Origin: Candidatus Koribacter versatilis Ellin345
GTDB taxonomy: Bacteria > Acidobacteriota > Terriglobia > Terriglobales > Acidobacteriaceae
Reading direction: 5' to 3'
DNA length: 64,000 nucleotides
Assembly: GCF_000014005.1 (NCBI RefSeq)
Contig: NC_008009.1
Location: forward strand, 372,001-436,000
A program made the translations under genes and the position numbers. Below the pieces are notes generated by a model. It was given only the letters and a program-made list of their open reading frames with translations, did not search any database and was not told where the DNA came from. Position 1 is the first letter of the stretch, and the number at the start of each line of letters is the position of its first letter. Shown one piece after another: positions 1 through 64,000 of the stretch.

Positions 1-1810
1 ATGCTGGACCGACATCGTGGCGGTAAATGTCCACATCTTTGCCCTCAGGCGTGTAGCCCTGGATGCGTCCGGTGGTCACCGACGATCCGGAGCCGATCGG
101 TCCGTGCAGCGAAAAAGTGACGGCCTGAACCCCTGGTGCCGCGCCCAATTGCGACTGCATGTTGTGGTAGTACGCAATGAGCTGATCGTTGGTGTAGCCA
201 TTCAGCCCAGGGCTAACGGTAAAACGCGTCATGTTGGCACGCTGATACCCGAGGTCTACGTTCTGCAGTCGACCCAGCGTACGAAGGAACAATCCGCACG
301 CAACCAGCAGCACAAACGACAACGCGATCTGCACGGCGACCAGCACTTTGCCCGAGAAAAAGTTTCTATTCGTAACGCTCCCCGCGGTTTGCTTCAGCGT
401 CGTGAGCGGCTGCACCTTGGCTGCATGCCAAGCGGGCGCCACTCCAAACACCAGCGCGCTGAGAAACGTAATTCCGAATGCGAATGCGAGCACGGTCGCG
501 TCCGGCGCAAGCTCCACGTGCACGGCCGAGCGTCCGCTCGACATCAGTTGCACCAGCAGGGCCGTCGCCCATCGCGCTACGACCAATCCGCCGATGCCGC
601 CGAGAATGCCGAGCAACAGGCTCTCGGTAAACACCTGGCGGATAATGCGCGACTTCGGCGCGCCGAGACTGACCCTTACTGCGACTTCTTTCTGCCGCGA
701 GGTCGCGCGGGTAAGCAGCAGCGCGGCCACGTTGCTGCACGTAATCAGCAACACTAGCCCCACCATCCCCATTAGCAGCCAAAGGGACGTGGAGAAATTC
801 CGGCGAAGGCTATCGAGACCACGAGCAAGCGGAACCGTTCCAATTTGCGGTGGAGCCTTCTTCGCAGCCTGCGCATGTTCTTCCGGCGCGCCGCCGTCGC
901 CCCCAAACAGTCCCTCGGTGCCGCCTTCCGACTGCTTCTTCGTGTCGAGCGCTTGCGAGAACAGAACACTCAACTCGGCATTGGCGGTTGCGTCCGAAAC
1001 CCCAGGCTTAATGCGTCCGATGACGCCAACCCACCACGCGCGCCGACTGCGAAGATAGCTATTCGGTTCCGCCTGCTTGTCAGCCATCGAAAGCAGAGGG
1101 TTGTTGAGCTTGTCGAGTTGCTCGGCATACCAATGCATCGCCACGTAGACATCCGGCTCAATGCTCGGGTCCACGCCGAAAAACTCCGGCGGCGCCACGC
1201 CGACCACAGTCATCGGGCTCCCATTCACGTCGATCGTGCCGCCGATTGCGCTCGCCTGGCCGCCGAACTGCTTCTGCCAGAACTTGTGCGAGATCACCAC
1301 CACCGGCTGCGCACCAGTCGCATCATCACTCGGCTGCAGGCCACGTCCGGCGACGGGCGACAGCCCCATGCCGCTGAAGAAATTTCCCGAGATGCCAACC
1401 AGCGTCGCATTGCTGGCATGGCCGTTCAATCCCACGTTCACGTTCTCTTCGTTGGCGGCAAAAGCAAACGTCGTATCGAAGGAATGGTTCTTGGCCGCAA
1501 AGTCCTCGTACGCCGGATACGAAAACGAATAGCTGCCGAAGCGCCCACCTGCCACGCGCGTAAAGCTGCCTTCCAGATCTTCGAGGTAAGCATCCGGGAA
1601 GTCGGAGGTCGGCACCGTCCACTGCATGAGCTTGAGCTGCGCCGGATTGTAGACAGGCAATGTCTTCAACATCACCGCATTCACAGCGCTGAAGATCGCG
1701 GTATTTGCGCCAATCCCCAGCGCAAGCGACAGCACAATCAGCAGCGTGAATGCCGGCCGCTTGCCGAGCATTCGCAACCCGTAACGCAAGTCCTGAAGAA
1801 TCCTGCCCAT
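1..1810 (-). CDS. ADOP-type duplicated MacB/FtsX permease, partial (3' end outside window)
   Basis: Reading leftwards from the ATG at 1810, one frame stays open to base 1 (about 603 codons), so this is the N-terminal three quarters of a protein that normally reaches about 800-900 residues. It opens with the DLRYGLRML...GIGANTAIFSAVNAV signature of the first transmembrane segment, followed by a MacB periplasmic core domain, a three-helix FtsX permease block (GLVLLITCSNVAALLL; TRATSRQKEVAVRVSLGA) and the second duplicated half. A GGAGG ribosome site precedes the ATG. No ABC ATPase lies next to it in the window, as is usual for orphan acidobacterial permeases of this family. It probably moves or senses an envelope substrate; the substrate is unknown. 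Confidence 0.9.
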   Translation of the reverse strand, partial: MGRILQDLRYGLRMLGKRPAFTLLIVLSLALGIGANTAIFSAVNAVMLKTLPVYNPAQLKLMQWTVPTSDFPDAYLEDLEGSFTRVAGGRFGSYSFSYPAYEDFAAKNHSFDTTFAFAANEENVNVGLNGHASNATLVGISGNFFSGMGLSPVAGRGLQPSDDATGAQPVVVISHKFWQKQFGGQASAIGGTIDVNGSPMTVVGVAPPEFFGVDPSIEPDVYVAMHWYAEQLDKLNNPLLSMADKQAEPNSYLRSRRAWWVGVIGRIKPGVSDATANAELSVLFSQALDTKKQSEGGTEGLFGGDGGAPEEHAQAAKKAPPQIGTVPLARGLDSLRRNFSTSLWLLMGMVGLVLLITCSNVAALLLTRATSRQKEVAVRVSLGAPKSRIIRQVFTESLLLGILGGIGGLVVARWATALLVQLMSSGRSAVHVELAPDATVLAFAFGITFLSALVFGVAPAWHAAKVQPLTTLKQTAGSVTNRNFFSGKVLVAVQIALSFVLLVACGLFLRTLGRLQNVDLGYQRANMTRFTVSPGLNGYTNDQLIAYYHNMQSQLGAAPGVQAVTFSLHGPIGSGSSVTTGRIQGYTPEGKDVDIYRHDVGPA

Positions 1811-1945
1811 TGAACACACCTCCGGAAGGAGGATGAGGTGCAACTTAGGTGCCAAGTGAAGTCACTGAAACGCAATCGGTTGCGTGACGAAGCGAAGACA
1901 AGGCTGTTCAGGAACGATGCGCGATGTTCGAGACCGGACAGTGCT

Positions 1946-2140
1946 TCAAACCGCAGGTTTCGCGTCAGGATCAATTTGGCCGCTGCCGTTGCAGGCCGAG
2001 CAATCAGCAATGCGCGCACCCTGGCAGGCAGGGCATGCTTGGTTCAGCACCAATAATCGCGACTTCACGCCAGTTCCGGAACACGCAGGACACGTCACCC
2101 GGCCGGAACCTTTGCAGACGGGGCACTCCATTCCAAACAT
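1946..2140 (-). CDS. small DnaJ-type zinc-ribbon protein
   Basis: A 64-residue protein made almost entirely of cysteine pairs: CPVCKGSG, CPACSGTG, CPACQGAR and CSACNGSG. Four CxxCxGxG-like units match the zinc-binding central domain of DnaJ, here without the J domain, so it should fold around two zinc ions. Such free-standing zinc ribbons are common and are usually of unknown role (protein or RNA binding, chaperone-like). It is divergent from galT, with 135 bp between the two starts. Confidence 0.75.
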   Translation of the reverse strand: MFGMECPVCKGSGRVTCPACSGTGVKSRLLVLNQACPACQGARIADCSACNGSGQIDPDAKPAV

Positions 2141-2275
2141 TGTAGTGATTTCGCGAGATTCCCGAATTGCAGATTTGTTCCCTCATCCGAGCAAGACCGA
2201 AACGAGAAACCGGCACCGGGTTCTCGCGTCGCCCATGGCGCGGTAAACTTGTAAGTTCCGAGAGAGGTTGTTGAC

Positions 2276-3310
2276 GTGCCTGAGCTTCGCAAAGATCCCA
2301 TCGTCGGCCGCTGGGTAATCATCTCCACCGACCGTGCCAAGCGTCCTACTGATTTCCTGCGCGAGCGGTTCGTGCACAAGGGCGGATTCTGCCCGTTCTG
2401 CTACGGCAACGAGACCAAAACTCCGCCGGAGATCCTCGCCTACCGGCCTTCCAACGGAGGCCCGCCGGCTCAACCCAACACCCCGGGATGGACCGTCCGC
2501 GTCGTGCCGAACAAATTCCCAGCGTTGGGGATCGAAGGCTCGCTGAATCGCCAAGCCGAAGGCATGTTCGACAAGGTCACCGGCATCGGTGCGCACGAAG
2601 TCATCATCGAGAGCCCCGAGCACCTGGAGACCCTCGCAACGTTACCCGAGAAACGCATCGAAGACGTGCTCTGGGCCTATCGCGACCGCATCCTCGACCT
2701 GAAGCAGGACCGCCGTTTCCGCTACATCCTCATCTTTAAGAACCACGGTGAAGCCGCCGGCGCGTCGCTCGAGCATCCCCACGGGCAGTTGATCGCGCTG
2801 CCGATTTTGCCCAAGCACATCGTGGAAGAACTCGAGGGCGCCAAGCAGTACTACCTGATCAAAGAACGCTGCGTCTATTGCGACATCATCCGGCAGGAGA
2901 CCGAGGCCGGCGTGCGCATCATCGCCGAGAACGATAGCTTCGTGACCCTCGCGCCCTACGCTCCACGTTTCCCGTTCGAAACCTGGGTGATGCCGAAGCG
3001 CCATGAATCCGCCTTTGAAAACGCTTCTTCCAAAACCTACCAGGACCTTGCGCGAGCCCTGAAGCAACTGCTGATGAAGAGCGACCGAGTCCTCGACAAT
3101 CCCGCGTACAACCTCGTGATTCACAGCGCCCCCATTCAGGACCCGGCCCTAGACCACTTCCACTGGCACATCGAATTCATGCCCAAGCTCACCAAGACCG
3201 CCGGCTTCGAGTGGGGAACAGGCTTCTACATCAACCCGACGCCGCCAGAAGAAGCCGCACGGTTCCTGCGTGAAGCGAGGGTGGAAACGCCCCAGACGGT
3301 GGGAAAATAA
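2276..3310 (+). CDS. galT: galactose-1-phosphate uridylyltransferase
   Basis: 344 residues, the family length. The enzyme transfers UMP from UDP-glucose to galactose-1-phosphate in the Leloir pathway, in the cytoplasm. The active-site HPHGQ motif is at residues 167-171 (nucleophile H169). Zinc-type cysteine pairs are at C39/C42 and C199/C202, and the HxHxH motif (H294, H296, H298) of the HIT-like fold is present. The start is a GTG at 2276 with GAGAGG about 9 nt upstream, and the N-terminus (PELRKDPIVGRWVII) matches bacterial homologues. No other galactose gene is adjacent, so it may also serve general nucleotide-sugar exchange. Confidence 0.93.
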   Translation: MPELRKDPIVGRWVIISTDRAKRPTDFLRERFVHKGGFCPFCYGNETKTPPEILAYRPSNGGPPAQPNTPGWTVRVVPNKFPALGIEGSLNRQAEGMFDKVTGIGAHEVIIESPEHLETLATLPEKRIEDVLWAYRDRILDLKQDRRFRYILIFKNHGEAAGASLEHPHGQLIALPILPKHIVEELEGAKQYYLIKERCVYCDIIRQETEAGVRIIAENDSFVTLAPYAPRFPFETWVMPKRHESAFENASSKTYQDLARALKQLLMKSDRVLDNPAYNLVIHSAPIQDPALDHFHWHIEFMPKLTKTAGFEWGTGFYINPTPPEEAARFLREARVETPQTVGK

Positions 3311-3396
3311 GCGTTGAGAGAAGCTCGTCAAGCGGAGCCACCAACGAAGCTGCTTGTGAATAGGTAGTGGTACGGGCTGTTATCGCCAACAAACCT

Positions 3397-3996
3397 ATGG
3401 ATTCGGAACAACGAGAGATGCAAGATCGGGTCAACTTACCCGCAGACGCTGTCACGGTCAGCCTGTGGGATACGCTGCATGATGGTGATGTGCTGGCCAT
3501 CGAGTCCGACCTTTTGGCAAGATCGCTCACGATTGTTTTTCAGGTTGGTTACGTCAGTCGTTTCCAAAAGCTGCCAGACGAAACGCGTTTTGTTTTGAAA
3601 TTCAGTGGCGTGCGGTCTGTCCAATGTTTAAAGAGCGCTTCCTGGCCCGGCGAGTTTACTGTTCCACCCGGCACAAGCCGCGAGGATGAACGGAAACTCA
3701 TCGACGATTACCACAGCAAATGGCGCGAAGAGTCATTCGCATGGGGCGATTTGGAACGGACGACTGGCGCGGGGCTGGAAGTTTCCAATGCGCTGCTCGC
3801 CACCGCCGACGCTTTCGTTGCTCTACAACTTGGCCTACTGGTCGGCGATGGTTCATACGTTGATGCGTTCATACGAGCCGAACGCATTGACTTCTTTGTT
3901 GGTGAAGATTCTGTCACGTTAGGGGCTTTCAGTTCTCTGGGAGAAGCCTATTGGGAAGCCTTCGCCAACCGAAAGCCGAGCGGTAGTGACATTTAG
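3397..3996 (+). CDS. hypothetical protein
   Basis: A 199-residue soluble protein of mixed alpha/beta character that I do not recognise. It has no signal peptide or membrane segment. Two hydrophobic beta-like stretches near the N-terminus (VTVSLWDTL, LTIVFQVGYV) are followed by a charged central region and a C-terminal half rich in aromatic and acidic residues. The ATG at 3397 is preferred over an in-frame GTG at 3367 because the residues between are basic and unlike the rest; neither has a strong ribosome site. It is followed by a small membrane-protein gene and then the insertion sequence. Confidence 0.6.
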   Translation: MDSEQREMQDRVNLPADAVTVSLWDTLHDGDVLAIESDLLARSLTIVFQVGYVSRFQKLPDETRFVLKFSGVRSVQCLKSASWPGEFTVPPGTSREDERKLIDDYHSKWREESFAWGDLERTTGAGLEVSNALLATADAFVALQLGLLVGDGSYVDAFIRAERIDFFVGEDSVTLGAFSSLGEAYWEAFANRKPSGSDI

Positions 3997-4031
3997 CTGG
4001 CGGTAAATCGCCTTCTCACAAGTAATCCGGT

Positions 4032-4193
4032 ATGAAACGGTGGGTATCTATGGAATGGATTTTCGGCGCGGTGCTCGTCGTGACGATCGGCCTCTACGTG
4101 TGGTCGATTGGCTGGACTGGGCGCCGGATCACCAGGAAAATTCAGCCGTTCATTGATGATCTGTTCGGTACTCAGAAGAGGCCGCCGAAATAA
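4032..4193 (+). CDS. small single-pass membrane protein
   Basis: A 53-residue reading frame beginning MKRWVSMEWIFGAV. It has one hydrophobic helix (about residues 9-27: WIFGAVLVVTIGLYVWSIGW) followed by a basic stretch (GRRITRKIQ), which predicts an N-out/C-in single-pass protein. It lies 35 nt after the preceding gene. An internal ATG at 4050 is possible, and no strong ribosome site is visible. The stop is only 13 bp before the IS inverted repeat, so the element sits directly behind or has clipped this locus. Confidence 0.45.
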   Translation: MKRWVSMEWIFGAVLVVTIGLYVWSIGWTGRRITRKIQPFIDDLFGTQKRPPK

Positions 4194-4220
4194 CTATTGG
4201 TAATGTATGGTCCGCCGCCG

Positions 4221-4522
4221 GACTGCAAGAGGTAGAGTGATGGACGGAATGACAGTCTGCGCAAATGTATCCGGCCTCAATGTGGAGATTCGATTCTCCG
4301 GGCCTCGATGATGATCCGCGCGCGCCGGTCCTGATAAATCGCTCGGTCAGTGAGACCGTTATCAACAACAGGTTTTCCGGCGCGCCGTTTGACTGTTTTC
4401 TCGTCCTTCTTCTTCCTCCGCAGACCCTGGTAGAACTGGTTGATCACCAGCCGCCGCAGCGGCGGTGGGAAAGTGGAAAGCGGTGTTTGCTTTCCAAGCG
4501 CAGCGTCTTTTCCACGGCCGAA
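4221..4522 (-). ncRNA. predicted bridge/seek RNA region of the IS1111-type element
   Basis: This 302-nt stretch between the transposase stop and the inverted repeat has no convincing reading frame. In IS1111-group elements the long non-coding end downstream of the transposase encodes the guide RNA that pairs with target and donor DNA. Visible local hairpins support structure, for example GCCGCCGCAGCGGCGG-like self-complementarity near 4450-4466 and the pair GGAAAGCGGTGTTTGCTTTCC near 4475-4495. RNA ends and guide loops were not determined. The assignment rests on family knowledge and position. Confidence 0.45.
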
Positions 4523-5554
4523 CTACGCTGCGGCCGCCAAGGGCTGATGGCGGTAAGGCTCACCCTTCGCGAGTACCGCCCAGGCGATACGCGCCAGCTT
4601 GTTGGCGATCGCGACGATCACCTTGTTGCGCGGTGCACGCTCGGCCAGCTTGTGGATCCACTGCCCCAACCCTGCGGTGTCGTACTTCACCCGGATCAGG
4701 ACAGCACGCGCGCCATGGATCAGCAGCTGTCGTAGATAACGGTTGCCGCGTTTGCTCATGCCGTAGAGCGCCGTCTTGCCACCCGTGGAGTACTGTCGGG
4801 GAACAACACCGAGCCACGCCGCGAAGTCGCGACCCTTGCGGAACGACGACCCGTTGCCGATAGCGGCCACGGTTGCTGTCGAAACCAGCGGCCCGAAGCC
4901 TGGGATCTGGCGCAGACGCTGGCAGAGTGGATCGCTGGTGCTGATCCGCTCGATGGCGTCGCTGATAGCGATGATCCTAGCTTCCAACTCCTTCCACTCC
5001 TCCGCAAGTTCAGAGAGCAGCCAGCGCAGCCTCGGCGTCAGGTTCTGGGTCGCGTCTTCCAGTACACCCGGAAGTTGCTTGCGCAGGTGAATCGGCTTCG
5101 CGGGAAAGATGATGCCGCGCTCCAGCAGGAACCCGCGGATCTCGTTGATCAGTGCCGTGCGCCGCTGCACCAGGCGAGTGCGCACGCGGTGCATAGCCTG
5201 CAGATCGAGTTGCTCGTCGGTCTTGACTGGCACGAAGCGCATGTTCTCCTTCTGCACCGCGTCGGCGATCGTCTCGGCATCGAGAAAGTCACTCTTGTTC
5301 GACTTACGGTAAGGCTTCACGAACTGGGCTGCCATGAGGCGCACGTCGTGTCCCTGCGCACATAGGGCTGTCGCGAGAAAATGGGCGCCGGCACAGGCTT
5401 CGGTGCCGATCAAAGTGGGCTCGAGGTTGGCCGTGTAAGCCAACAGCTGTTGACGCGAGAACTTCCGCCGCACCAGCACGCGGTTGCGCTCTCCCATCGC
5501 CACCAGGTGAAACACGGTTTTACCGAGATCGATACCGACCGCTACGATACGCAT
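4523..5554 (-). CDS. IS110-family transposase (IS1111 group)
   Basis: 343 residues, full length and intact. The N-terminal RuvC-like DEDD domain shows D9 (VGIDLGKT), E52 (GTEACAG), D89 and D92 (KSDFLDAETIAD). The C-terminal Tnp domain contains the helix-hairpin motif IPGFGPLVSTATVAAIG (about 217-233) and FAAWLGVVPRQYSTGGK, where S256 is the likely nucleophilic serine. These recombinases cut and rejoin DNA as guide-RNA-directed enzymes and make no target duplication. The gene is unbroken, so the element may still be active. Confidence 0.93.
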   Translation of the reverse strand: MRIVAVGIDLGKTVFHLVAMGERNRVLVRRKFSRQQLLAYTANLEPTLIGTEACAGAHFLATALCAQGHDVRLMAAQFVKPYRKSNKSDFLDAETIADAVQKENMRFVPVKTDEQLDLQAMHRVRTRLVQRRTALINEIRGFLLERGIIFPAKPIHLRKQLPGVLEDATQNLTPRLRWLLSELAEEWKELEARIIAISDAIERISTSDPLCQRLRQIPGFGPLVSTATVAAIGNGSSFRKGRDFAAWLGVVPRQYSTGGKTALYGMSKRGNRYLRQLLIHGARAVLIRVKYDTAGLGQWIHKLAERAPRNKVIVAIANKLARIAWAVLAKGEPYRHQPLAAAA

Positions 5555-5779
5555 GAGATGATCCTCCTGTTGGAATCTGCCGAGCCGAAAGATCGTACTC
5601 GGCGGCGGACCATCTCATTAATCCCCTTACCGCAAGTAATCCCCGCGATTCGGCGGCTTAGCTGTGCCAGTTCACCCGTCCTCACCTCAGCCGCTGTCGT
5701 TTCTATGCGCTTGTCCGATCACCACACAGTCACAGTTAGCCTTACATTGACTCTGTGGAAAGGAGTTTGACGAAGCCCG

Positions 5780-5814
5780 ATCACCCACTCTCTCTGCGGC
5801 GGAGAGTGGGTGAT
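5780..5814 (-). terminator. strong stem-loop behind the SBBP protein gene
   Basis: A perfect 13-bp stem, ATCACCCACTCTC (5780-5792) with GAGAGTGGGTGAT (5802-5814), and a 9-nt loop sit 13 nt past the stop of the minus-strand gene. There is no clear T-run after it on the minus strand, so it may act as an mRNA 3' stabiliser as much as a terminator. Confidence 0.55.
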
Positions 5815-5826
5815 TGGCTTGATACG

Positions 5827-8265
5827 TCATTGCACGTTGACGGTCACGGAGGCGGTAAGACCTACGCTGGCGCTCTGGAAGGCGACGATCGAGATACGGT
5901 GCGTGCCCGGCGTCAGGGTAAGCGACTTCGAGGTTTCGAAACTGGTGGGGTTCCCCGAAGTGGAAACGGTCGCTTTCGCGACATTATCCACGTAGAAGCG
6001 TATGGATTTAATGTAAAGCCCGGGCTCGGCGGTCGCACCCGCCGTCACCGGTACGGTCGTGCCAACGGTGTCACCCTCTACCGGAGAGCAAATAAGCGCC
6101 CCCGACTGCGCAGGCGTACAGGTTCCCGTGGTCCCGAACGAGAACTTCGCCACCCATGCCTCCAGTGCCCCGTTGTTGCTGGCGACCTTGTCGAAGGCAT
6201 TCGCCGTGATGGGAATGTCGTTATAACTTGTCAGACCTGTAAGAACCACATTGTTCTTCAGGTCGAGGGCCAAGCTCAGGGCGAGGGCATACCGCGTGCC
6301 GAAGTACGTGGAGTAGTCGAGTCCGGTACCGTTGGCATTCAATCGCGTAAGGAAGGCGTTGCGTGTGCTCGCAACCGGACCGCCGAAGGTGTGCAGCGTG
6401 GATTGATACGCGTTGGCGGTGACCGGGAAGTCGGTGGTTCCAATGACGTGGCCGCTCAGATAGGCCCGTCCACTCAGATCGACCTTTACACCGGTGGCAA
6501 AGTCGTCGCCGGTGGAGCCGCCCAGGTACGTCGCATACAGTTCGGTTGAGCCGGTCGCATTCAGCTTCACCACAAAGCCATCGCCGTTGCCGGGCGCCGA
6601 TGCTTGAAAAGCGCCGGGCGTGGTCGGCAGACCTGCATTGGCCCTGCCCACCACGTAAGCATTGCGGTGAACGTCGAGCGCAATTCCCGTCGGCCCGAGG
6701 TTGAAGTCAATCGGCGCATGCAGGAACGTCCCATACGACAGCGCGGAGCCACTCGCGTTCAGCTTCACGACGAACACATCATAGGGTCCCTGGCAGGTCG
6801 GCTGGAACGCGTTCGGCGTCGAAGGAAACGTCGCGCAGCCCGTCCATCCGGTGACGTAAGCGCTCCCGTTGCCATCCACCGCAATCGCCGTGCCCTGGTC
6901 GGTGTCGTTGCCGCTGAGGTAGGTGGCATAGACGTAGGCCGAGCCGCTGGGATTGATCTTCGCCGCAAACGCTTCTTCGCCGGATTTCGCCACCGTCTGA
7001 AAAGCTCCCGGCGTTACGGGCAATCCGGAAGACGACGTGAAGCCCGTAATATAAGCGTTTCGCGATCGATCGAGCGCGACCCCGTTTACCCGCGACGCGT
7101 AGGTATTCCCGCCGACATAAGTGGAGTACAACAAGCGGCTGGCGTTGGGACTGAGAGCGAACGCAACGCCCACAAGTCCGGCGGTGGTGGCGTTGGCGGG
7201 CTCGATCGCATCACTCGTAATCGGGAAGTTGGTAGAGTCGACGTCGCCAACGACGTAAGCTGCGCCGAGATCATCCACCGCGATGGCTCTGCCTGTTTGT
7301 AATCCGGCGTTTCCATACAGACCTTTTGATCCGCCGATGGTCGCACTATAGACGAGCCCGGTGCCATCTGGTTTTATTTTCGTTACGAAGATGCGATAAG
7401 CACTTCCCTTGAGGTACGCGCCTGCAGTGTGCGGGAAATCGAGCGAAACTGTTCCTCCCGTGACATAGGTATAGCCGTATCCATCCACGGTGACCGCATC
7501 GCCTTCGTCATCTCCGCTTCCCCCGAGGTAGCTTGAGTACACCAGCGTGGGGTCAATCACCAGGGAGCGTGTCTTGTCGTACGGGTCCATGGCAAAGCCG
7601 ATCTCGTCCTTGCCCCGCAGCACAAAGTGGCTGGCCACACTGTGACGGGTACCATTCACCTGCTGGTAGGCGATGGGCGCATGAAACACGATGCTCCGGC
7701 CGTCGGCATGGATCTCGAGAGCTCCATCAGCAGTTAGAGAAAGCTTGTCCGCGCCCGCGATGTGCAGGCCGATCTGCGAAGGATCGGCGCCGGCCGCGAC
7801 ATCGAAATCGTATTCGAGTTGCCGCTGGTTTCCATAGAAGACGGCATCAATGCCTGGATACACAGAGCTATAACGGACGCGCGCAAAGTTGGCGACCCCC
7901 GTGTGCCAATTCTTGCTATCGCCGACGAAGTAGTTGGATTGGGAGGGGAGCGGTTGTTCGGCGGAGAGCGAGCCGGGTTGCGCCGCTCCGGAGAAGGTCA
8001 TCTTGAACGCCACCGAATGCCGGGCGTCGCGCGACAAGTCGAGCGTGGCGCCTTCGTTCGTGAGGAACAGACCGTAGCGGGAACCGTGGGCGATAAAGCG
8101 GACCACGTCGGTCGATTGCCCTACATTGGGTTCAAAAAACATCGGACTGTCGCCGTAGCGGTTGAAACGCTCCGGCGAGCTTGGGGTGGCGGCGAAGGTG
8201 GCAAGCGAGGCGCATAGAGTCGCGACGATGGCGGCTCCCGGGAGAAATGTGTGGCGCGGATTCAT
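5827..8265 (-). CDS. exported SBBP-repeat beta-propeller protein
   Basis: 812 residues with a signal peptide (about 1-25, ending ATFAA). An N-terminal conserved domain (FFEPNVGQS...YGLFLTNEGA...NYFVGDSKNWHTGVANFARVRYSSVYPGIDAVFYGNQRQLEYDF) is followed by many SBBP repeats of about 50-60 residues with the pattern YSTYLGG...D.A..VAVD..G.AYVTG.T.S..FP.T..A. The C-terminal domain (about 720-812) resembles a bacterial Ig-like fold. Family members are secreted or surface-attached, with no known enzymatic activity. A stem-loop follows the gene and a 250-bp leader precedes it; nothing adjacent suggests a partner. Confidence 0.88.
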   Translation of the reverse strand: MNPRHTFLPGAAIVATLCASLATFAATPSSPERFNRYGDSPMFFEPNVGQSTDVVRFIAHGSRYGLFLTNEGATLDLSRDARHSVAFKMTFSGAAQPGSLSAEQPLPSQSNYFVGDSKNWHTGVANFARVRYSSVYPGIDAVFYGNQRQLEYDFDVAAGADPSQIGLHIAGADKLSLTADGALEIHADGRSIVFHAPIAYQQVNGTRHSVASHFVLRGKDEIGFAMDPYDKTRSLVIDPTLVYSSYLGGSGDDEGDAVTVDGYGYTYVTGGTVSLDFPHTAGAYLKGSAYRIFVTKIKPDGTGLVYSATIGGSKGLYGNAGLQTGRAIAVDDLGAAYVVGDVDSTNFPITSDAIEPANATTAGLVGVAFALSPNASRLLYSTYVGGNTYASRVNGVALDRSRNAYITGFTSSSGLPVTPGAFQTVAKSGEEAFAAKINPSGSAYVYATYLSGNDTDQGTAIAVDGNGSAYVTGWTGCATFPSTPNAFQPTCQGPYDVFVVKLNASGSALSYGTFLHAPIDFNLGPTGIALDVHRNAYVVGRANAGLPTTPGAFQASAPGNGDGFVVKLNATGSTELYATYLGGSTGDDFATGVKVDLSGRAYLSGHVIGTTDFPVTANAYQSTLHTFGGPVASTRNAFLTRLNANGTGLDYSTYFGTRYALALSLALDLKNNVVLTGLTSYNDIPITANAFDKVASNNGALEAWVAKFSFGTTGTCTPAQSGALICSPVEGDTVGTTVPVTAGATAEPGLYIKSIRFYVDNVAKATVSTSGNPTSFETSKSLTLTPGTHRISIVAFQSASVGLTASVTVNVQ

Positions 8266-8517
8266 GGTCCGGCTCCTGAACTGAGTTGCTCATGAGAGCT
8301 ACTCCACACCCGAGAAGATGCCCGAGCCCAGCTTTTTCTGTTGATTCGTAGAGCGATGCTTATCGCACGCGATGCGACGCTTCAACCAAGCGTGGTTACT
8401 GAGCCCCAGCGACGGTGCTGCGATTTTGGGGGATGGCAGCAATCGGGGCCGACTCCGGAAAATTCGATGATGTTGGCGATAAATCGCCTCACCACATGGA
8501 ATCACCTGATCACTTCG
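8266..8517. other. intergenic leader upstream of the SBBP gene
   Basis: This 252-bp stretch lies between the stop of the EAL-HDOD gene and the start of the SBBP gene, both on the minus strand. It contains several short self-complementary stretches (for example GATGCTTATCGCACGCGATGCGACGC near 8355-8380) but no riboswitch consensus I can recognise and no credible reading frame. It presumably holds the SBBP promoter. Confidence 0.4.
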
Positions 8518-9720
8518 TCACGCTAGCGCCATCAACGCATCCACCGACCTCACTGCCTCGAGATAACAACTCGTCACCTGCTTCTGCGCCAATCCCAGTG
8601 CCAGGCACTTCGGCGTAATCGCGATCCAATCGCCTTCGATATACCCGCACACCAGCTCGAACAGCGTGCGCAACTGGCCGGATTCGCCGAGCAGCGCCGC
8701 GCGCACTTCGTCCGGCAACTGAACGCTGGCAAGAATCGTTTCCAACGGCGTATCGAGCAGCGGACTGAGCATGGAAAACAATCCGACCGTAAACGCCCAA
8801 TACGGATTGCTATGCGCGCCAACCGCGAGTAGTTCGCAAAAGCGCGCACGCAGCAGCGCCGAGATGAGAAGTTCCGGCGGCTTGCCTGTCGCTGCATTGG
8901 CAGCCGCGCTCACCGCAACCCAGCGCCGAATTGCATTCTCGCCAAGAATGATCAACGCTTGTCTCAGAGAGGTGATGGTCGAGCGTATACAAAACGCCGC
9001 CGAGTTGAGGAAGCGCAGCAGCTTGTAAGAGAGCGCAACGTCGGTCTTGATGATTGCCTCAATCTCCGCGAAGTTGAAGTCCGGCTTGCACGTCGCGTCG
9101 AGCAATCGGATGTAGTTCACATACATCGGCGGAATCTGGCGCATCGTTAGCAGCGCAGGTTGCGCGAAGAAAAATCCCTGGAAAAGCGAACAGCCCATAT
9201 CGCTCGCGGCCGTGAATTCTTCGAGCGTCTCGACCTTCTCTGCCAGGAACTCGATCTTTTTTCCGAATTGCTGCACCAGCGCACCGCATTCCTCAAGCGG
9301 CATCGCGCGGAAATCCAGCTTGATGTAATCGGCAAACTCCACCAGCGGTAGCGTGTTTGGACCGGGAATGAAGTCGTCGAGCGCGAGCGAATATCCCGCG
9401 GCCTTGAGTTCAGCGCAGCTCTGTAGTAAGTCGTGGTCGGGAACCACCGTCTCCAGGATCTCGAGTACAAGGTTCTGTGTCGGCAGCAACTTCACAAATC
9501 CTTGCGCCAGCAACTCGTGGGTACAGTTGAGGAACAACTGCTTCCCGCGCGACAGCTCCTTTACGCCGAGCGTTAGAAGATCATCGAGGGTTCGCCGCGC
9601 CGCTTCATCGGGATCTCCAATGCGCGCAAAGTTCTCCGCTGCCGCGCGGTAGAGCAACTCGTAGCCGAATGTCTGCTGTCGTGTGTCGAGAATGGCCTGC
9701 CGAGCGATATACCGCAACAT
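8518..9720 (-). CDS. EAL-HDOD (YuxH-type) signalling protein
   Basis: 400 residues. The N-terminal half is an EAL domain and the C-terminal half (about 200-390) an HDOD domain (KTDVALSYKLLRFLNSAAF). EAL proteins hydrolyse cyclic di-GMP, but key positions differ here: ELL replaces EAL, and LDDFIPG replaces DDFGTG. The EILE glutamate, YIKLDF lysine, AEKVE glutamate and GFFFAQP segment remain. It may therefore bind rather than degrade c-di-GMP, as in other YuxH-type fusions. It is the last gene of a minus-strand run behind two hydrolases, 42 nt after the second. Confidence 0.88.
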   Translation of the reverse strand: MLRYIARQAILDTRQQTFGYELLYRAAAENFARIGDPDEAARRTLDDLLTLGVKELSRGKQLFLNCTHELLAQGFVKLLPTQNLVLEILETVVPDHDLLQSCAELKAAGYSLALDDFIPGPNTLPLVEFADYIKLDFRAMPLEECGALVQQFGKKIEFLAEKVETLEEFTAASDMGCSLFQGFFFAQPALLTMRQIPPMYVNYIRLLDATCKPDFNFAEIEAIIKTDVALSYKLLRFLNSAAFCIRSTITSLRQALIILGENAIRRWVAVSAAANAATGKPPELLISALLRARFCELLAVGAHSNPYWAFTVGLFSMLSPLLDTPLETILASVQLPDEVRAALLGESGQLRTLFELVCGYIEGDWIAITPKCLALGLAQKQVTSCYLEAVRSVDALMALA

Positions 9721-9762
9721 AATCTGCCGCCACGGTGGTTATCGGCAGAATGCTGCGCCGGT

Positions 9763-10770
9763 TCAGGCGGAAGGCAAATGCTGTTCGATCACTTCGGTAA
9801 TGCGCTTCAGCGCAGCCGAGCTTTGCGGAGCGTTGTAGCCGAAGAACTGGAAAACATGGTTCATGTCTTCCCACGCTTCCAGCGTGACGTCGGCGCTCTG
9901 GCGTTTCGCTTCTTCGGCGAAGGCCACGATACTGTCGTAAAGAATCTCCGCCTCGCCGGCTTGGATATAAATCGGCGGCAGCCCGCGCATGTCCGCATGG
10001 ATCGGCGAAACCCGCGGATCGCCTCGCTCTTCCTCGCGACAGTACCAATCGCGCCAAGTCTCCGCCATTCTGCCGGTAATCCAATCAGCTTCGTCGTGAT
10101 GCAGGCTCGGCCGCTCCACATCGAATTCCGTCGCAGGCGAAAGTGCAATCCCCAGTGCCGGCAATGGAATCCCCGCATCGCGCAGCTGCGGCAGCAACGA
10201 CAGCGTCATGTTCCCGCCCGCCGAATCCCCTCCGACGACCATTCGCCGCGGATCCACCCCGAGTTCCAGCAGGCATAGATAAGCTCTCCGCGCATCGTCG
10301 AGCGCCGCCGGGAACGGATGCTCCGGCGCCAACCGATAGTCCAGTGCAAACGTCCGGGCATTCGCCGCCAACGCAATCAACGGGAGAAACTCCGCATACG
10401 ACTCTTTCGGATAACACGCGAACCCGCCACCATGCAGATAAAGCAGCGTCCGGTCCACAGGCTTTTCCGGCAGGAACCACGTTCCGCGAAAGTTCGACTC
10501 CACAGCTTCTTCTCGCGCGACCTTCTGTGGCGCCGGAACCTCCAGCACCATGCAGTCGAGAAATTTTCTTTGTTCTTCTGCAGTCGGCAGTTTGAATGCC
10601 GCAATCAACTGCTCGCGTATCACGGCGGTCCCAACCTCCACCGCCCAGTTCCAACTTTTTCGTCTTGCTCCAAGGCTCAGCCGGTGTGCCGTCGCGCGTG
10701 CGATAGCCAGCGAACAAATCCTCCTGCACTTGTGTCGATAGGGCCCGCGGAAACGTGGAACTGGCAGCAT
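9763..10770 (-). CDS. HSL-family alpha/beta hydrolase (esterase/lipase)
   Basis: 335 residues as drawn. The hormone-sensitive-lipase signature is complete: oxyanion-hole HGGGF (113-117), nucleophile elbow GDSAGG (S183), acid Asp in AEILYD and His in MNHVFQ near the C-terminus. It should hydrolyse short-chain esters in the cytoplasm; no signal peptide is seen. The first 35 residues are basic and atypical, so the true start may lie further in (for example the GTG at AVEVGTAVIREQL). It lies between another hydrolase and the EAL-HDOD gene on the same strand, with a possible shared transcript. Confidence 0.88.
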   Translation of the reverse strand: MLPVPRFRGPYRHKCRRICSLAIARATAHRLSLGARRKSWNWAVEVGTAVIREQLIAAFKLPTAEEQRKFLDCMVLEVPAPQKVAREEAVESNFRGTWFLPEKPVDRTLLYLHGGGFACYPKESYAEFLPLIALAANARTFALDYRLAPEHPFPAALDDARRAYLCLLELGVDPRRMVVGGDSAGGNMTLSLLPQLRDAGIPLPALGIALSPATEFDVERPSLHHDEADWITGRMAETWRDWYCREEERGDPRVSPIHADMRGLPPIYIQAGEAEILYDSIVAFAEEAKRQSADVTLEAWEDMNHVFQFFGYNAPQSSAALKRITEVIEQHLPSA

Positions 10771-10839
10771 GTCTCTCGTGTATCACGCGCACACGAGCGC
10801 GCCGCGAGGAATCGCATCGCGGCACTTCAGAATGGGAAT

Positions 10840-11634
10840 TTACTTTGAGTTTGCGAGTTGGAGCCGCTTCGCCACAATGCTGTACACCGACGCATTAAAC
10901 GCCAGCCCAATGTGCGTCCCCGGCACTTCGAAGTTCGCCTCTTCGTTGTTCGACAGGCAGTAGCGCCAGTCCACCACGCCATCATCCTGCGTGTAGATCG
11001 CCGTCTCCATCACGTTTTCCGGAATGCTTGCCTTTAGCGAACTGATGAATTCGCACGTGCAGCGCGCGGTATAACATTCCGGCAACACCTGCGATCCGTG
11101 GTCGCGAAGAATCTGGGTCCTGACCGCATTCGCCGCCGACAGCACCGCATGGTGCGCCACTACGCCGCGGATCGGCGACCCAATTGTCGTCACCGAAGCC
11201 ACATCCCCCGGCCGCTGATTCGCCACCGAGCGCGCAATCACGCCGCCCAGGCTATGCCCCACAAGGTGGATCTTCCCACCCGTCTCGCGGATCGCCTTGT
11301 TGATCGTCTTGCCCAGTCGGTCCCGAATCAGAAGGTTCGGACACTCGGCATTCAGATCGATTCCCGACATGTACACGCGATAGCCGATCCGATCCAGCCA
11401 TCCATGCAGATGCCCGAGGTATTCATCGTTCCCCAGGAATCCCGGAATCACAACAACCGCCGACCCGTTCCCGCGTGGAATGCCAAACCCGTAGTACACC
11501 GGCGACGCGTGCAGCAGCAGCAACTCCGCGCCGAACAGCGCCTCTTTCCAGATAGAAATGTCGGCTTCCGCATGGTCAGAAAGACCATTCGTGCGGCGGG
11601 AAGGCATAGGCCGAATGCGCGTGCCAGAACCCAT
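10840..11634 (-). CDS. alpha/beta hydrolase, triacylglycerol-lipase/PGAP1-like
   Basis: 264 residues from the ATG at 11634 (an in-frame TTG at 11652 is the alternative). Visible are the strand VVVIPGFLGND, the lipase box GHSLGG with the serine nucleophile, a late Asp in YTQDDGVVDW and a His in GTHIGLAFNASVY. It probably hydrolyses lipid or ester substrates. The 69-bp gap to the next minus-strand hydrolase is compatible with co-transcription. A short CGTGT-T-ACACG palindrome lies about 90 bp upstream. Confidence 0.8.
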   Translation of the reverse strand: MGSGTRIRPMPSRRTNGLSDHAEADISIWKEALFGAELLLLHASPVYYGFGIPRGNGSAVVVIPGFLGNDEYLGHLHGWLDRIGYRVYMSGIDLNAECPNLLIRDRLGKTINKAIRETGGKIHLVGHSLGGVIARSVANQRPGDVASVTTIGSPIRGVVAHHAVLSAANAVRTQILRDHGSQVLPECYTARCTCEFISSLKASIPENVMETAIYTQDDGVVDWRYCLSNNEEANFEVPGTHIGLAFNASVYSIVAKRLQLANSK

Positions 11635-11725
11635 TTGTGTGATCAGCCCCAACCCCTGTGCGATCTGAAATCCCGATACCTGCTAACCAAAATTCAGATG
11701 GCGTGGCGCAATACTATGTTGCACT

Positions 11726-11736
11726 CGTGTTACACG
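11726..11736. promoter_or_regulatory. short palindrome upstream of the lipase gene
   Basis: CGTGT-T-ACACG, perfect arms of 5 bp around a single base, located about 90 bp upstream of the hydrolase start. It could be a repressor operator; no adjacent regulator gene supports a specific assignment. Confidence 0.25.
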
Positions 11737-11797
11737 CAACGCAAAAGTTCATGAGTTTCGCATCTGTGCAACTGTTTTCGTGCAGAAAAGTAAAAAG

Positions 11798-11825
11798 CGT
11801 GCCGTCCAAAACTCTGAACGGCACG
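11798..11825 (-). terminator. intrinsic terminator of the phasin-like gene
   Basis: Stem CGTGCCGT (11798-11805) pairs with ACGGCACG (11818-11825) around a 12-nt loop. Read on the minus strand it is followed by CTTTTTACTTTT, a good U-tract. It lies about 75 nt after the stop of the phasin-like gene. Confidence 0.75.
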
Positions 11826-11898
11826 TTGGCGTGTTGAAAAATTCAACAGTTCTACTTGGCAATCTTCTCCGACACGGCGTCACCGAAGAGTCTTTGAC

Positions 11899-12822
11899 TT
11901 ATGCCTCTACCGGTTCCTTTACCGCTGTCTTGCGTCCGCGTGCCATCTTGCGTGGCTTCTTGCGTGCGGCGGTCGTCGCTTTCGTGCCCTTCTGCCCCCG
12001 CTTCATCATCGAGTCGATCATCGCCTTTTCCGCGTCGACAAAGGTTTTGACTCCCTCGTTCGTGAGCTTTGCAATGGGCAGACGAAACGGAGCCAGCATG
12101 TCAGCGCCCCGGTTCGCGACTTTCAGGTTTGTCTTCATCTGCGCCGACGCCACATCGAGCAGCTTCTTCTGCGCGTCAATCATCGCGTTGGCGCTCTCGC
12201 GAGCGAGTGCGGCAATGTCGGTGGTCTTTCCGGGCTTCCCTGGTTTCTTGTCGCTGGTTGCCAAAGTGGTTTCTTCGGCAATCACATCCAGGAACTTCTT
12301 CTGCGCCGCGACGAAGTTTTCCATACCCTCGCGTGCTATTTCCACGAGGTGGTCACGGTCGTAGACCTTCCCTTGCTTCACGCCTTCCATCCAGACTTGC
12401 GAGTGTTTGCTCGCCATCGTCAGGAACTCGTGCTGCATATCGACAAAGCCATCCACGCTACGTCGTGCGAGGTTCACCATCGCGGTCAGCGGGTTCGAGC
12501 CAACCACACGCTCTTTGACGCCTTCCATCAGGATCTCGTTCTCTTGTTGCACCAGGTCGAGCAGGATACGCTGTGCGTCGATGTAGTTTGCGGTGCCTTC
12601 TACCGCCAGTTCGTTGAGCAGGGCCATCGGGGAATGCTCGGGATGCGATAGGTTCTCCCGCATCGCCTTCATTGCCGCAGCGTTCTGCCGCATCGCCACG
12701 TCGACCAAAATGCGTTGTGTCGCGAAGAAGCTTTCCATCCCCTGCTGCACCCAACCGGAGAGCAGCGAGATCAACGACGAGGGGCGGGCGTGGGCCATGG
12801 GATCATGTGTTTCTGTTGGCAT
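11899..12822 (-). CDS. phasin-like polyhydroxyalkanoate granule protein with repeats and basic tail
   Basis: 307 residues, all-helical. About six related units of 35-45 residues recur, each with a core like (L/I)A.EG...F.(D/A)AQ(K/R).(F/L)LD: for example VQQGMESFFATQRILVD, AVEGTANYIDAQRILLD, AREGMENFVAAQKKFLD and ARESANAMIDAQKKLLD. The C-terminal 35 residues are Lys/Arg/Ala-rich (KATTAARKKPRKMARGRK), like nucleoid-binding phasins such as PhaM. The divergent neighbour is the PHA regulator phaR and the intergenic DNA carries a PhaR-type operator, which supports a granule-coat role. The start is set by GGAGG upstream of the ATG at 12822. Family assignment is by pattern and context. Confidence 0.75.
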   Translation of the reverse strand: MPTETHDPMAHARPSSLISLLSGWVQQGMESFFATQRILVDVAMRQNAAAMKAMRENLSHPEHSPMALLNELAVEGTANYIDAQRILLDLVQQENEILMEGVKERVVGSNPLTAMVNLARRSVDGFVDMQHEFLTMASKHSQVWMEGVKQGKVYDRDHLVEIAREGMENFVAAQKKFLDVIAEETTLATSDKKPGKPGKTTDIAALARESANAMIDAQKKLLDVASAQMKTNLKVANRGADMLAPFRLPIAKLTNEGVKTFVDAEKAMIDSMMKRGQKGTKATTAARKKPRKMARGRKTAVKEPVEA

Positions 12823-12839
12823 ACTGCCTCCGTTCCTTT

Positions 12840-12856
12840 TTGCTGCATTGCAGCAA
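12840..12856. promoter_or_regulatory. PhaR operator
   Basis: TTGCTGC-ATT-GCAGCAA, a perfect palindrome with 7-bp arms and a 3-nt centre. Its core CTGC-N3-GCAG is the TGC-rich site bound by PhaR repressors in other bacteria. It lies 18 bp before the phasin-like start and 81 bp before the phaR start, so it could control both directions. Confidence 0.75.
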
Positions 12857-12910
12857 TTAAGGAAAGCCTAGGATTTCGCGCACTGCCTGTCAAGCGGCAT
12901 CTGTGGTATC

Positions 12911-12924
12911 TTGCAGTGCAGCAA
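12911..12924. promoter_or_regulatory. second TGC-rich PhaR-like site
   Basis: TTGCAGTGCAGCAA contains TTGC...GCAA arms and TGC repeats and lies 12 bp before the phaR start. It resembles a weaker autoregulatory PhaR site. Confidence 0.45.
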
Positions 12925-12936
12925 ACGGAGAGTCGG

Positions 12937-13482
12937 ATGAATCCCGCCCGCGTCGTCGTCAAAAAGTATCCAAACCGCAGACTCTACGACACTTCCGCCA
13001 GCGCCTACGTCAACCTCGATGACATCGCCCGCATGGTCCGAAACGGGAAAGACGTGCAAGTCGTGGACGCCCTCACCAGCGAAGACCTCACCCGCGTCGT
13101 TCTCACCCAGATCATTGTCGAAGACACCAAGGGCCAGCCCACCGGCCTCCCCCTCGAGTTGCTCCGACAGTTAATCGTCGCCTCCGATCACGCCGGCAAA
13201 GAATTCATCATGTGGTACCTGCGCTCCGCCTTCGACGCCTACCAGAAAATGCAGGGCACCCTGCAATCCGGAATCGCCGGCATCAAAGACGTTGCCACCT
13301 CACCAGTCGATACCCTCCGCAACTTCCTCCGCGGCCCCGATCGTCCCACGGCACCACCAGATGAAACCGAAGAACTCCGCCACCGCATCGCCGACCTCGA
13401 ATCCCGCCTCGCAAAGCCAAAGAAGCGCACAGCAAAGAAGAAGCCCTCGAAATCACCAAAGAAGAAACGGCCAAACCGCTGA
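12937..13482 (+). CDS. phaR: polyhydroxyalkanoate synthesis regulator PhaR
   Basis: 181 residues. The N-terminus VVVKKYPNRRLYDTSASAYVNLDDIARMVRNGKDVQVVDALTSEDLTR is the diagnostic PHB/PHA accumulation regulator DNA-binding domain, followed by the second PHB_acc segment (LPLELLRQLI...) and a Lys-rich tail. PhaR binds PHA polymer and DNA and represses phasin genes until granules form. The ATG at 12937 is chosen because the domain starts there, GGAGAG lies just upstream, and the frame further upstream runs back through the operators and the divergent gene. No PHA synthase gene is in the window. Confidence 0.93.
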   Translation: MNPARVVVKKYPNRRLYDTSASAYVNLDDIARMVRNGKDVQVVDALTSEDLTRVVLTQIIVEDTKGQPTGLPLELLRQLIVASDHAGKEFIMWYLRSAFDAYQKMQGTLQSGIAGIKDVATSPVDTLRNFLRGPDRPTAPPDETEELRHRIADLESRLAKPKKRTAKKKPSKSPKKKRPNR

Positions 13483-13510
13483 GTTGAATCTGTTAATCAG
13501 TTTCGAAAGC

Positions 13511-13539
13511 TTGAGCCAAGCCTCGAAGTAGGCTAGACT
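13511..13539 (+). promoter_or_regulatory. sigma-70-type promoter of the first S74 protein gene
   Basis: -35 TTGAGC (13511-13516), 17-bp spacer, -10 TAGACT (13534-13539). The block following it (CTCGCTCCCACTTT) recurs upstream of the paralogue at 18250, which supports function. Confidence 0.6.
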
Positions 13540-13616
13540 CGCTCCCACTTTGGTGCCCACCCTCAGTGGCATCATTCGGCTCCTCGGCCCCTTGATCTCA
13601 CTTCCGAGGGTTCTTA

Positions 13617-16600
13617 ATGAAGCTCCGCTCGTTGTGTCTCTGCTTTCTCCTGGGAGTTTCCGCTGCAATCGCGCAGCCCACACCAGCTTCCACAGCGACC
13701 AGCCAAGCGGCCATCGTGCCTCACCTCATCCGCTTTACTGGACAAGTGAAAGACGCCAACGGAACGGTCGGCATCACGTTCACACTCCACAAATCACAGA
13801 GTGACAACGCCGCGCTCTTCACGGAAACACAAAACGTGAAGCTTGACGGCGAGGGAAGGTACACCGTTCTCCTCGGGGCAACCAAGGGCGACGGCATTCC
13901 GATGGAACTCTTCACGTCCGGCGAAGCCCAGTGGCTCGCGATTCGCGTCGAAGGTCAAACGGAACAGCGTGTGCTGCTCGTCAGCGTTCCCTACGCGATG
14001 AAGGCGGCGGAGGCCGAGACTCTAGCGGGACACGCCGCGACAGACTTTGTGACCGCCGACCGGCTCACCAGCACGGTTCAGCAACAAATGCGCCAGCAAG
14101 CCTCGACCACAACCACAGCGAAAGACGCACCGACAGGGAAGCGCGGTAATGTGGTGACCAACACCGCCACCAACTTCGCCGACGCAACCAGTACCCAGGT
14201 TGTGCTCGTGACCCAGAGCGGCGCTGGTTCAGGACTCGTCGCCAGCGCGGTATCCGGGAATGGCGTCGCCGGATCCACCACCACCGCGGCTGGCTTCGGG
14301 GTGTCGGGCGCCAACTCGGCTACGACAGGCGTAGCGATCGGCGTACGCGGTACCACCGTTGCCGATAGCGGTATCTCGGTCTTCGGAACCGCCAGCGGAA
14401 CGGCCGGCAGCGCGACCGGCGTAAAGGGCATCACGGGAGCTCCGAACGGATTTGGCGTCTTCGGCCAGAACACGGCGACCACTGGGCCAGCCGTCGGTTT
14501 CCGTGGCACGACCGCATCAACCAGCGGCATCGGAATTTTCGGCACCGCCACCGCCGCCACCGGCACGGCAATTGGTCTGCGAACCTCGGTAGCCAGTCCG
14601 GGCGGGACCGCCGCTGTTCTTCAGAACACCGCCAGCGGAAAGTTGATCAGCGGGCAATCGGGTGCCACAAATACCGAGGTTTTCTCGGTGGACGGTGCAG
14701 GGAACACCGTGAGCGCCGGTGGTGTCCAGGCGGCGACGATGAATGTGGTGAACACCACAGTGCGTCAGCCGTTTCAACTGAATGGTACCGGCATCCTCGG
14801 CATCGGTGATCCTACCGAGTTGAACGTGTTTGTTGGGCGCGATGCCGGTAAGGTCAACGTCGCCGACTTTCCCACTGGGGCCGGAATTGGAAACACCTTT
14901 GTGGGAAACGGCGCCGGCGAGCACAACATCGATGGAAGCAATAACACATACGTCGGCCTTTTCACCGGTGGCGCGATCCACTCTTCAGACAACACGGCGC
15001 TCGGTGACAGTGCCGGAGCGGGAGACGGTGCGAGAAACACTGCCATTGGCAAAGCCGCAGGCGCAGGCGTCCACGATGACAACACCACTCTCGGGTACGA
15101 AGCTGGGTTTGGGAGTAGCGGTGCACGCAACGTGGTAATCGGCGCAAGTGCAGCTTCAGATTTCTTTTCCGGTAACGAAAATGTTGTTGTCGGAATGCAG
15201 TCGGCGCTCCATCTTTCCACTGGTTCGCACAACACGTTCCTAGGCGCGGGGGCCGGAGCTTTGACCTCCACTGGATCTTTGAACGTGATGATCGGCCAGA
15301 ACGCCGGCACTGCGTCTAGCGCAGGTAGTGGAAATGTCTATATCGCAAGCAACGGCTGTAACCCATCGCCGTGCAATGAGAACAATACGATACGCATTGG
15401 CGGGGACTCCGGCCTTGGAACCGGTCATACCGCGGCCTTCTTTGCGGGCATCAATGGCCATGCAATTAGCACGGGTTCGCCCGTGTTTATCGACTCGAAC
15501 AATCAGCTCGGCACCGGGCCTGCGACGCTGCCACCGTCGGCCGGCTCCTCCTTTTACATCCAGAACAACACCGGCAGCCCGCAAACCTCAGCCAGCTTCA
15601 ACATTGACGGCAACGGTTTCGCGGGCGGTCTCCTTCAAGGTGGGTTCGTAAACGCGACCAGCACTGCGGCGAATAAACCATACCGCGAGAATGGTGTCCC
15701 TTTCCTCGGTATCGGAGTCGAAGGTCAGAACAATGTCTTCCTCGGAGAATTGGCGGGCCAAAGCAATGTGAGCGGGAGCGGACTCAACAACACCTTCGTT
15801 GGTGCGTCAGCCGGTAATTCAAATACCGGAGGAGATAGCAACACCTTTCTCGGCAGCTCCGCGGGACAATCAAATGTGAGCGGCGGCTTCAATACTTTCG
15901 TTGGCGTTGATGCTGGTTTAAGGAATACGACCGCTTCCGGAAACACCTTCATCGGTCAAACTGCCGGTATCGAAAATTCAACCGGCGCCTCGAGTGTTTT
16001 TGTTGGTCATAGTGCCGGTGCCAACAACACAACGGGTGGCCATAACGTTTATGTTGGAACGACTGCTGGCCTCGACAATTCGACGGGAGGCTTGAACACT
16101 TTTGTCGGCGATGGAGCCGGCTTAACCGACACAGGGAACGCCAATATCTTTGTTGGCGCCAACGCCGGTGGCAATAACACCTCGGGCGACAACAACCTCT
16201 ACATCGGCAATGTCGGGTGCACGTCGCCCTGCACCGAGAGCGCTACGATTCGCATCGGCAACACCCAGACCTCGGCCTTCATGACGGGTATTGCCGGGAA
16301 GACCTCATCGAGTGGCATTACGGTCCTGATCAACTCGACAGGGAAACTCGGTACCACCACGTCGTCCCGCCGCTTCAAACAGAACATCGCGAACATTCCC
16401 GACAGCAGCAAGCTCTTCCAGTTGAGGCCGGTCACCTTCTTCTATCGCCCCGAATACGATGACGGCACCCACGTGCGGCAGTATGGCTTGATCGCCGAAG
16501 AGGTCGCGAAGATCTATCCGGACCTCGTCGTCTTCGACAACCAGGGCAAGCCGTACACGGTGCGATACCAGTTCCTCGCCCCGCTCCTTCTCGACGCCAT

Positions 16601-16730
16601 GCAGAAGGAACACGCCGTGGTCGCCGCGCAGCAGAGCGTTATCGCTTCACAACAGAAACGCATCGACGAACTCTCGCAGCGTCTCGCACGCCTGGAGGAA
16701 ACCGTAAACCGTATTTCCGCGGCGCACTGA
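13617..16730 (+). CDS. exported fibre-like protein with S74 intramolecular chaperone domain
   Basis: 1037 residues with a signal peptide (about 1-19). A conserved N-terminal domain (IRFTGQVKDANGTVGITFTLHK...LFTSGEAQWLAIRVEGQTEQRVLLVSVPYAMKA) is followed by Gly/Thr/Ala-rich VFGT and GFRGT repeats. About residues 400-890 carry many NTFVG..AG..N..G.. repeats of about 20 residues, like trimeric beta-helical adhesin heads. The C-terminus is a Peptidase_S74 chaperone (SSRRFKQNI, GLIAEEVAKIYPDLV, YQFLAPLLLDAMQKE) with a terminal coiled coil (QKRIDELSQRLARLEETVNRI). Such domains trimerise fibres and may self-cleave before the SRRFK serine. It is paralogous to the protein at 18250. Confidence 0.88.
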   Translation: MKLRSLCLCFLLGVSAAIAQPTPASTATSQAAIVPHLIRFTGQVKDANGTVGITFTLHKSQSDNAALFTETQNVKLDGEGRYTVLLGATKGDGIPMELFTSGEAQWLAIRVEGQTEQRVLLVSVPYAMKAAEAETLAGHAATDFVTADRLTSTVQQQMRQQASTTTTAKDAPTGKRGNVVTNTATNFADATSTQVVLVTQSGAGSGLVASAVSGNGVAGSTTTAAGFGVSGANSATTGVAIGVRGTTVADSGISVFGTASGTAGSATGVKGITGAPNGFGVFGQNTATTGPAVGFRGTTASTSGIGIFGTATAATGTAIGLRTSVASPGGTAAVLQNTASGKLISGQSGATNTEVFSVDGAGNTVSAGGVQAATMNVVNTTVRQPFQLNGTGILGIGDPTELNVFVGRDAGKVNVADFPTGAGIGNTFVGNGAGEHNIDGSNNTYVGLFTGGAIHSSDNTALGDSAGAGDGARNTAIGKAAGAGVHDDNTTLGYEAGFGSSGARNVVIGASAASDFFSGNENVVVGMQSALHLSTGSHNTFLGAGAGALTSTGSLNVMIGQNAGTASSAGSGNVYIASNGCNPSPCNENNTIRIGGDSGLGTGHTAAFFAGINGHAISTGSPVFIDSNNQLGTGPATLPPSAGSSFYIQNNTGSPQTSASFNIDGNGFAGGLLQGGFVNATSTAANKPYRENGVPFLGIGVEGQNNVFLGELAGQSNVSGSGLNNTFVGASAGNSNTGGDSNTFLGSSAGQSNVSGGFNTFVGVDAGLRNTTASGNTFIGQTAGIENSTGASSVFVGHSAGANNTTGGHNVYVGTTAGLDNSTGGLNTFVGDGAGLTDTGNANIFVGANAGGNNTSGDNNLYIGNVGCTSPCTESATIRIGNTQTSAFMTGIAGKTSSSGITVLINSTGKLGTTTSSRRFKQNIANIPDSSKLFQLRPVTFFYRPEYDDGTHVRQYGLIAEEVAKIYPDLVVFDNQGKPYTVRYQFLAPLLLDAMQKEHAVVAAQQSVIASQQKRIDELSQRLARLEETVNRISAAH

Positions 16731-16942
16731 AGCAGTCGTCGAGTGACGTGTGCGGAGTCGATGAACATGAGCGCTAAGTCCTGGCGCCGCCGTTCGTGAC
16801 TCTGCGCACGCACACCCGTGTCCGCCATCACAGACTCTTGCTTGGCACCCCAATATTCTGCGCATATGGGGCATTCCCAATAGTTTTCAACTAGCTCTTT
16901 GAAATCTCGTGCGGCCAGCCGCGAACCCCACCTCAGCGCCAC
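16514..16942 (-). CDS. doubtful small ORF or gene remnant with CPIC motif
   Basis: A GTG-started frame preceded by AGAGGA encodes a plausible first 70 residues (RDFKELVENYWECPICAEYWGAKQ...SHERRRQDLALMFIDSAH). The remainder then runs antisense into the 3' end of the S74 gene, where the translation looks non-coding. It may be a truncated gene whose 3' part was lost, or a chance frame. Confidence 0.2.
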   Translation of the reverse strand: MALRWGSRLAARDFKELVENYWECPICAEYWGAKQESVMADTGVRAQSHERRRQDLALMFIDSAHVTRRLLQCAAEIRFTVSSRRARRCESSSMRFCCEAITLCCAATTACSFCMASRRSGARNWYRTVYGLPWLSKTTRSG

Positions 16943-16952
16943 AATCCTCTCT

Positions 16953-16999
16953 TGTCATTCAGAGGAGGGCGATAGCCCGACGTGGAATCCGCTGTCCTT
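16953..16999. repeat. degenerate dispersed repeat (TGTCATTC type)
   Basis: Starts TGTCATTCAGAGGAGGGCGA and ends GGAATCCGCTGTCC, with an internal GGGC-GATA-GCCC hairpin. It is related to the TGTCATCCTGAGCGGAGTCG element at 59862. I recall this type as an interspersed repeat in acidobacterial genomes. Confidence 0.45.
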
Positions 17000-17022
17000 T
17001 TCAAGCCAGCAACTGCTTTGTT

Positions 17023-17064
17023 TTGAATATTTTGCCTATAAGTTGTTTGGATTGAATATTTTGC
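17023..17064 (+). promoter_or_regulatory. direct repeat upstream of the MBL-fold gene
   Basis: TTGAATATTTTGC occurs at 17023-17035 and again at 17052-17064, a 29-bp period (nearly three helical turns). This would suit two protein dimers on one DNA face. The bound factor is unknown. Confidence 0.35.
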
Positions 17065-17185
17065 GCACTATTCAATTGCTAAGTCTCGCGTTTTCAAGAT
17101 TTTGCAGTTTTCCGAGGTGGAGGGGTGCCTTCCCGAAAGCGTGTGGAGTACATTGATCGCCACGGAAATTTCAGCGAGGCAAGCG

Positions 17186-18115
17186 ATGCGAAATTGGCTC
17201 TTGTGCGGTGTGGGTGTGCTTTCCCTGGCAGCGTTCGGCGTGGCCCAGGACAATGACTTCTCCAAAGTACAAATTAAAGTCGAGAAGGTCGCTGGCTCGG
17301 TTTACATGCTCCAAGGCGCAGGCGGCAACATCGGCGTCTCCATCGGTGACGACGGCATCGTCATCGTGGACGACCAGTTCGCCCCGCTGGCCGACAAGAT
17401 CCGCGCCGCGCTCAAGGGCATCACCGACAAGCCGGTACGCTTCGTCATCAACACCCACTACCACGGCGACCACACCGGCGGAAACCTCGCCTTCCAGAAG
17501 GAAGCGCCGATCATCGCGCAGGACAACGTGCGCAAGCGTCTCGAAGAAGGTGGCGTCGGCGGCGTTGGTGCGATGAAGAACGAGCACAAGCCGGTCGAGC
17601 CTGGCGCATTGCCGATCCTCACCTTCGATCACCAGATGACCGTGCACCTCAACGGCGAAGACATCCGTGCACTGCACGTGCCCAGTGGCCACACCGACGG
17701 CGATAGCGTCATCTTCTTCCCCAAGTCGAACGTAGTTCACATGGGCGACGACTTCGTGACCTACGGCTTCCCGTTCGTCGACATCAACAGCGGGGGCAGC
17801 GTTCGCGGCATGATCGATGCCATCGACAAAGTCCTCTCGCAGGTACCACCCGACGCCAAGTTCATCCCCGGCCACGGCCCCCTCTCGACATCCAAAGAAG
17901 TCCGCGACTTCCAACAAATGTTGAAAGAAACGCTCGCCGCCGTGCAGGACGCGATGTCCAAAGGCCTGACCCTCGACCAGATGAAGCAGCAGAAGATCCT
18001 GGAGAAATGGTCGTCCTTCGATGGAAAGGACAAGTTCATCCACGCCGATACGTGGATCGAGACCATCTACGACGACCTCAGCGGCAAATCAGGCGAGTTC
18101 GTAAAGCACAACTAA
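17186..18115 (+). CDS. exported metallo-beta-lactamase-fold hydrolase
   Basis: 309 residues with a signal peptide (about 1-20). The zinc motif HYHGDH (H91, H93, D95, H96), H169 (SGHTDGD), D188/D189 (MGDDF) and H230 (PGHGP) complete the two-metal site. The general shape is that of periplasmic MBL-fold enzymes annotated as quinoprotein relay or B3-like proteins; the substrate is not predictable. The start at 17186 gives a proper signal peptide and has GAGG upstream; the frame extends further but without such features. It sits between two S74 paralogues. Confidence 0.88.
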   Translation: MRNWLLCGVGVLSLAAFGVAQDNDFSKVQIKVEKVAGSVYMLQGAGGNIGVSIGDDGIVIVDDQFAPLADKIRAALKGITDKPVRFVINTHYHGDHTGGNLAFQKEAPIIAQDNVRKRLEEGGVGGVGAMKNEHKPVEPGALPILTFDHQMTVHLNGEDIRALHVPSGHTDGDSVIFFPKSNVVHMGDDFVTYGFPFVDINSGGSVRGMIDAIDKVLSQVPPDAKFIPGHGPLSTSKEVRDFQQMLKETLAAVQDAMSKGLTLDQMKQQKILEKWSSFDGKDKFIHADTWIETIYDDLSGKSGEFVKHN

Positions 18116-18132
18116 GCCTTTCCAACATTTCG

Positions 18133-18162
18133 TTGAGTGCCAACCCACCTCTGGGCTAAACT
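18133..18162 (+). promoter_or_regulatory. sigma-70-type promoter of the second S74 protein gene
   Basis: -35 TTGAGT (18133-18138), 18-bp spacer, -10 TAAACT (18157-18162), followed by CTCCCCACTTTTGT, closely matching the block upstream of the paralogue at 13617. Confidence 0.6.
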
Positions 18163-18249
18163 CTCCCCACTTTTGTCGGAAGTTCCCCTTCCTCGGCCCC
18201 GGTCCCTTGTTGTGCCAATTCCCCGCATATCCGCTTCTCGGAGACTCCT

Positions 18250-20319
18250 ATGAAACCGTGGCTTGCCACTGTCTGCCTGATGTTCGCCTTCACCACGCTT
18301 GCGTTCGCGCAGCAGCCAAACTCGACCTCGACCACGCCGCAAGTAAGCGTTCCAAGCATGATCCGCTTTTCCGGCCAGGTAAAAGGCGCGAGCGGGACCG
18401 TCGGGATTACCTTTACCTTGCACAAGACGCAAGATGACAACGCCGCGCTGTGGACGGAATCGCAGAACGTTCGCGCCGACGAGAGCGGTCACTACACGGT
18501 TCTGCTCGGCGCTGCCAAGGCGATTCCTATCGACCTGTTCACCTCCGGTGAAGCGCAGTGGCTCGCCATCCACATCACGGGTCAGCCGGAACAGCGCGTG
18601 CTGCTGGTCAGCGTTCCCTATGCGGTGAAAGCTCTGGAGGCGCAGACGCTAGCTGGCCACGCGGCGACCGATTTCGTCACCAGCGACAAGCTGACTACGG
18701 CCGTAAAGCAGGAACTCCAGCAACAGGCACCGACCAGGAAGACCACGAAGAAGGACGCGACCACGAACGCGCCGAACCCGGCCACGAACTTCGCGGACAC
18801 CAACACAACGCAAGTCGTGCAGGTGGTGCAGAGCGGAATCGGCTCGGGACTGGTGGCGATCGCTGCGGCTGGTGCCGGCGTGCAGGGCGCGACCTCCGGC
18901 GCATCAGGCTACGGCGTCTTTGGCTCGAACACTTCCGCGACTGGCACAGCGGTTGGTGTGCGTGGATCCACGACTTCGGGCAACGGCATTGCGGTGTATG
19001 GCACCGCGAACGGCACCAGCGGATCGAGCACTGGCGTGAAAGGCATCTCGTCGGCACCGAGCGGCTACGGAGTGTTCGGCCAGAACACCGCTACCACTGG
19101 CACCGCGATCGGATTCCGTGGATCGAGTGCCTCCACCAGCGGCGTGGCAATCTACGGCACCGCGACATCCACCACCGGTACGACCAAGGGAATGCTGGCG
19201 TCGGTGGCGAGCACGAATGGCATCGCCGCGGTCTTCCAGAACACGGCAGCTTCGGGCAAACTGCTCAGCGGCCAGTCAGGCGCGAGCAATACCGAGGTCT
19301 TCAGCGTAGACAACGCGGGCAACACGACGGCTGCTGCGACGGTGTCGGGGCTGTTGATGAATACATCCAGCACGGTTGCTCGTAAGCCATACATGATCAA
19401 TGGCTTGGGTATTCTCGGCGTCGGCCAAACGGTGAACGACTACAACCTCTTCATTGGTTGGGGCGCCGGCGACGCCGAGGTGCATGACGGCAACCAGCAG
19501 AACAATGTGTTCATTGGCCCCGGGACCGGCATGAACAACACCACCGGCTATAGCAATACATTCATCGGATCAGGAGTGAGCAGCAACAGTAGTACGACGC
19601 ATAGCAATACCCTCATCGGATCGGCGGTGGCCACCAACGGGGCCGGCAACCAAAATACGATCCTCGGCAGCCTCGCAGGATTCCAACTCGGTGCGGGCGA
19701 TGCCAACGTTTTCCTTGGCTTCGAGGCTGGTTTCTACAACACGAGCGGAAATAGCGATATCTACATCGGATCGGCGGGGTGCGGCACCTCATCCTGTAGC
19801 GAAGACAGCACGATCCGCATTGGAAGTGCGCAGACCGCGACCTATATCGCGGGAATCTATAGTGAGTCGCCCGGACCGAGCTCGGCGAGCGTAGTCATCG
19901 GTTCGAATGGAAAGCTCGGTATTCCCACTTCTTCACGGCGCTTCAAAGAGCAGATCGCGGACATAGGCGACTCAAGGAAGCTCTTCCAGTTGCGTCCCGT
20001 GACGTTCTTCTATAAGCCCGAATATGACGGCGGTGCCCATGAGAAACAGTTCGGCCTAATCGCGGAAGAAGTGGCAAAAATCTATCCCGACATGGTCATC
20101 AATGACAAAGAGGGTCGGCCTTTCACGGTGAAATATCAGTTTCTGGCGCCCCTGATGCTCAATGCCGTGCAGAAAGACCACGCTGTGATTGCTGCGCAGG
20201 AGCGAGTGATTGCGACCCAGCAGAAGCAGTTAAAGTCGCAACAGCAGCACATGGACGAGTTGTCCGCGAGACTGGCAAGGCTTGAAGCGGCGGTGGACCG
20301 CCTCACAACCACGCACTGA
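18250..20319 (+). CDS. exported fibre-like protein with S74 intramolecular chaperone domain (paralogue)
   Basis: 689 residues, a shorter paralogue of the protein at 13617-16730 with the same order: signal peptide (about 1-21), conserved N-terminal domain (IRFSGQVKGASGTVGITFTLHK...VSVPYAVKA), Gly/Thr-rich VFG repeats, a reduced set of NTFIG/NVFLG..AG repeats, then the S74 chaperone (SSRRFKEQI, FGLIAEEVAKIYPDMV, YQFLAPLMLNAVQKD) and a coiled coil. The difference in length comes from fewer head repeats. The start follows GGAGACTCCT. It probably forms a surface fibre or adhesin. Confidence 0.88.
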   Translation: MKPWLATVCLMFAFTTLAFAQQPNSTSTTPQVSVPSMIRFSGQVKGASGTVGITFTLHKTQDDNAALWTESQNVRADESGHYTVLLGAAKAIPIDLFTSGEAQWLAIHITGQPEQRVLLVSVPYAVKALEAQTLAGHAATDFVTSDKLTTAVKQELQQQAPTRKTTKKDATTNAPNPATNFADTNTTQVVQVVQSGIGSGLVAIAAAGAGVQGATSGASGYGVFGSNTSATGTAVGVRGSTTSGNGIAVYGTANGTSGSSTGVKGISSAPSGYGVFGQNTATTGTAIGFRGSSASTSGVAIYGTATSTTGTTKGMLASVASTNGIAAVFQNTAASGKLLSGQSGASNTEVFSVDNAGNTTAAATVSGLLMNTSSTVARKPYMINGLGILGVGQTVNDYNLFIGWGAGDAEVHDGNQQNNVFIGPGTGMNNTTGYSNTFIGSGVSSNSSTTHSNTLIGSAVATNGAGNQNTILGSLAGFQLGAGDANVFLGFEAGFYNTSGNSDIYIGSAGCGTSSCSEDSTIRIGSAQTATYIAGIYSESPGPSSASVVIGSNGKLGIPTSSRRFKEQIADIGDSRKLFQLRPVTFFYKPEYDGGAHEKQFGLIAEEVAKIYPDMVINDKEGRPFTVKYQFLAPLMLNAVQKDHAVIAAQERVIATQQKQLKSQQQHMDELSARLARLEAAVDRLTTTH

Positions 20320-20334
20320 GGCTCTCGCTGTCAG

Positions 20335-21141
20335 CTATTTCTCGCTCTCTTTCCAAAGCGGGTGTTCAAAGCTGAGATACAGCAGGACACCCGCTTGTCC
20401 GCTGCTCGGGCCGGCTCCGATGGGTACGCCGACGCCCGGCACGATCTGCAATCCATGCGATAAGTTGTAGGCCCAGCGCACTCCCGGGCTGACAAACAGC
20501 TGCCCGCTGTGCGACGTCCGGCGTGCGGAGACGACGGTCTCGTTGTTGAAGTAAGCCGTCTCAACCAGGGCGTTGAAGCGCGGCTTTACGAGCCACACAA
20601 AACTATGCGCCGCATACCACGGACGCAACGTGCCGTGATCTCCCGCCGCGTCGGTGGCGTGCGGAATGATCGACACGCCCAGGTCCCAGTGGGAAACGAC
20701 GTTCTTCGTCAGCACAACGCTGAGCGGTAATGCGAACTGCGCGCCAGTGCCGCCAAAGCCACGTGACCAGTAGCTGGATCCCGACGGAAGAATCAGGGAA
20801 GCGCGCGGGGCAAATGCCACGCGGGTTTCGCCGCTCCCAATGAGCTGGTAGCGGTAGTTGATCAAGGTGTCGCCCCAGCCCATTCCAGCGTTTCCACTGG
20901 CGCCAAGGGCCGACGACGTGTAGCTGAGCTGATTGCGCCAATGATCGGGCACGGGCCATTCTTGTGTGAAGGTGTATGCCCAGGTGCCATCCGACTGGTG
21001 GGTAAAGGTGCTGATGTGCTGAACGACACCGGGTTCCTGGTTGTAGGCCTCCTCAGCGAGGAAGCTGTTGTCCTGGATGGGGCCGACCTGTGCGAGTGCA
21101 GCGGTGATGAGAAGGAAGAAGGCGGAGAGAAGGCGAGTCAT
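20335..21141 (-). CDS. outer-membrane beta-barrel protein (transporter-like), probably iron-regulated
   Basis: 268 residues with a signal peptide MTRLLSAFFLLITAALAQ, which fixes the start at 21141 (GAGG upstream). The rest alternates hydrophobic and aromatic residues in beta-strand pattern (TWAYTFTQEWPVP, INYRYQLI, ARASLILPSG, FVSPGVRWAYNL), resembling the MetA-pathway/transporter outer-membrane family. A Fur-box-like sequence lies immediately upstream and a perfect CRP-type palindrome 61 bp upstream, so expression may respond to iron and to a Crp/Fnr regulator. The transported substrate is unknown. Confidence 0.75.
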   Translation of the reverse strand: MTRLLSAFFLLITAALAQVGPIQDNSFLAEEAYNQEPGVVQHISTFTHQSDGTWAYTFTQEWPVPDHWRNQLSYTSSALGASGNAGMGWGDTLINYRYQLIGSGETRVAFAPRASLILPSGSSYWSRGFGGTGAQFALPLSVVLTKNVVSHWDLGVSIIPHATDAAGDHGTLRPWYAAHSFVWLVKPRFNALVETAYFNNETVVSARRTSHSGQLFVSPGVRWAYNLSHGLQIVPGVGVPIGAGPSSGQAGVLLYLSFEHPLWKESEK

Positions 21142-21161
21142 TAGGGCCTCGGTATGAAATT

Positions 21162-21180
21162 GAAAACGATTTTCATTTTC
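21162..21180 (-). promoter_or_regulatory. Fur-box-like site
   Basis: On the minus strand GAAAATGAAAATCGTTTTC matches 15 of 19 positions of the Fur consensus GATAATGATAATCATTATC. It is 21 bp upstream of the beta-barrel gene start. Confidence 0.6.
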
Positions 21181-21201
21181 ATCCTGAAACCGCCCTCGCG
21201 C

Positions 21202-21217
21202 TGTGACCTGCCTCACA
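21202..21217. promoter_or_regulatory. CRP-type palindrome
   Basis: TGTGA-CCTGCC-TCACA, the exact CRP core consensus TGTGA-N6-TCACA, 61 bp upstream of the beta-barrel gene. Confidence 0.55.
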
Positions 21218-21292
21218 CCGCGACGTGACGAAACTCGGCGGTCTCCCCCGCTCTATCGGCACGATCCCGTGGAGAGATTAGGAGTCCAAACG

Positions 21293-21318
21293 AAAACCCC
21301 GTCCGTAGACGGGGTTTT
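21293..21318 (-). terminator. intrinsic terminator of the GH13 gene
   Basis: An 11-bp perfect stem, AAAACCCCGTC (21293-21303) with GACGGGGTTTT (21308-21318), and a CGTA loop, followed on the minus strand by TTTTCGTTT. It is placed 17 nt past the gene's stop. Confidence 0.85.
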
Positions 21319-21334
21319 GCCTGCCCTGGTCCGT

Positions 21335-23029
21335 TTATTGAACTTGGCCGATGAAGACACCGAAGGCCGGAACCGTAAGCGCGTTCAGTTTCTGCGCGCC
21401 GTCGGATTTCGAAAACGTGCTTAACAATGTTCTGGCTTCCTTGCCCGATTGCGAGTAGTCGGCCGTCTGTGCTTTGTCGCTGTAGTTCAACACCACGAGC
21501 ACGGTGCCTTGGGGTGAGGTACGTGTGAAGGCAAGAACATTGCTGTTGTTCTCATTTACGCCCTTGTAGTCACCATCGCGAAACACCGGATTTTCGCGCC
21601 GGAGTTTCAGCATCGCGCGATAGAAGTTCAGGACTGAGTTCGGGTCTTTGTCTTCTGCGGCGACATTGACCTGCTTGAAGGTGGGCGGCACCGGCAGCCA
21701 AGGATGATCCGAACTGCTGAAGCCCGCGTCTTTCGCGTTGCTCCACTGCATCGGTGTGCGCTCGCCGTCACGGCCTTTTTCTTTGGGCCATCCAGTGCGG
21801 CCGATGGGGTCTTTCACCTCTTCTCGGCGCGTCGGCGTTGTGGTCTTCATGCCGATCTCCTGGCCGTAGTACATCAGCGCGCTGCCGCGCGGTGTCAGCA
21901 GAGTGGCGGCGACAACCTTCGCAAATTGCGCGCGCTGTGCATCGTTCAGCCCGTTGCCATAGCGGTCCCAGCTGCGCGCGTTGTCGTGGTTATCGAAAAC
22001 CATGAGCGCGGTCTGGGTCGCAGGCAACGTCATCAGGTCATCGAGTTTGCGCCGGATCTCCGATACATCGCGCTTATTGGTGAAGCCGAGTTGCGTCGCC
22101 ATCGGGAGATTGATCTCATCGTTGTTCTTGCCATAGATCGTCGCCATCTGCGCGGCGGTATCGAAATAAACCTCGCCCACGAGCACGCCGCCGGGATATT
22201 GGTTCGTTACATGGCGCATTGCGCGATAAACATCATGGGTCTCCGGCAGGTCCTGCGTATATTTGTGCTCGACGTCCTGATCGCCATACGCATTCTTTTT
22301 ACCGGGAAGAATGGGGTCGTCGTGCAGATTGGGATCTTCGAAGAGCGTGTCCACGGCGTCGAGGCGGAAGCCGCTGACGCCTTTGTCCATCCAGAAGCGC
22401 ATCGCACCGTACATTGCCTTCTGCACTTCCGGATTGCGCCAGTTCAGGTCCGGCTGTTCCTTGGCGAACATGTGGTAGTAGAACTGATTGCGTTTCGAGT
22501 CCCACTCCCACGCCGAGTGTCCAAAGAGCGAGATCCAATTAGTCGGCACCTGCTTCTTATCGGCGCCAATGCCGTCCTTCCAAACGTACCAGTCAGCTTT
22601 CGGGTTGGTGCGCGACGACGCAGACTCGATGAACCACGGATGCTTGTCGGACGAGTGGTTCACCACGAAGTCGAGCAGTACGCGAATATTGCGCTTCTTG
22701 GCTTCGGCCATCAGGCGATCGAAGTCAGCCATGGTGCCATACTCCGGCGCGATCGCCGTGTAATCGCTCACGTCATAACCGAAGTCCACCTGCGGCGAAG
22801 GGAAGCACGGCGAGATCCAGATGCCGTCCACCCCAAGTTCCTTGAGGTAGTCGAGGTGCTCGGTGATGCCGTTGAGATCGCCGAGGCCGTCGCCGTTGGA
22901 ATCGCCGAAGCTGCGCGGATAAATCTCGTAGATAACCGCATGACGCCACCAGTCGGCATCTGTGGTTTGAGCGAGAACAGGGAGAGCGAATGCGAAGAAG
23001 AGCGAAAGGACGAGGAGCCGTTTAATCAT
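21335..23029 (-). CDS. exported GH13 alpha-glucosidase / alpha-amylase-type enzyme
   Basis: 564 residues with a signal peptide (about 1-20, ALPVLAQ). All GH13 regions are present: DFVVNH (region I), GFRLDAVD with nucleophile D224, GEVYF with acid/base E286, and FDNHDN with D349. The N-terminal WWRHAVIYEIYPRSFGDSNGDGLGDLNGI and the QPDLNWRNPEV segment are typical of oligo-1,6-glucosidase/alpha-glucosidase relatives that act on short alpha-glucans. Export implies periplasmic or extracellular action. It lies 42 nt downstream of the WS/DGAT gene on the same strand and ends at a clear terminator. Confidence 0.92.
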   Translation of the reverse strand: MIKRLLVLSLFFAFALPVLAQTTDADWWRHAVIYEIYPRSFGDSNGDGLGDLNGITEHLDYLKELGVDGIWISPCFPSPQVDFGYDVSDYTAIAPEYGTMADFDRLMAEAKKRNIRVLLDFVVNHSSDKHPWFIESASSRTNPKADWYVWKDGIGADKKQVPTNWISLFGHSAWEWDSKRNQFYYHMFAKEQPDLNWRNPEVQKAMYGAMRFWMDKGVSGFRLDAVDTLFEDPNLHDDPILPGKKNAYGDQDVEHKYTQDLPETHDVYRAMRHVTNQYPGGVLVGEVYFDTAAQMATIYGKNNDEINLPMATQLGFTNKRDVSEIRRKLDDLMTLPATQTALMVFDNHDNARSWDRYGNGLNDAQRAQFAKVVAATLLTPRGSALMYYGQEIGMKTTTPTRREEVKDPIGRTGWPKEKGRDGERTPMQWSNAKDAGFSSSDHPWLPVPPTFKQVNVAAEDKDPNSVLNFYRAMLKLRRENPVFRDGDYKGVNENNSNVLAFTRTSPQGTVLVVLNYSDKAQTADYSQSGKEARTLLSTFSKSDGAQKLNALTVPAFGVFIGQVQ

Positions 23030-23071
23030 GTGAGAACCCGAGACTGCCGAGAAGAGGCAGGCAGAGGAATT

Positions 23072-24694
23072 CTAATCGCTCGCCATCGCAAATTCGCGCT
23101 CAAGTTCGACGAGTTTTTCCTGGACGCGTTCCGCCGATGTCTTTACCGCGCGCGGCTTTCTCTTTGTAACCCGCTTCTTTGCTGACGAATTCTTCACGGC
23201 CCGCGGTTTGTTTACGCGCGGCTTAATCTCCTCGTCAAGCCCGAACGCGGCTCGGAATTCGGCAACAGTCTCGTGCAGGAACTTCGGAAGCAGGTGATGT
23301 TCCGGCGTAGCAACCGAATCGCACGAGAAGCCGAAGTAGGCGTAGCCGTCGTAGGTGAGGAGAGCGCAGTTAGCGCCCATCTCGCCGCCGATCGGAACGT
23401 AGGGGTAGGCCTTCAGCATGCGGTGTCCGAGCACGTAGAGTGTTTGCCGCGGCCCGGGAACATTGGTAAAAATCAAATTGCACAGCGTCAGGGGAAGCTG
23501 TGCCGCAAGCGGCCCGATGAGTACCTGCACTGGTGACGGAATGGCTGAGATGAGCGCCCCCGCGAGCATGACCATCTCGGCGATCTTCGCCTGCTTAATC
23601 ATCGTCATGCGTTGATGCGCAGCGGCGATGAGTTGTTTCGGGTCGCGAATGTCGAGCGGAACCGCAACCGGAACGAACGTAATTTCGTTTCCCATGCCGC
23701 TTCGATCATCTTCGGGTGGACGGGTATTCACCGGAACTACGATGCGGAGGGACCGACCATTTAAATCCGCGCCGCGATACTCCGCGTATTTCGCGAACGT
23801 CGCCGTGACTGCGGCGAGGGCGACATCATTGAAGCTGCAACCGAAGGCGTTCTTCACGGCGCGCAACGAGTCGAATGGGATATCGCACCAGTCAAAATTC
23901 TGCGGGCCTTTGCACACCACGTTGAACGGCATGCGCTCCGGAGCGGAGGCGATCTCGGGGAATATCTGGCTGAGATCGTCCATGTTGGGCAGCGATGCGT
24001 GATGTGTGGGCGACGGTGTCGCCGCGCCGTGTCCATTCACCGGTGCGGGCTGTCGCACGATCTGTCGAGCCATAGTAAGAATGTCGCTCTGCGCATTCAG
24101 CAAACGCTGCACGGTCAGGAACCACGAACTTGTGAGGGAATCGAGCAGCGTCGTCGCGGGATCGCGCGGCGGACTCACCGGCACTTCGAGTTTCTTGCGC
24201 ACAAGGTGCGGTACTTCGGGGCTGGTGTCCATCAAGGCGTTGAGGAACGCGACGCCCGACATGCCGTCGGCCATGGAGTGATGAATCCGGGCGATCAGTG
24301 CCGTGCGGTTGCGTTTGAGCCCACGCACGAGGAAGAAGTCCCACAGAGGCCGGTTGCGATCGAGGTTCTCGCTGAAGAGCTTCCCGGCAAATTCTTTCAA
24401 CTCTGCGTCGGTACCATGTTTCAACGTGGTCTCGTGTACGTGATTGCGGAAGTCGAACTCGGGGTCGTACTCGAGGCAAGGCAGGCCGATGTTGAACGGT
24501 GGCTCCACCACGCGCTGCATGCATCGTGGAACCTGCGAGAGCTTCGCTTCGACGTAAGGCAGAAGTTCCTCGAAACGGATGTTGCCTTCGAAGATGGCGA
24601 CCGACGCGATGTTGATGGGAATGCCCTCGCGTTCGAGATGGAGGAAGAGAGCGTCGCCAAAGGAGAGGTATTCACGTTGCGTCGAAGATTCCAT
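23072..24694 (-). CDS. wax ester synthase / diacylglycerol acyltransferase (WS/DGAT)
   Basis: 540 residues. The condensation-type motif HHSMADG (139-144 region, HHxxxDG) and the conserved PLWDFFLVRGL, NDVALAAVTA and NLIFTNVPGP segments identify the family, which makes wax esters or triacylglycerols from acyl-CoA at the inner membrane face. The start at 24694 is chosen for its GGAG site and match to family N-termini; upstream in-frame codons encode an unrelated hydrophobic stretch. The tail is Lys/Arg-rich (KNSSAKKRVTKRKPRAVK). With the phasin/PhaR pair it points to carbon-storage metabolism. Confidence 0.92.
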   Translation of the reverse strand: MESSTQREYLSFGDALFLHLEREGIPINIASVAIFEGNIRFEELLPYVEAKLSQVPRCMQRVVEPPFNIGLPCLEYDPEFDFRNHVHETTLKHGTDAELKEFAGKLFSENLDRNRPLWDFFLVRGLKRNRTALIARIHHSMADGMSGVAFLNALMDTSPEVPHLVRKKLEVPVSPPRDPATTLLDSLTSSWFLTVQRLLNAQSDILTMARQIVRQPAPVNGHGAATPSPTHHASLPNMDDLSQIFPEIASAPERMPFNVVCKGPQNFDWCDIPFDSLRAVKNAFGCSFNDVALAAVTATFAKYAEYRGADLNGRSLRIVVPVNTRPPEDDRSGMGNEITFVPVAVPLDIRDPKQLIAAAHQRMTMIKQAKIAEMVMLAGALISAIPSPVQVLIGPLAAQLPLTLCNLIFTNVPGPRQTLYVLGHRMLKAYPYVPIGGEMGANCALLTYDGYAYFGFSCDSVATPEHHLLPKFLHETVAEFRAAFGLDEEIKPRVNKPRAVKNSSAKKRVTKRKPRAVKTSAERVQEKLVELEREFAMASD

Positions 24695-24933
24695 GGAAAA
24701 CTCCAGGACAAAAAGAACCCCGAGGGCTGTAAGCAGCGGGGGATAGTGAAACACGAGCCCAGTCCATCGTAGTGGCAACTGCTTGCCGTTCAGCAGCTTG
24801 CATCGTGGCTTCGCCAGTCATCTTCCCGATATGAAATTCCCGATTAGGAACCAATTGTGAGGTCCGTCCTTGTCGATCCAGCAGGACTCGCGATGCAATG
24901 AATCCTTTGTTTTACCGAGGAGACTGCACTCAT

Positions 24934-25365
24934 ATGGAAAAGATCAAGGAAGTGGTTGAAGCGCGCTCTCTCTTTACGGAGGCGGCGGTGGATTGGTCGG
25001 TAATGAAGTGGTTGAGCGAAAAGAAACGTGTCCGGAAGACCGCCGACGCATGCAACGCAACTCTCGACCGTGTTGAACTGGAGATGCAACAGGGATGGAG
25101 CGCCGAACTAAAGACCGCCTACGAGAGTTTGAGCGGTAAGGATACAGACAAGATTGCTCCGGATGCCGAGAAGCTGGCGAAGTCTCTGAAAGAAGCGCAC
25201 GACGCCGCGATTGCCAAGAGAATGGAAGCAGAAGAGACCTTCGAAAAAGCTGAGAAGCGCATGAGCGTCAGCATGGCGCGTGAAGGCTGCCAGATTGCGA
25301 TGGCGGGTTGGGACTTGCACGAGGCCGCGATTAAAAAGTCGGAGACCGCCGCGAGTAAGAAGTAG
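24934..25365 (+). CDS. hypothetical helical protein
   Basis: 143 residues, strongly helical and charged, with no signal or membrane segment. GAGGAG upstream supports the ATG at 24934 (MEKIKEVVEARSL). It contains a long heptad-like stretch (EKLAKSLKEAHDAAIAKRMEAEETFEKAEKRM) that could form a coiled coil. I do not recognise a family. It precedes the UbiB-type kinase gene by 144 bp on the same strand. Confidence 0.7.
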   Translation: MEKIKEVVEARSLFTEAAVDWSVMKWLSEKKRVRKTADACNATLDRVELEMQQGWSAELKTAYESLSGKDTDKIAPDAEKLAKSLKEAHDAAIAKRMEAEETFEKAEKRMSVSMAREGCQIAMAGWDLHEAAIKKSETAASKK

Positions 25366-25509
25366 AATTGCGCCTCCACGTTCGTGCCAGTCTGGGAAAT
25401 GATTCGGTATGACGCAGATAGCGTTGATGTGTGGACGCTCCTGCGGCGGATAATCAGGAACGCGTCGCGTGCGGTTGGTCGGGTTGCGACGTGAGCACTT
25501 AATAAGAAG

Positions 25510-27198
25510 ATGGCAGCAGCTGCGACATTTGCGGAACACCTGAAAGACCTCTCGCCGGAGGCGATGCACTCTGCATTGGGACAATTCCTTCCCGACGGCG
25601 TGACCACGGAGCAGAAGGTGCAGCTTGTCGCCATGGCGCTGCGCTCGCCCGAGGGGGCGACTCTGCGGCAAGAACTTGGCCGCTGGATTGTAGATCGGCT
25701 TGTTCCCGTTGAGTCGCTGCTGCCGAATCGTTATGCGATGTGGCGAAGTCCGACGCGGGAATGCATGTTGTTCGTGATCTCGCAGCTCTCGGTGGAGCGC
25801 CTTGCACCGAAACTCATAGAGCAATACGAGCTTCCGCTGAAGACCACTCCCGAGGTTCGTTTGTTGAAGTTAATCGCGCGCGTCCCCGGGCTTCAAAAGC
25901 TGGGACAGGTGTTAGCGCGGAACCGGCACTTGCGCCACTCCGTGCGAACGGCGTTGTCGAAGTTGGAGAACGGCATTCGCGACGTGGGCATGAAGGACAT
26001 GCTCGAGGTGCTGCATCGCGAACTCGGCGAGCGCATGGAGCTGTTCGACATGAAAATCGAACGCAGGCTGCTCTCCGAGGCGAGCGTGAGCGCGGTGGTG
26101 CGCTTCAGTTGGTGGAATGCGGAGGAGAGGCGCCGCGAAAAAGGTGTGCTGAAGGTTCTGAAGCCGCATATTCCCGATTGTTTCGCCGAGGACATGAAGA
26201 TCCTCCAGGAACTGGCGGATTACTTTGGCCAGCGCGCCCACAAAGGATTTGCTTCCGGAGTGATTCCCGACACCTTCAGCAAAATCCGCCGACACCTTCA
26301 ACGTGAGGTTGATTTTCCCGGCGAGCAGGCAGCACTGCTGGAAGCGGCGAAGCAGTACAGCGCCGTGCGAAGGGTGCGCGTGCCGCAGCTAATTCCGCAC
26401 TTCTGCACCGCGCGAGTGACCGCCATGAGCGAAGAAGAGGGCGTCAAGGTCACTTCGGCGGCGCCGCACCTGGACGGGCAGGGGCGGGAGCAACTGTCGA
26501 AACAACTAGTGGAAGCCCTGGTGGCATTTCCATTACTATCTCGCAGCCCGTATGCGCTGTTCCATGCGGACCCGCACGCGGGCAATCTTTTGTATAACCG
26601 CCGAACCGGAGAGTTAGTACTTCTGGATTGGGCATTGGCTGAACGGCTGACGCGCGAGCAGCGCCGCCGTCTAACCTTATTGTTCGGGGCGGTGGCTTTC
26701 CGTAATCCGGCGGCGGCGTGCGAGCAGATCCAGTACCTGAGCGAGCGCGATAAGCACGATCATCCGGGGGACGCCAAGACGATCGGTAGGGTGGTAGAGA
26801 GATTCTTTGAGGAGTTGCCAGTCGCGAAGCTGCCGCGCGCAGTGGATGCAATGTCGTTGCTGGAGTCGGCAGCGATGGTGGGAGTAAGGTTTCCGTCGTC
26901 GCTGATTATGTTCTCGAAGGTGCTGTTTACGCTTGATGGGATACTCGACGATATTCGCGGCGGCAGTGCGACGACTGAGTTTACGATAGCGCGGTACCTT
27001 TTGAAGCGATGGGTACGGCAACCGTTTACGTTCGGATTGCCGCTCACCGTTCGCGATTGGGTCGGGCTGGAGTGCAGTGCATTGTTGTACGGAGGGCGCC
27101 TGGGTGTGCGCTGGGAAGAGACGCTCTCGACAAGGATGTTCGCCAGCAAGCCCGACGCGCAGCGGTCGCGCGCAGCGGGAAGCAGAACAAGGCATTAG
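25510..27198 (+). CDS. ABC1/UbiB (AarF)-family atypical kinase
   Basis: 562 residues. The KxGQ-type motif (QKLGQVLARNRHL, about 126-138), the Ala-rich-loop ASVSAVVRF, the VLKVLKP lysine, the catalytic FHADPHAGN and a metal-binding LLDWA mark an ABC1/UbiB atypical kinase, a family of ATPases acting in quinone or lipid metabolism. The first 120 residues are a divergent helical extension. The usual DFG is DWA here. The product may support ubiquinone or menaquinone synthesis or lipid homeostasis; no quinone genes are adjacent. Confidence 0.88.
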   Translation: MAAAATFAEHLKDLSPEAMHSALGQFLPDGVTTEQKVQLVAMALRSPEGATLRQELGRWIVDRLVPVESLLPNRYAMWRSPTRECMLFVISQLSVERLAPKLIEQYELPLKTTPEVRLLKLIARVPGLQKLGQVLARNRHLRHSVRTALSKLENGIRDVGMKDMLEVLHRELGERMELFDMKIERRLLSEASVSAVVRFSWWNAEERRREKGVLKVLKPHIPDCFAEDMKILQELADYFGQRAHKGFASGVIPDTFSKIRRHLQREVDFPGEQAALLEAAKQYSAVRRVRVPQLIPHFCTARVTAMSEEEGVKVTSAAPHLDGQGREQLSKQLVEALVAFPLLSRSPYALFHADPHAGNLLYNRRTGELVLLDWALAERLTREQRRRLTLLFGAVAFRNPAAACEQIQYLSERDKHDHPGDAKTIGRVVERFFEELPVAKLPRAVDAMSLLESAAMVGVRFPSSLIMFSKVLFTLDGILDDIRGGSATTEFTIARYLLKRWVRQPFTFGLPLTVRDWVGLECSALLYGGRLGVRWEETLSTRMFASKPDAQRSRAAGSRTRH

Positions 27199-27247
27199 CC
27201 GCGCAGCATAGCGCGGAGGGCCAACTTAAATTTTTGGAGGGTTCTAC

Positions 27248-27961
27248 ATGGCAAGGCATCGTTCCATGGCGGGAGCGCTGTCGCTTCTGCTGGCGCTCTT
27301 ATTCTTCGTACTGACGGTTCCCGCGTCGGCGCAACAGGATTATGTCGGCAAATTCGACGCGTTCGCTGGCTTCTCGTGGATGGCTTCGCCGTCGGCGAAC
27401 CTTTATCAACGCGGCGGACTCACCCAGGTCGCCTACAACTGGAAGCGCTGGCTGGCCCTGGGTGCGGACTACAGCTACATGACCGGCAACACCTCAATCC
27501 TTCCGTCGTACCTGAAGCCGTCACTCCAGCAGCAGTTGTCGGGTGAAATCGCGGCTGCCGGCGGATTGCCTCCGGGATACACCCTCTATGTCCCGTACCA
27601 GGGCAACACCTGGACCTTCGCCGCCGGGCCAGCGGTCAATTACCGGCACTTCAAGAATGTCACTCTCTTCGTTCACCCGAACTTGGGCGCGATCCATGAG
27701 ACCGCGACAACCAAGCCGAAAGATTTAATCCAGACCTTGATCGTGAGCCAGTTGGCGCCGAGCGGCAAGAAAGAAGACACCGTCGTCTTCTTCGGCGTGG
27801 GCGGCGGCATCGATTGGAACTTGAGCAAGCATTACGGAATCCGCACCACCGCGGACTACGTTTGGTGCAATCTCTTCAGCGATCTGTTGAAAGACAGTCG
27901 CAATAGCTGGCGCTTAGGTGTCGGCCCAACCTTCCATTTCGGTAAGAACGTAGAGAAGTAG
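27248..27961 (+). CDS. outer-membrane beta-barrel protein
   Basis: 237 residues with a signal peptide (about 1-28, VPASAQQ) and an OmpA-like barrel pattern (KFDAFAGFSWMASPSANLYQRGG, LALGADYSYMTG, GPAVNYRHFKNVTLFVHPNLGA, LGVGPTFHFG). The ribosome site TTGGAGG is close to the ATG. It lies 49 nt after the UbiB-type gene and ends at a strong terminator. No function can be assigned beyond the envelope. Confidence 0.82.
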   Translation: MARHRSMAGALSLLLALLFFVLTVPASAQQDYVGKFDAFAGFSWMASPSANLYQRGGLTQVAYNWKRWLALGADYSYMTGNTSILPSYLKPSLQQQLSGEIAAAGGLPPGYTLYVPYQGNTWTFAAGPAVNYRHFKNVTLFVHPNLGAIHETATTKPKDLIQTLIVSQLAPSGKKEDTVVFFGVGGGIDWNLSKHYGIRTTADYVWCNLFSDLLKDSRNSWRLGVGPTFHFGKNVEK

Positions 27962-27981
27962 CTCTGTATTGATGCACGAAG

Positions 27982-28005
27982 AAGGCGCGCCCGCGAGCGC
28001 GCCTT
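27982..28005 (+). terminator. intrinsic terminator between convergent genes
   Basis: A 9-bp stem, AAGGCGCGC (27982-27990) with GCGCGCCTT (27997-28005), followed by TTGTTTTG on the plus strand. It ends the outer-membrane protein gene and may also serve the opposing GMC oxidoreductase gene. Confidence 0.8.
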
Positions 28006-28021
28006 TTGTTTTGCGCCGCAA

Positions 28022-29692
28022 CTAGACAGCTTTAGAGACTTCGATGGAATCAGCGCGATCGGTCCACGTATGCGCGCTCGCGAGTGGAATGAACTCCATC
28101 GCGCGCTCCGCCAACGCCGTAATCGTCAGGCTGGGATTGACGCCGAGGTTTGCGGCAACGACAGAGCCATCGCAAACATACATATTGGTGTAGCCAAAGA
28201 CGCGGTGCCGCGCGTCAATCACGCCGTCCACCGGCGATGCGCCGATTACAGCGCCACCGAGGCAATGGGCGGTCGCGGGAATATTGAAGAGAATCTCCGG
28301 CAACATACTCATCGCGGTGCCACCCGCCATCTTGGCGAATACCTGCGCGAACTGATTGGCCGCAGGAATGAAGGTTGGGATGCGCTGTCCGCTGCTGACG
28401 AGCACGCGGCGAACAGGCCAATACCAGGGACGTTTCCACCGCATATCAATGTGTCCCTCCAGCGCCTGCATGCAGAGCAGGATGACGGATTCGCGCGCGA
28501 AACCGAAGGGCTGAAGCAGTCGAACGGTGCGCACCGGATGCGTGCAGAATGAGACCAGCAAGTTCTTGAACCAGAGCGCAATGCGTCCAATGCCAGGCTT
28601 GCCCGCAGTAAGAGTGGTTGCAAGGCCGCCCATGACATCGGAACCTTTGGGATAACGCACGGCTTCAATGTGCGTGTGGTCGTCGATGTAAACGCCCGAA
28701 CCGATCGCAACCCCGCGAGAAAGATCTTGCTCGGATTTCGGCACCCGCACTCCGATGAGTGATTCGCTATTCGTACGCACACGATTGCCGAGCTGATCGC
28801 TGATGTTTGGCAGCGAATGCTTCGTCTTCAGGCGGAAGAGAAGCTCCGTCGTACCGAGTGACGATGCCGAGAACACAATACCCCGACACGTGAAGCGTTG
28901 CCGGTTCTTGAACACGAATGAGGTCGAGCGTTCAGTAGTGACTTCGTACCCTTCTCTGCCATCCACCGCGCCAAGCGGCTGAACGTCCACCACACGCGTC
29001 TCCGCGAAGATCTTCATACCGCGCTTCTCAGCGAGGTAGAGATAGTTAAGATCGAGCGTGTTCTTCGCGCCGTGACGGCAACCGATCATGCAGCCACCAC
29101 AGGCGTTGCAGGTGGTGCGCGCTGGACCTTCGCCACCGAAGTACGGATCGGCATAGGTCAGTCCACCAGCTTCGCCTTCGGGCGCCTGGAAAATGCCGAC
29201 GTTGGTGCGGTAAAACGTCTCGCCTGCTCCGGAGGCGACGGCAACTTGCTTCAGCAGATGATCGGCGGGCCCGAGGATCTTGTTCTGAGTAACACCGAGC
29301 ATGCGCGACGCCGTCTCGTAGTGGCGCGGCATCTCCGACTTCCAATTCGACAGTCCCTTCCAGGTGCCGCTGTCCCATACTTTATCCGGCGCACGCAGCA
29401 GCGTGCTGGCATAGGTGATGGAGCCGCCGCCCACCGCGCATCCATGCAAGATTGTGACGCGACTGAAAAACCTCATGCTGAAGAAGCCGCGCAGCCCGAG
29501 CCCCGGTCGCCAGAACCAGCGCGCGAGCGACCAATTGGTCTTCGGAAGGTTGTCGGGCGTCCAGCGACGCCCCATCTCCATCACTGCGACCTTGTAGCCC
29601 TTTTCCGTGAGTCGCAGCGCGGAGACACTTCCGCCAAATCCTGAGCCGATGACGATGAAGTCGAAATCAAACTGCCGCTGGTCATCTTGCAT
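28022..29692 (-). CDS. GMC-type FAD oxidoreductase (cholesterol-oxidase-like)
   Basis: 556 residues. The N-terminal FAD motif GSGFGG (about 17-22) with VAVMEMG, the GMC segments HGCAVGGGSITYAS and VCDGSVVAANLGVNPSLTITALAERAM, and a cysteine cluster CNACGGCMIGC (C-x2-C-x2-C-x3-C, about 200-210) are visible. This combination is common in cholesterol oxidase-like GMC proteins. It probably oxidises an alcohol or sterol-like substrate with FAD; the cysteine cluster hints at an iron-sulfur or metal site. It is divergent from the Crp/Fnr gene. Confidence 0.87.
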   Translation of the reverse strand: MQDDQRQFDFDFIVIGSGFGGSVSALRLTEKGYKVAVMEMGRRWTPDNLPKTNWSLARWFWRPGLGLRGFFSMRFFSRVTILHGCAVGGGSITYASTLLRAPDKVWDSGTWKGLSNWKSEMPRHYETASRMLGVTQNKILGPADHLLKQVAVASGAGETFYRTNVGIFQAPEGEAGGLTYADPYFGGEGPARTTCNACGGCMIGCRHGAKNTLDLNYLYLAEKRGMKIFAETRVVDVQPLGAVDGREGYEVTTERSTSFVFKNRQRFTCRGIVFSASSLGTTELLFRLKTKHSLPNISDQLGNRVRTNSESLIGVRVPKSEQDLSRGVAIGSGVYIDDHTHIEAVRYPKGSDVMGGLATTLTAGKPGIGRIALWFKNLLVSFCTHPVRTVRLLQPFGFARESVILLCMQALEGHIDMRWKRPWYWPVRRVLVSSGQRIPTFIPAANQFAQVFAKMAGGTAMSMLPEILFNIPATAHCLGGAVIGASPVDGVIDARHRVFGYTNMYVCDGSVVAANLGVNPSLTITALAERAMEFIPLASAHTWTDRADSIEVSKAV

Positions 29693-29799
29693 GGGTGGAT
29701 TCTGATGTTAGCTGTTCCTGAAAAGCGTGAGGAAGAAAACACGGCGGCCCCAATCCATAATGGGCATTCATCGCACCGCGAAATGTACAATCTCAGCCG

Positions 29800-30504
29800 A
29801 TGAGCGAGAACAAAGTAGATCCCGGCCAGGTGCTGCGAAAAGTACCGATCTTCAGCGGCCTCAGTGATGTCGAATGGAACGAGCTGTCGCAGCGCGTGGT
29901 TCCGCGCAAGTATCCCAACGGCGAAATGATCTTCTCCGAGGGCGACGCCTGCGCCGGCTTGTTCGTGGTGCAGAGCGGCCACATCCGCATCTTCAAAAGT
30001 TCAGCCAGCGGACGCGAGCAGGTGCTCTCCATCGATGGCCCCGGCAGTTCCGTCGCTGAGCTTCCAGTGTTCGATGGCGGCAGCTATCCCGCGTCGGCGG
30101 TGGCCGTCACCGACTGCACCCTGCTCTTCCTCAGCAAACAAGATTTCCACGCGCTCTGCATGAAGTATCCCGAGATGGCGCTGAAAGTTCTCCGCGTCGT
30201 CGGCGGAAGACTGCGCAGGCTCGTCGGAATTATTGAAGAACTGTCGTTCACGACAGTACGGCATCGACTGGTGGCGCTGTTGTTGCGTTTGGCGAAGACC
30301 GAGGGCAATAAAACCGAGCAGGGAATTACCATCACCCTTCCTGCCCACAACCAGGAGCTAGCCGCGCAGATCGGCACGGTGCGCGAATTGGTGTCGCGCA
30401 ACATGAGCCGTCTCCAGCAAGAAGGAATGATCGAGCAGGATGGGCGCACGGTCATTCTCAAAGATCCAATGGGCTTGCAGCGAACGCTCGAAGAAGCGGG
30501 GTAG
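29800..30504 (+). CDS. Crp/Fnr-family transcriptional regulator
   Basis: 234 residues. A cyclic-nucleotide-binding-type beta-roll (about 15-130: IFSGLSDVEWNELSQRVVPRKYPNGEMIFSEGD...LFVVQSGHIRIFK) and dimer helix are followed by a winged HTH (LPAHNQELAAQIGTVRELVSRNMSRLQQEGMI). The recognition helix reads R-E-L-V-S-R, like the R-E...R of CRP and the E..SR of FNR, which would suit GTGA/TGAC half-sites. It lacks the N-terminal Cys cluster of FNR, so a heme-, redox- or NO-type signal is more likely. The nearby ric-qnorB operon carries a matching site. Confidence 0.9.
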   Translation: MSENKVDPGQVLRKVPIFSGLSDVEWNELSQRVVPRKYPNGEMIFSEGDACAGLFVVQSGHIRIFKSSASGREQVLSIDGPGSSVAELPVFDGGSYPASAVAVTDCTLLFLSKQDFHALCMKYPEMALKVLRVVGGRLRRLVGIIEELSFTTVRHRLVALLLRLAKTEGNKTEQGITITLPAHNQELAAQIGTVRELVSRNMSRLQQEGMIEQDGRTVILKDPMGLQRTLEEAG

Positions 30505-30520
30505 AACTCGACATATCCGA

Positions 30521-30934
30521 ATGACCTACTTCAAGGATTGCACCCCCTATAGCTATGGAGTTGCGGATCAACCTCGAATGTTGAGTGTGGGCTGGCTCGA
30601 CAAGCGGTATCCATTTCCAAAGGGCGAAATTGATCCCGCACTGATTGAGAAGCTAAGAAGGCTTGTCGCCAAGTCCACATGGATCACTCGCGGTCTCCAC
30701 ATTTGTGAGTTTTGCGAAATTCCCGCCGCGTTGGCTGAAGTCCATCAGCAAGGCCGGACTGGTGATCCTGCGTACTGGGAGTGGCTCAAGCCGCGCAGCA
30801 GTAACGGCGAGATCAGGGTGAGTCTGCATAGTGTCACCTATGCTGCGCCTTTCCTCGTCCCCCACTACATCGAGGTTCATAAATACCTGCCGCCACAACC
30901 TTTCTTAGTGGCCGTCGAACAAGCTCCCGAATAG
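30521..30934 (+). CDS. DUF7919-like small protein
   Basis: 137 residues beginning MTYFKDCTPYSYG, with VGWLDKRYPFPKG and a CEFCEIP motif (RGLHICEFCE), a pattern I associate with a small uncharacterised family (DUF7919-type). The ATG at 30521 is chosen because the conserved block starts there; the frame upstream overlaps the regulator gene. It lies 16 nt after the Crp/Fnr gene, so may be co-transcribed. Function unknown. Confidence 0.7.
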   Translation: MTYFKDCTPYSYGVADQPRMLSVGWLDKRYPFPKGEIDPALIEKLRRLVAKSTWITRGLHICEFCEIPAALAEVHQQGRTGDPAYWEWLKPRSSNGEIRVSLHSVTYAAPFLVPHYIEVHKYLPPQPFLVAVEQAPE

Positions 30935-30949
30935 CTCTTCAGACAAAAC

Positions 30950-30971
30950 GCCCGCCCCTTCCCAGGCGGGC
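30950..30971 (-). terminator. intrinsic terminator of the ric-qnorB operon
   Basis: Stem GCCCGCC (30950-30956) pairs with GGCGGGC (30965-30971), 8-nt loop, followed on the minus strand by GTTTTGTC. It lies 26 nt after the qnorB stop. Confidence 0.75.
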
Positions 30972-30996
30972 TGAGTGTTCCAAGTCAATCAGGAGA

Positions 30997-33282
30997 TTAG
31001 TCGCCAGCCACTTCCTGCGCGTCCATCAACCGGACTTTCGCTTTCACGTCGCCAGTCTCGTACGAGTGTCCCGTCAGCAGCCCAAGGATGAACCAGCCAA
31101 GGAACAACGCGCCTACGGCGAAGATCGTGTCGCCCGGGATGCGCATCCACTTCAAGGTCGTCATCAGTGGTGTATTCAGGAACTCGGCGCTACGTGCGTA
31201 CCAGGTTCCGTTTTCCACCGACGCCCAAGCCTGAATCAGTCCGACCGGCAGGACGCTGAGCAGCACCATCGCCAGCAGGCCGATGTTGATGCACCAGAAC
31301 GCAATCGCCAGTGGCTTCTCTTTCCACGGCATGCCGGGTTTCAACGCGCGCAGGCAGAACAGCATCAGGCCAAGGCCGAGCATCCCGTACACGCCGAAGA
31401 GCGCGGTGTGTCCATGGACAGGCGTGGTGTTGAGACCCTGTAGGTAATACAACGCCACCGGCGGGTTGATCATGAAGCCGAACAGTCCGGCGCCGACGAA
31501 ATTCCAGAACGCCACGGCGACGAAGAAGTAAACCGGCCACTTATACATCCCAAGCCATGGTGAATTTGTATTCGAACGAGTGAGCCGCAGGTTCTCCCAC
31601 GCCTCAAAGCCGATCAGCACCAGCGGCACAACTTCCAGCGCACTGAACACCGCGCCGAGCGCCAATACTGACGTCGGCATGCCTGCGAAGTAGAGATGAT
31701 GGAATGTGCCGATTATGCCGCCGGACAGGAAGATCACCGTCGAGAACAGCACCGCACGCGTCGCAGATTTCACGCGCAACAGTTGCAAGCGGGTGAAGAG
31801 GAACGCGATGACCACGGTGGCGAACACTTCAAAGAAGCCTTCTACCCAGAGGTGAACTACCCACCAGCGCCAATATTCAGCGGTGACGAGGTGGCTGCGC
31901 TGTCCATACATCAGCCCAGCGGCGTAGAACGTGGGGATCGCGATGCTGGACACGAGGAAGAGCATCAGCAGCGGATAGTTCTCATCTCGCTTCGCCAATG
32001 CGGGTTTGAGCGCGCGATACATGAGCCAGAGCCAGAAGACCAGGCCGCCAAAGAGCAGGATCTGCCAGACCCGCCCGAGGTCAACGTACTCGTAACCTTG
32101 CGCGCCGAACCAGAACCACAGGTTGCCGAGCTTCTGCTGGATGCCGAGCCACTCGCCGGCGAGTGATCCGAAGACCACTGCGACGAGGGCAACGAATAGG
32201 ATGTTCACGCCAAGACGCTGACCTTTGGGTTCGCTGCCGCCGACCGCGGGTGCGATGAAGAGTCCAGTCGCAAGCCACGAGGTCGCAATCCAGAAGATGG
32301 CGATTTGCAGGTGCCAGGTGCGGCTGATGGTGTAAGGCAGGACTTTCGCCAGCGGGATGCCGAAGAAGCTGGTGCCTTCCACGCCATAATGCGCGGTGAT
32401 GGCGCCGAGCCCAACTTGCAGCACCCAAAGGATGCCAACCACGACGAAGTACTTCACGGTTGCGCGTTGCGAAGGCGTTGCGCGGAGGCCGAGTAGTGGA
32501 TCGCGGTGCGGAGCAGCGGGCTCGTGTTCTTCACTTTCTTTTTTCGAGCCGAAGTACCACACAAGTGCGCCCACGCCGCCGAGCAGCAGGACGAAGCTGA
32601 TGATGCTCCATACCATCGTCGCACTGGTCGGGCGGTTGCCGATCAGTTCTTCATGCGGCCAATTCTGCGTGTAGGAGTAGTTCTGTCCGGGACGATCGGT
32701 AGAAGCCGCCCACGCCGTCCACCAGAAGAATGCGGCCATCTGCTTCTGCTTGGCTACATCGACGAGCGCTCCTTGGGGAATCGCATATTGAACCCGGCCA
32801 TTGCCGAAGACATCGCCGTAATAGGCCGCAAGCTTATCGTAAGCAGCGGCGCGCTCCGGAGTAACTGTGATCGTGCCGGTCTCGGTGTTGTAAGTATTGC
32901 GGCGCATCGAGGTCTGCAAACGCGCTTGCAACGCTGCTTTCTGCTCGGCGGGAAGCGCCTCGTAGCCCGCCGCGCCTAGCTGCGGCGCCGATCCGTCGAG
33001 GATGAACATCGCTTCGCGGTGCAGGTAGTCTGCGGTCCAGTCAGGAGCGACGTAAGATCCGTGGCCCCAAATGGTGCCGATTTCCTGGCCTCCGATGGAT
33101 TGCCAAACGTTCTGCCCGTCCTGAATGTACGAGCCAGTGAAGAGCACACGGCCGTCGGTGGTGACAACTTGCGATGGTATCGGTGGCGCGCTCTTGATGG
33201 CCTTGTAGCCGACACCGCCAAGTACGACGAAGCTGGCTACGAGGACAAAGCCGAGCGCGATCCAGAGCTTCTTAAATTGCAT
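30997..33282 (-). CDS. norZ: quinol-dependent nitric oxide reductase
   Basis: 761 residues, the size of single-chain qNOR, which reduces 2 NO to N2O with electrons from quinol in the inner membrane. The N-terminal extension (QDGQNVWQSIGGQEIGTIWGHGSYVAPDWTADYLHREA) is the cytochrome-c-like fold without haem. Then come 12 or more helices with haem/FeB ligand segments SRTWHLQIAIFW, HLWVEGFFEVFAT, FHHLYFAGMP and PVHGHTALFGVYGMLGLG. The start at 33282 has a perfect AAGGAGG; the frame upstream overlaps the ric gene. It is the second gene of a detoxification operon. Confidence 0.95.
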   Translation of the reverse strand: MQFKKLWIALGFVLVASFVVLGGVGYKAIKSAPPIPSQVVTTDGRVLFTGSYIQDGQNVWQSIGGQEIGTIWGHGSYVAPDWTADYLHREAMFILDGSAPQLGAAGYEALPAEQKAALQARLQTSMRRNTYNTETGTITVTPERAAAYDKLAAYYGDVFGNGRVQYAIPQGALVDVAKQKQMAAFFWWTAWAASTDRPGQNYSYTQNWPHEELIGNRPTSATMVWSIISFVLLLGGVGALVWYFGSKKESEEHEPAAPHRDPLLGLRATPSQRATVKYFVVVGILWVLQVGLGAITAHYGVEGTSFFGIPLAKVLPYTISRTWHLQIAIFWIATSWLATGLFIAPAVGGSEPKGQRLGVNILFVALVAVVFGSLAGEWLGIQQKLGNLWFWFGAQGYEYVDLGRVWQILLFGGLVFWLWLMYRALKPALAKRDENYPLLMLFLVSSIAIPTFYAAGLMYGQRSHLVTAEYWRWWVVHLWVEGFFEVFATVVIAFLFTRLQLLRVKSATRAVLFSTVIFLSGGIIGTFHHLYFAGMPTSVLALGAVFSALEVVPLVLIGFEAWENLRLTRSNTNSPWLGMYKWPVYFFVAVAFWNFVGAGLFGFMINPPVALYYLQGLNTTPVHGHTALFGVYGMLGLGLMLFCLRALKPGMPWKEKPLAIAFWCINIGLLAMVLLSVLPVGLIQAWASVENGTWYARSAEFLNTPLMTTLKWMRIPGDTIFAVGALFLGWFILGLLTGHSYETGDVKAKVRLMDAQEVAGD

Positions 33283-33352
33283 AAGAACAGCCTCCTTAAA
33301 TCCCGCTCGCCTCGAAAGGTGCGGGCAGTGGTACGAACCAGATTCTGTGGAT

Positions 33353-34081
33353 CTACTCCGCGCCTTCCATTTCCAGGACCTTCGGGAAGAGCACGTTGTT
33401 CTCGAGGTGAATGTGCTGGTGCAGGTCGGCTTCGAACGCCAACAGGTCGCGATAGAGCGACTGGAAGCTGATGCAGGCATCGGGCGGCGCCTTCAGGTCA
33501 TTGGTCTGCTTGCGAATTTCCTTCAGCAGTTCGCCGGCGCTATCGTGCTCCATGAACATCATCTGGATCGGATTGCGCACGGTGCCGAAGCAGGAGGGCG
33601 GCAGCGGCTCGCCGGAAACCTGTGACTCTTCCATGCGTCGCACGTACGGGAAGAGGATTTGCTCTTCCTTCATCAGGTGGACCATCAGCTCGCCGGCAAG
33701 CGCATCAAACAGTTCCTTCGCCTGCACCAGTTCGGGATGGTTCTCGCCGTGCTTCGAGGCGACCTTCGCAAAAAGTTGCTGGATGCGAGGGGATTCTTCG
33801 CGCACGTAAACGTGATGACGGCTGAGGATCTGGTCGAGGACTTCGCTGACCGTGCTGATGGACCAATTCTTCGCGGCAGACTCGCGGCCTTCCTGGATCG
33901 CCTTCTCGGCGCTCTCCAGGTGATTGACGACTTCGCCGACCGCGATGCCGCTAGCGTGACAGGCTTCAGAAAGTGGGCGCTTGCCCCCACAGCAAAAGTC
34001 AATTCCGAGTTTCTCGAAAACCTTGGGAGCGTAGGGCAGCTCAACCGCGATGTCCCTGACTGTCTTGTTCGTATCTACCAT
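33353..34081 (-). CDS. iron-sulfur cluster repair di-iron protein (RIC/ScdA/YtfE family)
   Basis: 242 residues. The N-terminal ScdA domain (TVRDIAVELPYAPKVFEKLGIDFCCGGKRPL, with C30-C31) is followed by a hemerythrin domain with His/Glu ligands (RHHVYVREE, HLMKEEQILFPYV, MEHDSAGEL, LHQHIHLENNVLFP). RIC proteins repair Fe-S clusters damaged by NO or peroxide. The ATG at 34081 follows GGAGG. It precedes the NO reductase by 70 nt, an expected nitrosative-stress pair. Confidence 0.93.
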   Translation of the reverse strand: MVDTNKTVRDIAVELPYAPKVFEKLGIDFCCGGKRPLSEACHASGIAVGEVVNHLESAEKAIQEGRESAAKNWSISTVSEVLDQILSRHHVYVREESPRIQQLFAKVASKHGENHPELVQAKELFDALAGELMVHLMKEEQILFPYVRRMEESQVSGEPLPPSCFGTVRNPIQMMFMEHDSAGELLKEIRKQTNDLKAPPDACISFQSLYRDLLAFEADLHQHIHLENNVLFPKVLEMEGAE

Positions 34082-34142
34082 TTCGTCCTCCTGGCTGTTT
34101 TCCAGCCGCAAAGCCAATCTACGGAGGAGCGGAGCTGCGCAA

Positions 34143-34158
34143 TATGACTTATGTCACG
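34143..34158. promoter_or_regulatory. Crp/Fnr-type operator upstream of ric-norZ
   Basis: TATGAC-TTAT-GTCACG, near-perfect dyad with a 4-bp centre and the spacing of FNR/CRP sites, 62 bp upstream of the ric start. The same half-sites recur at 55904-55919. Confidence 0.6.
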
Positions 34159-34188
34159 GGAAGCTCCGATCTTCCGCGCGAGCGCGAG

Positions 34189-34211
34189 ACAGTGCACAAA
34201 AAACAGTGCAC
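34189..34211. repeat. short direct repeat in the regulatory region
   Basis: ACAGTGCAC at 34189-34197 and 34203-34211, 14-bp period, each containing the palindrome GTGCAC. Confidence 0.4.
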
Positions 34212-34272
34212 GAGTGGTTTTCTTTGCCGGGGATAGTCGCCAAAAAGAGCTGCGTCAGGCGTCATTTTTCGC

Positions 34273-34288
34273 TGTCCGGTTCCGGACA
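34273..34288. promoter_or_regulatory. perfect palindrome, candidate enhancer site for the operon's NtrC-type regulator
   Basis: TGTCCGG-TT-CCGGACA, 7-bp arms. It lies about 95-110 bp upstream of the -24/-12 element, the normal distance for an enhancer-binding-protein site. A half-site-like GGGACA follows at about 34304. Confidence 0.55.
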
Positions 34289-34383
34289 CTTTTCTCCGTC
34301 ACGGGACACACGGGGGTTTACAGACGATTCGAAGCACCTCTTTAACTACCAATTTTTACATGAGCTTACAGATGGCCCGGAGA

Positions 34384-34398
34384 TGGCGTTCGGCTTGC
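34384..34398 (+). promoter_or_regulatory. sigma-54-type -24/-12 promoter-like element
   Basis: TGGCGTTCGGCTTGC keeps the invariant GG-N10-GC and the TGGC/TTGC ends of the consensus. A transcript would start near 34409-34411, only a few bases before the chosen ATG at 34414, which would give an almost leaderless mRNA; this is a caution against the call or the start. Confidence 0.4.
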
Positions 34399-34413
34399 AC
34401 TTCTGTTTTCGTG

Positions 34414-35673
34414 ATGGATATCGCCCGCCCAGAATTCAAACAGCAAAAGCGCCGCCGCCAGATCATCATCGGCAGCGTCGCCGTAGTCATACTTGTCGCC
34501 ATTACTCTTGGAGTCTCCCGGCTCAAACCCGCTGCGCCGTCAGTAGAACGGAGCACCGTCTGGACTGACACGGTGAAGGAAGGCCCCATGCTGCGCCAGG
34601 TGCGCGGCCTCGGGACGCTCACCCCGACTCCAGAAGATGTCCGGCTGATTCCCGCCGAAACCGACGCCACCGTGCTGCGGATCGTGAAGCTCTCAGGTTC
34701 GCCGGTCAACTCTGACACGGTGCTCGTCGAAATGAGCAATCCCCAGGTTGAACAGGAGGCCGTGGACGCGAATTTGCAGCTCAAGGCCGCCGAAGCCGAG
34801 TACCAGAACCTGAAGGTGAAGCTCGACGCCGACCTGATGACGCAGAAGGCCGGTGCCGCTACCGTCGGAGCTGATTACAGCCAGGCGCAACGTCAAGCGT
34901 CGACCGACAAGGCCCTCTACGATCTCGGCGTGATTTCCGGCTTGGCCTATAAGGCTTCGCAGGGCAAAGCGGACGAGCTCACCACCCGCAACGATCTCGA
35001 AGGCCAGAAGCTCACCATCAACCAGAAAGCCATTGTTTCGCAGATGGCCGTGCAGCAGGCCAAGGTCGAGCAAATGCGCGCTCTCGCACAGCTGAAGCAG
35101 CGCCAGCTCGACAAGCTGAAGGTCCGCGCCGGCATCGATGGCTTGCTCGTTGATATGCCGTTGCAAGTTGGACAGCGCGTACTGGCGGGCGCAGTACTCG
35201 CAAAGATCGTCCAGCCAAACCGCCTCATGGCTTCGCTGAAAATTCCCGAAACCCAGGCACGTGACGTCCAAATCGGAGAGCCCGCCTCGGTGGATACCCA
35301 CAATGGCGTGGTGCAGGGCAGCGTGATGCGCGTAGATCCGGCGGTGGTGAACGGAACCGTCACGGTTGACGTAAAACTCACTGGCGACCTTCCGAAGGGC
35401 GCGCGTCCCGACTTGAGCGTGGATGGAACTATCGACCTCGAGCGTCTCGACAAAACTGTATACGTCGGGCGTCCGGCATTCGGGCAGGAGAACAGCACCA
35501 TCAGCCTCTTCCGCCTCGATCCGGATGGCAAGGGCGCAAGCCGGGTTCCGGTGAAAGTGGGCCGCACCTCGGTGAACACCATCCAGGTAATCGAAGGACT
35601 AAAGCCGGGCGACACGGTGATTCTCTCGGATATGTCGCGTTGGGATTCAAACGACAGGATTCGGTTGGACTAA
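34414..35673 (+). CDS. periplasmic adaptor (HlyD/MacA-type membrane-fusion protein)
   Basis: 419 residues. A short cytoplasmic basic stretch (FKQQKRRRQ) and one membrane anchor (IIIGSVAVVILVAITLGV, about 17-34) are followed by a split biotinyl-lipoyl domain, a long helical hairpin (about 110-230, QLKAAEAEYQNLKVKLDADL...QAKVEQMRALAQLKQRQLDKL) and a beta-barrel domain (GLLVDMPLQVGQRVLAGAVLAKI). It links inner-membrane MacB-like permeases to TolC. The ATG at 34414 (MDIARPEF) matches family starts; no ribosome site is seen. It is the first gene of the efflux operon, 32 nt before the ATPase. Confidence 0.9.
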   Translation: MDIARPEFKQQKRRRQIIIGSVAVVILVAITLGVSRLKPAAPSVERSTVWTDTVKEGPMLRQVRGLGTLTPTPEDVRLIPAETDATVLRIVKLSGSPVNSDTVLVEMSNPQVEQEAVDANLQLKAAEAEYQNLKVKLDADLMTQKAGAATVGADYSQAQRQASTDKALYDLGVISGLAYKASQGKADELTTRNDLEGQKLTINQKAIVSQMAVQQAKVEQMRALAQLKQRQLDKLKVRAGIDGLLVDMPLQVGQRVLAGAVLAKIVQPNRLMASLKIPETQARDVQIGEPASVDTHNGVVQGSVMRVDPAVVNGTVTVDVKLTGDLPKGARPDLSVDGTIDLERLDKTVYVGRPAFGQENSTISLFRLDPDGKGASRVPVKVGRTSVNTIQVIEGLKPGDTVILSDMSRWDSNDRIRLD

Positions 35674-35705
35674 GCAGGATTTGAAGTTTCTTTAGGAGAG
35701 TGGCG

Positions 35706-36428
35706 ATGAGCGAGAACGGACGTGCACTGATCCAGATCCAGGATCTAACCAAGGTTTTCTACACCGATGAGATCGAAACCCATGCATTGTCGGGCGTGCA
35801 TCTCGAGATCGAAAAGGGCGAATATGTCGCGATGTCCGGTCCGTCGGGCTGCGGAAAGTCCACGCTGCTCTCGATCATCGGCTTGCTCGACACCCCCACC
35901 GGCGGCAAGTACTACCTGAACAACAAGCCCGTCGAGAACCTCGATTTCGCCGACCGGTCGCGCATCCGCAACCAGGAAATCGGCTTCATCTTCCAGAGTT
36001 TCAACCTCATCGGCGATCTCACCGTTTATGAGAACGTTGAGCTGCCGTTGACCTATCGTCAGGGCATGGCGACGCCGAACCGCAAGCAGCGCGTGATGGA
36101 AGCGCTCGAGCGCGTCGGCATGGCGCACCGCATCCGCCACTATCCATCGCAGCTCTCCGGCGGTCAGCAGCAACGTGTGGCTGTGGCGCGCGCATTGGCC
36201 GGCAACCCGTCCATCCTGCTCGCGGACGAACCTACCGGAAACCTCGACTCGCGCAACGGCGAAGCGGTGATGGAACTGCTCCAGAACCTGCATCGTGAAG
36301 GCGCGACCATCTGCATGGTGACGCACGATCCGCGTTTCGCGGCGCATGCGCAACGGCAGATTCATCTCTTCGACGGCAAGGTTGTCGCGGAAGAAGAGCT
36401 CAAGAAATTGACCCAGGAAATTCACTAA
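35706..36428 (+). CDS. ABC transporter ATPase (MacB/LolD-type), first
   Basis: 240 residues. Walker [11 protein letters not shown]-loop [22 protein letters not shown], signature [15 protein letters not shown], Walker B ILLADEP with catalytic Glu, D-loop GNLDS and switch VTHD are all canonical. It powers MacB-like mechanotransmission rather than classical transport. AGGAG at the right distance supports the ATG at 35706 over a GTG at 35700. The next gene is a permease, 34 nt on. Confidence 0.95.
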
Positions 36429-36462
36429 CCCAACCGGAAATTCGAGCCGAGGAGGGTCGCCC

Positions 36463-38913
36463 ATGCGGGGATTCGCACAGGACCTGAGGTATTCGTTTCG
36501 CCAATTGAAGAAAAGTCCGGTGTTCGCGATCACCGCAGTGCTCACACTGGCGCTCGGAATCGGAGCCAACGTCGCCGTATTCTCGGTGATGAATGCGACC
36601 CTCTTGAATCCCAGCGGCGTGCCACACGCTGACGGCGTGGTCGCACTGCGCGCGGGCTATAACCAGGGCGACCTCGGCAACATTAATCTCTCGCCGCCGG
36701 ACTTCGAAGACGCTTCCGAAGGTAAGGAAGTCTTTACCTCCGCGGCCGTGATGAACGGCATGGACTACAACTACAGTCCGGATGGCGGCGGCACGCCCGA
36801 ACTGTTGCGTGGCGCGAAGGTCACCTGGCAGTGGTTCGACGTCTTCTGGGCGCAGCCGATGATGGGACGTGTCTTCCGTCCGGAAGAAGACCAGCCCGGT
36901 GCGGAACACGAGGTTGTCCTCGCTTACAGCGCGTGGCAAAAGCGTTTTGGTGGTGACCCGCACATTCTTGGCCGAAAGCTCCAGCTCAACCAGGAATCGT
37001 ATGAAGTTGTCGGCGTGATGGGCCCGGAATTCGCGTGGCCGAACCGCGCCGAAATGTGGACACCGCTGGCGCTCACTCCGAGCCGCTATACCGATCCCAA
37101 CTACCGCTTCAACGAATATCTGTTTGGCGTGGCGCGCTTACGGCAGGGCAAAACTCTCGCTGATGCCAACACGTACCTCACGCATCGCACGCAGCAGGTT
37201 TACCAAACCGGCGGTCGTCTTTCTGACTATGCGAAGTCTGCGCAGTGGCACCAGTTCGCAATGCCGCTGATCGAATTCGTATCCGGCAAAATGCAGAAGC
37301 CCCTGGCGTTCCTGCTCGGCGCCGTCGCGCTGGTGCTTTTGATTGCCTGCGCCAACATCGCTGGTCTGCAGTTGGCCCGCGCTTCGGGACGTCAACGTGA
37401 AGTCTCGATCCAGATCGCACTCGGCGGCTCACGCGGACGACTGATCCGCCAAGCCTTATCGGAGAGCGTGCTGCTGGCATTGTCAGGCGCGCTTCTCGGC
37501 GTGGTCGTCGCGAAGCTTTCGATCCCCTTGTTGCTCGCGCTTGCGCCGCCCAGCATTGGTCGCACTGTCAGCGCTCCCATGGACGCCCGCATGCTCCTCT
37601 TCGTTGCCGGCATCGGCGTGCTCTGCGCACTGCTTTGCGGAACTGCGCCCTCGTGGCACATGACGCACATTCGCTGGTTCCAGGCATTGCAGGAAGGTGG
37701 CCGCTCTGATTCCGCCAGCCCCGCGCGCCAGCGCACACGCTCTGCACTGGTCGTTGTCGAAATCGCCATCGCGATGTTGCTTTTGTTCGGCGCGGGATTG
37801 TTGGTACGCAGCATGAACACGATCCAGCAAGTTGAGACCGGCATGCAGCCACACGGTGTAATGACCGCTGCTTTGACGTTGCCCAAAGCCACGTACAAGA
37901 CCGACGAACAGCAGGCCAACTTCTACAACTCGCTTGAAGAGCAGTTGAAGCAGATCCCCGGCGTGCAGCACGCCGCGATTGTGGACTCGATCCCGTTCAG
38001 CAACGGGGGTGGTTCCGCTTCGTTCTTCATCGAAGGCAAGCCGGTAGCGAACGGCGCGCTCGGGCCACACGCAAACATTCGTTCGGTATCGCCCGAATAT
38101 TTCGAGACTCTCGGTATTCCGCTAATGCGTGGCCGCTTCTTCACTTCCGCCGATCGCGCGAAAACACAGCTTGTCGTGATCATTGATGACGTTCTCGCGC
38201 GCCAGTACTTCGGCGATAGCGACCCGATCGGTCAGCACATCAACTTCGGCGATCCGCCGGACAAAGATCCCTGGCGCGAGATCGTGGGCATCGTGCATCA
38301 CGCACGCGCCACGTCGCTGGAGAACGACACCAACGAAGGCTTCTACTACTTCCCAATGGCGCAAGCGCCGAACGACTCAAGCTTTATCGCCGTGAAAACG
38401 AACGGCGCGGCCGCGGGTCTCGTTGGGCCGATTCGCAATGCTGTGCGCAACGTCGATCCGAGCCAAGCCCTATATGACGTGAAGGCGATGGACGAGCGCG
38501 TCGATGACTCACTCATTGGCCGCCGTTTCCTCGTTGTCCTGCTCTCGGTATTCGCGGGCCTCGCGCTGCTACTCTCCGCCGTCGGATTGTATGGCGTAAT
38601 TGCATACTCCGTCCGTCTGCGTACCCGCGAACTCGGTGTGCGCATGGCCCTCGGCGCGCAACGCAGCGATGTCCTGAAACTCGTGCTCGGTCACGGCATG
38701 CAGCTGGCAGTCGCCGGCCTCGTCATCGGGTTAGGGACGGGACTTGCGCTCAGCAAAGTGTTCGAGAGTCTCTTATTCAAAGTTTCCGTCTTCAACCCCG
38801 TGGCGCTGCTTTCCACCTGCGCCCTGCTGATGGGAACCGTGTTGTTTGCAAGCTATCTACCGGCGCGCCGCGCGGCCAAGCTTGATCCCATCCGTACGTT
38901 GCGCGACGAGTAG
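36463..38913 (+). CDS. ADOP-type duplicated MacB/FtsX permease, copy A
   Basis: 816 residues. Layout: TM1 ([27 protein letters not shown]), MacB periplasmic core, FtsX block of three helices ([47 protein letters not shown]), then a second TM ([25 protein letters not shown]), second periplasmic domain and second FtsX block, ending [17 protein letters not shown]. So one chain equals a fused MacB dimer without ATPase domains. GAGGAGG precedes the ATG. First of four adjacent paralogues. Confidence 0.93.
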
Positions 38914-38923
38914 AGGAGCCATG

Positions 38924-41491
38924 ATGTTCGAGAACCTTATTCAGGATGTGCGTTACGCGTTCCGCCAGTTGCGGAAGTCGCCCGGCTTCGCCGCAACCGC
39001 GATCATCACGCTGACTCTCACCATCGGCGCCAATACCGCGATCTATAGCCTCTTCGACCAGGTCCTGCTGCGCAATCTGCCGGTGAAAGATCCGAAGGGT
39101 CTTGTCGTCTTCGAGTACAAAGGCTCGCACACTGGTTCCACCAACAATCACGGCGGCCCGTCGGGCGCTTACTTCTCGTATCCGATGTACAAGGACATTC
39201 GCGATCGCAACACTGTGTTCGACGGCGTGATCGCGTCCGATATTTCGCAAGTCGGCCTGCAGTGGCACAACCAGCCAGAGCTCGTGAACGCCGAACTCGT
39301 CAGTGGCAACTACTTCGATGTTCTCGGTGTTCGTCCGGCCGCCGGCCGCCTGTTTGTGCAGGCCGACGACGTGGTGCCGAATGGAAATCCGCTCGTTGTC
39401 CTCAGCTACTCGTATTGGCAGCGGCGCTTCGGGCTCGATCCCAAAGTAGTCGGCGATAACGTCCTCATCAACGGCCACCCATTCACCGTGATCGGCGTTT
39501 CAGCGCCGGGTTTCCAGAGCATGCAGACCGGCTACCTTCCAGCGATCTATACGCCGATGATGATGAAGGAACAGGTGACGCCCGGGTGGAACGACCTCGA
39601 CAATCGGCGCTCCATTTGGCTCAATATAATTGGCCGTCTGAAGCCCGGGATGACCATGGCGCAGGCAGAGGCAGGCCTGGATTCGCTCTGGCATTCGGCG
39701 CGCGAAGAAGAACTGAAAGAGGTTCGCAACAAGAGCGACAAGTTCCGCGAAAATTTTGGGCCGAAGAGCCACCTCTATCTTCACAACGGAGCGCGCGGCT
39801 TCTCGCTCCTCGACCAATATCGCATGCCGATGCTGATTGTGATGGGCATGGTGTTGCTCGTCGCAGTGATGGCGGCCGTGAACGTTGCGACGCTGTTGTT
39901 GGTTCGCGCGGCGACTCGCGTGAAAGAGATGTCGGTGCGCTACGCAATGGGCGCGCGCCGTACTCGCGTGATTCAACAGCTGCTGAGTGAAGGTTTGATC
40001 CTTGGACTCATCGGCGGTGCGCTCGGCATCGTCCTTGCTCCACAGGCCTCAGCGCTGCTTATTCGCAAAGCCTTTGCAGATTCCAACGGCAACGTGCCGT
40101 TCTCGTCCTCACCCGATATGCGTGTGCTGGCCTTCAATTTTGGGCTGGCGCTACTGGTGAGCCTGGTATTCAGCATTGCTCCGGCGGTCCAGTTCTGGCG
40201 GCCGAACCTCATACCCGCTCTTAAACAGCAAACCGTCACCACCGCGGGTGGCGCGTTGCGCTTCCGCAGACTGTCGGTCGCAGTGCAGGTCGGCGTGAGT
40301 CTAGTTCTTCTCGTGGGCGCCGGATTATTCGTACGCACCTTGGGCAATCTGAAGTCGGCGGATGTTGGCTTCGTCACCCAACACTTGATCACGTTCCAGA
40401 TCGATCCCCAGCTCGCCGGTTATGAAGACAATCAAACGGCCGTTCTTCACAAGCGCATCACCGACTCCCTGAAAGCCCTGCCCGGCGTACAGGCTGTGGC
40501 TTCCACCGCGGACCCGGAACTGGCGAACACGAATAGCTCGAGCAATTTCAGCATCGCCGGCATAACTGAGAAGGAAGGCGATGACATGAACGCCGAGTGG
40601 CCGAATGTCAGCGCCGGGTATTTCTCGGCGATGCAGATTCCGCTGATCACGGGCCGTGACTTTACCGAATCCGACGCCGCCGGTTCAGGCAATGTCGCTG
40701 TTATTAACGAAACGTTGGCAAAGAAGCATTTCGGATCGCCGGACAAGGCCATTGGCAAAGTGTTGGCCCGCGGCTCGGGAGACGACGCCAAGTACGACAT
40801 CCAGATCGTCGGCGTAGTGCGCGATTCGAAGCACACCAACGTTCGCGACGAAGTGAAACAAGCTCTCTTCACACCGTTATCGCAGATGCAGCACTGGGTG
40901 CGCGATCCGAAGAAGCCGGGCGCAAAGGAAGTGCTTGTGCCCGATCAGCCGGGGTTCCTCGCTTACTACGTGCGCACCTGGCAGCCGACCGCATCGGCGA
41001 TGAGCCAGATCCGCGGCGCAGTGCAGGGCGTGGATTCGAAGCTGGTGCTCGACACCTTCCGCACCATGGATGCACAGATTGACGACGACGTGAATACCGA
41101 GCGCATCATCGCCCTGCTCGCTTCGGGTTTCGGCATCCTCGCAGCGATCCTTGCGGCGGTCGGATTGTACGGCGTCCTCGCTTATTCCACGGCGCAGCGC
41201 ACCCGCGAGATCGGGGTACGCATGGCGCTTGGCGCCACCCGCATGTCCGTGGTCCGCATGGTGCTCACGGAAGTGCTCTGGCTCGCCGGCGCTGGAATTA
41301 TCGTGGCGCTGCCGGTATCCATCGTGCTCAGTCGGTTCATGCGGGCGCAGTTATACGGAGTGTCCCATTACGACCCGCTGACGGTTTTTGCGGTAGTGCT
41401 ACTGGTGACGCTGGTGGCGGTGGCAGCGGCGACGTTGCCGGCACGGCGTGCCGCTGGCATCGACCCGATGAAGGCATTGCGCTACGAGTAG
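38924..41491 (+). CDS. ADOP-type duplicated MacB/FtsX permease, copy B
   Basis: 855 residues, same architecture as copy A: TM1 (PGFAATAIITLTLTIGANTAIYSLFDQ), periplasmic core, FtsX block (VLLVAVMAAVNVATLLLVRAATRVKEMSVRYAMGARRTRVIQQ), second half (RLSVAVQVGVSLVLLVGAGLFVRT) and C-terminal PARRAAGIDPMKALRYE. It is the longest copy, with extra residues in both periplasmic domains (for example KEVLVPDQPGFLAYYVRTWQ). Start chosen at the second of two tandem ATGs because AGGAG (38914-38918) is better spaced. It starts 10 nt after copy A. Confidence 0.92.
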   Translation: MFENLIQDVRYAFRQLRKSPGFAATAIITLTLTIGANTAIYSLFDQVLLRNLPVKDPKGLVVFEYKGSHTGSTNNHGGPSGAYFSYPMYKDIRDRNTVFDGVIASDISQVGLQWHNQPELVNAELVSGNYFDVLGVRPAAGRLFVQADDVVPNGNPLVVLSYSYWQRRFGLDPKVVGDNVLINGHPFTVIGVSAPGFQSMQTGYLPAIYTPMMMKEQVTPGWNDLDNRRSIWLNIIGRLKPGMTMAQAEAGLDSLWHSAREEELKEVRNKSDKFRENFGPKSHLYLHNGARGFSLLDQYRMPMLIVMGMVLLVAVMAAVNVATLLLVRAATRVKEMSVRYAMGARRTRVIQQLLSEGLILGLIGGALGIVLAPQASALLIRKAFADSNGNVPFSSSPDMRVLAFNFGLALLVSLVFSIAPAVQFWRPNLIPALKQQTVTTAGGALRFRRLSVAVQVGVSLVLLVGAGLFVRTLGNLKSADVGFVTQHLITFQIDPQLAGYEDNQTAVLHKRITDSLKALPGVQAVASTADPELANTNSSSNFSIAGITEKEGDDMNAEWPNVSAGYFSAMQIPLITGRDFTESDAAGSGNVAVINETLAKKHFGSPDKAIGKVLARGSGDDAKYDIQIVGVVRDSKHTNVRDEVKQALFTPLSQMQHWVRDPKKPGAKEVLVPDQPGFLAYYVRTWQPTASAMSQIRGAVQGVDSKLVLDTFRTMDAQIDDDVNTERIIALLASGFGILAAILAAVGLYGVLAYSTAQRTREIGVRMALGATRMSVVRMVLTEVLWLAGAGIIVALPVSIVLSRFMRAQLYGVSHYDPLTVFAVVLLVTLVAVAAATLPARRAAGIDPMKALRYE

Positions 41492-41495
41492 GTGA

Positions 41496-43913
41496 ATGAT
41501 GACCGGCTTACTTCAAGATCTGCGATATGCATGGCGCCAACTGCGCAAGAGCCCCGGCTTTACCGCCGTCGCTGTGCTCACGCTGGCGCTCGGCATCGGC
41601 GCGAATGCCGTGGTACTGGCGGCCGTGCAGTCGGTGCTGATCGCACCGCTGCCGTATCGCGACGCCGACCGCATCATCGCGCTGAATACGCAGTTCACCA
41701 ACGAAGGCCGCAGCATCAACCGCGTTACCGGCGCCGATTTAATGGACATTGAGGCGCAGTCGAAATCGTTCGAACAGGTTGCGTACTACTTCGGCGGCGA
41801 GATGGGCGTACAGTTGCCCGACCACGCAGCCTTCACTGGCGTGCAAGGCGCGACTGCGAACTTCGCGAACGTCTTCGGTGTAACGCCAGTTGCTGGGAGA
41901 CTATTCAATGATAGCGAGGCCACGCACTCTGCGCTGATCAACGCCAACTTTGCGCGCGACAACTTCGGCAGCGTGGAAGCCGCCGTCGGCAAGTCGCTCA
42001 GCGTCGAAGGCACGACCTACGACATCGTCGGCGTGTTGCCCGGTGAGTTCAGCTTCCCCAAGGGCACCCAGGTCTGGATGGGCGTATCGGACACTCCCGA
42101 AGCTGAGTGGTCACATCGCACTTCTTATAACTTCCGTTCCGTCGCGAAGGTTAAGGCTGGCGTTTCGATGACGGCCGCGCAGTCGGAACTGAACACCATT
42201 GGCGATCGCCTCCGCATCGCGTATCCGGCTGACAACAAGAACAAAGCGTTCCTCGCGGTTTCGCTACAAGAACAGTTGGTCGGCAAAGTACGCCCCATGT
42301 TTCTGCTGCTCGTCGGTGCCGTTGCATTGATCCTGCTCATCGCCTGTGTGAACGTCGCGCATTTGCAGTTGGCGCGGGCCACCACCCGAACCAAAGAAGT
42401 CGCATTGCGTAGCGCGCTCGGCGCCTCGCGCACGCGGGTGGTGCGCCAAGTGTTTCTCGAAAGCCTGGTGCTCGCGTTCCTCGGAGCAGGTGTCGGCCTA
42501 CTGATTGCCGTTCCGCTCCTTCGCAGCTTCCTGCGCCTCGCGCCGACGGACATCCCGCGCCTCAACGAAGTCCACATCAGCGCGCCGGCAATCGCATTGA
42601 TCGCTGTGGTCAGCGTGATTGCGACGCTGCTCTCCGGCGTTGCACCCGCATGGCAGTCGCTGCGGCTGAACGTCAACGAATCGTTGAAACAGGACACCTC
42701 GCGCGGCATGGTAGGCCGCGGCGTCTCGAAGCTTCGTAACGTACTGGTCGTCGCGGAGATCGCGTTGACCTTCGTTCTTGCCGCTGGCGCAGGCTTGCTG
42801 GTGCGCACCATGATCAAGCTCAACGCGACCGATCCCGGCTATCGCAGCGACCATCTGCTCGTAATGTATGTGCACGCTCCGGCGAAAGGTTTGCTGGAGA
42901 ATTTGCAGCGCACGCAGCAGATGGAAACGCTCTTCGATCAGCTGCGCGCCGTTCCCGGCGTAACGGCGGTCGCCGGTGTGATGGGCCTGCCCGCCGGCCA
43001 ATACGGTTCCAACGGTGGCTACCAGATCAGCGGCCAGACGCTGCCTGCCTCACTTGACGACCTGCCGCAGGCAAACTGGGCGTTGAGCAGTCCACAGTAT
43101 TTCTCGACCATGGGCATTCCTTTGCTGCGCGGACGCGACTTCCAGAAGAGTGATACGCACGATTCGGAACCCGTCGCGATCATCAGCGATGCGATGGCGA
43201 AACAGAGTTTTGGCAACAGCGATCCCATCGGCAGGCAGCTCCGTTGCGGGCTCGATGAAGAGAGCGGGAAGTGGATGACCATCGTCGGCGTTGTCGGCGA
43301 TGTTCGCCAGGATTCACCCGCTTCCACTCCGCGTGCCACCTTATATCTGCCGCTGAAGCAGCACCCCTTCCGCGCGAACGAGTTGCAAGTCGTGATGCAC
43401 ACCGAACTGCCGCCGCTCACGCTGATGGAGACGGCGCGCAAGATGGTGCAGGGCATGGATCCGCGCATCGCTACGAAGTTCACCACCATGGATTCCATGC
43501 TGGCAGAATCCACCGCCACGCCGCGCTTCCGTAGCTGGCTCGTCGGCGGGTTCGCAAGCCTAGGCTTAATTCTGGCGATGCTCGGCATCTACGGCGTGAT
43601 GGCGTATACCGTGGCGCAGCGCACCTTCGAAGTCGGCGTGCGCATGACTTTCGGCGCGCAACCCGGCGACATCCTCGGCATGGTGCTCGGCCGTGCGATG
43701 CGCCTCACAGTCATTGGTGTAGTAGTCGGTCTGGTGCTTGCCGCCGCTTCATCGCGGCTCATTGCGAGCATGTTGTTCGGGGTCCCCGCAGAAGATCCGG
43801 TTTCATTTGGCGTGGCGTGCGGTTTATTGGCGCTGGTGGCGTTGGCCGCGGCGTACTTCCCAGCGCGCCGGGCAGCATCGGTGAATCCTCTTACGGCAAT
43901 TCGGTACGAGTGA
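41496..43913 (+). CDS. ADOP-type duplicated MacB/FtsX permease, copy C
   Basis: 805 residues. TM1 ([30 protein letters not shown]), periplasmic core, FtsX block (LLVGAVALILLIACVNVAHLQLARATTRTKEVALRSALGASRTRVVRQ), second half (KLRNVLVVAEIALTFVLAAGAGLLVRTM) and end PARRAASVNPLTAIRYE. Tandem ATGs at 41496 and 41499 are both possible. It starts 4 nt after the copy B stop, so translation is probably coupled. Confidence 0.92.
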   Translation: MMTGLLQDLRYAWRQLRKSPGFTAVAVLTLALGIGANAVVLAAVQSVLIAPLPYRDADRIIALNTQFTNEGRSINRVTGADLMDIEAQSKSFEQVAYYFGGEMGVQLPDHAAFTGVQGATANFANVFGVTPVAGRLFNDSEATHSALINANFARDNFGSVEAAVGKSLSVEGTTYDIVGVLPGEFSFPKGTQVWMGVSDTPEAEWSHRTSYNFRSVAKVKAGVSMTAAQSELNTIGDRLRIAYPADNKNKAFLAVSLQEQLVGKVRPMFLLLVGAVALILLIACVNVAHLQLARATTRTKEVALRSALGASRTRVVRQVFLESLVLAFLGAGVGLLIAVPLLRSFLRLAPTDIPRLNEVHISAPAIALIAVVSVIATLLSGVAPAWQSLRLNVNESLKQDTSRGMVGRGVSKLRNVLVVAEIALTFVLAAGAGLLVRTMIKLNATDPGYRSDHLLVMYVHAPAKGLLENLQRTQQMETLFDQLRAVPGVTAVAGVMGLPAGQYGSNGGYQISGQTLPASLDDLPQANWALSSPQYFSTMGIPLLRGRDFQKSDTHDSEPVAIISDAMAKQSFGNSDPIGRQLRCGLDEESGKWMTIVGVVGDVRQDSPASTPRATLYLPLKQHPFRANELQVVMHTELPPLTLMETARKMVQGMDPRIATKFTTMDSMLAESTATPRFRSWLVGGFASLGLILAMLGIYGVMAYTVAQRTFEVGVRMTFGAQPGDILGMVLGRAMRLTVIGVVVGLVLAAASSRLIASMLFGVPAEDPVSFGVACGLLALVALAAAYFPARRAASVNPLTAIRYE

Positions 43914-43920
43914 GGACACT

Positions 43921-46338
43921 ATGACGACATTGATGCAGGACGTTCGATACGCCTTCCGCCAGCTTTACAAGAAGCCCGGCTTTTCGTTTACAGCGGTCTT
44001 CACTATCGCCCTCGCGATTGGCGTCGCGACCGCCGTCTTCAGTGTCCTGTACGCGATCCTCATCCGTCCGCTGCCCTTCGATCAGCCCGACAAGATTTTC
44101 TTCCTGCAAGGCTATTCGCCGCAGGGATACACCCAGCCCGCCGCCTACCCCGAGTACCTGCACTGGCGCCGCAACACCCAGAGTTTCAGCGCCCTCGCCG
44201 GCTATTCGCGCGGCTCTGCGAATTTTGAAACCAACGGCGGTCCGGTACCGATCACCAGCGTCAGCACCACCGACAACTTCTTCCAAGTCTTCGGCGTGAA
44301 TCCGATCCTCGGACGCACCTTCGCCGATGGCGAAGACCAGCCCGGCAAGAACGATGTCGTCGTGCTCAGCTATGAATCCTGGCAGCAGGACTTCGGCGGC
44401 CGCCAGGACGTTACCGGCGCGACCGCGAAAATTGATGGCCGACCGTACTCCATCATTGGCGTAATGCCCGCTGGCTTCCGCTATCCGATCAGCGCTGCTC
44501 ACGCCGTGTACTTGCCACTGCACATCCCCAAAGACCTTGCCGAATCCAAAGGCTCGCACTGGATGCCCATGGTTGCGCGCTTGAAGAATGGCGTTACCTC
44601 GAAGCAGGCGGAAGACGACATGGGCCGTGCTATGGAATCCTATGCCGTGGAGAATCCCGACGCCAAGGGCCGTCGCATGAACATCGAAGGCATCGCCGCG
44701 CACGTAGTCGGCGATACCGGCGCTCCTCTCAAGGTCCTGCTCTTCGCGGTTCTCGCGGTGCTCGGCATCGGCTGCGCCAACTTCGCCGGACTCTTGCTTG
44801 CTCGCGGTGTGAAGCGCGAACGTGAAGTTGCTGTGCGCTCCGCCATCGGCGCGACCCGCACTCGCCTTGTCCGCCAAATGCTCACCGAGACCGTGATGCT
44901 CGCGATCGCCGGCACTCTGGGCGGAGTCCTGCTGGCCTTCCTCCTGCTCTCCGGAATCACCAAGCTCCTCATTGCCGCTCTCGCTCGCGGCGCCGACGTT
45001 CAGATCAACATCCCCGTTCTGGTCGCCTCGCTCGCGGTTGCGATCATCACCGCACTCGTCGCCGGTGTGGTTCCTGCGCTTCGTCTGTCGAGCATTGCCC
45101 CGTCGTTGGCGCTCAAAGCCGGTGGCAGTGCAGGCTCTGCCCGCGGACAGCATCATCTCCGTGCGGTCTTCATCGTTACCCAGATCGCACTCGCGCTCGT
45201 CCTTCTCGTTACCTCCGGCCTGCTCATGCGCACGCTCGCCGGCCTGCGCAGCACCGACCTCGGCTTCACCACCAACAACATGATCGCCACCGAACTCGAT
45301 CTTTCGCGCGGCGCCTACGAAAATCGCGACGTCGTCACCGAGTTCTACAACCCGCTGATGGAAAAAGTTCAGGCGATCCCCGGCGTCAAAGCCGCCGGCA
45401 TGATCCAGATCATCCCCATCCAGAACTGGGGATGGAACAGCGATGTCCAAATCGTCGGCAAGCCTCCCGCGCCCAAAGGCCAGGAGCAACTCGCCGAGTA
45501 CCGTGTCGTGACCCCCGGCTATTACAGCGCCATGGGCATCCGCCTCTTGCGCGGCCGCCTCATCGATCCCAAGCTCGATAATCGCAACACAAAGCCGGTG
45601 ACGGTCGTGAACGAAGCCTTCGTGAAGAAGTTTTTCGCGCCCGGAGAAGATCCAGTCGGCCAGCATCTCTCCGACGACGACAAGACCGAAATCGTCGGCG
45701 TCGTCAGCGACGTTCGTCAGAACATCTACGCCCCGCCGCTCGCCGAGATGGACTACGCTGTCTCACAAGTTTCTGCGAAGAACGCCTTCGGGTATCTCTC
45801 CAGCATGCAACTCGTAGTGCGCACTTCCATGGATCCCGCGGGCATGATGGGCAGTCTGCGCAATGCACTTCACGAAGTTGATCCCGGCGTTCCTTCCCGT
45901 ACTCCGGAAACGATGAAAGACGTCATCGCAGAAGTGCTCATCTTCGAGCGCCTGGAAAACTGGCTCTTCGGTACTTTCGCCGCGCTCGCGATCCTTTTGT
46001 CGATCGTCGGTCTTTATGGGCTCATCAGCCACGAAGTGGATCTCTCCATTCGCGACATCGGTGTGCGCATGGCATTAGGCGCTACGCGCGCACAAGTTCT
46101 CGCGGGCGTTTACAAACGCGTCGGCCTCTTGCTCGCTATTGGAGTTGCCGGTGGACTCATCATGACCATGGCCGTGCAGAAAATTTTGTCGGCGCTGGTG
46201 GTCCTGCATCTCGGCAAGGATGCGGTCACCATCGTCTCTCTTGCAGCAGGATTAGCATTGTTCGGATTACTGGCAGCACTGCTGCCTGCGCGGCGAGCGG
46301 CTTCTACCGAGCCGATGACCGCGCTTCGTTACGAATAG
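43921..46338 (+). CDS. ADOP-type duplicated MacB/FtsX permease, copy D
   Basis: 805 residues. TM1 (PGFSFTAVFTIALAIGVATAVFSVLYAILIRPL) differs from the GIGAN form of the other copies. Periplasmic core, FtsX block (LLFAVLAVLGIGCANFAGLLLARGVKREREVAVRSAIGATRTRLVRQ), second half (LRAVFIVTQIALALVLLVTSGLLMRT) and end PARRAASTEPMTALRYE follow. It starts 7 nt after copy C with GAGG upstream. The four copies are clearly diverged, so this is not a recent tandem duplication. Confidence 0.92.
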   Translation: MTTLMQDVRYAFRQLYKKPGFSFTAVFTIALAIGVATAVFSVLYAILIRPLPFDQPDKIFFLQGYSPQGYTQPAAYPEYLHWRRNTQSFSALAGYSRGSANFETNGGPVPITSVSTTDNFFQVFGVNPILGRTFADGEDQPGKNDVVVLSYESWQQDFGGRQDVTGATAKIDGRPYSIIGVMPAGFRYPISAAHAVYLPLHIPKDLAESKGSHWMPMVARLKNGVTSKQAEDDMGRAMESYAVENPDAKGRRMNIEGIAAHVVGDTGAPLKVLLFAVLAVLGIGCANFAGLLLARGVKREREVAVRSAIGATRTRLVRQMLTETVMLAIAGTLGGVLLAFLLLSGITKLLIAALARGADVQINIPVLVASLAVAIITALVAGVVPALRLSSIAPSLALKAGGSAGSARGQHHLRAVFIVTQIALALVLLVTSGLLMRTLAGLRSTDLGFTTNNMIATELDLSRGAYENRDVVTEFYNPLMEKVQAIPGVKAAGMIQIIPIQNWGWNSDVQIVGKPPAPKGQEQLAEYRVVTPGYYSAMGIRLLRGRLIDPKLDNRNTKPVTVVNEAFVKKFFAPGEDPVGQHLSDDDKTEIVGVVSDVRQNIYAPPLAEMDYAVSQVSAKNAFGYLSSMQLVVRTSMDPAGMMGSLRNALHEVDPGVPSRTPETMKDVIAEVLIFERLENWLFGTFAALAILLSIVGLYGLISHEVDLSIRDIGVRMALGATRAQVLAGVYKRVGLLLAIGVAGGLIMTMAVQKILSALVVLHLGKDAVTIVSLAAGLALFGLLAALLPARRAASTEPMTALRYE

Positions 46339-46353
46339 GGAACTGAGAAAAAG

Positions 46354-47064
46354 ATGATTCAACTGAAAAATGTCGAACGCAGTTACAAGACCGGAGCCGG
46401 GCAGACCTGGGTCCTGCGTCGCATCGGGTTGGATATTCAACCGGGTGAGTTCATCACCATCATGGGGCCATCAGGCGCGGGCAAATCGTCGCTCCTCAAC
46501 GCACTTGCCTTGCTCGACGACCAATGGGCCGGCGAGTACTGGTTCAAGGGCGAAGCCGTCCACGACATGAAGCGCAAGCAGCGTGCCGACATCGCGAAGA
46601 AGCACATCGGCATGGTCTTCCAGAGCTATCACCTTCTCGACGACCTCACCGTGCAGGAGAACATCGATCTGCCGCTCTCCTACAAAGACATCCCAAAGAG
46701 CGAGCGCCAGAGCATGGTGGCCGACACCCTCGATCGCTTCCAGATCGTCGCGAAAAAAGACCTCTATCCCAACCAGTTGTCCGGCGGACAACAGCAGTTG
46801 GTCGGCATTGCGCGTGCAGTGATTCACAATCCCGCGTTGCTGCTCGCCGACGAACCCACCGGCAACCTGCATTCCAGCCAGGCCAAGGAGATCATGGAGC
46901 TGTTCAAGGAACTCAACCAGCAAGGCACGACCATCGTGCAGGTCACGCACTCGGAAGTGAATGCCTCCTATGGCACGCGCACGCTGCAAATGCGCGATGG
47001 ATGGCTCGTGGGCGACACATCCAACCCGAACCTGCAATTCCAGGGCGAGGCGGCCACCCGATGA
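46354..47064 (+). CDS. ABC transporter ATPase (MacB/LolD-type), second, with altered D-loop
   Basis: 236 residues. Walker A GPSGAGKSS, Q-loop VFQSYHLLDDLTVQENIDLPL and Walker B LLLADEP are intact. The signature reads LSGGQQQLVGIARAV (Leu where Arg is usual), the D-loop is GNLHS instead of GNLDS, and the switch region is VTHSE rather than VTHD. It probably still hydrolyses ATP but may pair with the canonical ATPase as a heterodimer. It is 15 nt after copy D and overlaps the TolC-type gene by 4 nt. Confidence 0.93.
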   Translation: MIQLKNVERSYKTGAGQTWVLRRIGLDIQPGEFITIMGPSGAGKSSLLNALALLDDQWAGEYWFKGEAVHDMKRKQRADIAKKHIGMVFQSYHLLDDLTVQENIDLPLSYKDIPKSERQSMVADTLDRFQIVAKKDLYPNQLSGGQQQLVGIARAVIHNPALLLADEPTGNLHSSQAKEIMELFKELNQQGTTIVQVTHSEVNASYGTRTLQMRDGWLVGDTSNPNLQFQGEAATR

Positions 47065-49049
47065 ATGATCGCTTTGCAACCCGGCTCCGCAAGACCGTCA
47101 GTCTCCTGTGTGTTTACGCGACCTTCGCCAGCACCACCGCGGCGATGGCGCAGAACACCACTGCAGGCCCGAACGCGAATAACGTCCCGGATGCACCCCC
47201 GGCACCTACCGCCGCGTCGGCCTTCAACGTCCAGGTGCCCCACAGCCATAACCCGCTGGGTCCTTACACGCCAAGCCACGTCGCGGCGCCGGTGCTTTCG
47301 AATTCGCCGCGGCTCGCTTCGCTGATTCGCGATGGCAAACTGTACTTATCGCTGAACGATTCCATCGAACTGGCGTTGGAAAATAATCTCGACCTTGCCA
47401 TTGCGCGCTACAACGTCCCCATTGCCGATACGGATATCCTCCGTACCAAGGCTGGCGGCTCGTTCCGCGGCGTTAATACCGGTGTGGTGCAGGGAACTCC
47501 GGGCGGCGGCGTGGGTGGCTTCGGCTCCGGTGCTCCGGGCGCAGGCGCGGGCGGTACGTCTAGCGGCGCAGGTGGCGCGGGCGCTGGTGCGGCTGGTCTC
47601 GTGCAATCCACGCTCGGCAGCGGTACGTTCGTCAACAGCTTCGATCCGCAGATCAACGCCAACATCGGCGTCGAACACGCGACGTCGCCTCTTTCCAACC
47701 AGACGATCTACGGTGTGCCCAGCCTGCAGTTGAACACCACTACCGGTAACTTCAATTATCAACAGGCGTTCGCCACCGGCACGCAGATTTCTTTCGACTT
47801 CAACAACAACCGTCAGATCACGAACAGCCCCAACAACAATCTCAATCCCTCACTGAATTCGCTTTACCGCATTTCTTTACAGCAACCATTGCTCGCCGGT
47901 TTCGGCTTTGGCCCGAACCTGCGCTATCTGCGTATTGCAAAGAACAACAAGAAAATTTCCGACATCGCCTTCAAAGATCAGGTCACTGCGACTGTCACGC
48001 AGATCGCCAACATCTATTGGGACCTCGTGGGTGCTTTCGAGCAAGCGCGCGTGAATCAACAGTCGCTCGACTTCGCCAACCAGACGCTCGACAACACCCG
48101 CAAGCAGTTAAAGCTCGAAGCCGTACCCGAGATGGATGTACTGCGTGCCGAGGCCGAAGTTTCTAAGCGCGCACAAGACTTGACCGTCGCCAATACCAAC
48201 CTCGAGTTGCAGGCATCGCTCATCAAGAACGCGATCACCCGCTCTCTGGATGATCCGGTTCTCGAAGCTATGCCCGTGGTTCCGACCGATCGCATGGACA
48301 CCACCGAACCGGTAACGCCGCAAAACTTGGTGGACCTCATTACCCACGCGTTGCAGTCCCGTCCGGAACTTCTCGAGTCGGATATTGACCTCGAGAACCG
48401 GCGCATCAGCCAGAAAGCCACGCGGAATGCGCTGTTGCCGTCTGTGAACCTCGTCGGCTTCTACGGCAGTGCTGGTCTCGCCGGTCTCGCGAACCCGGCC
48501 TTCGTAGGCGACAACCCGATTACCGTCCCGCCGGATTGGGGTGGATCAATTGAGAATGCGTTCAACGGTTCATCGCCGGATTACTACGTCGGCGTCAACG
48601 TGAACATCCCTATTCGCAACCGCATCGCCAAGGCTGACCAGTTCCGTTCCGAGTTGGAATACCGACAGTCGGAGTTGCGGCGGGAGCAATTGAAAAAGCA
48701 GATCCGCATCGAAGTCCGCAACGCCCAGTATGCCTATGAACAGACGGCCGCCCGTGTGGAAGCCGCGATCAAGGCCCGCGACCTGGCGCAACGCACCTTC
48801 GAAACCATGAAGAAAGAGCAGGACCTGGGTGCCGGTTCGATCTACCAGACTATGACTGCGCAACGCGACTTGGCGTTGGCATCACTCGATTTGGTGACCG
48901 CGCAGACCATCTACCAGAAATCGAAAGTCGAACTTGATCGTGCGACGGCCCAGACTTTAGAACATAATGGCGTCCACATCCAGGAGGCGATCACCGGCGT
49001 GGTCGCCGCGAACCCTGCCGAGAAACCGGCAGGAACGGAGATTAGATGA
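47061..49049 (+). CDS. TolC-family outer-membrane efflux protein
   Basis: 662 residues with a signal peptide (about 1-30, AMAQ). Two OEP domains show the duplicated helical/barrel pattern (LSLNDSIELALENNLDLAIARYNV; DLITHALQSRPELLESDIDLENRRISQKATRNALLPSVNLVGFYG; VGVNVNIPIRNRIAKADQFRSELEYRQSELRREQLKKQIRIEVRNAQYAYEQ). An unusual Gly/Ala-rich insert (GGGVGGFGSGAPGAGAGG and onward, about residues 150-190) interrupts the first domain. The ATG overlaps the ATPase stop (ATGA), which fixes the start. It forms the outer-membrane channel of the exporter. Confidence 0.93.
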   Translation: MNDRFATRLRKTVSLLCVYATFASTTAAMAQNTTAGPNANNVPDAPPAPTAASAFNVQVPHSHNPLGPYTPSHVAAPVLSNSPRLASLIRDGKLYLSLNDSIELALENNLDLAIARYNVPIADTDILRTKAGGSFRGVNTGVVQGTPGGGVGGFGSGAPGAGAGGTSSGAGGAGAGAAGLVQSTLGSGTFVNSFDPQINANIGVEHATSPLSNQTIYGVPSLQLNTTTGNFNYQQAFATGTQISFDFNNNRQITNSPNNNLNPSLNSLYRISLQQPLLAGFGFGPNLRYLRIAKNNKKISDIAFKDQVTATVTQIANIYWDLVGAFEQARVNQQSLDFANQTLDNTRKQLKLEAVPEMDVLRAEAEVSKRAQDLTVANTNLELQASLIKNAITRSLDDPVLEAMPVVPTDRMDTTEPVTPQNLVDLITHALQSRPELLESDIDLENRRISQKATRNALLPSVNLVGFYGSAGLAGLANPAFVGDNPITVPPDWGGSIENAFNGSSPDYYVGVNVNIPIRNRIAKADQFRSELEYRQSELRREQLKKQIRIEVRNAQYAYEQTAARVEAAIKARDLAQRTFETMKKEQDLGAGSIYQTMTAQRDLALASLDLVTAQTIYQKSKVELDRATAQTLEHNGVHIQEAITGVVAANPAEKPAGTEIR

Positions 49050-50461
49050 CCCAGAGTGCCACCACAGGGAACCCAAAACTAATAACAACGCCCGCGCGCT
49101 CCGAGCGCGCGGCCCGCATTTTGGCGGCGGATGACCAGGAACACATTCTCGACGCACTCAAGATCCTCCTGCGCCCCGAAGGCTACGAGGTAGACACCGC
49201 GAAGTCCCCGGTGATGGTGCGCGAGTTGCTCAATAGTAACTCGTACGACGCGCTGCTCATCGACCTCAATTACACCCGCGATACGACGTCGGGCCGCGAA
49301 GGCCTCGACTTGCTCTCCGAAATCGTCGCACAGGACAGCACCGTGCCTGTGATCGTGATGACCGCATGGGGCAGCATTGATGTCGCCGTCGAAGCCATGC
49401 GCCGGGGCGCACGCGACTTCATCCAGAAGCCTTGGGAAAACGAGCGGCTCCTGACGATTCTCCGTACCCAGGTCGAACTGTACCGAACCCTGCAGCGCGC
49501 CGAGCGGTTGCAGGCAGAGAACCAGTTGCTCCGCGCGACGGGCCTGCCGCAACTCATCGCGACGGCGCCATCGATGCAGCCAGTGCTCGATTCCATCGCC
49601 CGCATCGGTCCCTCCGACGCCAACGTTCTCATCACCGGCGAACACGGCACCGGTAAAGAAGTCGTCGCACAGACACTGCACGGCATCTCGCAGCGAGCTT
49701 CGAAGACACTCGTAGCCGTGAACACCGGCGCGTTGCCCGACACGCTCTTCGAAAGCGAACTTTTCGGCCACGTCAAAGGCGCTTTCACCGATGCCCGCAC
49801 CGACCGCATCGGACGCTTCGAATTAGCTGACGGGGGCACCATCTTCCTGGACGAAATCGGCAACGTTCCTGTCCGCCAGCAGGCAAAACTTCTCCGGGTA
49901 CTCGAAACCGGCGAGATCGAACGCGTTGGCTCCTCGAAGAGCCGCCGCGTCAATGTGCGCGTAATCTCCGCCACCAACACAGATCTTCGAGCAGCCTCGG
50001 CGCAAGGACAGTTCCGCGAGGATCTTCTTTTCCGCCTCAACACCGTCGAGATCCACATTCCACCTCTGCGCGAGCGTCGTGAGGACATCGCCGCACTTGC
50101 GCTGCACTTCCTCAAACGCTATGCCGAACGTTATCGCCGGCCGGTGCAGGGCTTGGAGAAGAGCACGCTGCAGGCGCTCATGCAATACAGTTGGCCCGGC
50201 AATGTCCGCGAACTGGATCACACCATGGAGCGCGCCGTGCTCATGGCGCGCGGTAACGAGCTTGCTCCGGCAGATCTCGGACTGGTGCAGCAGAAGCAGC
50301 AGAGCAGCCCGAATTTGGAAGAATTGAGCATCGAGTCGGTGGAGAGTATTCTCATCCGCAAAGCTCTCCAGCGTTACCACGGCAACGTCAGCCAGGCCGC
50401 CGAAGCGCTGGGCTTGAGCCGTGGGGCTCTCTATCGCCGAATGGAGAAATATGGTCTCTGA
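49046..50461 (+). CDS. NtrC-family sigma-54-dependent response regulator
   Basis: 471 residues. Receiver domain about 25-145 with phospho-acceptor D73 (LLIDLNYTRD), T106 and K128; AAA+ domain with Walker A GEHGTGKE (198-205), GAFTDA at 245-250 (the sigma-54 contact loop, usually GAFTGA), Walker B IFLDEIGN (266-273); and a C-terminal Fis-type HTH (GNVSQAAEALGLSRGALYRRMEKYGL). Its start overlaps the TolC-type stop by 4 nt. It should activate sigma-54 promoters, most simply the operon's own. Confidence 0.95.
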   Translation: MTQSATTGNPKLITTPARSERAARILAADDQEHILDALKILLRPEGYEVDTAKSPVMVRELLNSNSYDALLIDLNYTRDTTSGREGLDLLSEIVAQDSTVPVIVMTAWGSIDVAVEAMRRGARDFIQKPWENERLLTILRTQVELYRTLQRAERLQAENQLLRATGLPQLIATAPSMQPVLDSIARIGPSDANVLITGEHGTGKEVVAQTLHGISQRASKTLVAVNTGALPDTLFESELFGHVKGAFTDARTDRIGRFELADGGTIFLDEIGNVPVRQQAKLLRVLETGEIERVGSSKSRRVNVRVISATNTDLRAASAQGQFREDLLFRLNTVEIHIPPLRERREDIAALALHFLKRYAERYRRPVQGLEKSTLQALMQYSWPGNVRELDHTMERAVLMARGNELAPADLGLVQQKQQSSPNLEELSIESVESILIRKALQRYHGNVSQAAEALGLSRGALYRRMEKYGL

Positions 50462-51935
50462 CGACCCGCCGGAGCGGACCATGGGGTTCGCCGCGGGCAG
50501 CGGCCAGCACTCGGAACGCGCCAAGGCCGCGATCGCTAACACCCGCTCGGCGGACGAGGCCCCATCGCGAACCGCCGCGCCCTTCCGCACCAAGCGCTCG
50601 CGCATTCGCTACGAAAGGCGCGTGCTGCTGCTGGCCTTCCTCGTTGCGCTGCCCAGCATGATCGTCAGCGTCATTCTTGTTCTCATTCAGAAATGGACGA
50701 TTGACGCCAAAATCGCGCTGCTCGCCGGCGAGAGCATCGCGTGGCTCCTGCTCGTTCTCGCCCAGCATGAGCAGATTGTGCGTCCGTTGCAAACCTTGAC
50801 CAATGTGGTCGCCGCACTCCGCGAAGAGGACTACTCGTTCCGTGCTCGCGGCGCCGCCATGGACGACGCGCTCGGCGAACTAGCCATCGAAGTCAATGCC
50901 CTCGCCGACGTGCTCACCATCCAGAAGACCAGCGCGATCGAAGCCACCGCACTGCTGTCGCGCATTGTCGAAGAAATTGACGCACCGCTCTTTGCCTTCG
51001 ATCCCGAACACAAACTTAAGCTCGTAAATTCCGCTGGCGAGCGCCTCCTGCAGCAGCCCGCCACAAAACTTCTCGGATCCACTGCCACCGAACTAAACCT
51101 GCAAGTGGCCTTTGAGGCCGAAAGCGAATCGCTCGTTCCATTGCCCTACAGCCCGAACTCGCGCTGGATGGTGCGCCGCAGCAGCTTCCGCCAGGATGGC
51201 GTTCCGCACACGCTGATCGTTCTCTCTGACGTTAGCCGCGCCCTCCGCGAAGAAGAGCGGAGTGCCTGGCAGAAACTCATTCGTGTGCTCGGCCACGAAC
51301 TCAACAACTCGCTCGCACCCATCAAGTCCATCGCCGGCAGCCTGAACTCACGCTTGAAGCGCACGTCCCTCAGCGACGAAGAACGCGAAGACTTCGAAAA
51401 GGGCCTCTCCATCGTCGAAGGCCGCGCCGAGTCGCTAAACCGCTTCCTTCAGGCCTATCGCCAGTTGGCGACCATGCCCCCGCCGAAGCTCAAGCTTGTC
51501 TCCATGAAGTCGCTGGTGGAACGCGTCGCCGGGCTCGAAACCCGCGTCGTCGTCGAGGTGCGTAATAATCCCGACGTTCATTTGCAGGCCGATCCCGACC
51601 AGCTCGAGCAGATGATGATCAACCTGGTCAAGAACGCCGTAGAAGCCTCCAAAGAAATGCAGCAGCCTGAAACTCCGGAACCGCCGGAAGTCATCGTTGG
51701 CTGGGATGCCGAGCCCGCGGCCATCATCCTCAAAGTCGAAGACAACGGCCCCGGCATCATGAACCCGAGCAATGCCTTCGTTCCGTTCTATACGACGAAG
51801 CAGGGAGGCAGCGGCATCGGCCTCGTTCTTTCACGCCAGATCGCCGAAGCCCACGGCGGCCGCCTAGAGTTGATCAACCGCGAAGGCACCCGCGGCTGCA
51901 TGGCGCGCGTCACCCTCCCCCGCGGACGCGATTAG
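50451..51935 (+). CDS. NtrY-type sensor histidine kinase
   Basis: 494 residues. One or two membrane helices (VLLLAFLVALPSMIVSVILVLIQ; LLAGESIAWLLLVLAQ, about 58-105) enclose almost no periplasmic sensor. Then a HAMP-like segment, a PAS domain (RIVEEIDAPLFAFDPEHKLKLVN), the phospho-His motif GHELNNSLAPIKS (H282), N-box NLVKNAVEAS, DNGPGI and GSGIGL. A lack of periplasmic domain suggests sensing within the membrane or by the PAS. The start at 50451 follows GGAG and overlaps the regulator by 11 nt. Confidence 0.93.
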   Translation: MVSDDPPERTMGFAAGSGQHSERAKAAIANTRSADEAPSRTAAPFRTKRSRIRYERRVLLLAFLVALPSMIVSVILVLIQKWTIDAKIALLAGESIAWLLLVLAQHEQIVRPLQTLTNVVAALREEDYSFRARGAAMDDALGELAIEVNALADVLTIQKTSAIEATALLSRIVEEIDAPLFAFDPEHKLKLVNSAGERLLQQPATKLLGSTATELNLQVAFEAESESLVPLPYSPNSRWMVRRSSFRQDGVPHTLIVLSDVSRALREEERSAWQKLIRVLGHELNNSLAPIKSIAGSLNSRLKRTSLSDEEREDFEKGLSIVEGRAESLNRFLQAYRQLATMPPPKLKLVSMKSLVERVAGLETRVVVEVRNNPDVHLQADPDQLEQMMINLVKNAVEASKEMQQPETPEPPEVIVGWDAEPAAIILKVEDNGPGIMNPSNAFVPFYTTKQGGSGIGLVLSRQIAEAHGGRLELINREGTRGCMARVTLPRGRD

Positions 51936-51947
51936 CCCCACCGCGCT

Positions 51948-51953
51948 TATAAT
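51948..51953 (+). promoter_or_regulatory. TATAAT -10-like hexamer upstream of the glycosidase gene
   Basis: An exact TATAAT 33 bp before the start at 51981, in the 45-nt gap after the kinase gene. No good -35 partner is visible at 16-18 bp. Confidence 0.3.
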
Positions 51954-51980
51954 GCGCAGGCGGAGTTCACCGCCGTTCTC

Positions 51981-54485
51981 ATGCGTCTGCTCAAATCCCT
52001 TCCGATTGCCTGCCTGCTAGCCGCGCTTTCCCACGCGCAGCAACCCGACTTCGCACCCATCGCGCATTTCCCGCTAACCACGTCGCCGCTAACAATCCAT
52101 CAGCGCGCCCAGGAACGCCTACCCTTCAGCGTCACCGGCGATACCGGCGCCATCCTCGGCCAGCAGGACGGCAGCTTCGAACTCTGGCACTTTCCCGATA
52201 AAGTCTTCGCTCACGTGAGTATTCACGCCGCGCTTAAAGATTATCCCGTCCCCATCGAACTCAATCCTCTCGCGGCCACCATCGATGTCGCACCCGATCA
52301 CACCACCATTACCTACTCCCACGCTGCTATCACCGTGAAGCAACACATGTTCCTGGCGCGAGGATTGCAGGATGCCCCCGCGCCGCTCGTGATGTTCGAA
52401 ATTGAATCCATCCGTCCCGTAACCCTCACCATCGACCTCGATCCCGTCATGCAACACATGTGGCCGGCATTGAATGGCAACCGCCCTGGAGCAGGCTGGA
52501 TCCCCATGGGCACCGGTGGTGCGTACATGCTCGAGACCGAAGACCCCAGCTTCTACGGCATGATCGCCATGCCCAATGCGCAGCCCGGCATCATGGCTCC
52601 GTATCAGGAGCGCCCGAAAGATTACCCGCTCCAATTCATCCTCTCGTACGACCCGCAACGCGACGGCAATAAGTATTTCCCGCTGCTAACACATGTCGTA
52701 GATGGCGGCACCCTCCGTGGTCAGGAGCGCACCTCGCAACTCACATCAGAGATCGCCGAGATCGCCGCGAACTTGCCGAAGTACTACGGCGCCAGCCGCG
52801 ACTACTACGCCCATTTCTTCGATACTCATCTAACTGTCGAAACGCCCGATCCCCTCTTCGATCAAGCGCTGCGCTGGGCCGAGATCTCCATAGACCAACT
52901 CAAGGTCCGAAAAGGAAATGAAGTCGGACTCGTCGCTGGTGTCTACCCGTCGGCCGATTCCGACCGCCCTGGCTTCGGCTGGTTCTTCGGACGCGACAGC
53001 CTCTGGACCACCTTCGCCCTCCACAGCGAAGGTGACTTCGCCACCTCGCGCAACGCCCTTGAATTCCTGATCGCGCGCCAGCGCGCCGACGGCAAAATCA
53101 TGCACGAATACTCCCAATCCGCCGACCGCGTAGATTGGCCCTCATTCCCTTACATGTACGCCGCCGCCGACGCCACCCCGCTCTTCATCCTCGCCATGCA
53201 CGACTACCTTCGCACTACTGGCGACGACGCCTTCATCCAAAAGCACTGGAAAAATATCAAGCGCGCCTACGATTTCTTGCGCGCCCACGACTCCGACGGT
53301 GACGGCATTTACGACAACTCGCAAGGAACCGGTTGGGTCGAGTCCTGGCCGCCCGGAATGCCGCAACAAGAGCTCTACCTGGCCGCCCTCGACCAGCAAG
53401 CCACTGCTGCAATCGGAGACCTCGCAAAAACACTAGGCGACGACACTCTCACCAAGTCCGCGCACGACACAGCCGAATCCATCCGCACCAAGCTCAACGC
53501 CTATCTCGCTCCTGACGGTATCTACGCCTTCAGCCGCAACAAAGACGGCAGCTACGACACCACGCCTACGTCCTATCCCGCCGTCGCCTGGTGGACCGGC
53601 GAACTTGCTCTTCCCAACGCCGCCAAGACCCTCGACTTCTACGCCGCCAGCGATCTCAACGCCGACTGGGGCTCTCGCGCCATCGCGCAAAGCAACCAGC
53701 TCTACGACCCCATCAGTTACCACCAGGGCTCCATCTGGCCGCTCTTCACCGGATGGACCGCCATGGCCGAGTTCCGCGCCGGACGTTCCCTCGCGGGCCT
53801 CCAGCACTTGCGCGAGAACCTGCGCCTCACCTGGGAAGGCGATCCCGGCAACGTCACCGAATTAATGTCCGGAAAATTCAACGAGCCATTAGGCCGCAGC
53901 ACCGCGCATCAACTCTGGTCTTCCGCCATGGTCCTTACGCCCGCCATCCGGGGCCTCTTCGGCATCGAGACCAACGTCTCACAGCACAAGCTGTTCGTAG
54001 TCCCGCAACTCCCGCCCGAGTGGCCCCGCGCCGTCGTCCATCACGTCCCTTACGGCGACACCGAACTCGACATCACTTACCAACGCCAGGGCACAACGCT
54101 CAACATCACGGTAACTTCAGCGAAGGCCATCCCGCTCTGCGTGATCCCCGAGCGCACCGACCGCATGTGCAAGGTCGCACCGGCAACCACCCACACCGCG
54201 AGCATCACGTTGCCGGATGTCCAAGTATCGCTTCCCGATGAAGCGCCGCGCCCTGGCGATGCAAGCCATCTCCTCCGCGTCATCAACCAGCAGTACGAAG
54301 GCCGCAAACTGGCGCTCACCCTCGAAGCCCCCGCCGGTTCCCATCAGCAACTTCCGCTGCAAATGAACGACCCGCGCGTGAAGACCGTCACCGCGCAAGG
54401 CGCCACCATAAACAAAGAAACGCTGGAAGTCGCATTCCCGACAGGCGAAGGCTTCCAGCGTCAAATCGTCACTCTAACTTGGTAG
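51981..54485 (+). CDS. exported six-hairpin glycoside hydrolase (amylo-alpha-1,6-glucosidase-like)
   Basis: 834 residues with a signal peptide (about 1-19, ALSHAQQ). An N-terminal beta-sandwich is followed by an (alpha/alpha)6 barrel (about 290-640) with motifs GFGWFFGRDSLWTTFAL, EYSQSADRVDWPSFPYMYAAADATPLFILAMHDYL and YHQGSIWPLFTGWTAMAEFRAGR typical of glycogen-debranching/GH63-like clans, then a C-terminal beta domain. It probably trims alpha-glucan or related oligosaccharides in the periplasm. It follows the kinase by 45 nt but looks unrelated to efflux and may have its own promoter. Confidence 0.8.
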   Translation: MRLLKSLPIACLLAALSHAQQPDFAPIAHFPLTTSPLTIHQRAQERLPFSVTGDTGAILGQQDGSFELWHFPDKVFAHVSIHAALKDYPVPIELNPLAATIDVAPDHTTITYSHAAITVKQHMFLARGLQDAPAPLVMFEIESIRPVTLTIDLDPVMQHMWPALNGNRPGAGWIPMGTGGAYMLETEDPSFYGMIAMPNAQPGIMAPYQERPKDYPLQFILSYDPQRDGNKYFPLLTHVVDGGTLRGQERTSQLTSEIAEIAANLPKYYGASRDYYAHFFDTHLTVETPDPLFDQALRWAEISIDQLKVRKGNEVGLVAGVYPSADSDRPGFGWFFGRDSLWTTFALHSEGDFATSRNALEFLIARQRADGKIMHEYSQSADRVDWPSFPYMYAAADATPLFILAMHDYLRTTGDDAFIQKHWKNIKRAYDFLRAHDSDGDGIYDNSQGTGWVESWPPGMPQQELYLAALDQQATAAIGDLAKTLGDDTLTKSAHDTAESIRTKLNAYLAPDGIYAFSRNKDGSYDTTPTSYPAVAWWTGELALPNAAKTLDFYAASDLNADWGSRAIAQSNQLYDPISYHQGSIWPLFTGWTAMAEFRAGRSLAGLQHLRENLRLTWEGDPGNVTELMSGKFNEPLGRSTAHQLWSSAMVLTPAIRGLFGIETNVSQHKLFVVPQLPPEWPRAVVHHVPYGDTELDITYQRQGTTLNITVTSAKAIPLCVIPERTDRMCKVAPATTHTASITLPDVQVSLPDEAPRPGDASHLLRVINQQYEGRKLALTLEAPAGSHQQLPLQMNDPRVKTVTAQGATINKETLEVAFPTGEGFQRQIVTLTW

Positions 54486-54488
54486 GCG

Positions 54489-55853
54489 CTACTCCACCCA
54501 CACCGTCTTAATATTCAAAAATTCGTGCAGCCCGTGCACGCCCAGTTCGCGCCCATGTCCTGACTGCTTCACCCCACCAAACGGCAGCCGCGGATCCGAC
54601 GCGACCATCTTGTTGACGTAAACCATGCCCGCTTCGATATCGCGAATAAAACGTTCCTGCTCCGCTGGCTCGTTCGTCCACACACTCGCGCCCAGCCCAA
54701 AGCGACTGTCGTTCGCAATCGCGATCGCCTCATCAATGTTCTTCACCCGAAATACCGAAGCCACCGGCCCGAAGAACTCTTCCTTATAAGCCGGAGATTC
54801 TTTCGGGATATCGGTAATCACTGTCGGCGCAAAAAAGTTTCCCGGCCGTTTGATCACCGCTCCGCCTGTCAACACCCGCGCTCCCGCATCCACCGAAGCT
54901 TTCAGGTCGCGCTCCAGATCCGTCACCCCGCTCGGTGTCGAGAGTGGCCCGAGTTCCGTCGCGTCATCCATCGGGTCGCCAATCTTCAGCCCCGCCATCT
55001 TCGCCACGAATTTCTCAGTAAACGAATCAGCGATTGCTTCGTGAACAATGAAGCGCTTCGCCGCGATACACGACTGTCCATTGTTCTGCACCCGCGCCGT
55101 CACCGCAGTAGCCACCGCGGTCTCTAAATTGGCGCTTGGCATCACGATGAACGGATCGCTTCCGCCCAACTCCAGCACAACCTTCTTGATCTGCTTCGCA
55201 GCCGACACGCCAACTTCAATCCCAGCGCCTTCGCTACCCGTGAGGGTCGCGGCCATGATGCGCGAATCCGAGAGAATCGCATCTACCGCCTTCGCTCCGA
55301 TTAGCAGCGTCTGAAACACACCTTCGGGAAATCCCGCTCGCCGCAGAATGTCTTCGATTGCCAGCGCGCACTGCGGCACGTTCGACGCGTGCTTCAGCAG
55401 CCCAACGTTTCCTGCCATCAACGCTGGAGCCACGAACCGAAACACCTGCCAGAACGGAAAATTCCACGGCATAATCGCCAGCACCGGCCCAATCGGCTGG
55501 TACTTTACAAAGCTCCGTTTCGCGCTGGTCTGCACAATCTCGTCCGCCATCAAGCGTTCGGTGTTCTCCGCATAGTAGCGGCACGCGGTCGCGCACTTCG
55601 CCGCCTCTGCCACTGCGGCCTTCAGCGGCTTGCCCATCTCCAAAGTCATAATGCGCCCAAGTTCCTGCTTCTCCGCTTCGAGCAGTTCGGCCGTCTTGTT
55701 CATCCATGCCGCGCGCTTGGAATACGGCAGCAGTCGGTAGGTAGAAAAAGTTGCGTGCGCCTTGGCGATCTTCGCTTCGATCTGTTCTGGGGTGAGCGCT
55801 TCAAACGTCTTCAGTACTTCGCCGGTGGCAGGATTCACACTCGCGATGGCCAT
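54489..55853 (-). CDS. NAD(P)-dependent aldehyde dehydrogenase (succinate-semialdehyde type)
   Basis: 454 residues. The catalytic Cys in NNGQSCIAAKRF, general base Glu in LELGGSDPFIVM, the PWNFPFWQVFR cofactor segment and the C-terminal SGHGRELGVHGLHEFLNIKTVWVE match short-form succinate-semialdehyde dehydrogenases. The ATG at 55853 follows CGGAG and gives the family N-terminus (AIASVNPATGE). It is convergent with the glycosidase (3 nt between stops) and divergent from the DUF3079 gene across a 117-bp region with a Crp/Fnr-type site. Confidence 0.92.
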   Translation of the reverse strand: MAIASVNPATGEVLKTFEALTPEQIEAKIAKAHATFSTYRLLPYSKRAAWMNKTAELLEAEKQELGRIMTLEMGKPLKAAVAEAAKCATACRYYAENTERLMADEIVQTSAKRSFVKYQPIGPVLAIMPWNFPFWQVFRFVAPALMAGNVGLLKHASNVPQCALAIEDILRRAGFPEGVFQTLLIGAKAVDAILSDSRIMAATLTGSEGAGIEVGVSAAKQIKKVVLELGGSDPFIVMPSANLETAVATAVTARVQNNGQSCIAAKRFIVHEAIADSFTEKFVAKMAGLKIGDPMDDATELGPLSTPSGVTDLERDLKASVDAGARVLTGGAVIKRPGNFFAPTVITDIPKESPAYKEEFFGPVASVFRVKNIDEAIAIANDSRFGLGASVWTNEPAEQERFIRDIEAGMVYVNKMVASDPRLPFGGVKQSGHGRELGVHGLHEFLNIKTVWVE

Positions 55854-55903
55854 GAGTTCTCCGTAAACGCTCCTATGATACTGCGCGGCCAAAAAACGGA
55901 CGC

Positions 55904-55919
55904 TATGACACAAGTCACA
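55904..55919. promoter_or_regulatory. Crp/Fnr-type operator between the aldehyde dehydrogenase and DUF3079 genes
   Basis: TATGAC-ACAA-GTCACA, same half-sites and 4-bp spacing as the site upstream of ric (34143). It lies about 50 bp from both divergent starts. Confidence 0.6.
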
Positions 55920-55970
55920 TCCGCACCGGGCGCTCAGTGAGCCTCTAGCCTCGAAGCAAAGAGGTGCGCG

Positions 55971-56171
55971 ATGCCCAGGGTCCCACTGCATCCTAAGAAC
56001 CCCGAACGCGTCTGCTGGGGATGCGACAAATGTTGCCCGGCCGATTCCCTCGATTGTGGCAACGGCACAGTGCGCACCCAGCATCCCGTCGAGATCTTCG
56101 GTGAAGACTGGCTGGAATTCTCCAAGCCACGGCCGAATCCTGAGTCAAGTCATTCCGGAACCGCAGATTAG
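55971..56171 (+). CDS. DUF3079 family protein
   Basis: 66 residues: LHPKNPERVCWGCDKCCPADSLDCGNGTVRTQHPVEIFGEDW is the conserved core of DUF3079, a tiny Cys-rich protein (CxxC, CC, C) that may bind zinc. Function unknown. It precedes adhE by 152 bp on the same strand and is divergent from the aldehyde dehydrogenase. Confidence 0.88.
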   Translation: MPRVPLHPKNPERVCWGCDKCCPADSLDCGNGTVRTQHPVEIFGEDWLEFSKPRPNPESSHSGTAD

Positions 56172-56184
56172 TCCTCACAAGGCC

Positions 56185-56202
56185 CGGTGACGCCGCTCAC
56201 CG
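56185..56202. promoter_or_regulatory. GGTGA-N6-TCACC palindrome upstream of adhE
   Basis: CGGTGA-CGCCGC-TCACCG, 6-bp perfect arms with the N6 spacing of CRP-type sites, 122 bp upstream of the adhE start. Confidence 0.35.
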
Positions 56203-56323
56203 TCATCTGGTCGCGACCGATTCATACTTCTTCGTTGCCCGCTGGGTGCTCGACCCAGCTTTATGCGGCCCGAATCAAGGTCGTGGGGCGATCCAGGCTC
56301 CAGCTCACGCCGAAGAGGTATCT

Positions 56324-58969
56324 ATGCCAACCAAAACACTTGAAGAAAAGACTGCAAAACTTAGCCCAGAGCGAATCGCCCACCTCGAGGGCCTCGTCGA
56401 CAACGCCCGCGCCGCCGCATCCGCGTTCCTGCAATTCACCCAGGAGGACGTAGACCGCATCGTGAAGCAAATGGTCCTCGCCGGCATGGAACACGCGCAG
56501 AAACTCGCGCAGATGGCCGTCGAAGAGACCATGCTCGGCGTCCTCGAAGACAAGGTCATCAAGAACATGGTGGCTACCGAGTTCGTCTACAACTATGTCA
56601 AGGACAAGCGCACCGTCGGCATTATTCGCGAATATCCCGAGCGCCGGCTGACCGAGATCGCCGAACCCATTGGCGTGATCTTTTCGCTCATCCCCATCAC
56701 GAACCCAACTTCGACCGTTCTTTTCAAGTGCATCATGGCGATCAAAACGCGCAACGCGGTCATCTTCAGCCCGCATCCGCGCGCCTGGCGCTGCTGCAAG
56801 GAAGCCGTCCATGTGATGTATGAGGCTGCGCGCAAGCACGGCGCTCCCGACGGTGTCTTCGCCTGCCTCGAATCCCACAACCTCGACGACAACGACTACC
56901 TGATGCACCACAAATATGTCTCGATGATCGACGCCACCGGTGGCCCGAGCGCCGTGAAAGCCGCGTATAGCTCCGGTAAACCGGCTCTCGGCGTCGGCGC
57001 CGGCAACACGCCCGTCTATCTCGAGAAGACCGCTGACATCAACATGGCTGTCGTTGACATCATCACCTCCAAGACATTCGACAACGGCACCATCTGCGCC
57101 TCTGAACAAACTGTCGTCATTGACGACGAGATCTACGACACTGTATTGAAGAAGTTCTCCGACCTCGGCACGCACATCTGCAACGAAGGCGAGACCGAAC
57201 TGCTCGGTCGTACTGTCATTGATCCTGACACCGGCGCCATGCAACCCATGGCGGTCGGTCAGAAAGCCGCTGATATCGCCGCTGCTGTCGGCATCGAAGT
57301 GCAGCCCAAGACGAAGCTGATCATCGCGCCAATCAAGGGTGTCGGCCCGAATCACCCGCTCTCCGTTGAAAAGCTCTTCCCGGTGCTCGCCGTCTATCGC
57401 GCCCACTCAACCGAAGAAGCGCTCGACGTCTGCGTCGCCGTGAATCGCGCCGGAGGTCTCGGCCACACCGCCGTCATCTTCTCCAGGAACGACGACATCA
57501 TTCACCGCTTCGGCATTCTGCTCAACGCCGGCCGCCTCATCGTCAACTCGCCCGGCTCCATCGGCGCCCTCGGCGGAGTTTATAACGACATGGTCCCGAC
57601 GTTTTCCTTCGGCTGCGGCACCGGCGGCGGCAACAGCACCATGGACAACGTCAACGTCTATCACTACCTCAACATCAAGCGGCTCGCGCGGAGGACGCCT
57701 CCTTCTATGTGGTTCCGCATCCCCAACCAGATTTACTTCAACCCGAATTCCATCCAGAACCTGGCTACGTTCCCCACCCGCTCCACGGTCATCGTCACCA
57801 ACCCACCGCTCGAGCAGATGGGACACGTGGATATCGTGCGCCGATACATCCCCGCCGACACGCGCATTCACGTCCTCGTCATCCCCGATTGCGAACCGGA
57901 ACTGAAGGCGGTCATGGATGGTGTCGAAGCGCTGAACTTCTACAAAGCCGATCAGATCATCGCCCTCGGAGGCGGCTCCGTGATCGACGCCGCGAAGATG
58001 ATGAAGTTGAAATATGAATCGCCGGATGCGAACTTCGAAGAACTCGGCTCGCCGTTCCTCGATCTTCGCAAGCGGGTCGTCCAATTCCCGACCGAGAAGA
58101 AGCACCACGCGCGTTTGATCGCCGTTCCCACCACCAGCGGCACCGGCAGCGAAGTCACCCCCTTCGCCGTTCTCTTCGATAAAGCCCGCCAGCGCAAGAT
58201 CACCCTCGCCGACTACTCGCTCAGCCCCGACGTCGCCATCGTCGATCCGCAGTTCGTCATGTCGATGCCCAAAGGCCTCACCGCCGATACCGGCATCGAC
58301 TGCCTGACCCACGCGCTCGAAGCCGGCGTCTCAAACTACGCCAGCCCCTATACCGACTCCAACGCCATGCAGGCCATCCGCCTCGCGTTCAAGTACCTGC
58401 CGATCGCCTACGAAAATCCGCAGGACGAAGAAGCCCGCAACACCATGCACAACGCGGCCACCATCGCCGCAATCGCGTTCTCCAATGCGTCGGTCGGACT
58501 CAATCACGCACTAGCCCACGCCTTCGGCGCACGCTTCGGCGTCCCCCACGGCCGCGCCAACGCCTTAATGCTGCCGCACGTAATCGCCTTCAACGCCGCC
58601 GTTCCGCAGAAGTTCATGCCGTCGCCGAACCAGCAGGGCTACGTGGCGCACAAGAAGTACGCCATGATCGCCGACCTTCTCGGATTGCCCGGTCACACCG
58701 TCGAAGAGAAAGTCGCAAGCCTCATCACCGCCGTCGAGGAGTTGCTCGATCGCCTCAACCTCCCACGCTCCATCGCCAGCATGGGCATCAAACGCGAAGA
58801 CTTCGAAAGTGCCATGCCCGAGCTGGTCAAAGCCGCTTTCGAAGACCCGTCCTGGCTCTCCAACCCGCGCATGCCGCTGATGTCCGAGCTTCAGGAACTC
58901 TTCCTGCAAGCCTACGAAGGTTCCGGCAGGAAGAAAGCAGAGGCGAGAGAAGAAGCAACTGTCTCGTAG
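56324..58969 (+). CDS. adhE: bifunctional acetaldehyde-CoA/alcohol dehydrogenase
   Basis: 881 residues, the usual AdhE size. The N-terminal aldehyde dehydrogenase domain (about 1-440) has the catalytic Cys in GTICASEQ (C258). The C-terminal iron-dependent alcohol dehydrogenase (about 460-870) has GGGSVIDAAKMMK, TTSGTGSEVTPFAV and HALAHAFGARFGVPHGRANA with the metal-binding His residues. It converts acetyl-CoA to ethanol with two NADH, and the enzyme assembles into spirosomes. The ATG at 56324 follows GAGG; the frame upstream is non-coding in character. Its presence implies fermentative or microaerobic capacity. Confidence 0.95.
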   Translation: MPTKTLEEKTAKLSPERIAHLEGLVDNARAAASAFLQFTQEDVDRIVKQMVLAGMEHAQKLAQMAVEETMLGVLEDKVIKNMVATEFVYNYVKDKRTVGIIREYPERRLTEIAEPIGVIFSLIPITNPTSTVLFKCIMAIKTRNAVIFSPHPRAWRCCKEAVHVMYEAARKHGAPDGVFACLESHNLDDNDYLMHHKYVSMIDATGGPSAVKAAYSSGKPALGVGAGNTPVYLEKTADINMAVVDIITSKTFDNGTICASEQTVVIDDEIYDTVLKKFSDLGTHICNEGETELLGRTVIDPDTGAMQPMAVGQKAADIAAAVGIEVQPKTKLIIAPIKGVGPNHPLSVEKLFPVLAVYRAHSTEEALDVCVAVNRAGGLGHTAVIFSRNDDIIHRFGILLNAGRLIVNSPGSIGALGGVYNDMVPTFSFGCGTGGGNSTMDNVNVYHYLNIKRLARRTPPSMWFRIPNQIYFNPNSIQNLATFPTRSTVIVTNPPLEQMGHVDIVRRYIPADTRIHVLVIPDCEPELKAVMDGVEALNFYKADQIIALGGGSVIDAAKMMKLKYESPDANFEELGSPFLDLRKRVVQFPTEKKHHARLIAVPTTSGTGSEVTPFAVLFDKARQRKITLADYSLSPDVAIVDPQFVMSMPKGLTADTGIDCLTHALEAGVSNYASPYTDSNAMQAIRLAFKYLPIAYENPQDEEARNTMHNAATIAAIAFSNASVGLNHALAHAFGARFGVPHGRANALMLPHVIAFNAAVPQKFMPSPNQQGYVAHKKYAMIADLLGLPGHTVEEKVASLITAVEELLDRLNLPRSIASMGIKREDFESAMPELVKAAFEDPSWLSNPRMPLMSELQELFLQAYEGSGRKKAEAREEATVS

Positions 58970-58993
58970 TGGGATTGTCTTGCTGCGCGCACG

Positions 58994-59821
58994 TTACCGC
59001 TGGCACTCCGGACAGAAATAGGTCTTCCGCGCCTGCGCGCCCTGCCGCTTCACCTCGATGCGCGTGCCACACCGCCGGCAAGGCAATCCGGCGCGCCCGT
59101 ACACCCATAACCGCTCATAGGGATCGGACCGTCCCGTCGTCCGCCGAAACCCCGTGTACGTAACGATCTTGTCCCCCGACGTATCACTCACGTTCGAAGT
59201 CATCAACTCCCGCGCCTTGGTCGCCACGCGTAAAAGCTCTTCTTCACTCAACGAGGAAATCTTCCGAAACGGATCCAGTCGGCAGGCGAAGCAGATCTCC
59301 GACTTGAATACATTCCCCGGTCCGGCGAGAACACTTTGATGCAACAGGGTATCTCCCAACTCCAAATCCCCATGCGCTCGCAACCGTTCGACGCTTGCCG
59401 GAATATCAAACTCTGCTCCGAGCAGATCGTCACCAAGCTGATTCAATCTCGCGCGCCGCTTCAGCGACTCCTCGGTATGAAACTCAGCTACCGGTACGCG
59501 AAACGCGACAGCCAATATGTCCGAGGTCTCAATCACTACCCGCATATCGTTACGGGATCGCTGCCATTGCTCGCCAGGCCGGTAGATATGCCAGCTCCCG
59601 CTCATCAGCATGTGCGTGAGCAGAATGAGATCGCCGGAAAAGTGCATGAGCATCCACTTGCCGCGCGCCTCCACGTCGACGACGGTCCTTCCCGCGAGCG
59701 GCGCATCTTCATCCACGCGCGCCAGCTTCGGCAGCACCGTCTCAAATCGCGTTACGACCTTCCCCGCAAGCGCGCGCTGCAACGTCCGCGCCGCGCGAAA
59801 AATGGTATCTCCCTCAGGCAT
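58994..59821 (-). CDS. nei: Fpg/Nei-family DNA glycosylase (endonuclease VIII-like)
   Basis: 275 residues. The N-terminus PEGDTIFRAARTL carries the catalytic P2 and E3, with the GDTI form typical of Nei rather than MutM. The H2TH region (LHQSVLAGPGNVFKSEICFACRLDPF) and a C-terminal zinc finger (CRRCGTRIEVKRQ...TYFCPECQR) are complete. It excises oxidised pyrimidines and cleaves the abasic site. Convergent with adhE (24 nt between). A G-rich tract lies upstream of its start. Confidence 0.92.
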   Translation of the reverse strand: MPEGDTIFRAARTLQRALAGKVVTRFETVLPKLARVDEDAPLAGRTVVDVEARGKWMLMHFSGDLILLTHMLMSGSWHIYRPGEQWQRSRNDMRVVIETSDILAVAFRVPVAEFHTEESLKRRARLNQLGDDLLGAEFDIPASVERLRAHGDLELGDTLLHQSVLAGPGNVFKSEICFACRLDPFRKISSLSEEELLRVATKARELMTSNVSDTSGDKIVTYTGFRRTTGRSDPYERLWVYGRAGLPCRRCGTRIEVKRQGAQARKTYFCPECQR

Positions 59822-59861
59822 GTAAATCCCGTTCGATGTACTCGGTTGTCAGATGTGATTT

Positions 59862-59890
59862 TGTCATCCTGAGCGGAGTCGAAGGACATC
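59862..59890. repeat. dispersed repeat (TGTCATCCTGAG type)
   Basis: Begins TGTCATCCTGAGCGGAGTCG and continues GAAGGACATC, an interspersed sequence I recall from acidobacterial intergenic DNA; a degenerate relative is at 16953. Confidence 0.5.
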
Positions 59891-59920
59891 TATCGTCTCC
59901 AGCAAGGTTAACGGAAGAGT

Positions 59921-59940
59921 ACCCCACCCCCCCCACCCCC
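59921..59940. repeat. C-rich tract, potential G-quadruplex on the minus strand
   Basis: C-runs of 4, 8 and 5 separated by single A residues. On the minus strand this gives enough G-runs for a quadruplex, about 100 nt upstream of the nei start. Confidence 0.5.
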
Positions 59941-59948
59941 TGGATTCT

Positions 59949-60023
59949 GTTTTCAATGGTTTAGGCTGTGGATTTCCCGTAAAAATTTCAATCCAAAGCA
60001 CTTACAGCCAAAAATTTGAAAAC
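59949..60023. repeat. nested inverted-repeat element
   Basis: Three arm pairs nest in order: GTTTTCAA (59949) with TTGAAAAC (60016), GGCTGT (59964) with ACAGCC (60004), and GGATT (59970) with AATCC (59990). The transcript or single strand could fold into one long interrupted hairpin. Confidence 0.6.
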
Positions 60024-60238
60024 AAGTCACTTCCGCCTGTCAGTTGCAGAAGTCCGAAACCATCCGCCGCGCGCGCCCGTTGACTCATTCATAAACGCCT
60101 GCGCTCCCGGACGGCCACGGCAGGGCTAATACGCCCTACCACCCCAACGCGCGCAAAGAGGCGCGTGCCGGGGACCCCGGCATTGGGTCAGATTAGCTGG
60201 ATCGTGTCACGAAGAATGTGATGGGTGAGTGGGATCGA

Positions 60239-60254
60239 TGTGAGATGGGTCACA
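60239..60254. promoter_or_regulatory. CRP-type palindrome in the intergenic region
   Basis: TGTGA-GATGGG-TCACA matches the CRP core exactly. No gene starts close by (nei starts 418 bp away), so its target is unclear. Confidence 0.35.
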
Positions 60255-60421
60255 AGGATATTGCTACAGCGGACGGCGATGGTAACAACTACAGGTGATG
60301 AAGTGAAGATCACCGCCTCCGTAGTGACGTTCCAATCCCCAAGGCATGTCAACAGACTAGGTTGTCGCTTCGCTCCGGTTCTGTGACAGGGGACACAGAA
60401 TCGTAGTGCGAGTGTCTACTT

Positions 60422-60452
60422 CCCCAGGTCTCGAAAATCGCGCGACCCGGGG
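60422..60452. repeat. CCCAGGTCTCG-type hairpin repeat
   Basis: CCCCAGGTCTCG (60422-60433) pairs with CGCGACCCGGGG (60441-60452), 10 of 12 positions, followed by CACCCC. A related copy is at 62222, and single-arm GACCTGGGCCACC fragments are near 60501 and 62294. Confidence 0.55.
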
Positions 60453-60545
60453 CACCCCAGCATTTTGTAAGAGTCGACAAGAAAAAGAACACTAAAGCAG
60501 ACCTGGGCCACCCGCCGCATGCGGGGCTTGTTCTTTTCTCAGCAT

Positions 60546-61667
60546 TTAGGTGAGCCCGTATTTTTTCGCTACCGCTTGCGCGATCCTTACTTGCTCGTCA
60601 AGGTGCGGGTAACCTTTCAGCCCCCCTCCGAGTTTCGCGAGAGCCACTTGGGCAGACTCTAGGCCTCCGGAGAACGCGAATAACAACATCAGGTGGTAAA
60701 ACCCTATACCAGGCATGATAGGTGTCTTGAGCTTCCAATCGCGCCAAACTCCCTGCTCGGACAATGTAGCGAATTCCAACAGTGCCGCTTCGTGCTGTCT
60801 GAGTTTGTCTTGCGCCGACCGGACGCTCTGCAACCCGAGGAACTCCATTATCGGGAATCTCCGACGAGCTTCGGCGTCGGACAGATCTGGAACTAGTTCG
60901 CTGGCGAAAATCACTGCCAGCTTACTATCGACTTCCTTCACGTGGGGGTCCTGAGTTAACAGCGATTTCAAAGACACGGAATCGAGCGGGACATCGGGAA
61001 CGTTTGCTTCGATCCGAAGTTCTACCGATCGCTCATAGCTGCTCTTCTTTTTACGGATGTCCAAGAACTCAGAATCCGCAAGGTCCAGGAGCGCAGCCAA
61101 TCGCGAAAACTTTCGTTTGATATCGTCTGGAAAATCATCCTGCAGGTCGTACCACTCATGTTCCATTTCGGCCCAAGCATGGCCGAGGATCGTGGCAATC
61201 TGGATCTCGCACGTGATCCCCGCATGTTTCTTGTATTCCGTGATCTTGGAACGTCCAGACGAGTGCTGACAAACACAGTGCACCGCCTGATAGCCAAAAC
61301 GTTCGGGGTCGGTGATTCGTTTGTCGACCGAATTCGCTTCATCCACATCGAACTCGTCCCGGACCAATTTGGCGACTACATCAATCTCGTCTTGATAGTA
61401 GACAATGATCCTAAAGCCAACCTGGTCTGTGATCTCGTCGAGGGAGCGATAATCCTTCTTCGGGTCAAGATATTTCGCCCGAAGTTTCTTGTTGGTTTTG
61501 ACCCGCGACTGAATTGATTGGCACCGAATGGCGGCGGCGTCTAACAATTCGGAGATTAAACCCTCTGTCTTTGAACGAAACGCCTCCAGCAAATCTCGTT
61601 TTTCGACGAACTGCCGCATCACCTCTTCGACATCAACTCGGTCGGTGCTGTTTTCGTCATTTGCCAT
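60546..61667 (-). CDS. RelA/SpoT-domain (p)ppGpp synthetase-like protein
   Basis: 373 residues. The synthetase domain (about 35-200) shows SRVKTNKKLRAKYLD, EITDQVGFRIIVYYQDEID, YQAVHCVC and EIQIATILGHAWAEMEHEWYD, the conserved nucleotide-binding and catalytic blocks. There is no HD hydrolase, TGS or ACT domain, so it resembles small or toxic alarmone synthetases with an uncharacterised C-terminal helical domain (about 200-373). It lies 6 nt downstream of a GrlR-like gene, the arrangement of an antitoxin-toxin pair. It would pyrophosphorylate a nucleotide or tRNA; which is unknown. Confidence 0.85.
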   Translation of the reverse strand: MANDENSTDRVDVEEVMRQFVEKRDLLEAFRSKTEGLISELLDAAAIRCQSIQSRVKTNKKLRAKYLDPKKDYRSLDEITDQVGFRIIVYYQDEIDVVAKLVRDEFDVDEANSVDKRITDPERFGYQAVHCVCQHSSGRSKITEYKKHAGITCEIQIATILGHAWAEMEHEWYDLQDDFPDDIKRKFSRLAALLDLADSEFLDIRKKKSSYERSVELRIEANVPDVPLDSVSLKSLLTQDPHVKEVDSKLAVIFASELVPDLSDAEARRRFPIMEFLGLQSVRSAQDKLRQHEAALLEFATLSEQGVWRDWKLKTPIMPGIGFYHLMLLFAFSGGLESAQVALAKLGGGLKGYPHLDEQVRIAQAVAKKYGLT

Positions 61668-61673
61668 GTTCGC

Positions 61674-62000
61674 TCACGCTTGACGCGTCAACTTGACTCC
61701 CAATGTAACTCCCGGAATTTCCAGCGGACGGCCTTGGCCAATGGCGTGCGACTCATCCGTCAAGTTACCCTCGATCTTCAGCGAGAACGGCCTTCCAATC
61801 GTGTTGAACACGCTGTTGTAACTCAGCAAGAACGGCGAGACCCTTAGCTCAACCACAAATCTGTTCCCATCCCGACGGTAGGTTCCTACGTAATAGTACC
61901 CACCGTCACCGCCTCTAACATCTCCATTACTCAGAACCACCACGCCGCCGCCTGACAAGCCAACGCTGCTGCCAAATTCCGCAGTCCATAGTCCATCCAT
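61674..62000 (-). CDS. GrlR-like small protein, possible antitoxin of the alarmone synthetase
   Basis: 108 residues starting MDGLWTAEFGSSVGLSGGGVVVLSNGDVRGGDGGYYYVGTYRRDGNRFVVELRV. The G.GVVVL..G...GGD..YYY.G.Y pattern is that of the GrlR regulator-like beta-barrel family, known from enterobacterial pathogenicity islands but also scattered in environmental bacteria with unknown roles. The ATG at 62000 has AGGTGA upstream. It ends 6 nt before the RelA/SpoT-domain gene on the same strand, so the two are probably co-transcribed. An antitoxin role is inference from position only. Confidence 0.7.
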   Translation of the reverse strand: MDGLWTAEFGSSVGLSGGGVVVLSNGDVRGGDGGYYYVGTYRRDGNRFVVELRVSPFLLSYNSVFNTIGRPFSLKIEGNLTDESHAIGQGRPLEIPGVTLGVKLTRQA

Positions 62001-62114
62001 GTGATCACCTGACGAACAGCCTAATCCAATCCGGCCGAATTTGAAAATACACGAGGCGAACGAAATGAGTGAAAGGGTGCACCGGGAATCCGGGAACTCA
62101 AGAGACGGAGAAAT

Positions 62115-62180
62115 GGGGACAGACGAAAGAATCACAATTTCAACGAGCCGCCAGATTTTGAAATTGTTTTGTCTGTCCCC
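62115..62180. repeat. REP-like nested palindrome
   Basis: Outer arms GGGGACAGAC (62115-62124) and GTCTGTCCCC (62171-62180), inner arms CAATTTCAA (62135-62143) and TTGAAATTG (62158-62166). GGGGACAGAC-type ends occur in REP sequences moved by REP-associated transposases in other bacteria; no such transposase is in the window. Confidence 0.6.
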
Positions 62181-62221
62181 GATTTTCCGGCGGTGTTCGC
62201 TAGTGCCCGCGGCGTTGTCTG

Positions 62222-62252
62222 CCCAAGTCTCGAAAAAGCGAGAAACCTGGGG
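62222..62252. repeat. CCCAGGTCTCG-type hairpin repeat, second copy
   Basis: CCCAAGTCTCG (62222-62232) and CGAGAAACCTGGGG (62239-62252), followed by CACCCGG; same element as at 60422 with its own substitutions. Confidence 0.5.
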
Positions 62253-62388
62253 CACCCGGCAGGAAAGGTTGGGGAAGGAATGATGATCGAACCGGACCTG
62301 GGCCACCGTCGTGGCCTGTGACCCTCAATCGTTTAGTGTACTTGGTGATCATTTAGGCACCGAATATCATCTCGTAGGAGAAACATCG

Positions 62389-63462
62389 ATGTCGAACGAA
62401 GGAGTTCTACCGTTAGGAATTCTCCCGGTGAGAACAACAGACCCTCCGAAAAAGACCAGCCTGCCTGACATAACGATATTTGAGTTCCCGATAATAGGCG
62501 CGGTCGCGATAGCAGATGCTTTGCCGTGGGATCCGATCGAAATAGACCGAAACAACCTTAGGATGAGGATTTTCAAGCCGAAGCCAGCTCTTCATTCGGT
62601 CACAGTAGGCGGAGAGCTCACAACCCAAGCTATTGATATCAGATCGACTCTGTTCAGAGTGGAATGCGAACTTCTCGGTCAAGCTGACACGCCGAATGTG
62701 CTGGACGTGTTCCCCGTAGTCAACGAATTCGTGCATTTGATCCGGATCGTCGCCCGGCAATACTGGTTGGGACTCGCGATGGCAAATGAGGGTTCGGTCA
62801 CGCAAGGTGTGAGGACGCGCATTGAAGCCGGCAATGCGGTATTCACTGGACAGGGCAGTTATTCTGTTCCGTTCATCGTGACTGGCCTTACCTCTTTCGG
62901 CTGGCACTTTCTGGGAGACCTATTCGTCAATCAATGTTTCCCGGGAACTGCAGAGCTGCTTCTTTGTGACGCTCTTGTTGAAGTCCGGAGGGGTGCTCTC
63001 GCACAGGCTGCATTGCTTCTGGGAGTTGCCAGCGAGGTCGAACTCTCCACGTTCTTAAACGACATTGCAACTTGGAAAGGCCTATCGAAGAACAAACGTC
63101 AAGCGATCGCGGATACTAAGTTTCGAGAGAAGTTGGTGACCCGTACTGTTGAATTGGGAATTCCCGATCCGCAAGGAATCACCATTCCACCGTTCGCACC
63201 TGGTTGGGCTCAAACACTCTTGGAACTCTACAGGATACGCAATCAAGCCGCGCACGGCGGCACCGCAACCGTTACCGTCGGCAGCGTTGTGCGCCCAATC
63301 GATCTGACCGATACTGCACGATTCATTTTTGCCGTTGAAGCGTTGCTAGCGTGGACCGCGCAACAACGGGTTTCTCGGTCTATCTCCACAAGTGTGACCG
63401 CGACGATGCTACCGTCGGGATATCCGCTTAAGGCAGTGATTGATCCACGGAACACTCCATGA
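62389..63462 (+). CDS. HEPN-like domain protein, uncharacterised
   Basis: 357 residues, start set by AGGAG before the ATG at 62389. The N-terminal half is beta-rich (LPDITIFEFPIIGAVAIADALPWDPIEIDRNNLRMRIFKP; FRVECELLGQADT). The C-terminal half is helical, with ALVEVRRGALAQAALLLGVASEVELSTFLND and then LLELYRIRNQAAHGG: the RNQAAH segment fits the RNxxxH signature of HEPN ribonucleases. HEPN proteins often act in abortive infection or as toxins; assignment here is by motif and remains tentative. It is convergent with the lhr fragment (18 nt). Confidence 0.65.
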   Translation: MSNEGVLPLGILPVRTTDPPKKTSLPDITIFEFPIIGAVAIADALPWDPIEIDRNNLRMRIFKPKPALHSVTVGGELTTQAIDIRSTLFRVECELLGQADTPNVLDVFPVVNEFVHLIRIVARQYWLGLAMANEGSVTQGVRTRIEAGNAVFTGQGSYSVPFIVTGLTSFGWHFLGDLFVNQCFPGTAELLLCDALVEVRRGALAQAALLLGVASEVELSTFLNDIATWKGLSKNKRQAIADTKFREKLVTRTVELGIPDPQGITIPPFAPGWAQTLLELYRIRNQAAHGGTATVTVGSVVRPIDLTDTARFIFAVEALLAWTAQQRVSRSISTSVTATMLPSGYPLKAVIDPRNTP

Positions 63463-63480
63463 TGAGGGGAAAATCGATCT

Positions 63481-64000
63481 TCAATCGATCTGCGCCTCGT
63501 CCGACTCCAACTCTTCTTCCTCAACCTCGGGCTCCGCTCTCCCCACCAGCGGGCCGCCCACGCGCCGCATCTGGTATCCCAGCGCCGTCTTCACAAACCC
63601 CGCTTGCTCGAGAAATCTCCCAAGAAGATGCTTCTCCGCCGGCGCGCCGTTGATTGTCCCTACCAGCAGACCCGCGCGATATGCCTGCCGCGCGATCGCG
63701 ATCTCCGCCAGCTTGCCCGCGAGCGCCCTGGCAGTCGCGCTGCGCTCCGGCTCGTTCTCCGGCAAGAACACCGTGACTTCCTCGCTGCTGCGCCGCAAAT
63801 ACGCGGCGAGCGCGCCATTCACCAGCACCACGCTGGTTCCTACCGTGCGGGAGAGCGTGGCGTTGTTCTCGGTGCGCGGCCACGGCAGGATCGCGCCATA
63901 TGGGTTCGCCGGATCGACGGTCGCAAGATGTAGCGTTTCCGGCTGCTCCGGCGGGTTGCGCAGCCGCCGCAGCATATCCACCGCGGCATTCATCGCGAAT
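63481..64000 (-). CDS. lhr: Lhr-family ATP-dependent helicase, C-terminal fragment (5' end outside window)
   Basis: The frame is open to the right edge (173 codons visible, no start needed inside the window). LHLATVDPANPYGAILPWPR, SRTVGTSVVLVNGALAAYLRR and FLPENEPERSATARALAGKLAEIA are the conserved end of Lhr/DEAD-box long helicases, the winged-helix and C-terminal domain. An acidic tail (EPEVEEEELESDEAQID) closes the protein. Lhr unwinds DNA/RNA hybrids in repair and is often linked to Nei-type glycosylases in operons, here separated by the accessory insert. Confidence 0.88.
   Translation of the reverse strand, partial: FAMNAAVDMLRRLRNPPEQPETLHLATVDPANPYGAILPWPRTENNATLSRTVGTSVVLVNGALAAYLRRSSEEVTVFLPENEPERSATARALAGKLAEIAIARQAYRAGLLVGTINGAPAEKHLLGRFLEQAGFVKTALGYQMRRVGGPLVGRAEPEVEEEELESDEAQID

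Follow-up and report, generated by a model that had tools for sequence, protein, structure and literature searches.

The analysed window, a stretch of 64,000 nucleotides from the genome of Candidatus Koribacter versatilis Ellin345, carries on its plus strand an operon for an ABC efflux system composed of a periplasmic adaptor, two ATPases, four permeases of the ADOP type (acidobacterial duplicated orphan permease) and an outer membrane channel. The initial annotation had described this operon as ending with a sigma-54 activator and a kinase, and the domain searches do find the genes of an activator with receiver, AAA and Fis-type domains and of a sensor histidine kinase at its end. The operon and the element that precedes it comprise the following features:

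34273..34288, strand not applicable: proposed activator box 1, perfect palindrome TGTCCGGTTCCGGACA (TGTCCGG-TT-CCGGACA), read directly; TGTCC-N6-GGACA kept in 28 loci
34293..34308, strand not applicable: proposed activator box 2, imperfect copy TCTCCGTCACGGGACA, exactly 20 bp from box 1; dyad at +20 kept across orthologs
34384..34399, plus strand: predicted sigma-54 -24/-12 promoter TGGCGTTCGGCTTGCA, read directly; position kept in orthologs, RpoN encoded in the genome
34408..34412, plus strand: predicted transcript start, 12 nt past the C of the -12 motif and about 4 nt before the ATG, from canonical sigma-54 geometry
34414..35673, plus strand: HlyD-type periplasmic adaptor, first gene of the operon (PF13437, TIGR01730)
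35700..36428, plus strand: ABC ATPase 1, MacB/LolD type (PF00005)
36463..38913, plus strand: ADOP permease 1 (TIGR03434, 934.9 bits; cut-off 622.3)
38921..41491, plus strand: ADOP permease 2 (TIGR03434 above cut-off; C1:410936-413488)
41496..43913, plus strand: ADOP permease 3 (TIGR03434 above cut-off)
43921..46338, plus strand: ADOP permease 4 (TIGR03434, 816.6 bits)
46354..47064, plus strand: ABC ATPase 2 (PF00005)
47061..49049, plus strand: TolC-type outer membrane channel (PF02321)
49046..50461, plus strand: sigma-54 activator with receiver, AAA and Fis-type HTH domains (PF00072, PF00158, PF02954) and a GAFTDA loop, proposed to bind the boxes
50421..51935, plus strand: sensor histidine kinase (PF02518); by hydropathy, two membrane helices separated by a very short loop

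The genes of the operon are tightly packed; the TolC and activator genes overlap, as do the activator and kinase genes, so that both regulatory genes should share the transcript from the promoter at 34384-34399. The two membrane helices of the kinase, joined by a very short loop, suggest sensing within or at the membrane. Divergently oriented on the minus strand (30997-34081) lie a RIC gene (iron-sulfur repair, NO-related) and a NorB-type gene, and just beyond the latter a Crp/Fnr-type regulator gene is located (29800-30504, plus strand). Upstream of the RIC gene, the palindrome TGAC-TTAT-GTCA (34145-34156) resembles a Crp/Fnr-family site. The intergenic region shared by the RIC and HlyD genes also contains a direct repeat, two copies of CAGTGCAC at 34190-34197 and 34204-34211, 14 bp apart, which is not obviously kept in the nearest relative (L016).

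The element upstream of the adaptor gene

The palindrome at 34273-34288 and, about 95 bp downstream of it, TGGCGTTCGGCTTGC with its GG-N10-GC signature had both been noticed in the initial annotation, and a direct reading confirms them. TGGCGTTCGGCTTGC, at 34384-34398, has a TGG and TTGC core; between the last base of the palindrome (34288) and the T of TGG there are exactly 95 bp, and the HlyD-type gene starts with the ATG at 34414. Taken singly, neither motif is significant, since both are near chance: within the 64-kb window palindromes with up to three mismatches number six against 4.3 expected, and sigma-54-like sites with up to two mismatches 18 against 13.8, which is the background in either case, while the TGGCGTTCGGCTTGC site itself has three mismatches to the sigma-54 consensus used. 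A genome scan finds the perfect 16-mer palindrome only once in 5,650,368 bp; the composite pattern, TGTCC-N6-GGACA followed after 75-105 bp by TGG-N9-TGC, likewise occurs a single time in the 5.65-Mb genome, where its reversed form, used as a control, gives no match. Chance was rejected as the origin of the composite, though its single motifs stand at background. No sigma-70-like promoter was seen in the region 33500-35000.

The comparison drew on 36 related loci. Both parts of the element could be aligned in 28 loci, counting the window, and in all of these the composite is kept upstream of the adaptor gene. When the alignment is anchored on the box, the conserved columns read TGTCCg.....GGACA and are followed at +20 bp by a second dyad, tTCCg...GGACA, which played no part in the selection of the loci. 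The alignment anchored on the promoter brings out TGG and TTGC, the GG and GC of which stand out partly by selection. The spacer measures 92-96 bp in 25 of the 28 loci. In a relative of the same genus (L185, which seems to be the L016 locus) it is 72 bp, as compared with 95 bp in the window, the boxes lying about two helical turns nearer to the promoter with the phase retained. A paralogous HlyD-ATPase locus (L031) shows no activator gene in the 10 kb examined and neither motif upstream; its genome also contains a locus (L037) with the activator and the motifs.

The distance from the C of the -12 motif to the start codon is equally constrained, amounting to 13-17 nt in 27 of the 28 loci, from which canonical sigma-54 geometry predicts a leader of 2-6 nt. 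The HlyD mRNA is accordingly predicted to be nearly leaderless, with its 5' end near 34410, much as the initial annotation had supposed when it found no ribosome-binding site; the footprint of the 28 loci likewise contains no Shine-Dalgarno consensus. Leaderless genes were estimated by Zheng et al. (PMC3160421) at about 13% in Acidobacteria, an estimate derived from sigma-70-type signals only. An ordinary leader would result if the adaptor actually started upstream, at the in-frame ATG at 34360 that extends the open reading frame to 437 residues, or if transcription began further upstream. This we consider unlikely: position 34360 precedes the predicted transcript start, and the conserved beginning of the protein is MDIARP with its ATG or GTG. 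Moreover, the start codon at 34414 is supported by two distant orthologs (L133 and L134), in which a Shine-Dalgarno sequence fronts the corresponding MDI beginning; the family footprint is devoid of such a consensus.

Composite sites in other genomes and the choice of activator

Among the matches listed for 80 relatives, 34 are to the composite, in 19 genomes, and five to the reversed control; in a set of 250 genomes of the family the composite is present in 103, with about 150 matches against seven to the control among those listed. The genes downstream of 57 distinct sites (gap of 75-105 bp) are the HlyD gene of this operon in 25 cases and an ADOP gene in 20, the remaining ones including two genes of REC-SpoIIE phosphatases, one of a winged-helix/AAA regulator and one of a DUF4097 protein. 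Outside the class, in a 297-genome sample of the phylum, the exact composite is near background, with a handful of exceptions, among them G327. The spacer lengths of 149 sites have their maxima at 82 and 94 bp and almost never fall at 85-88 or 98-101 bp (Rayleigh R of 0.65, as against 0.30 at the 99.9th percentile of the uniform null). Such phasing agrees with the expectation for DNA looping from a constant helical face. A search with shorter gaps yielded sites before HlyD, ADOP and TolC genes at 60-61 and 70-74 bp, except for one at 51 bp in L190; in three of these cases the match falls on the second of two tandem boxes.

Some sites precede genes of other kinds. In L120 (plus strand) and L218 the box and promoter lie before a gene whose product joins a response regulator to a SpoIIE-type phosphatase; as this gene is oriented divergently to the HlyD operon in L120, a second branch of signalling may belong to the regulon. 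A large regulator with winged-helix (Trans_reg_C) and AAA ATPase domains, a possible member of the regulon, follows the composite in two genomes (L140 and L187). It is also worth mentioning that a different family, f2, contributes two genomes (L193 and L194) in which the composite, with a spacer of 71 bp, stands before a TolC-type gene.

The genome encodes RpoN (TIGR02395, 381.9 bits with the neighbour in frame, above the cut-off) and about 21 sigma-54 activators. The one encoded by the operon has the receiver, sigma-54 AAA and Fis-type HTH domains of an NtrC-type enhancer-binding protein. Its sigma-54 contact loop reads GAFTDA, a variant of the GAFTGA found in most other activators of the genome, and this variant recurs in nearly all the orthologs inspected. 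The recognition helix, LGLSRGALYRRMEKYGL, is kept in the orthologs and sets the protein apart from the remaining activators of the genome. The composite is present in 24 of the 43 genomes with an ortholog of the activator and in three of the 37 without one (p = 4e-6, kinship ignored); 19 genomes with the ortholog have no exact composite match. Identification of the activator with either of the curated families nearest to it, PrsR (TIGR02915, 397.7 bits; curated cut-off 502.6) and NtrC proper (TIGR01818, 382.0 bits; curated cut-off 558.6), was rejected on these cut-offs.

With so many activators encoded in the genome, the boxes and the promoter could be real and yet serve another enhancer-binding protein, the activator of the operon acting elsewhere, and the three genomes in which a composite match is found with no ortholog of this activator would fit such an arrangement. 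Two of these three matches, however, are unassigned or likely due to chance (L119 and L181) and the third comes from a fragmented draft assembly, so we hold this explanation to be improbable. The activator of the operon is favoured as the regulator because it is encoded on the operon itself, co-occurs with the composite and has a distinctive, conserved recognition helix.

That the palindrome is instead an intrinsic terminator hairpin, or a site for the divergent RIC and NorB genes, beside a chance -24/-12 match is scarcely credible and already contradicted by the comparative data: a simple scan does list the palindrome as terminator-like, the region is shared with the RIC gene and a lone GG-N10-GC match is common, but the stem is variable, the box is duplicated at 20 bp with no conserved T run and keeps a helical phase with the -24/-12 site, and it stays with the HlyD gene in orthologs beside which RIC or NorB genes were not found, for which reasons both forms of this reading were rejected.

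The element is best explained as an enhancer and a sigma-54 promoter that would serve the tripartite ABC efflux operon. The interpretation offered in the initial annotation is supported in large part: the sigma-54 promoter with the spacing of an enhancer site is borne out, as a prediction, by an arrangement kept in 28 loci, by the phased spacer and by the presence of RpoN, and the proposed autoregulation by the co-occurrence and the recognition helix described above. Box 2 (34293-34308) and the dispersed ADOP regulon had been missed.

Dispersed ADOP permease genes

The scan for the box and promoter was extended to 37 ADOP genes of the genome, 36 of them above the TIGR03434 cut-off (622.3 bits), with weight matrices trained on other genomes only. 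A box and -24/-12 pair precedes 12 of the 37, compared with 0.1-0.3% of random windows, and nearly all the remaining ADOP genes lack it; eight of the 12 pairs are strong and in four the promoter is weak in score. The spacers (40, 42, 61, 70, 71, 79, 80, 83, 90, 91, 91, and 93 bp) follow roughly the same helical series as the composite sites. One of the 12 genes lies within the window:

1925..1940, minus strand: box TGTCCGGTCTCGAACA, upstream of another ADOP gene in the window (palindrome scan and matrices)
1839..1854, minus strand: strong predicted sigma-54 promoter TGGCACCTAAGTTGCA, separated by a 70-bp spacer from the box at 1925-1940
1..1810, running off the window, minus strand: ADOP permease gene behind the promoter at 1839-1854 (open reading frame; TIGR03434; C1:371189-373801)

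The gene at 1..1810 has a normal leader with a Shine-Dalgarno sequence. Occurrence of the same switch, with matched rotational spacing, before many unconnected ADOP genes suggests one common regulator, and co-regulation of the pump operon with about 12 ADOP genes is thereby supported as a prediction.

The ADOP loci of this genome compared for their class of control (L052-L081 and L108-L114) point to a second type of regulation, a PadR gene being situated directly upstream of 14 ADOP genes, none of which is among the 12 (Fisher p = 9e-4). Descent of the sigma-54-class genes from one duplicated lineage was rejected, as 12 label changes are required for the 12 genes (mean of 10.2 after shuffling), and in the tree of the 37 ADOP proteins well-supported sister pairs differ in their type of control. 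The sigma-54 label being unclustered on this tree, the module appears to have been acquired and lost on repeated occasions.

Proposed regulation and its relation to known systems

We consider it highly probable, on the strength of the genomic comparisons, that the NtrC-type activator encoded by the operon acts through sigma-54 to turn on the pump operon in which it lies as well as a set of scattered "orphan" ADOP genes. In the proposed mechanism the kinase would phosphorylate the activator upon a membrane or transport-related signal, dimers of the activator would occupy both boxes, which are offset by 20 bp, and a loop in the DNA would allow the AAA ring to remodel the sigma-54 polymerase at 34384-34399. 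Transcription would then begin at about 34410, leaving some 4 nt ahead of the ATG, as geometry and conservation suggest, and the adaptor would be translated from a leaderless mRNA. As the activator and kinase genes are on the same transcript, the loop would be one of positive autoregulation; the same activator most likely turns on the roughly 12 scattered ADOP genes through their own box and -24/-12 pairs. Against this model it has to be said that it leaves unaccounted for the supply of the activator before the loop is turned on.

It may be guessed that the scattered ADOP permeases use the adaptor, ATPases, and channel of the pump. A broader picture would make the ADOP "orphans" interchangeable permease subunits of one tripartite pump, a single sigma-54 activator co-inducing its adaptor, ATPases and channel along with a scattered set of permeases; unrelated ADOP genes would have acquired the module again and again, swapping it with PadR control, and the first gene of the pump operon would be read from a leaderless mRNA made by sigma-54. 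This picture is tentative and, taken as a whole, rather doubtful.

The shared control element would tie about one third of the ADOP genes of the genome to a single pump operon and a single two-component system and thereby offers a tangible starting point for identifying possible ATPase partners and inducers of this large acidobacterial family, for which no known partner, regulator or function was found in the literature. The cis-element is precise enough for predicting regulons across the family, and the operon promoter appears to be a clean natural case of a helically phased enhancer combined with a sigma-54 promoter that leaves the mRNA almost leaderless. Searches on ADOP regulation and on sigma-54 in Koribacter or Acidobacteria returned nothing relevant, and no description of the regulon, the motif or the ADOP link was found in the literature searched, in which subscription journals are thinly covered.

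The mechanism itself is classical and already known. As in MacAB-TolC and the darobactin exporter DarBCD, the operon combines an adaptor, an ATPase, an FtsX-type permease and a TolC channel, and its ATPases are nearest to DarD and MacB; they miss the curated DarBCD and MacB cut-offs, however, and the operon differs in having four permeases and putative sigma-54 control. To our knowledge, following the family description, ADOP genes are without ATPase neighbours. The scattered targets belong to this family (TIGR03434), as do the four permeases encoded in the operon; the latter, however, adjoin two ABC ATPases, an adaptor and TolC, and are thus not orphans. With NtrC, AtoC, and ZraR the system shares an activator with receiver, AAA and Fis-type HTH domains, an adjacent kinase and tandem palindromic enhancers upstream of a -24/-12 promoter, whereas its targets and box are different and no equivalog cut-off is reached by the activator.

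Among published systems the nearest parallel found is that of the PEP-CTERM genes under PrsK/PrsR, a regulon discovered by phylogenetic profiling (Haft et al. 2006, PMC1569441). There, too, a two-component sigma-54 activator is associated with scattered genes of envelope proteins, preceded by a repeated motif and a -24/-12 promoter at limited spacing. The logic is the same, but the motif, spacing, activator and targets are other: motif 1 of PrsK/PrsR is a 17-mer ending in TTTACA with a mean spacer of 63 bp, as compared with TGTCC-N6-GGACA at 61-94 bp here; the activator misses the PrsR cut-off, and the proposed targets are an efflux operon and ADOP permeases.
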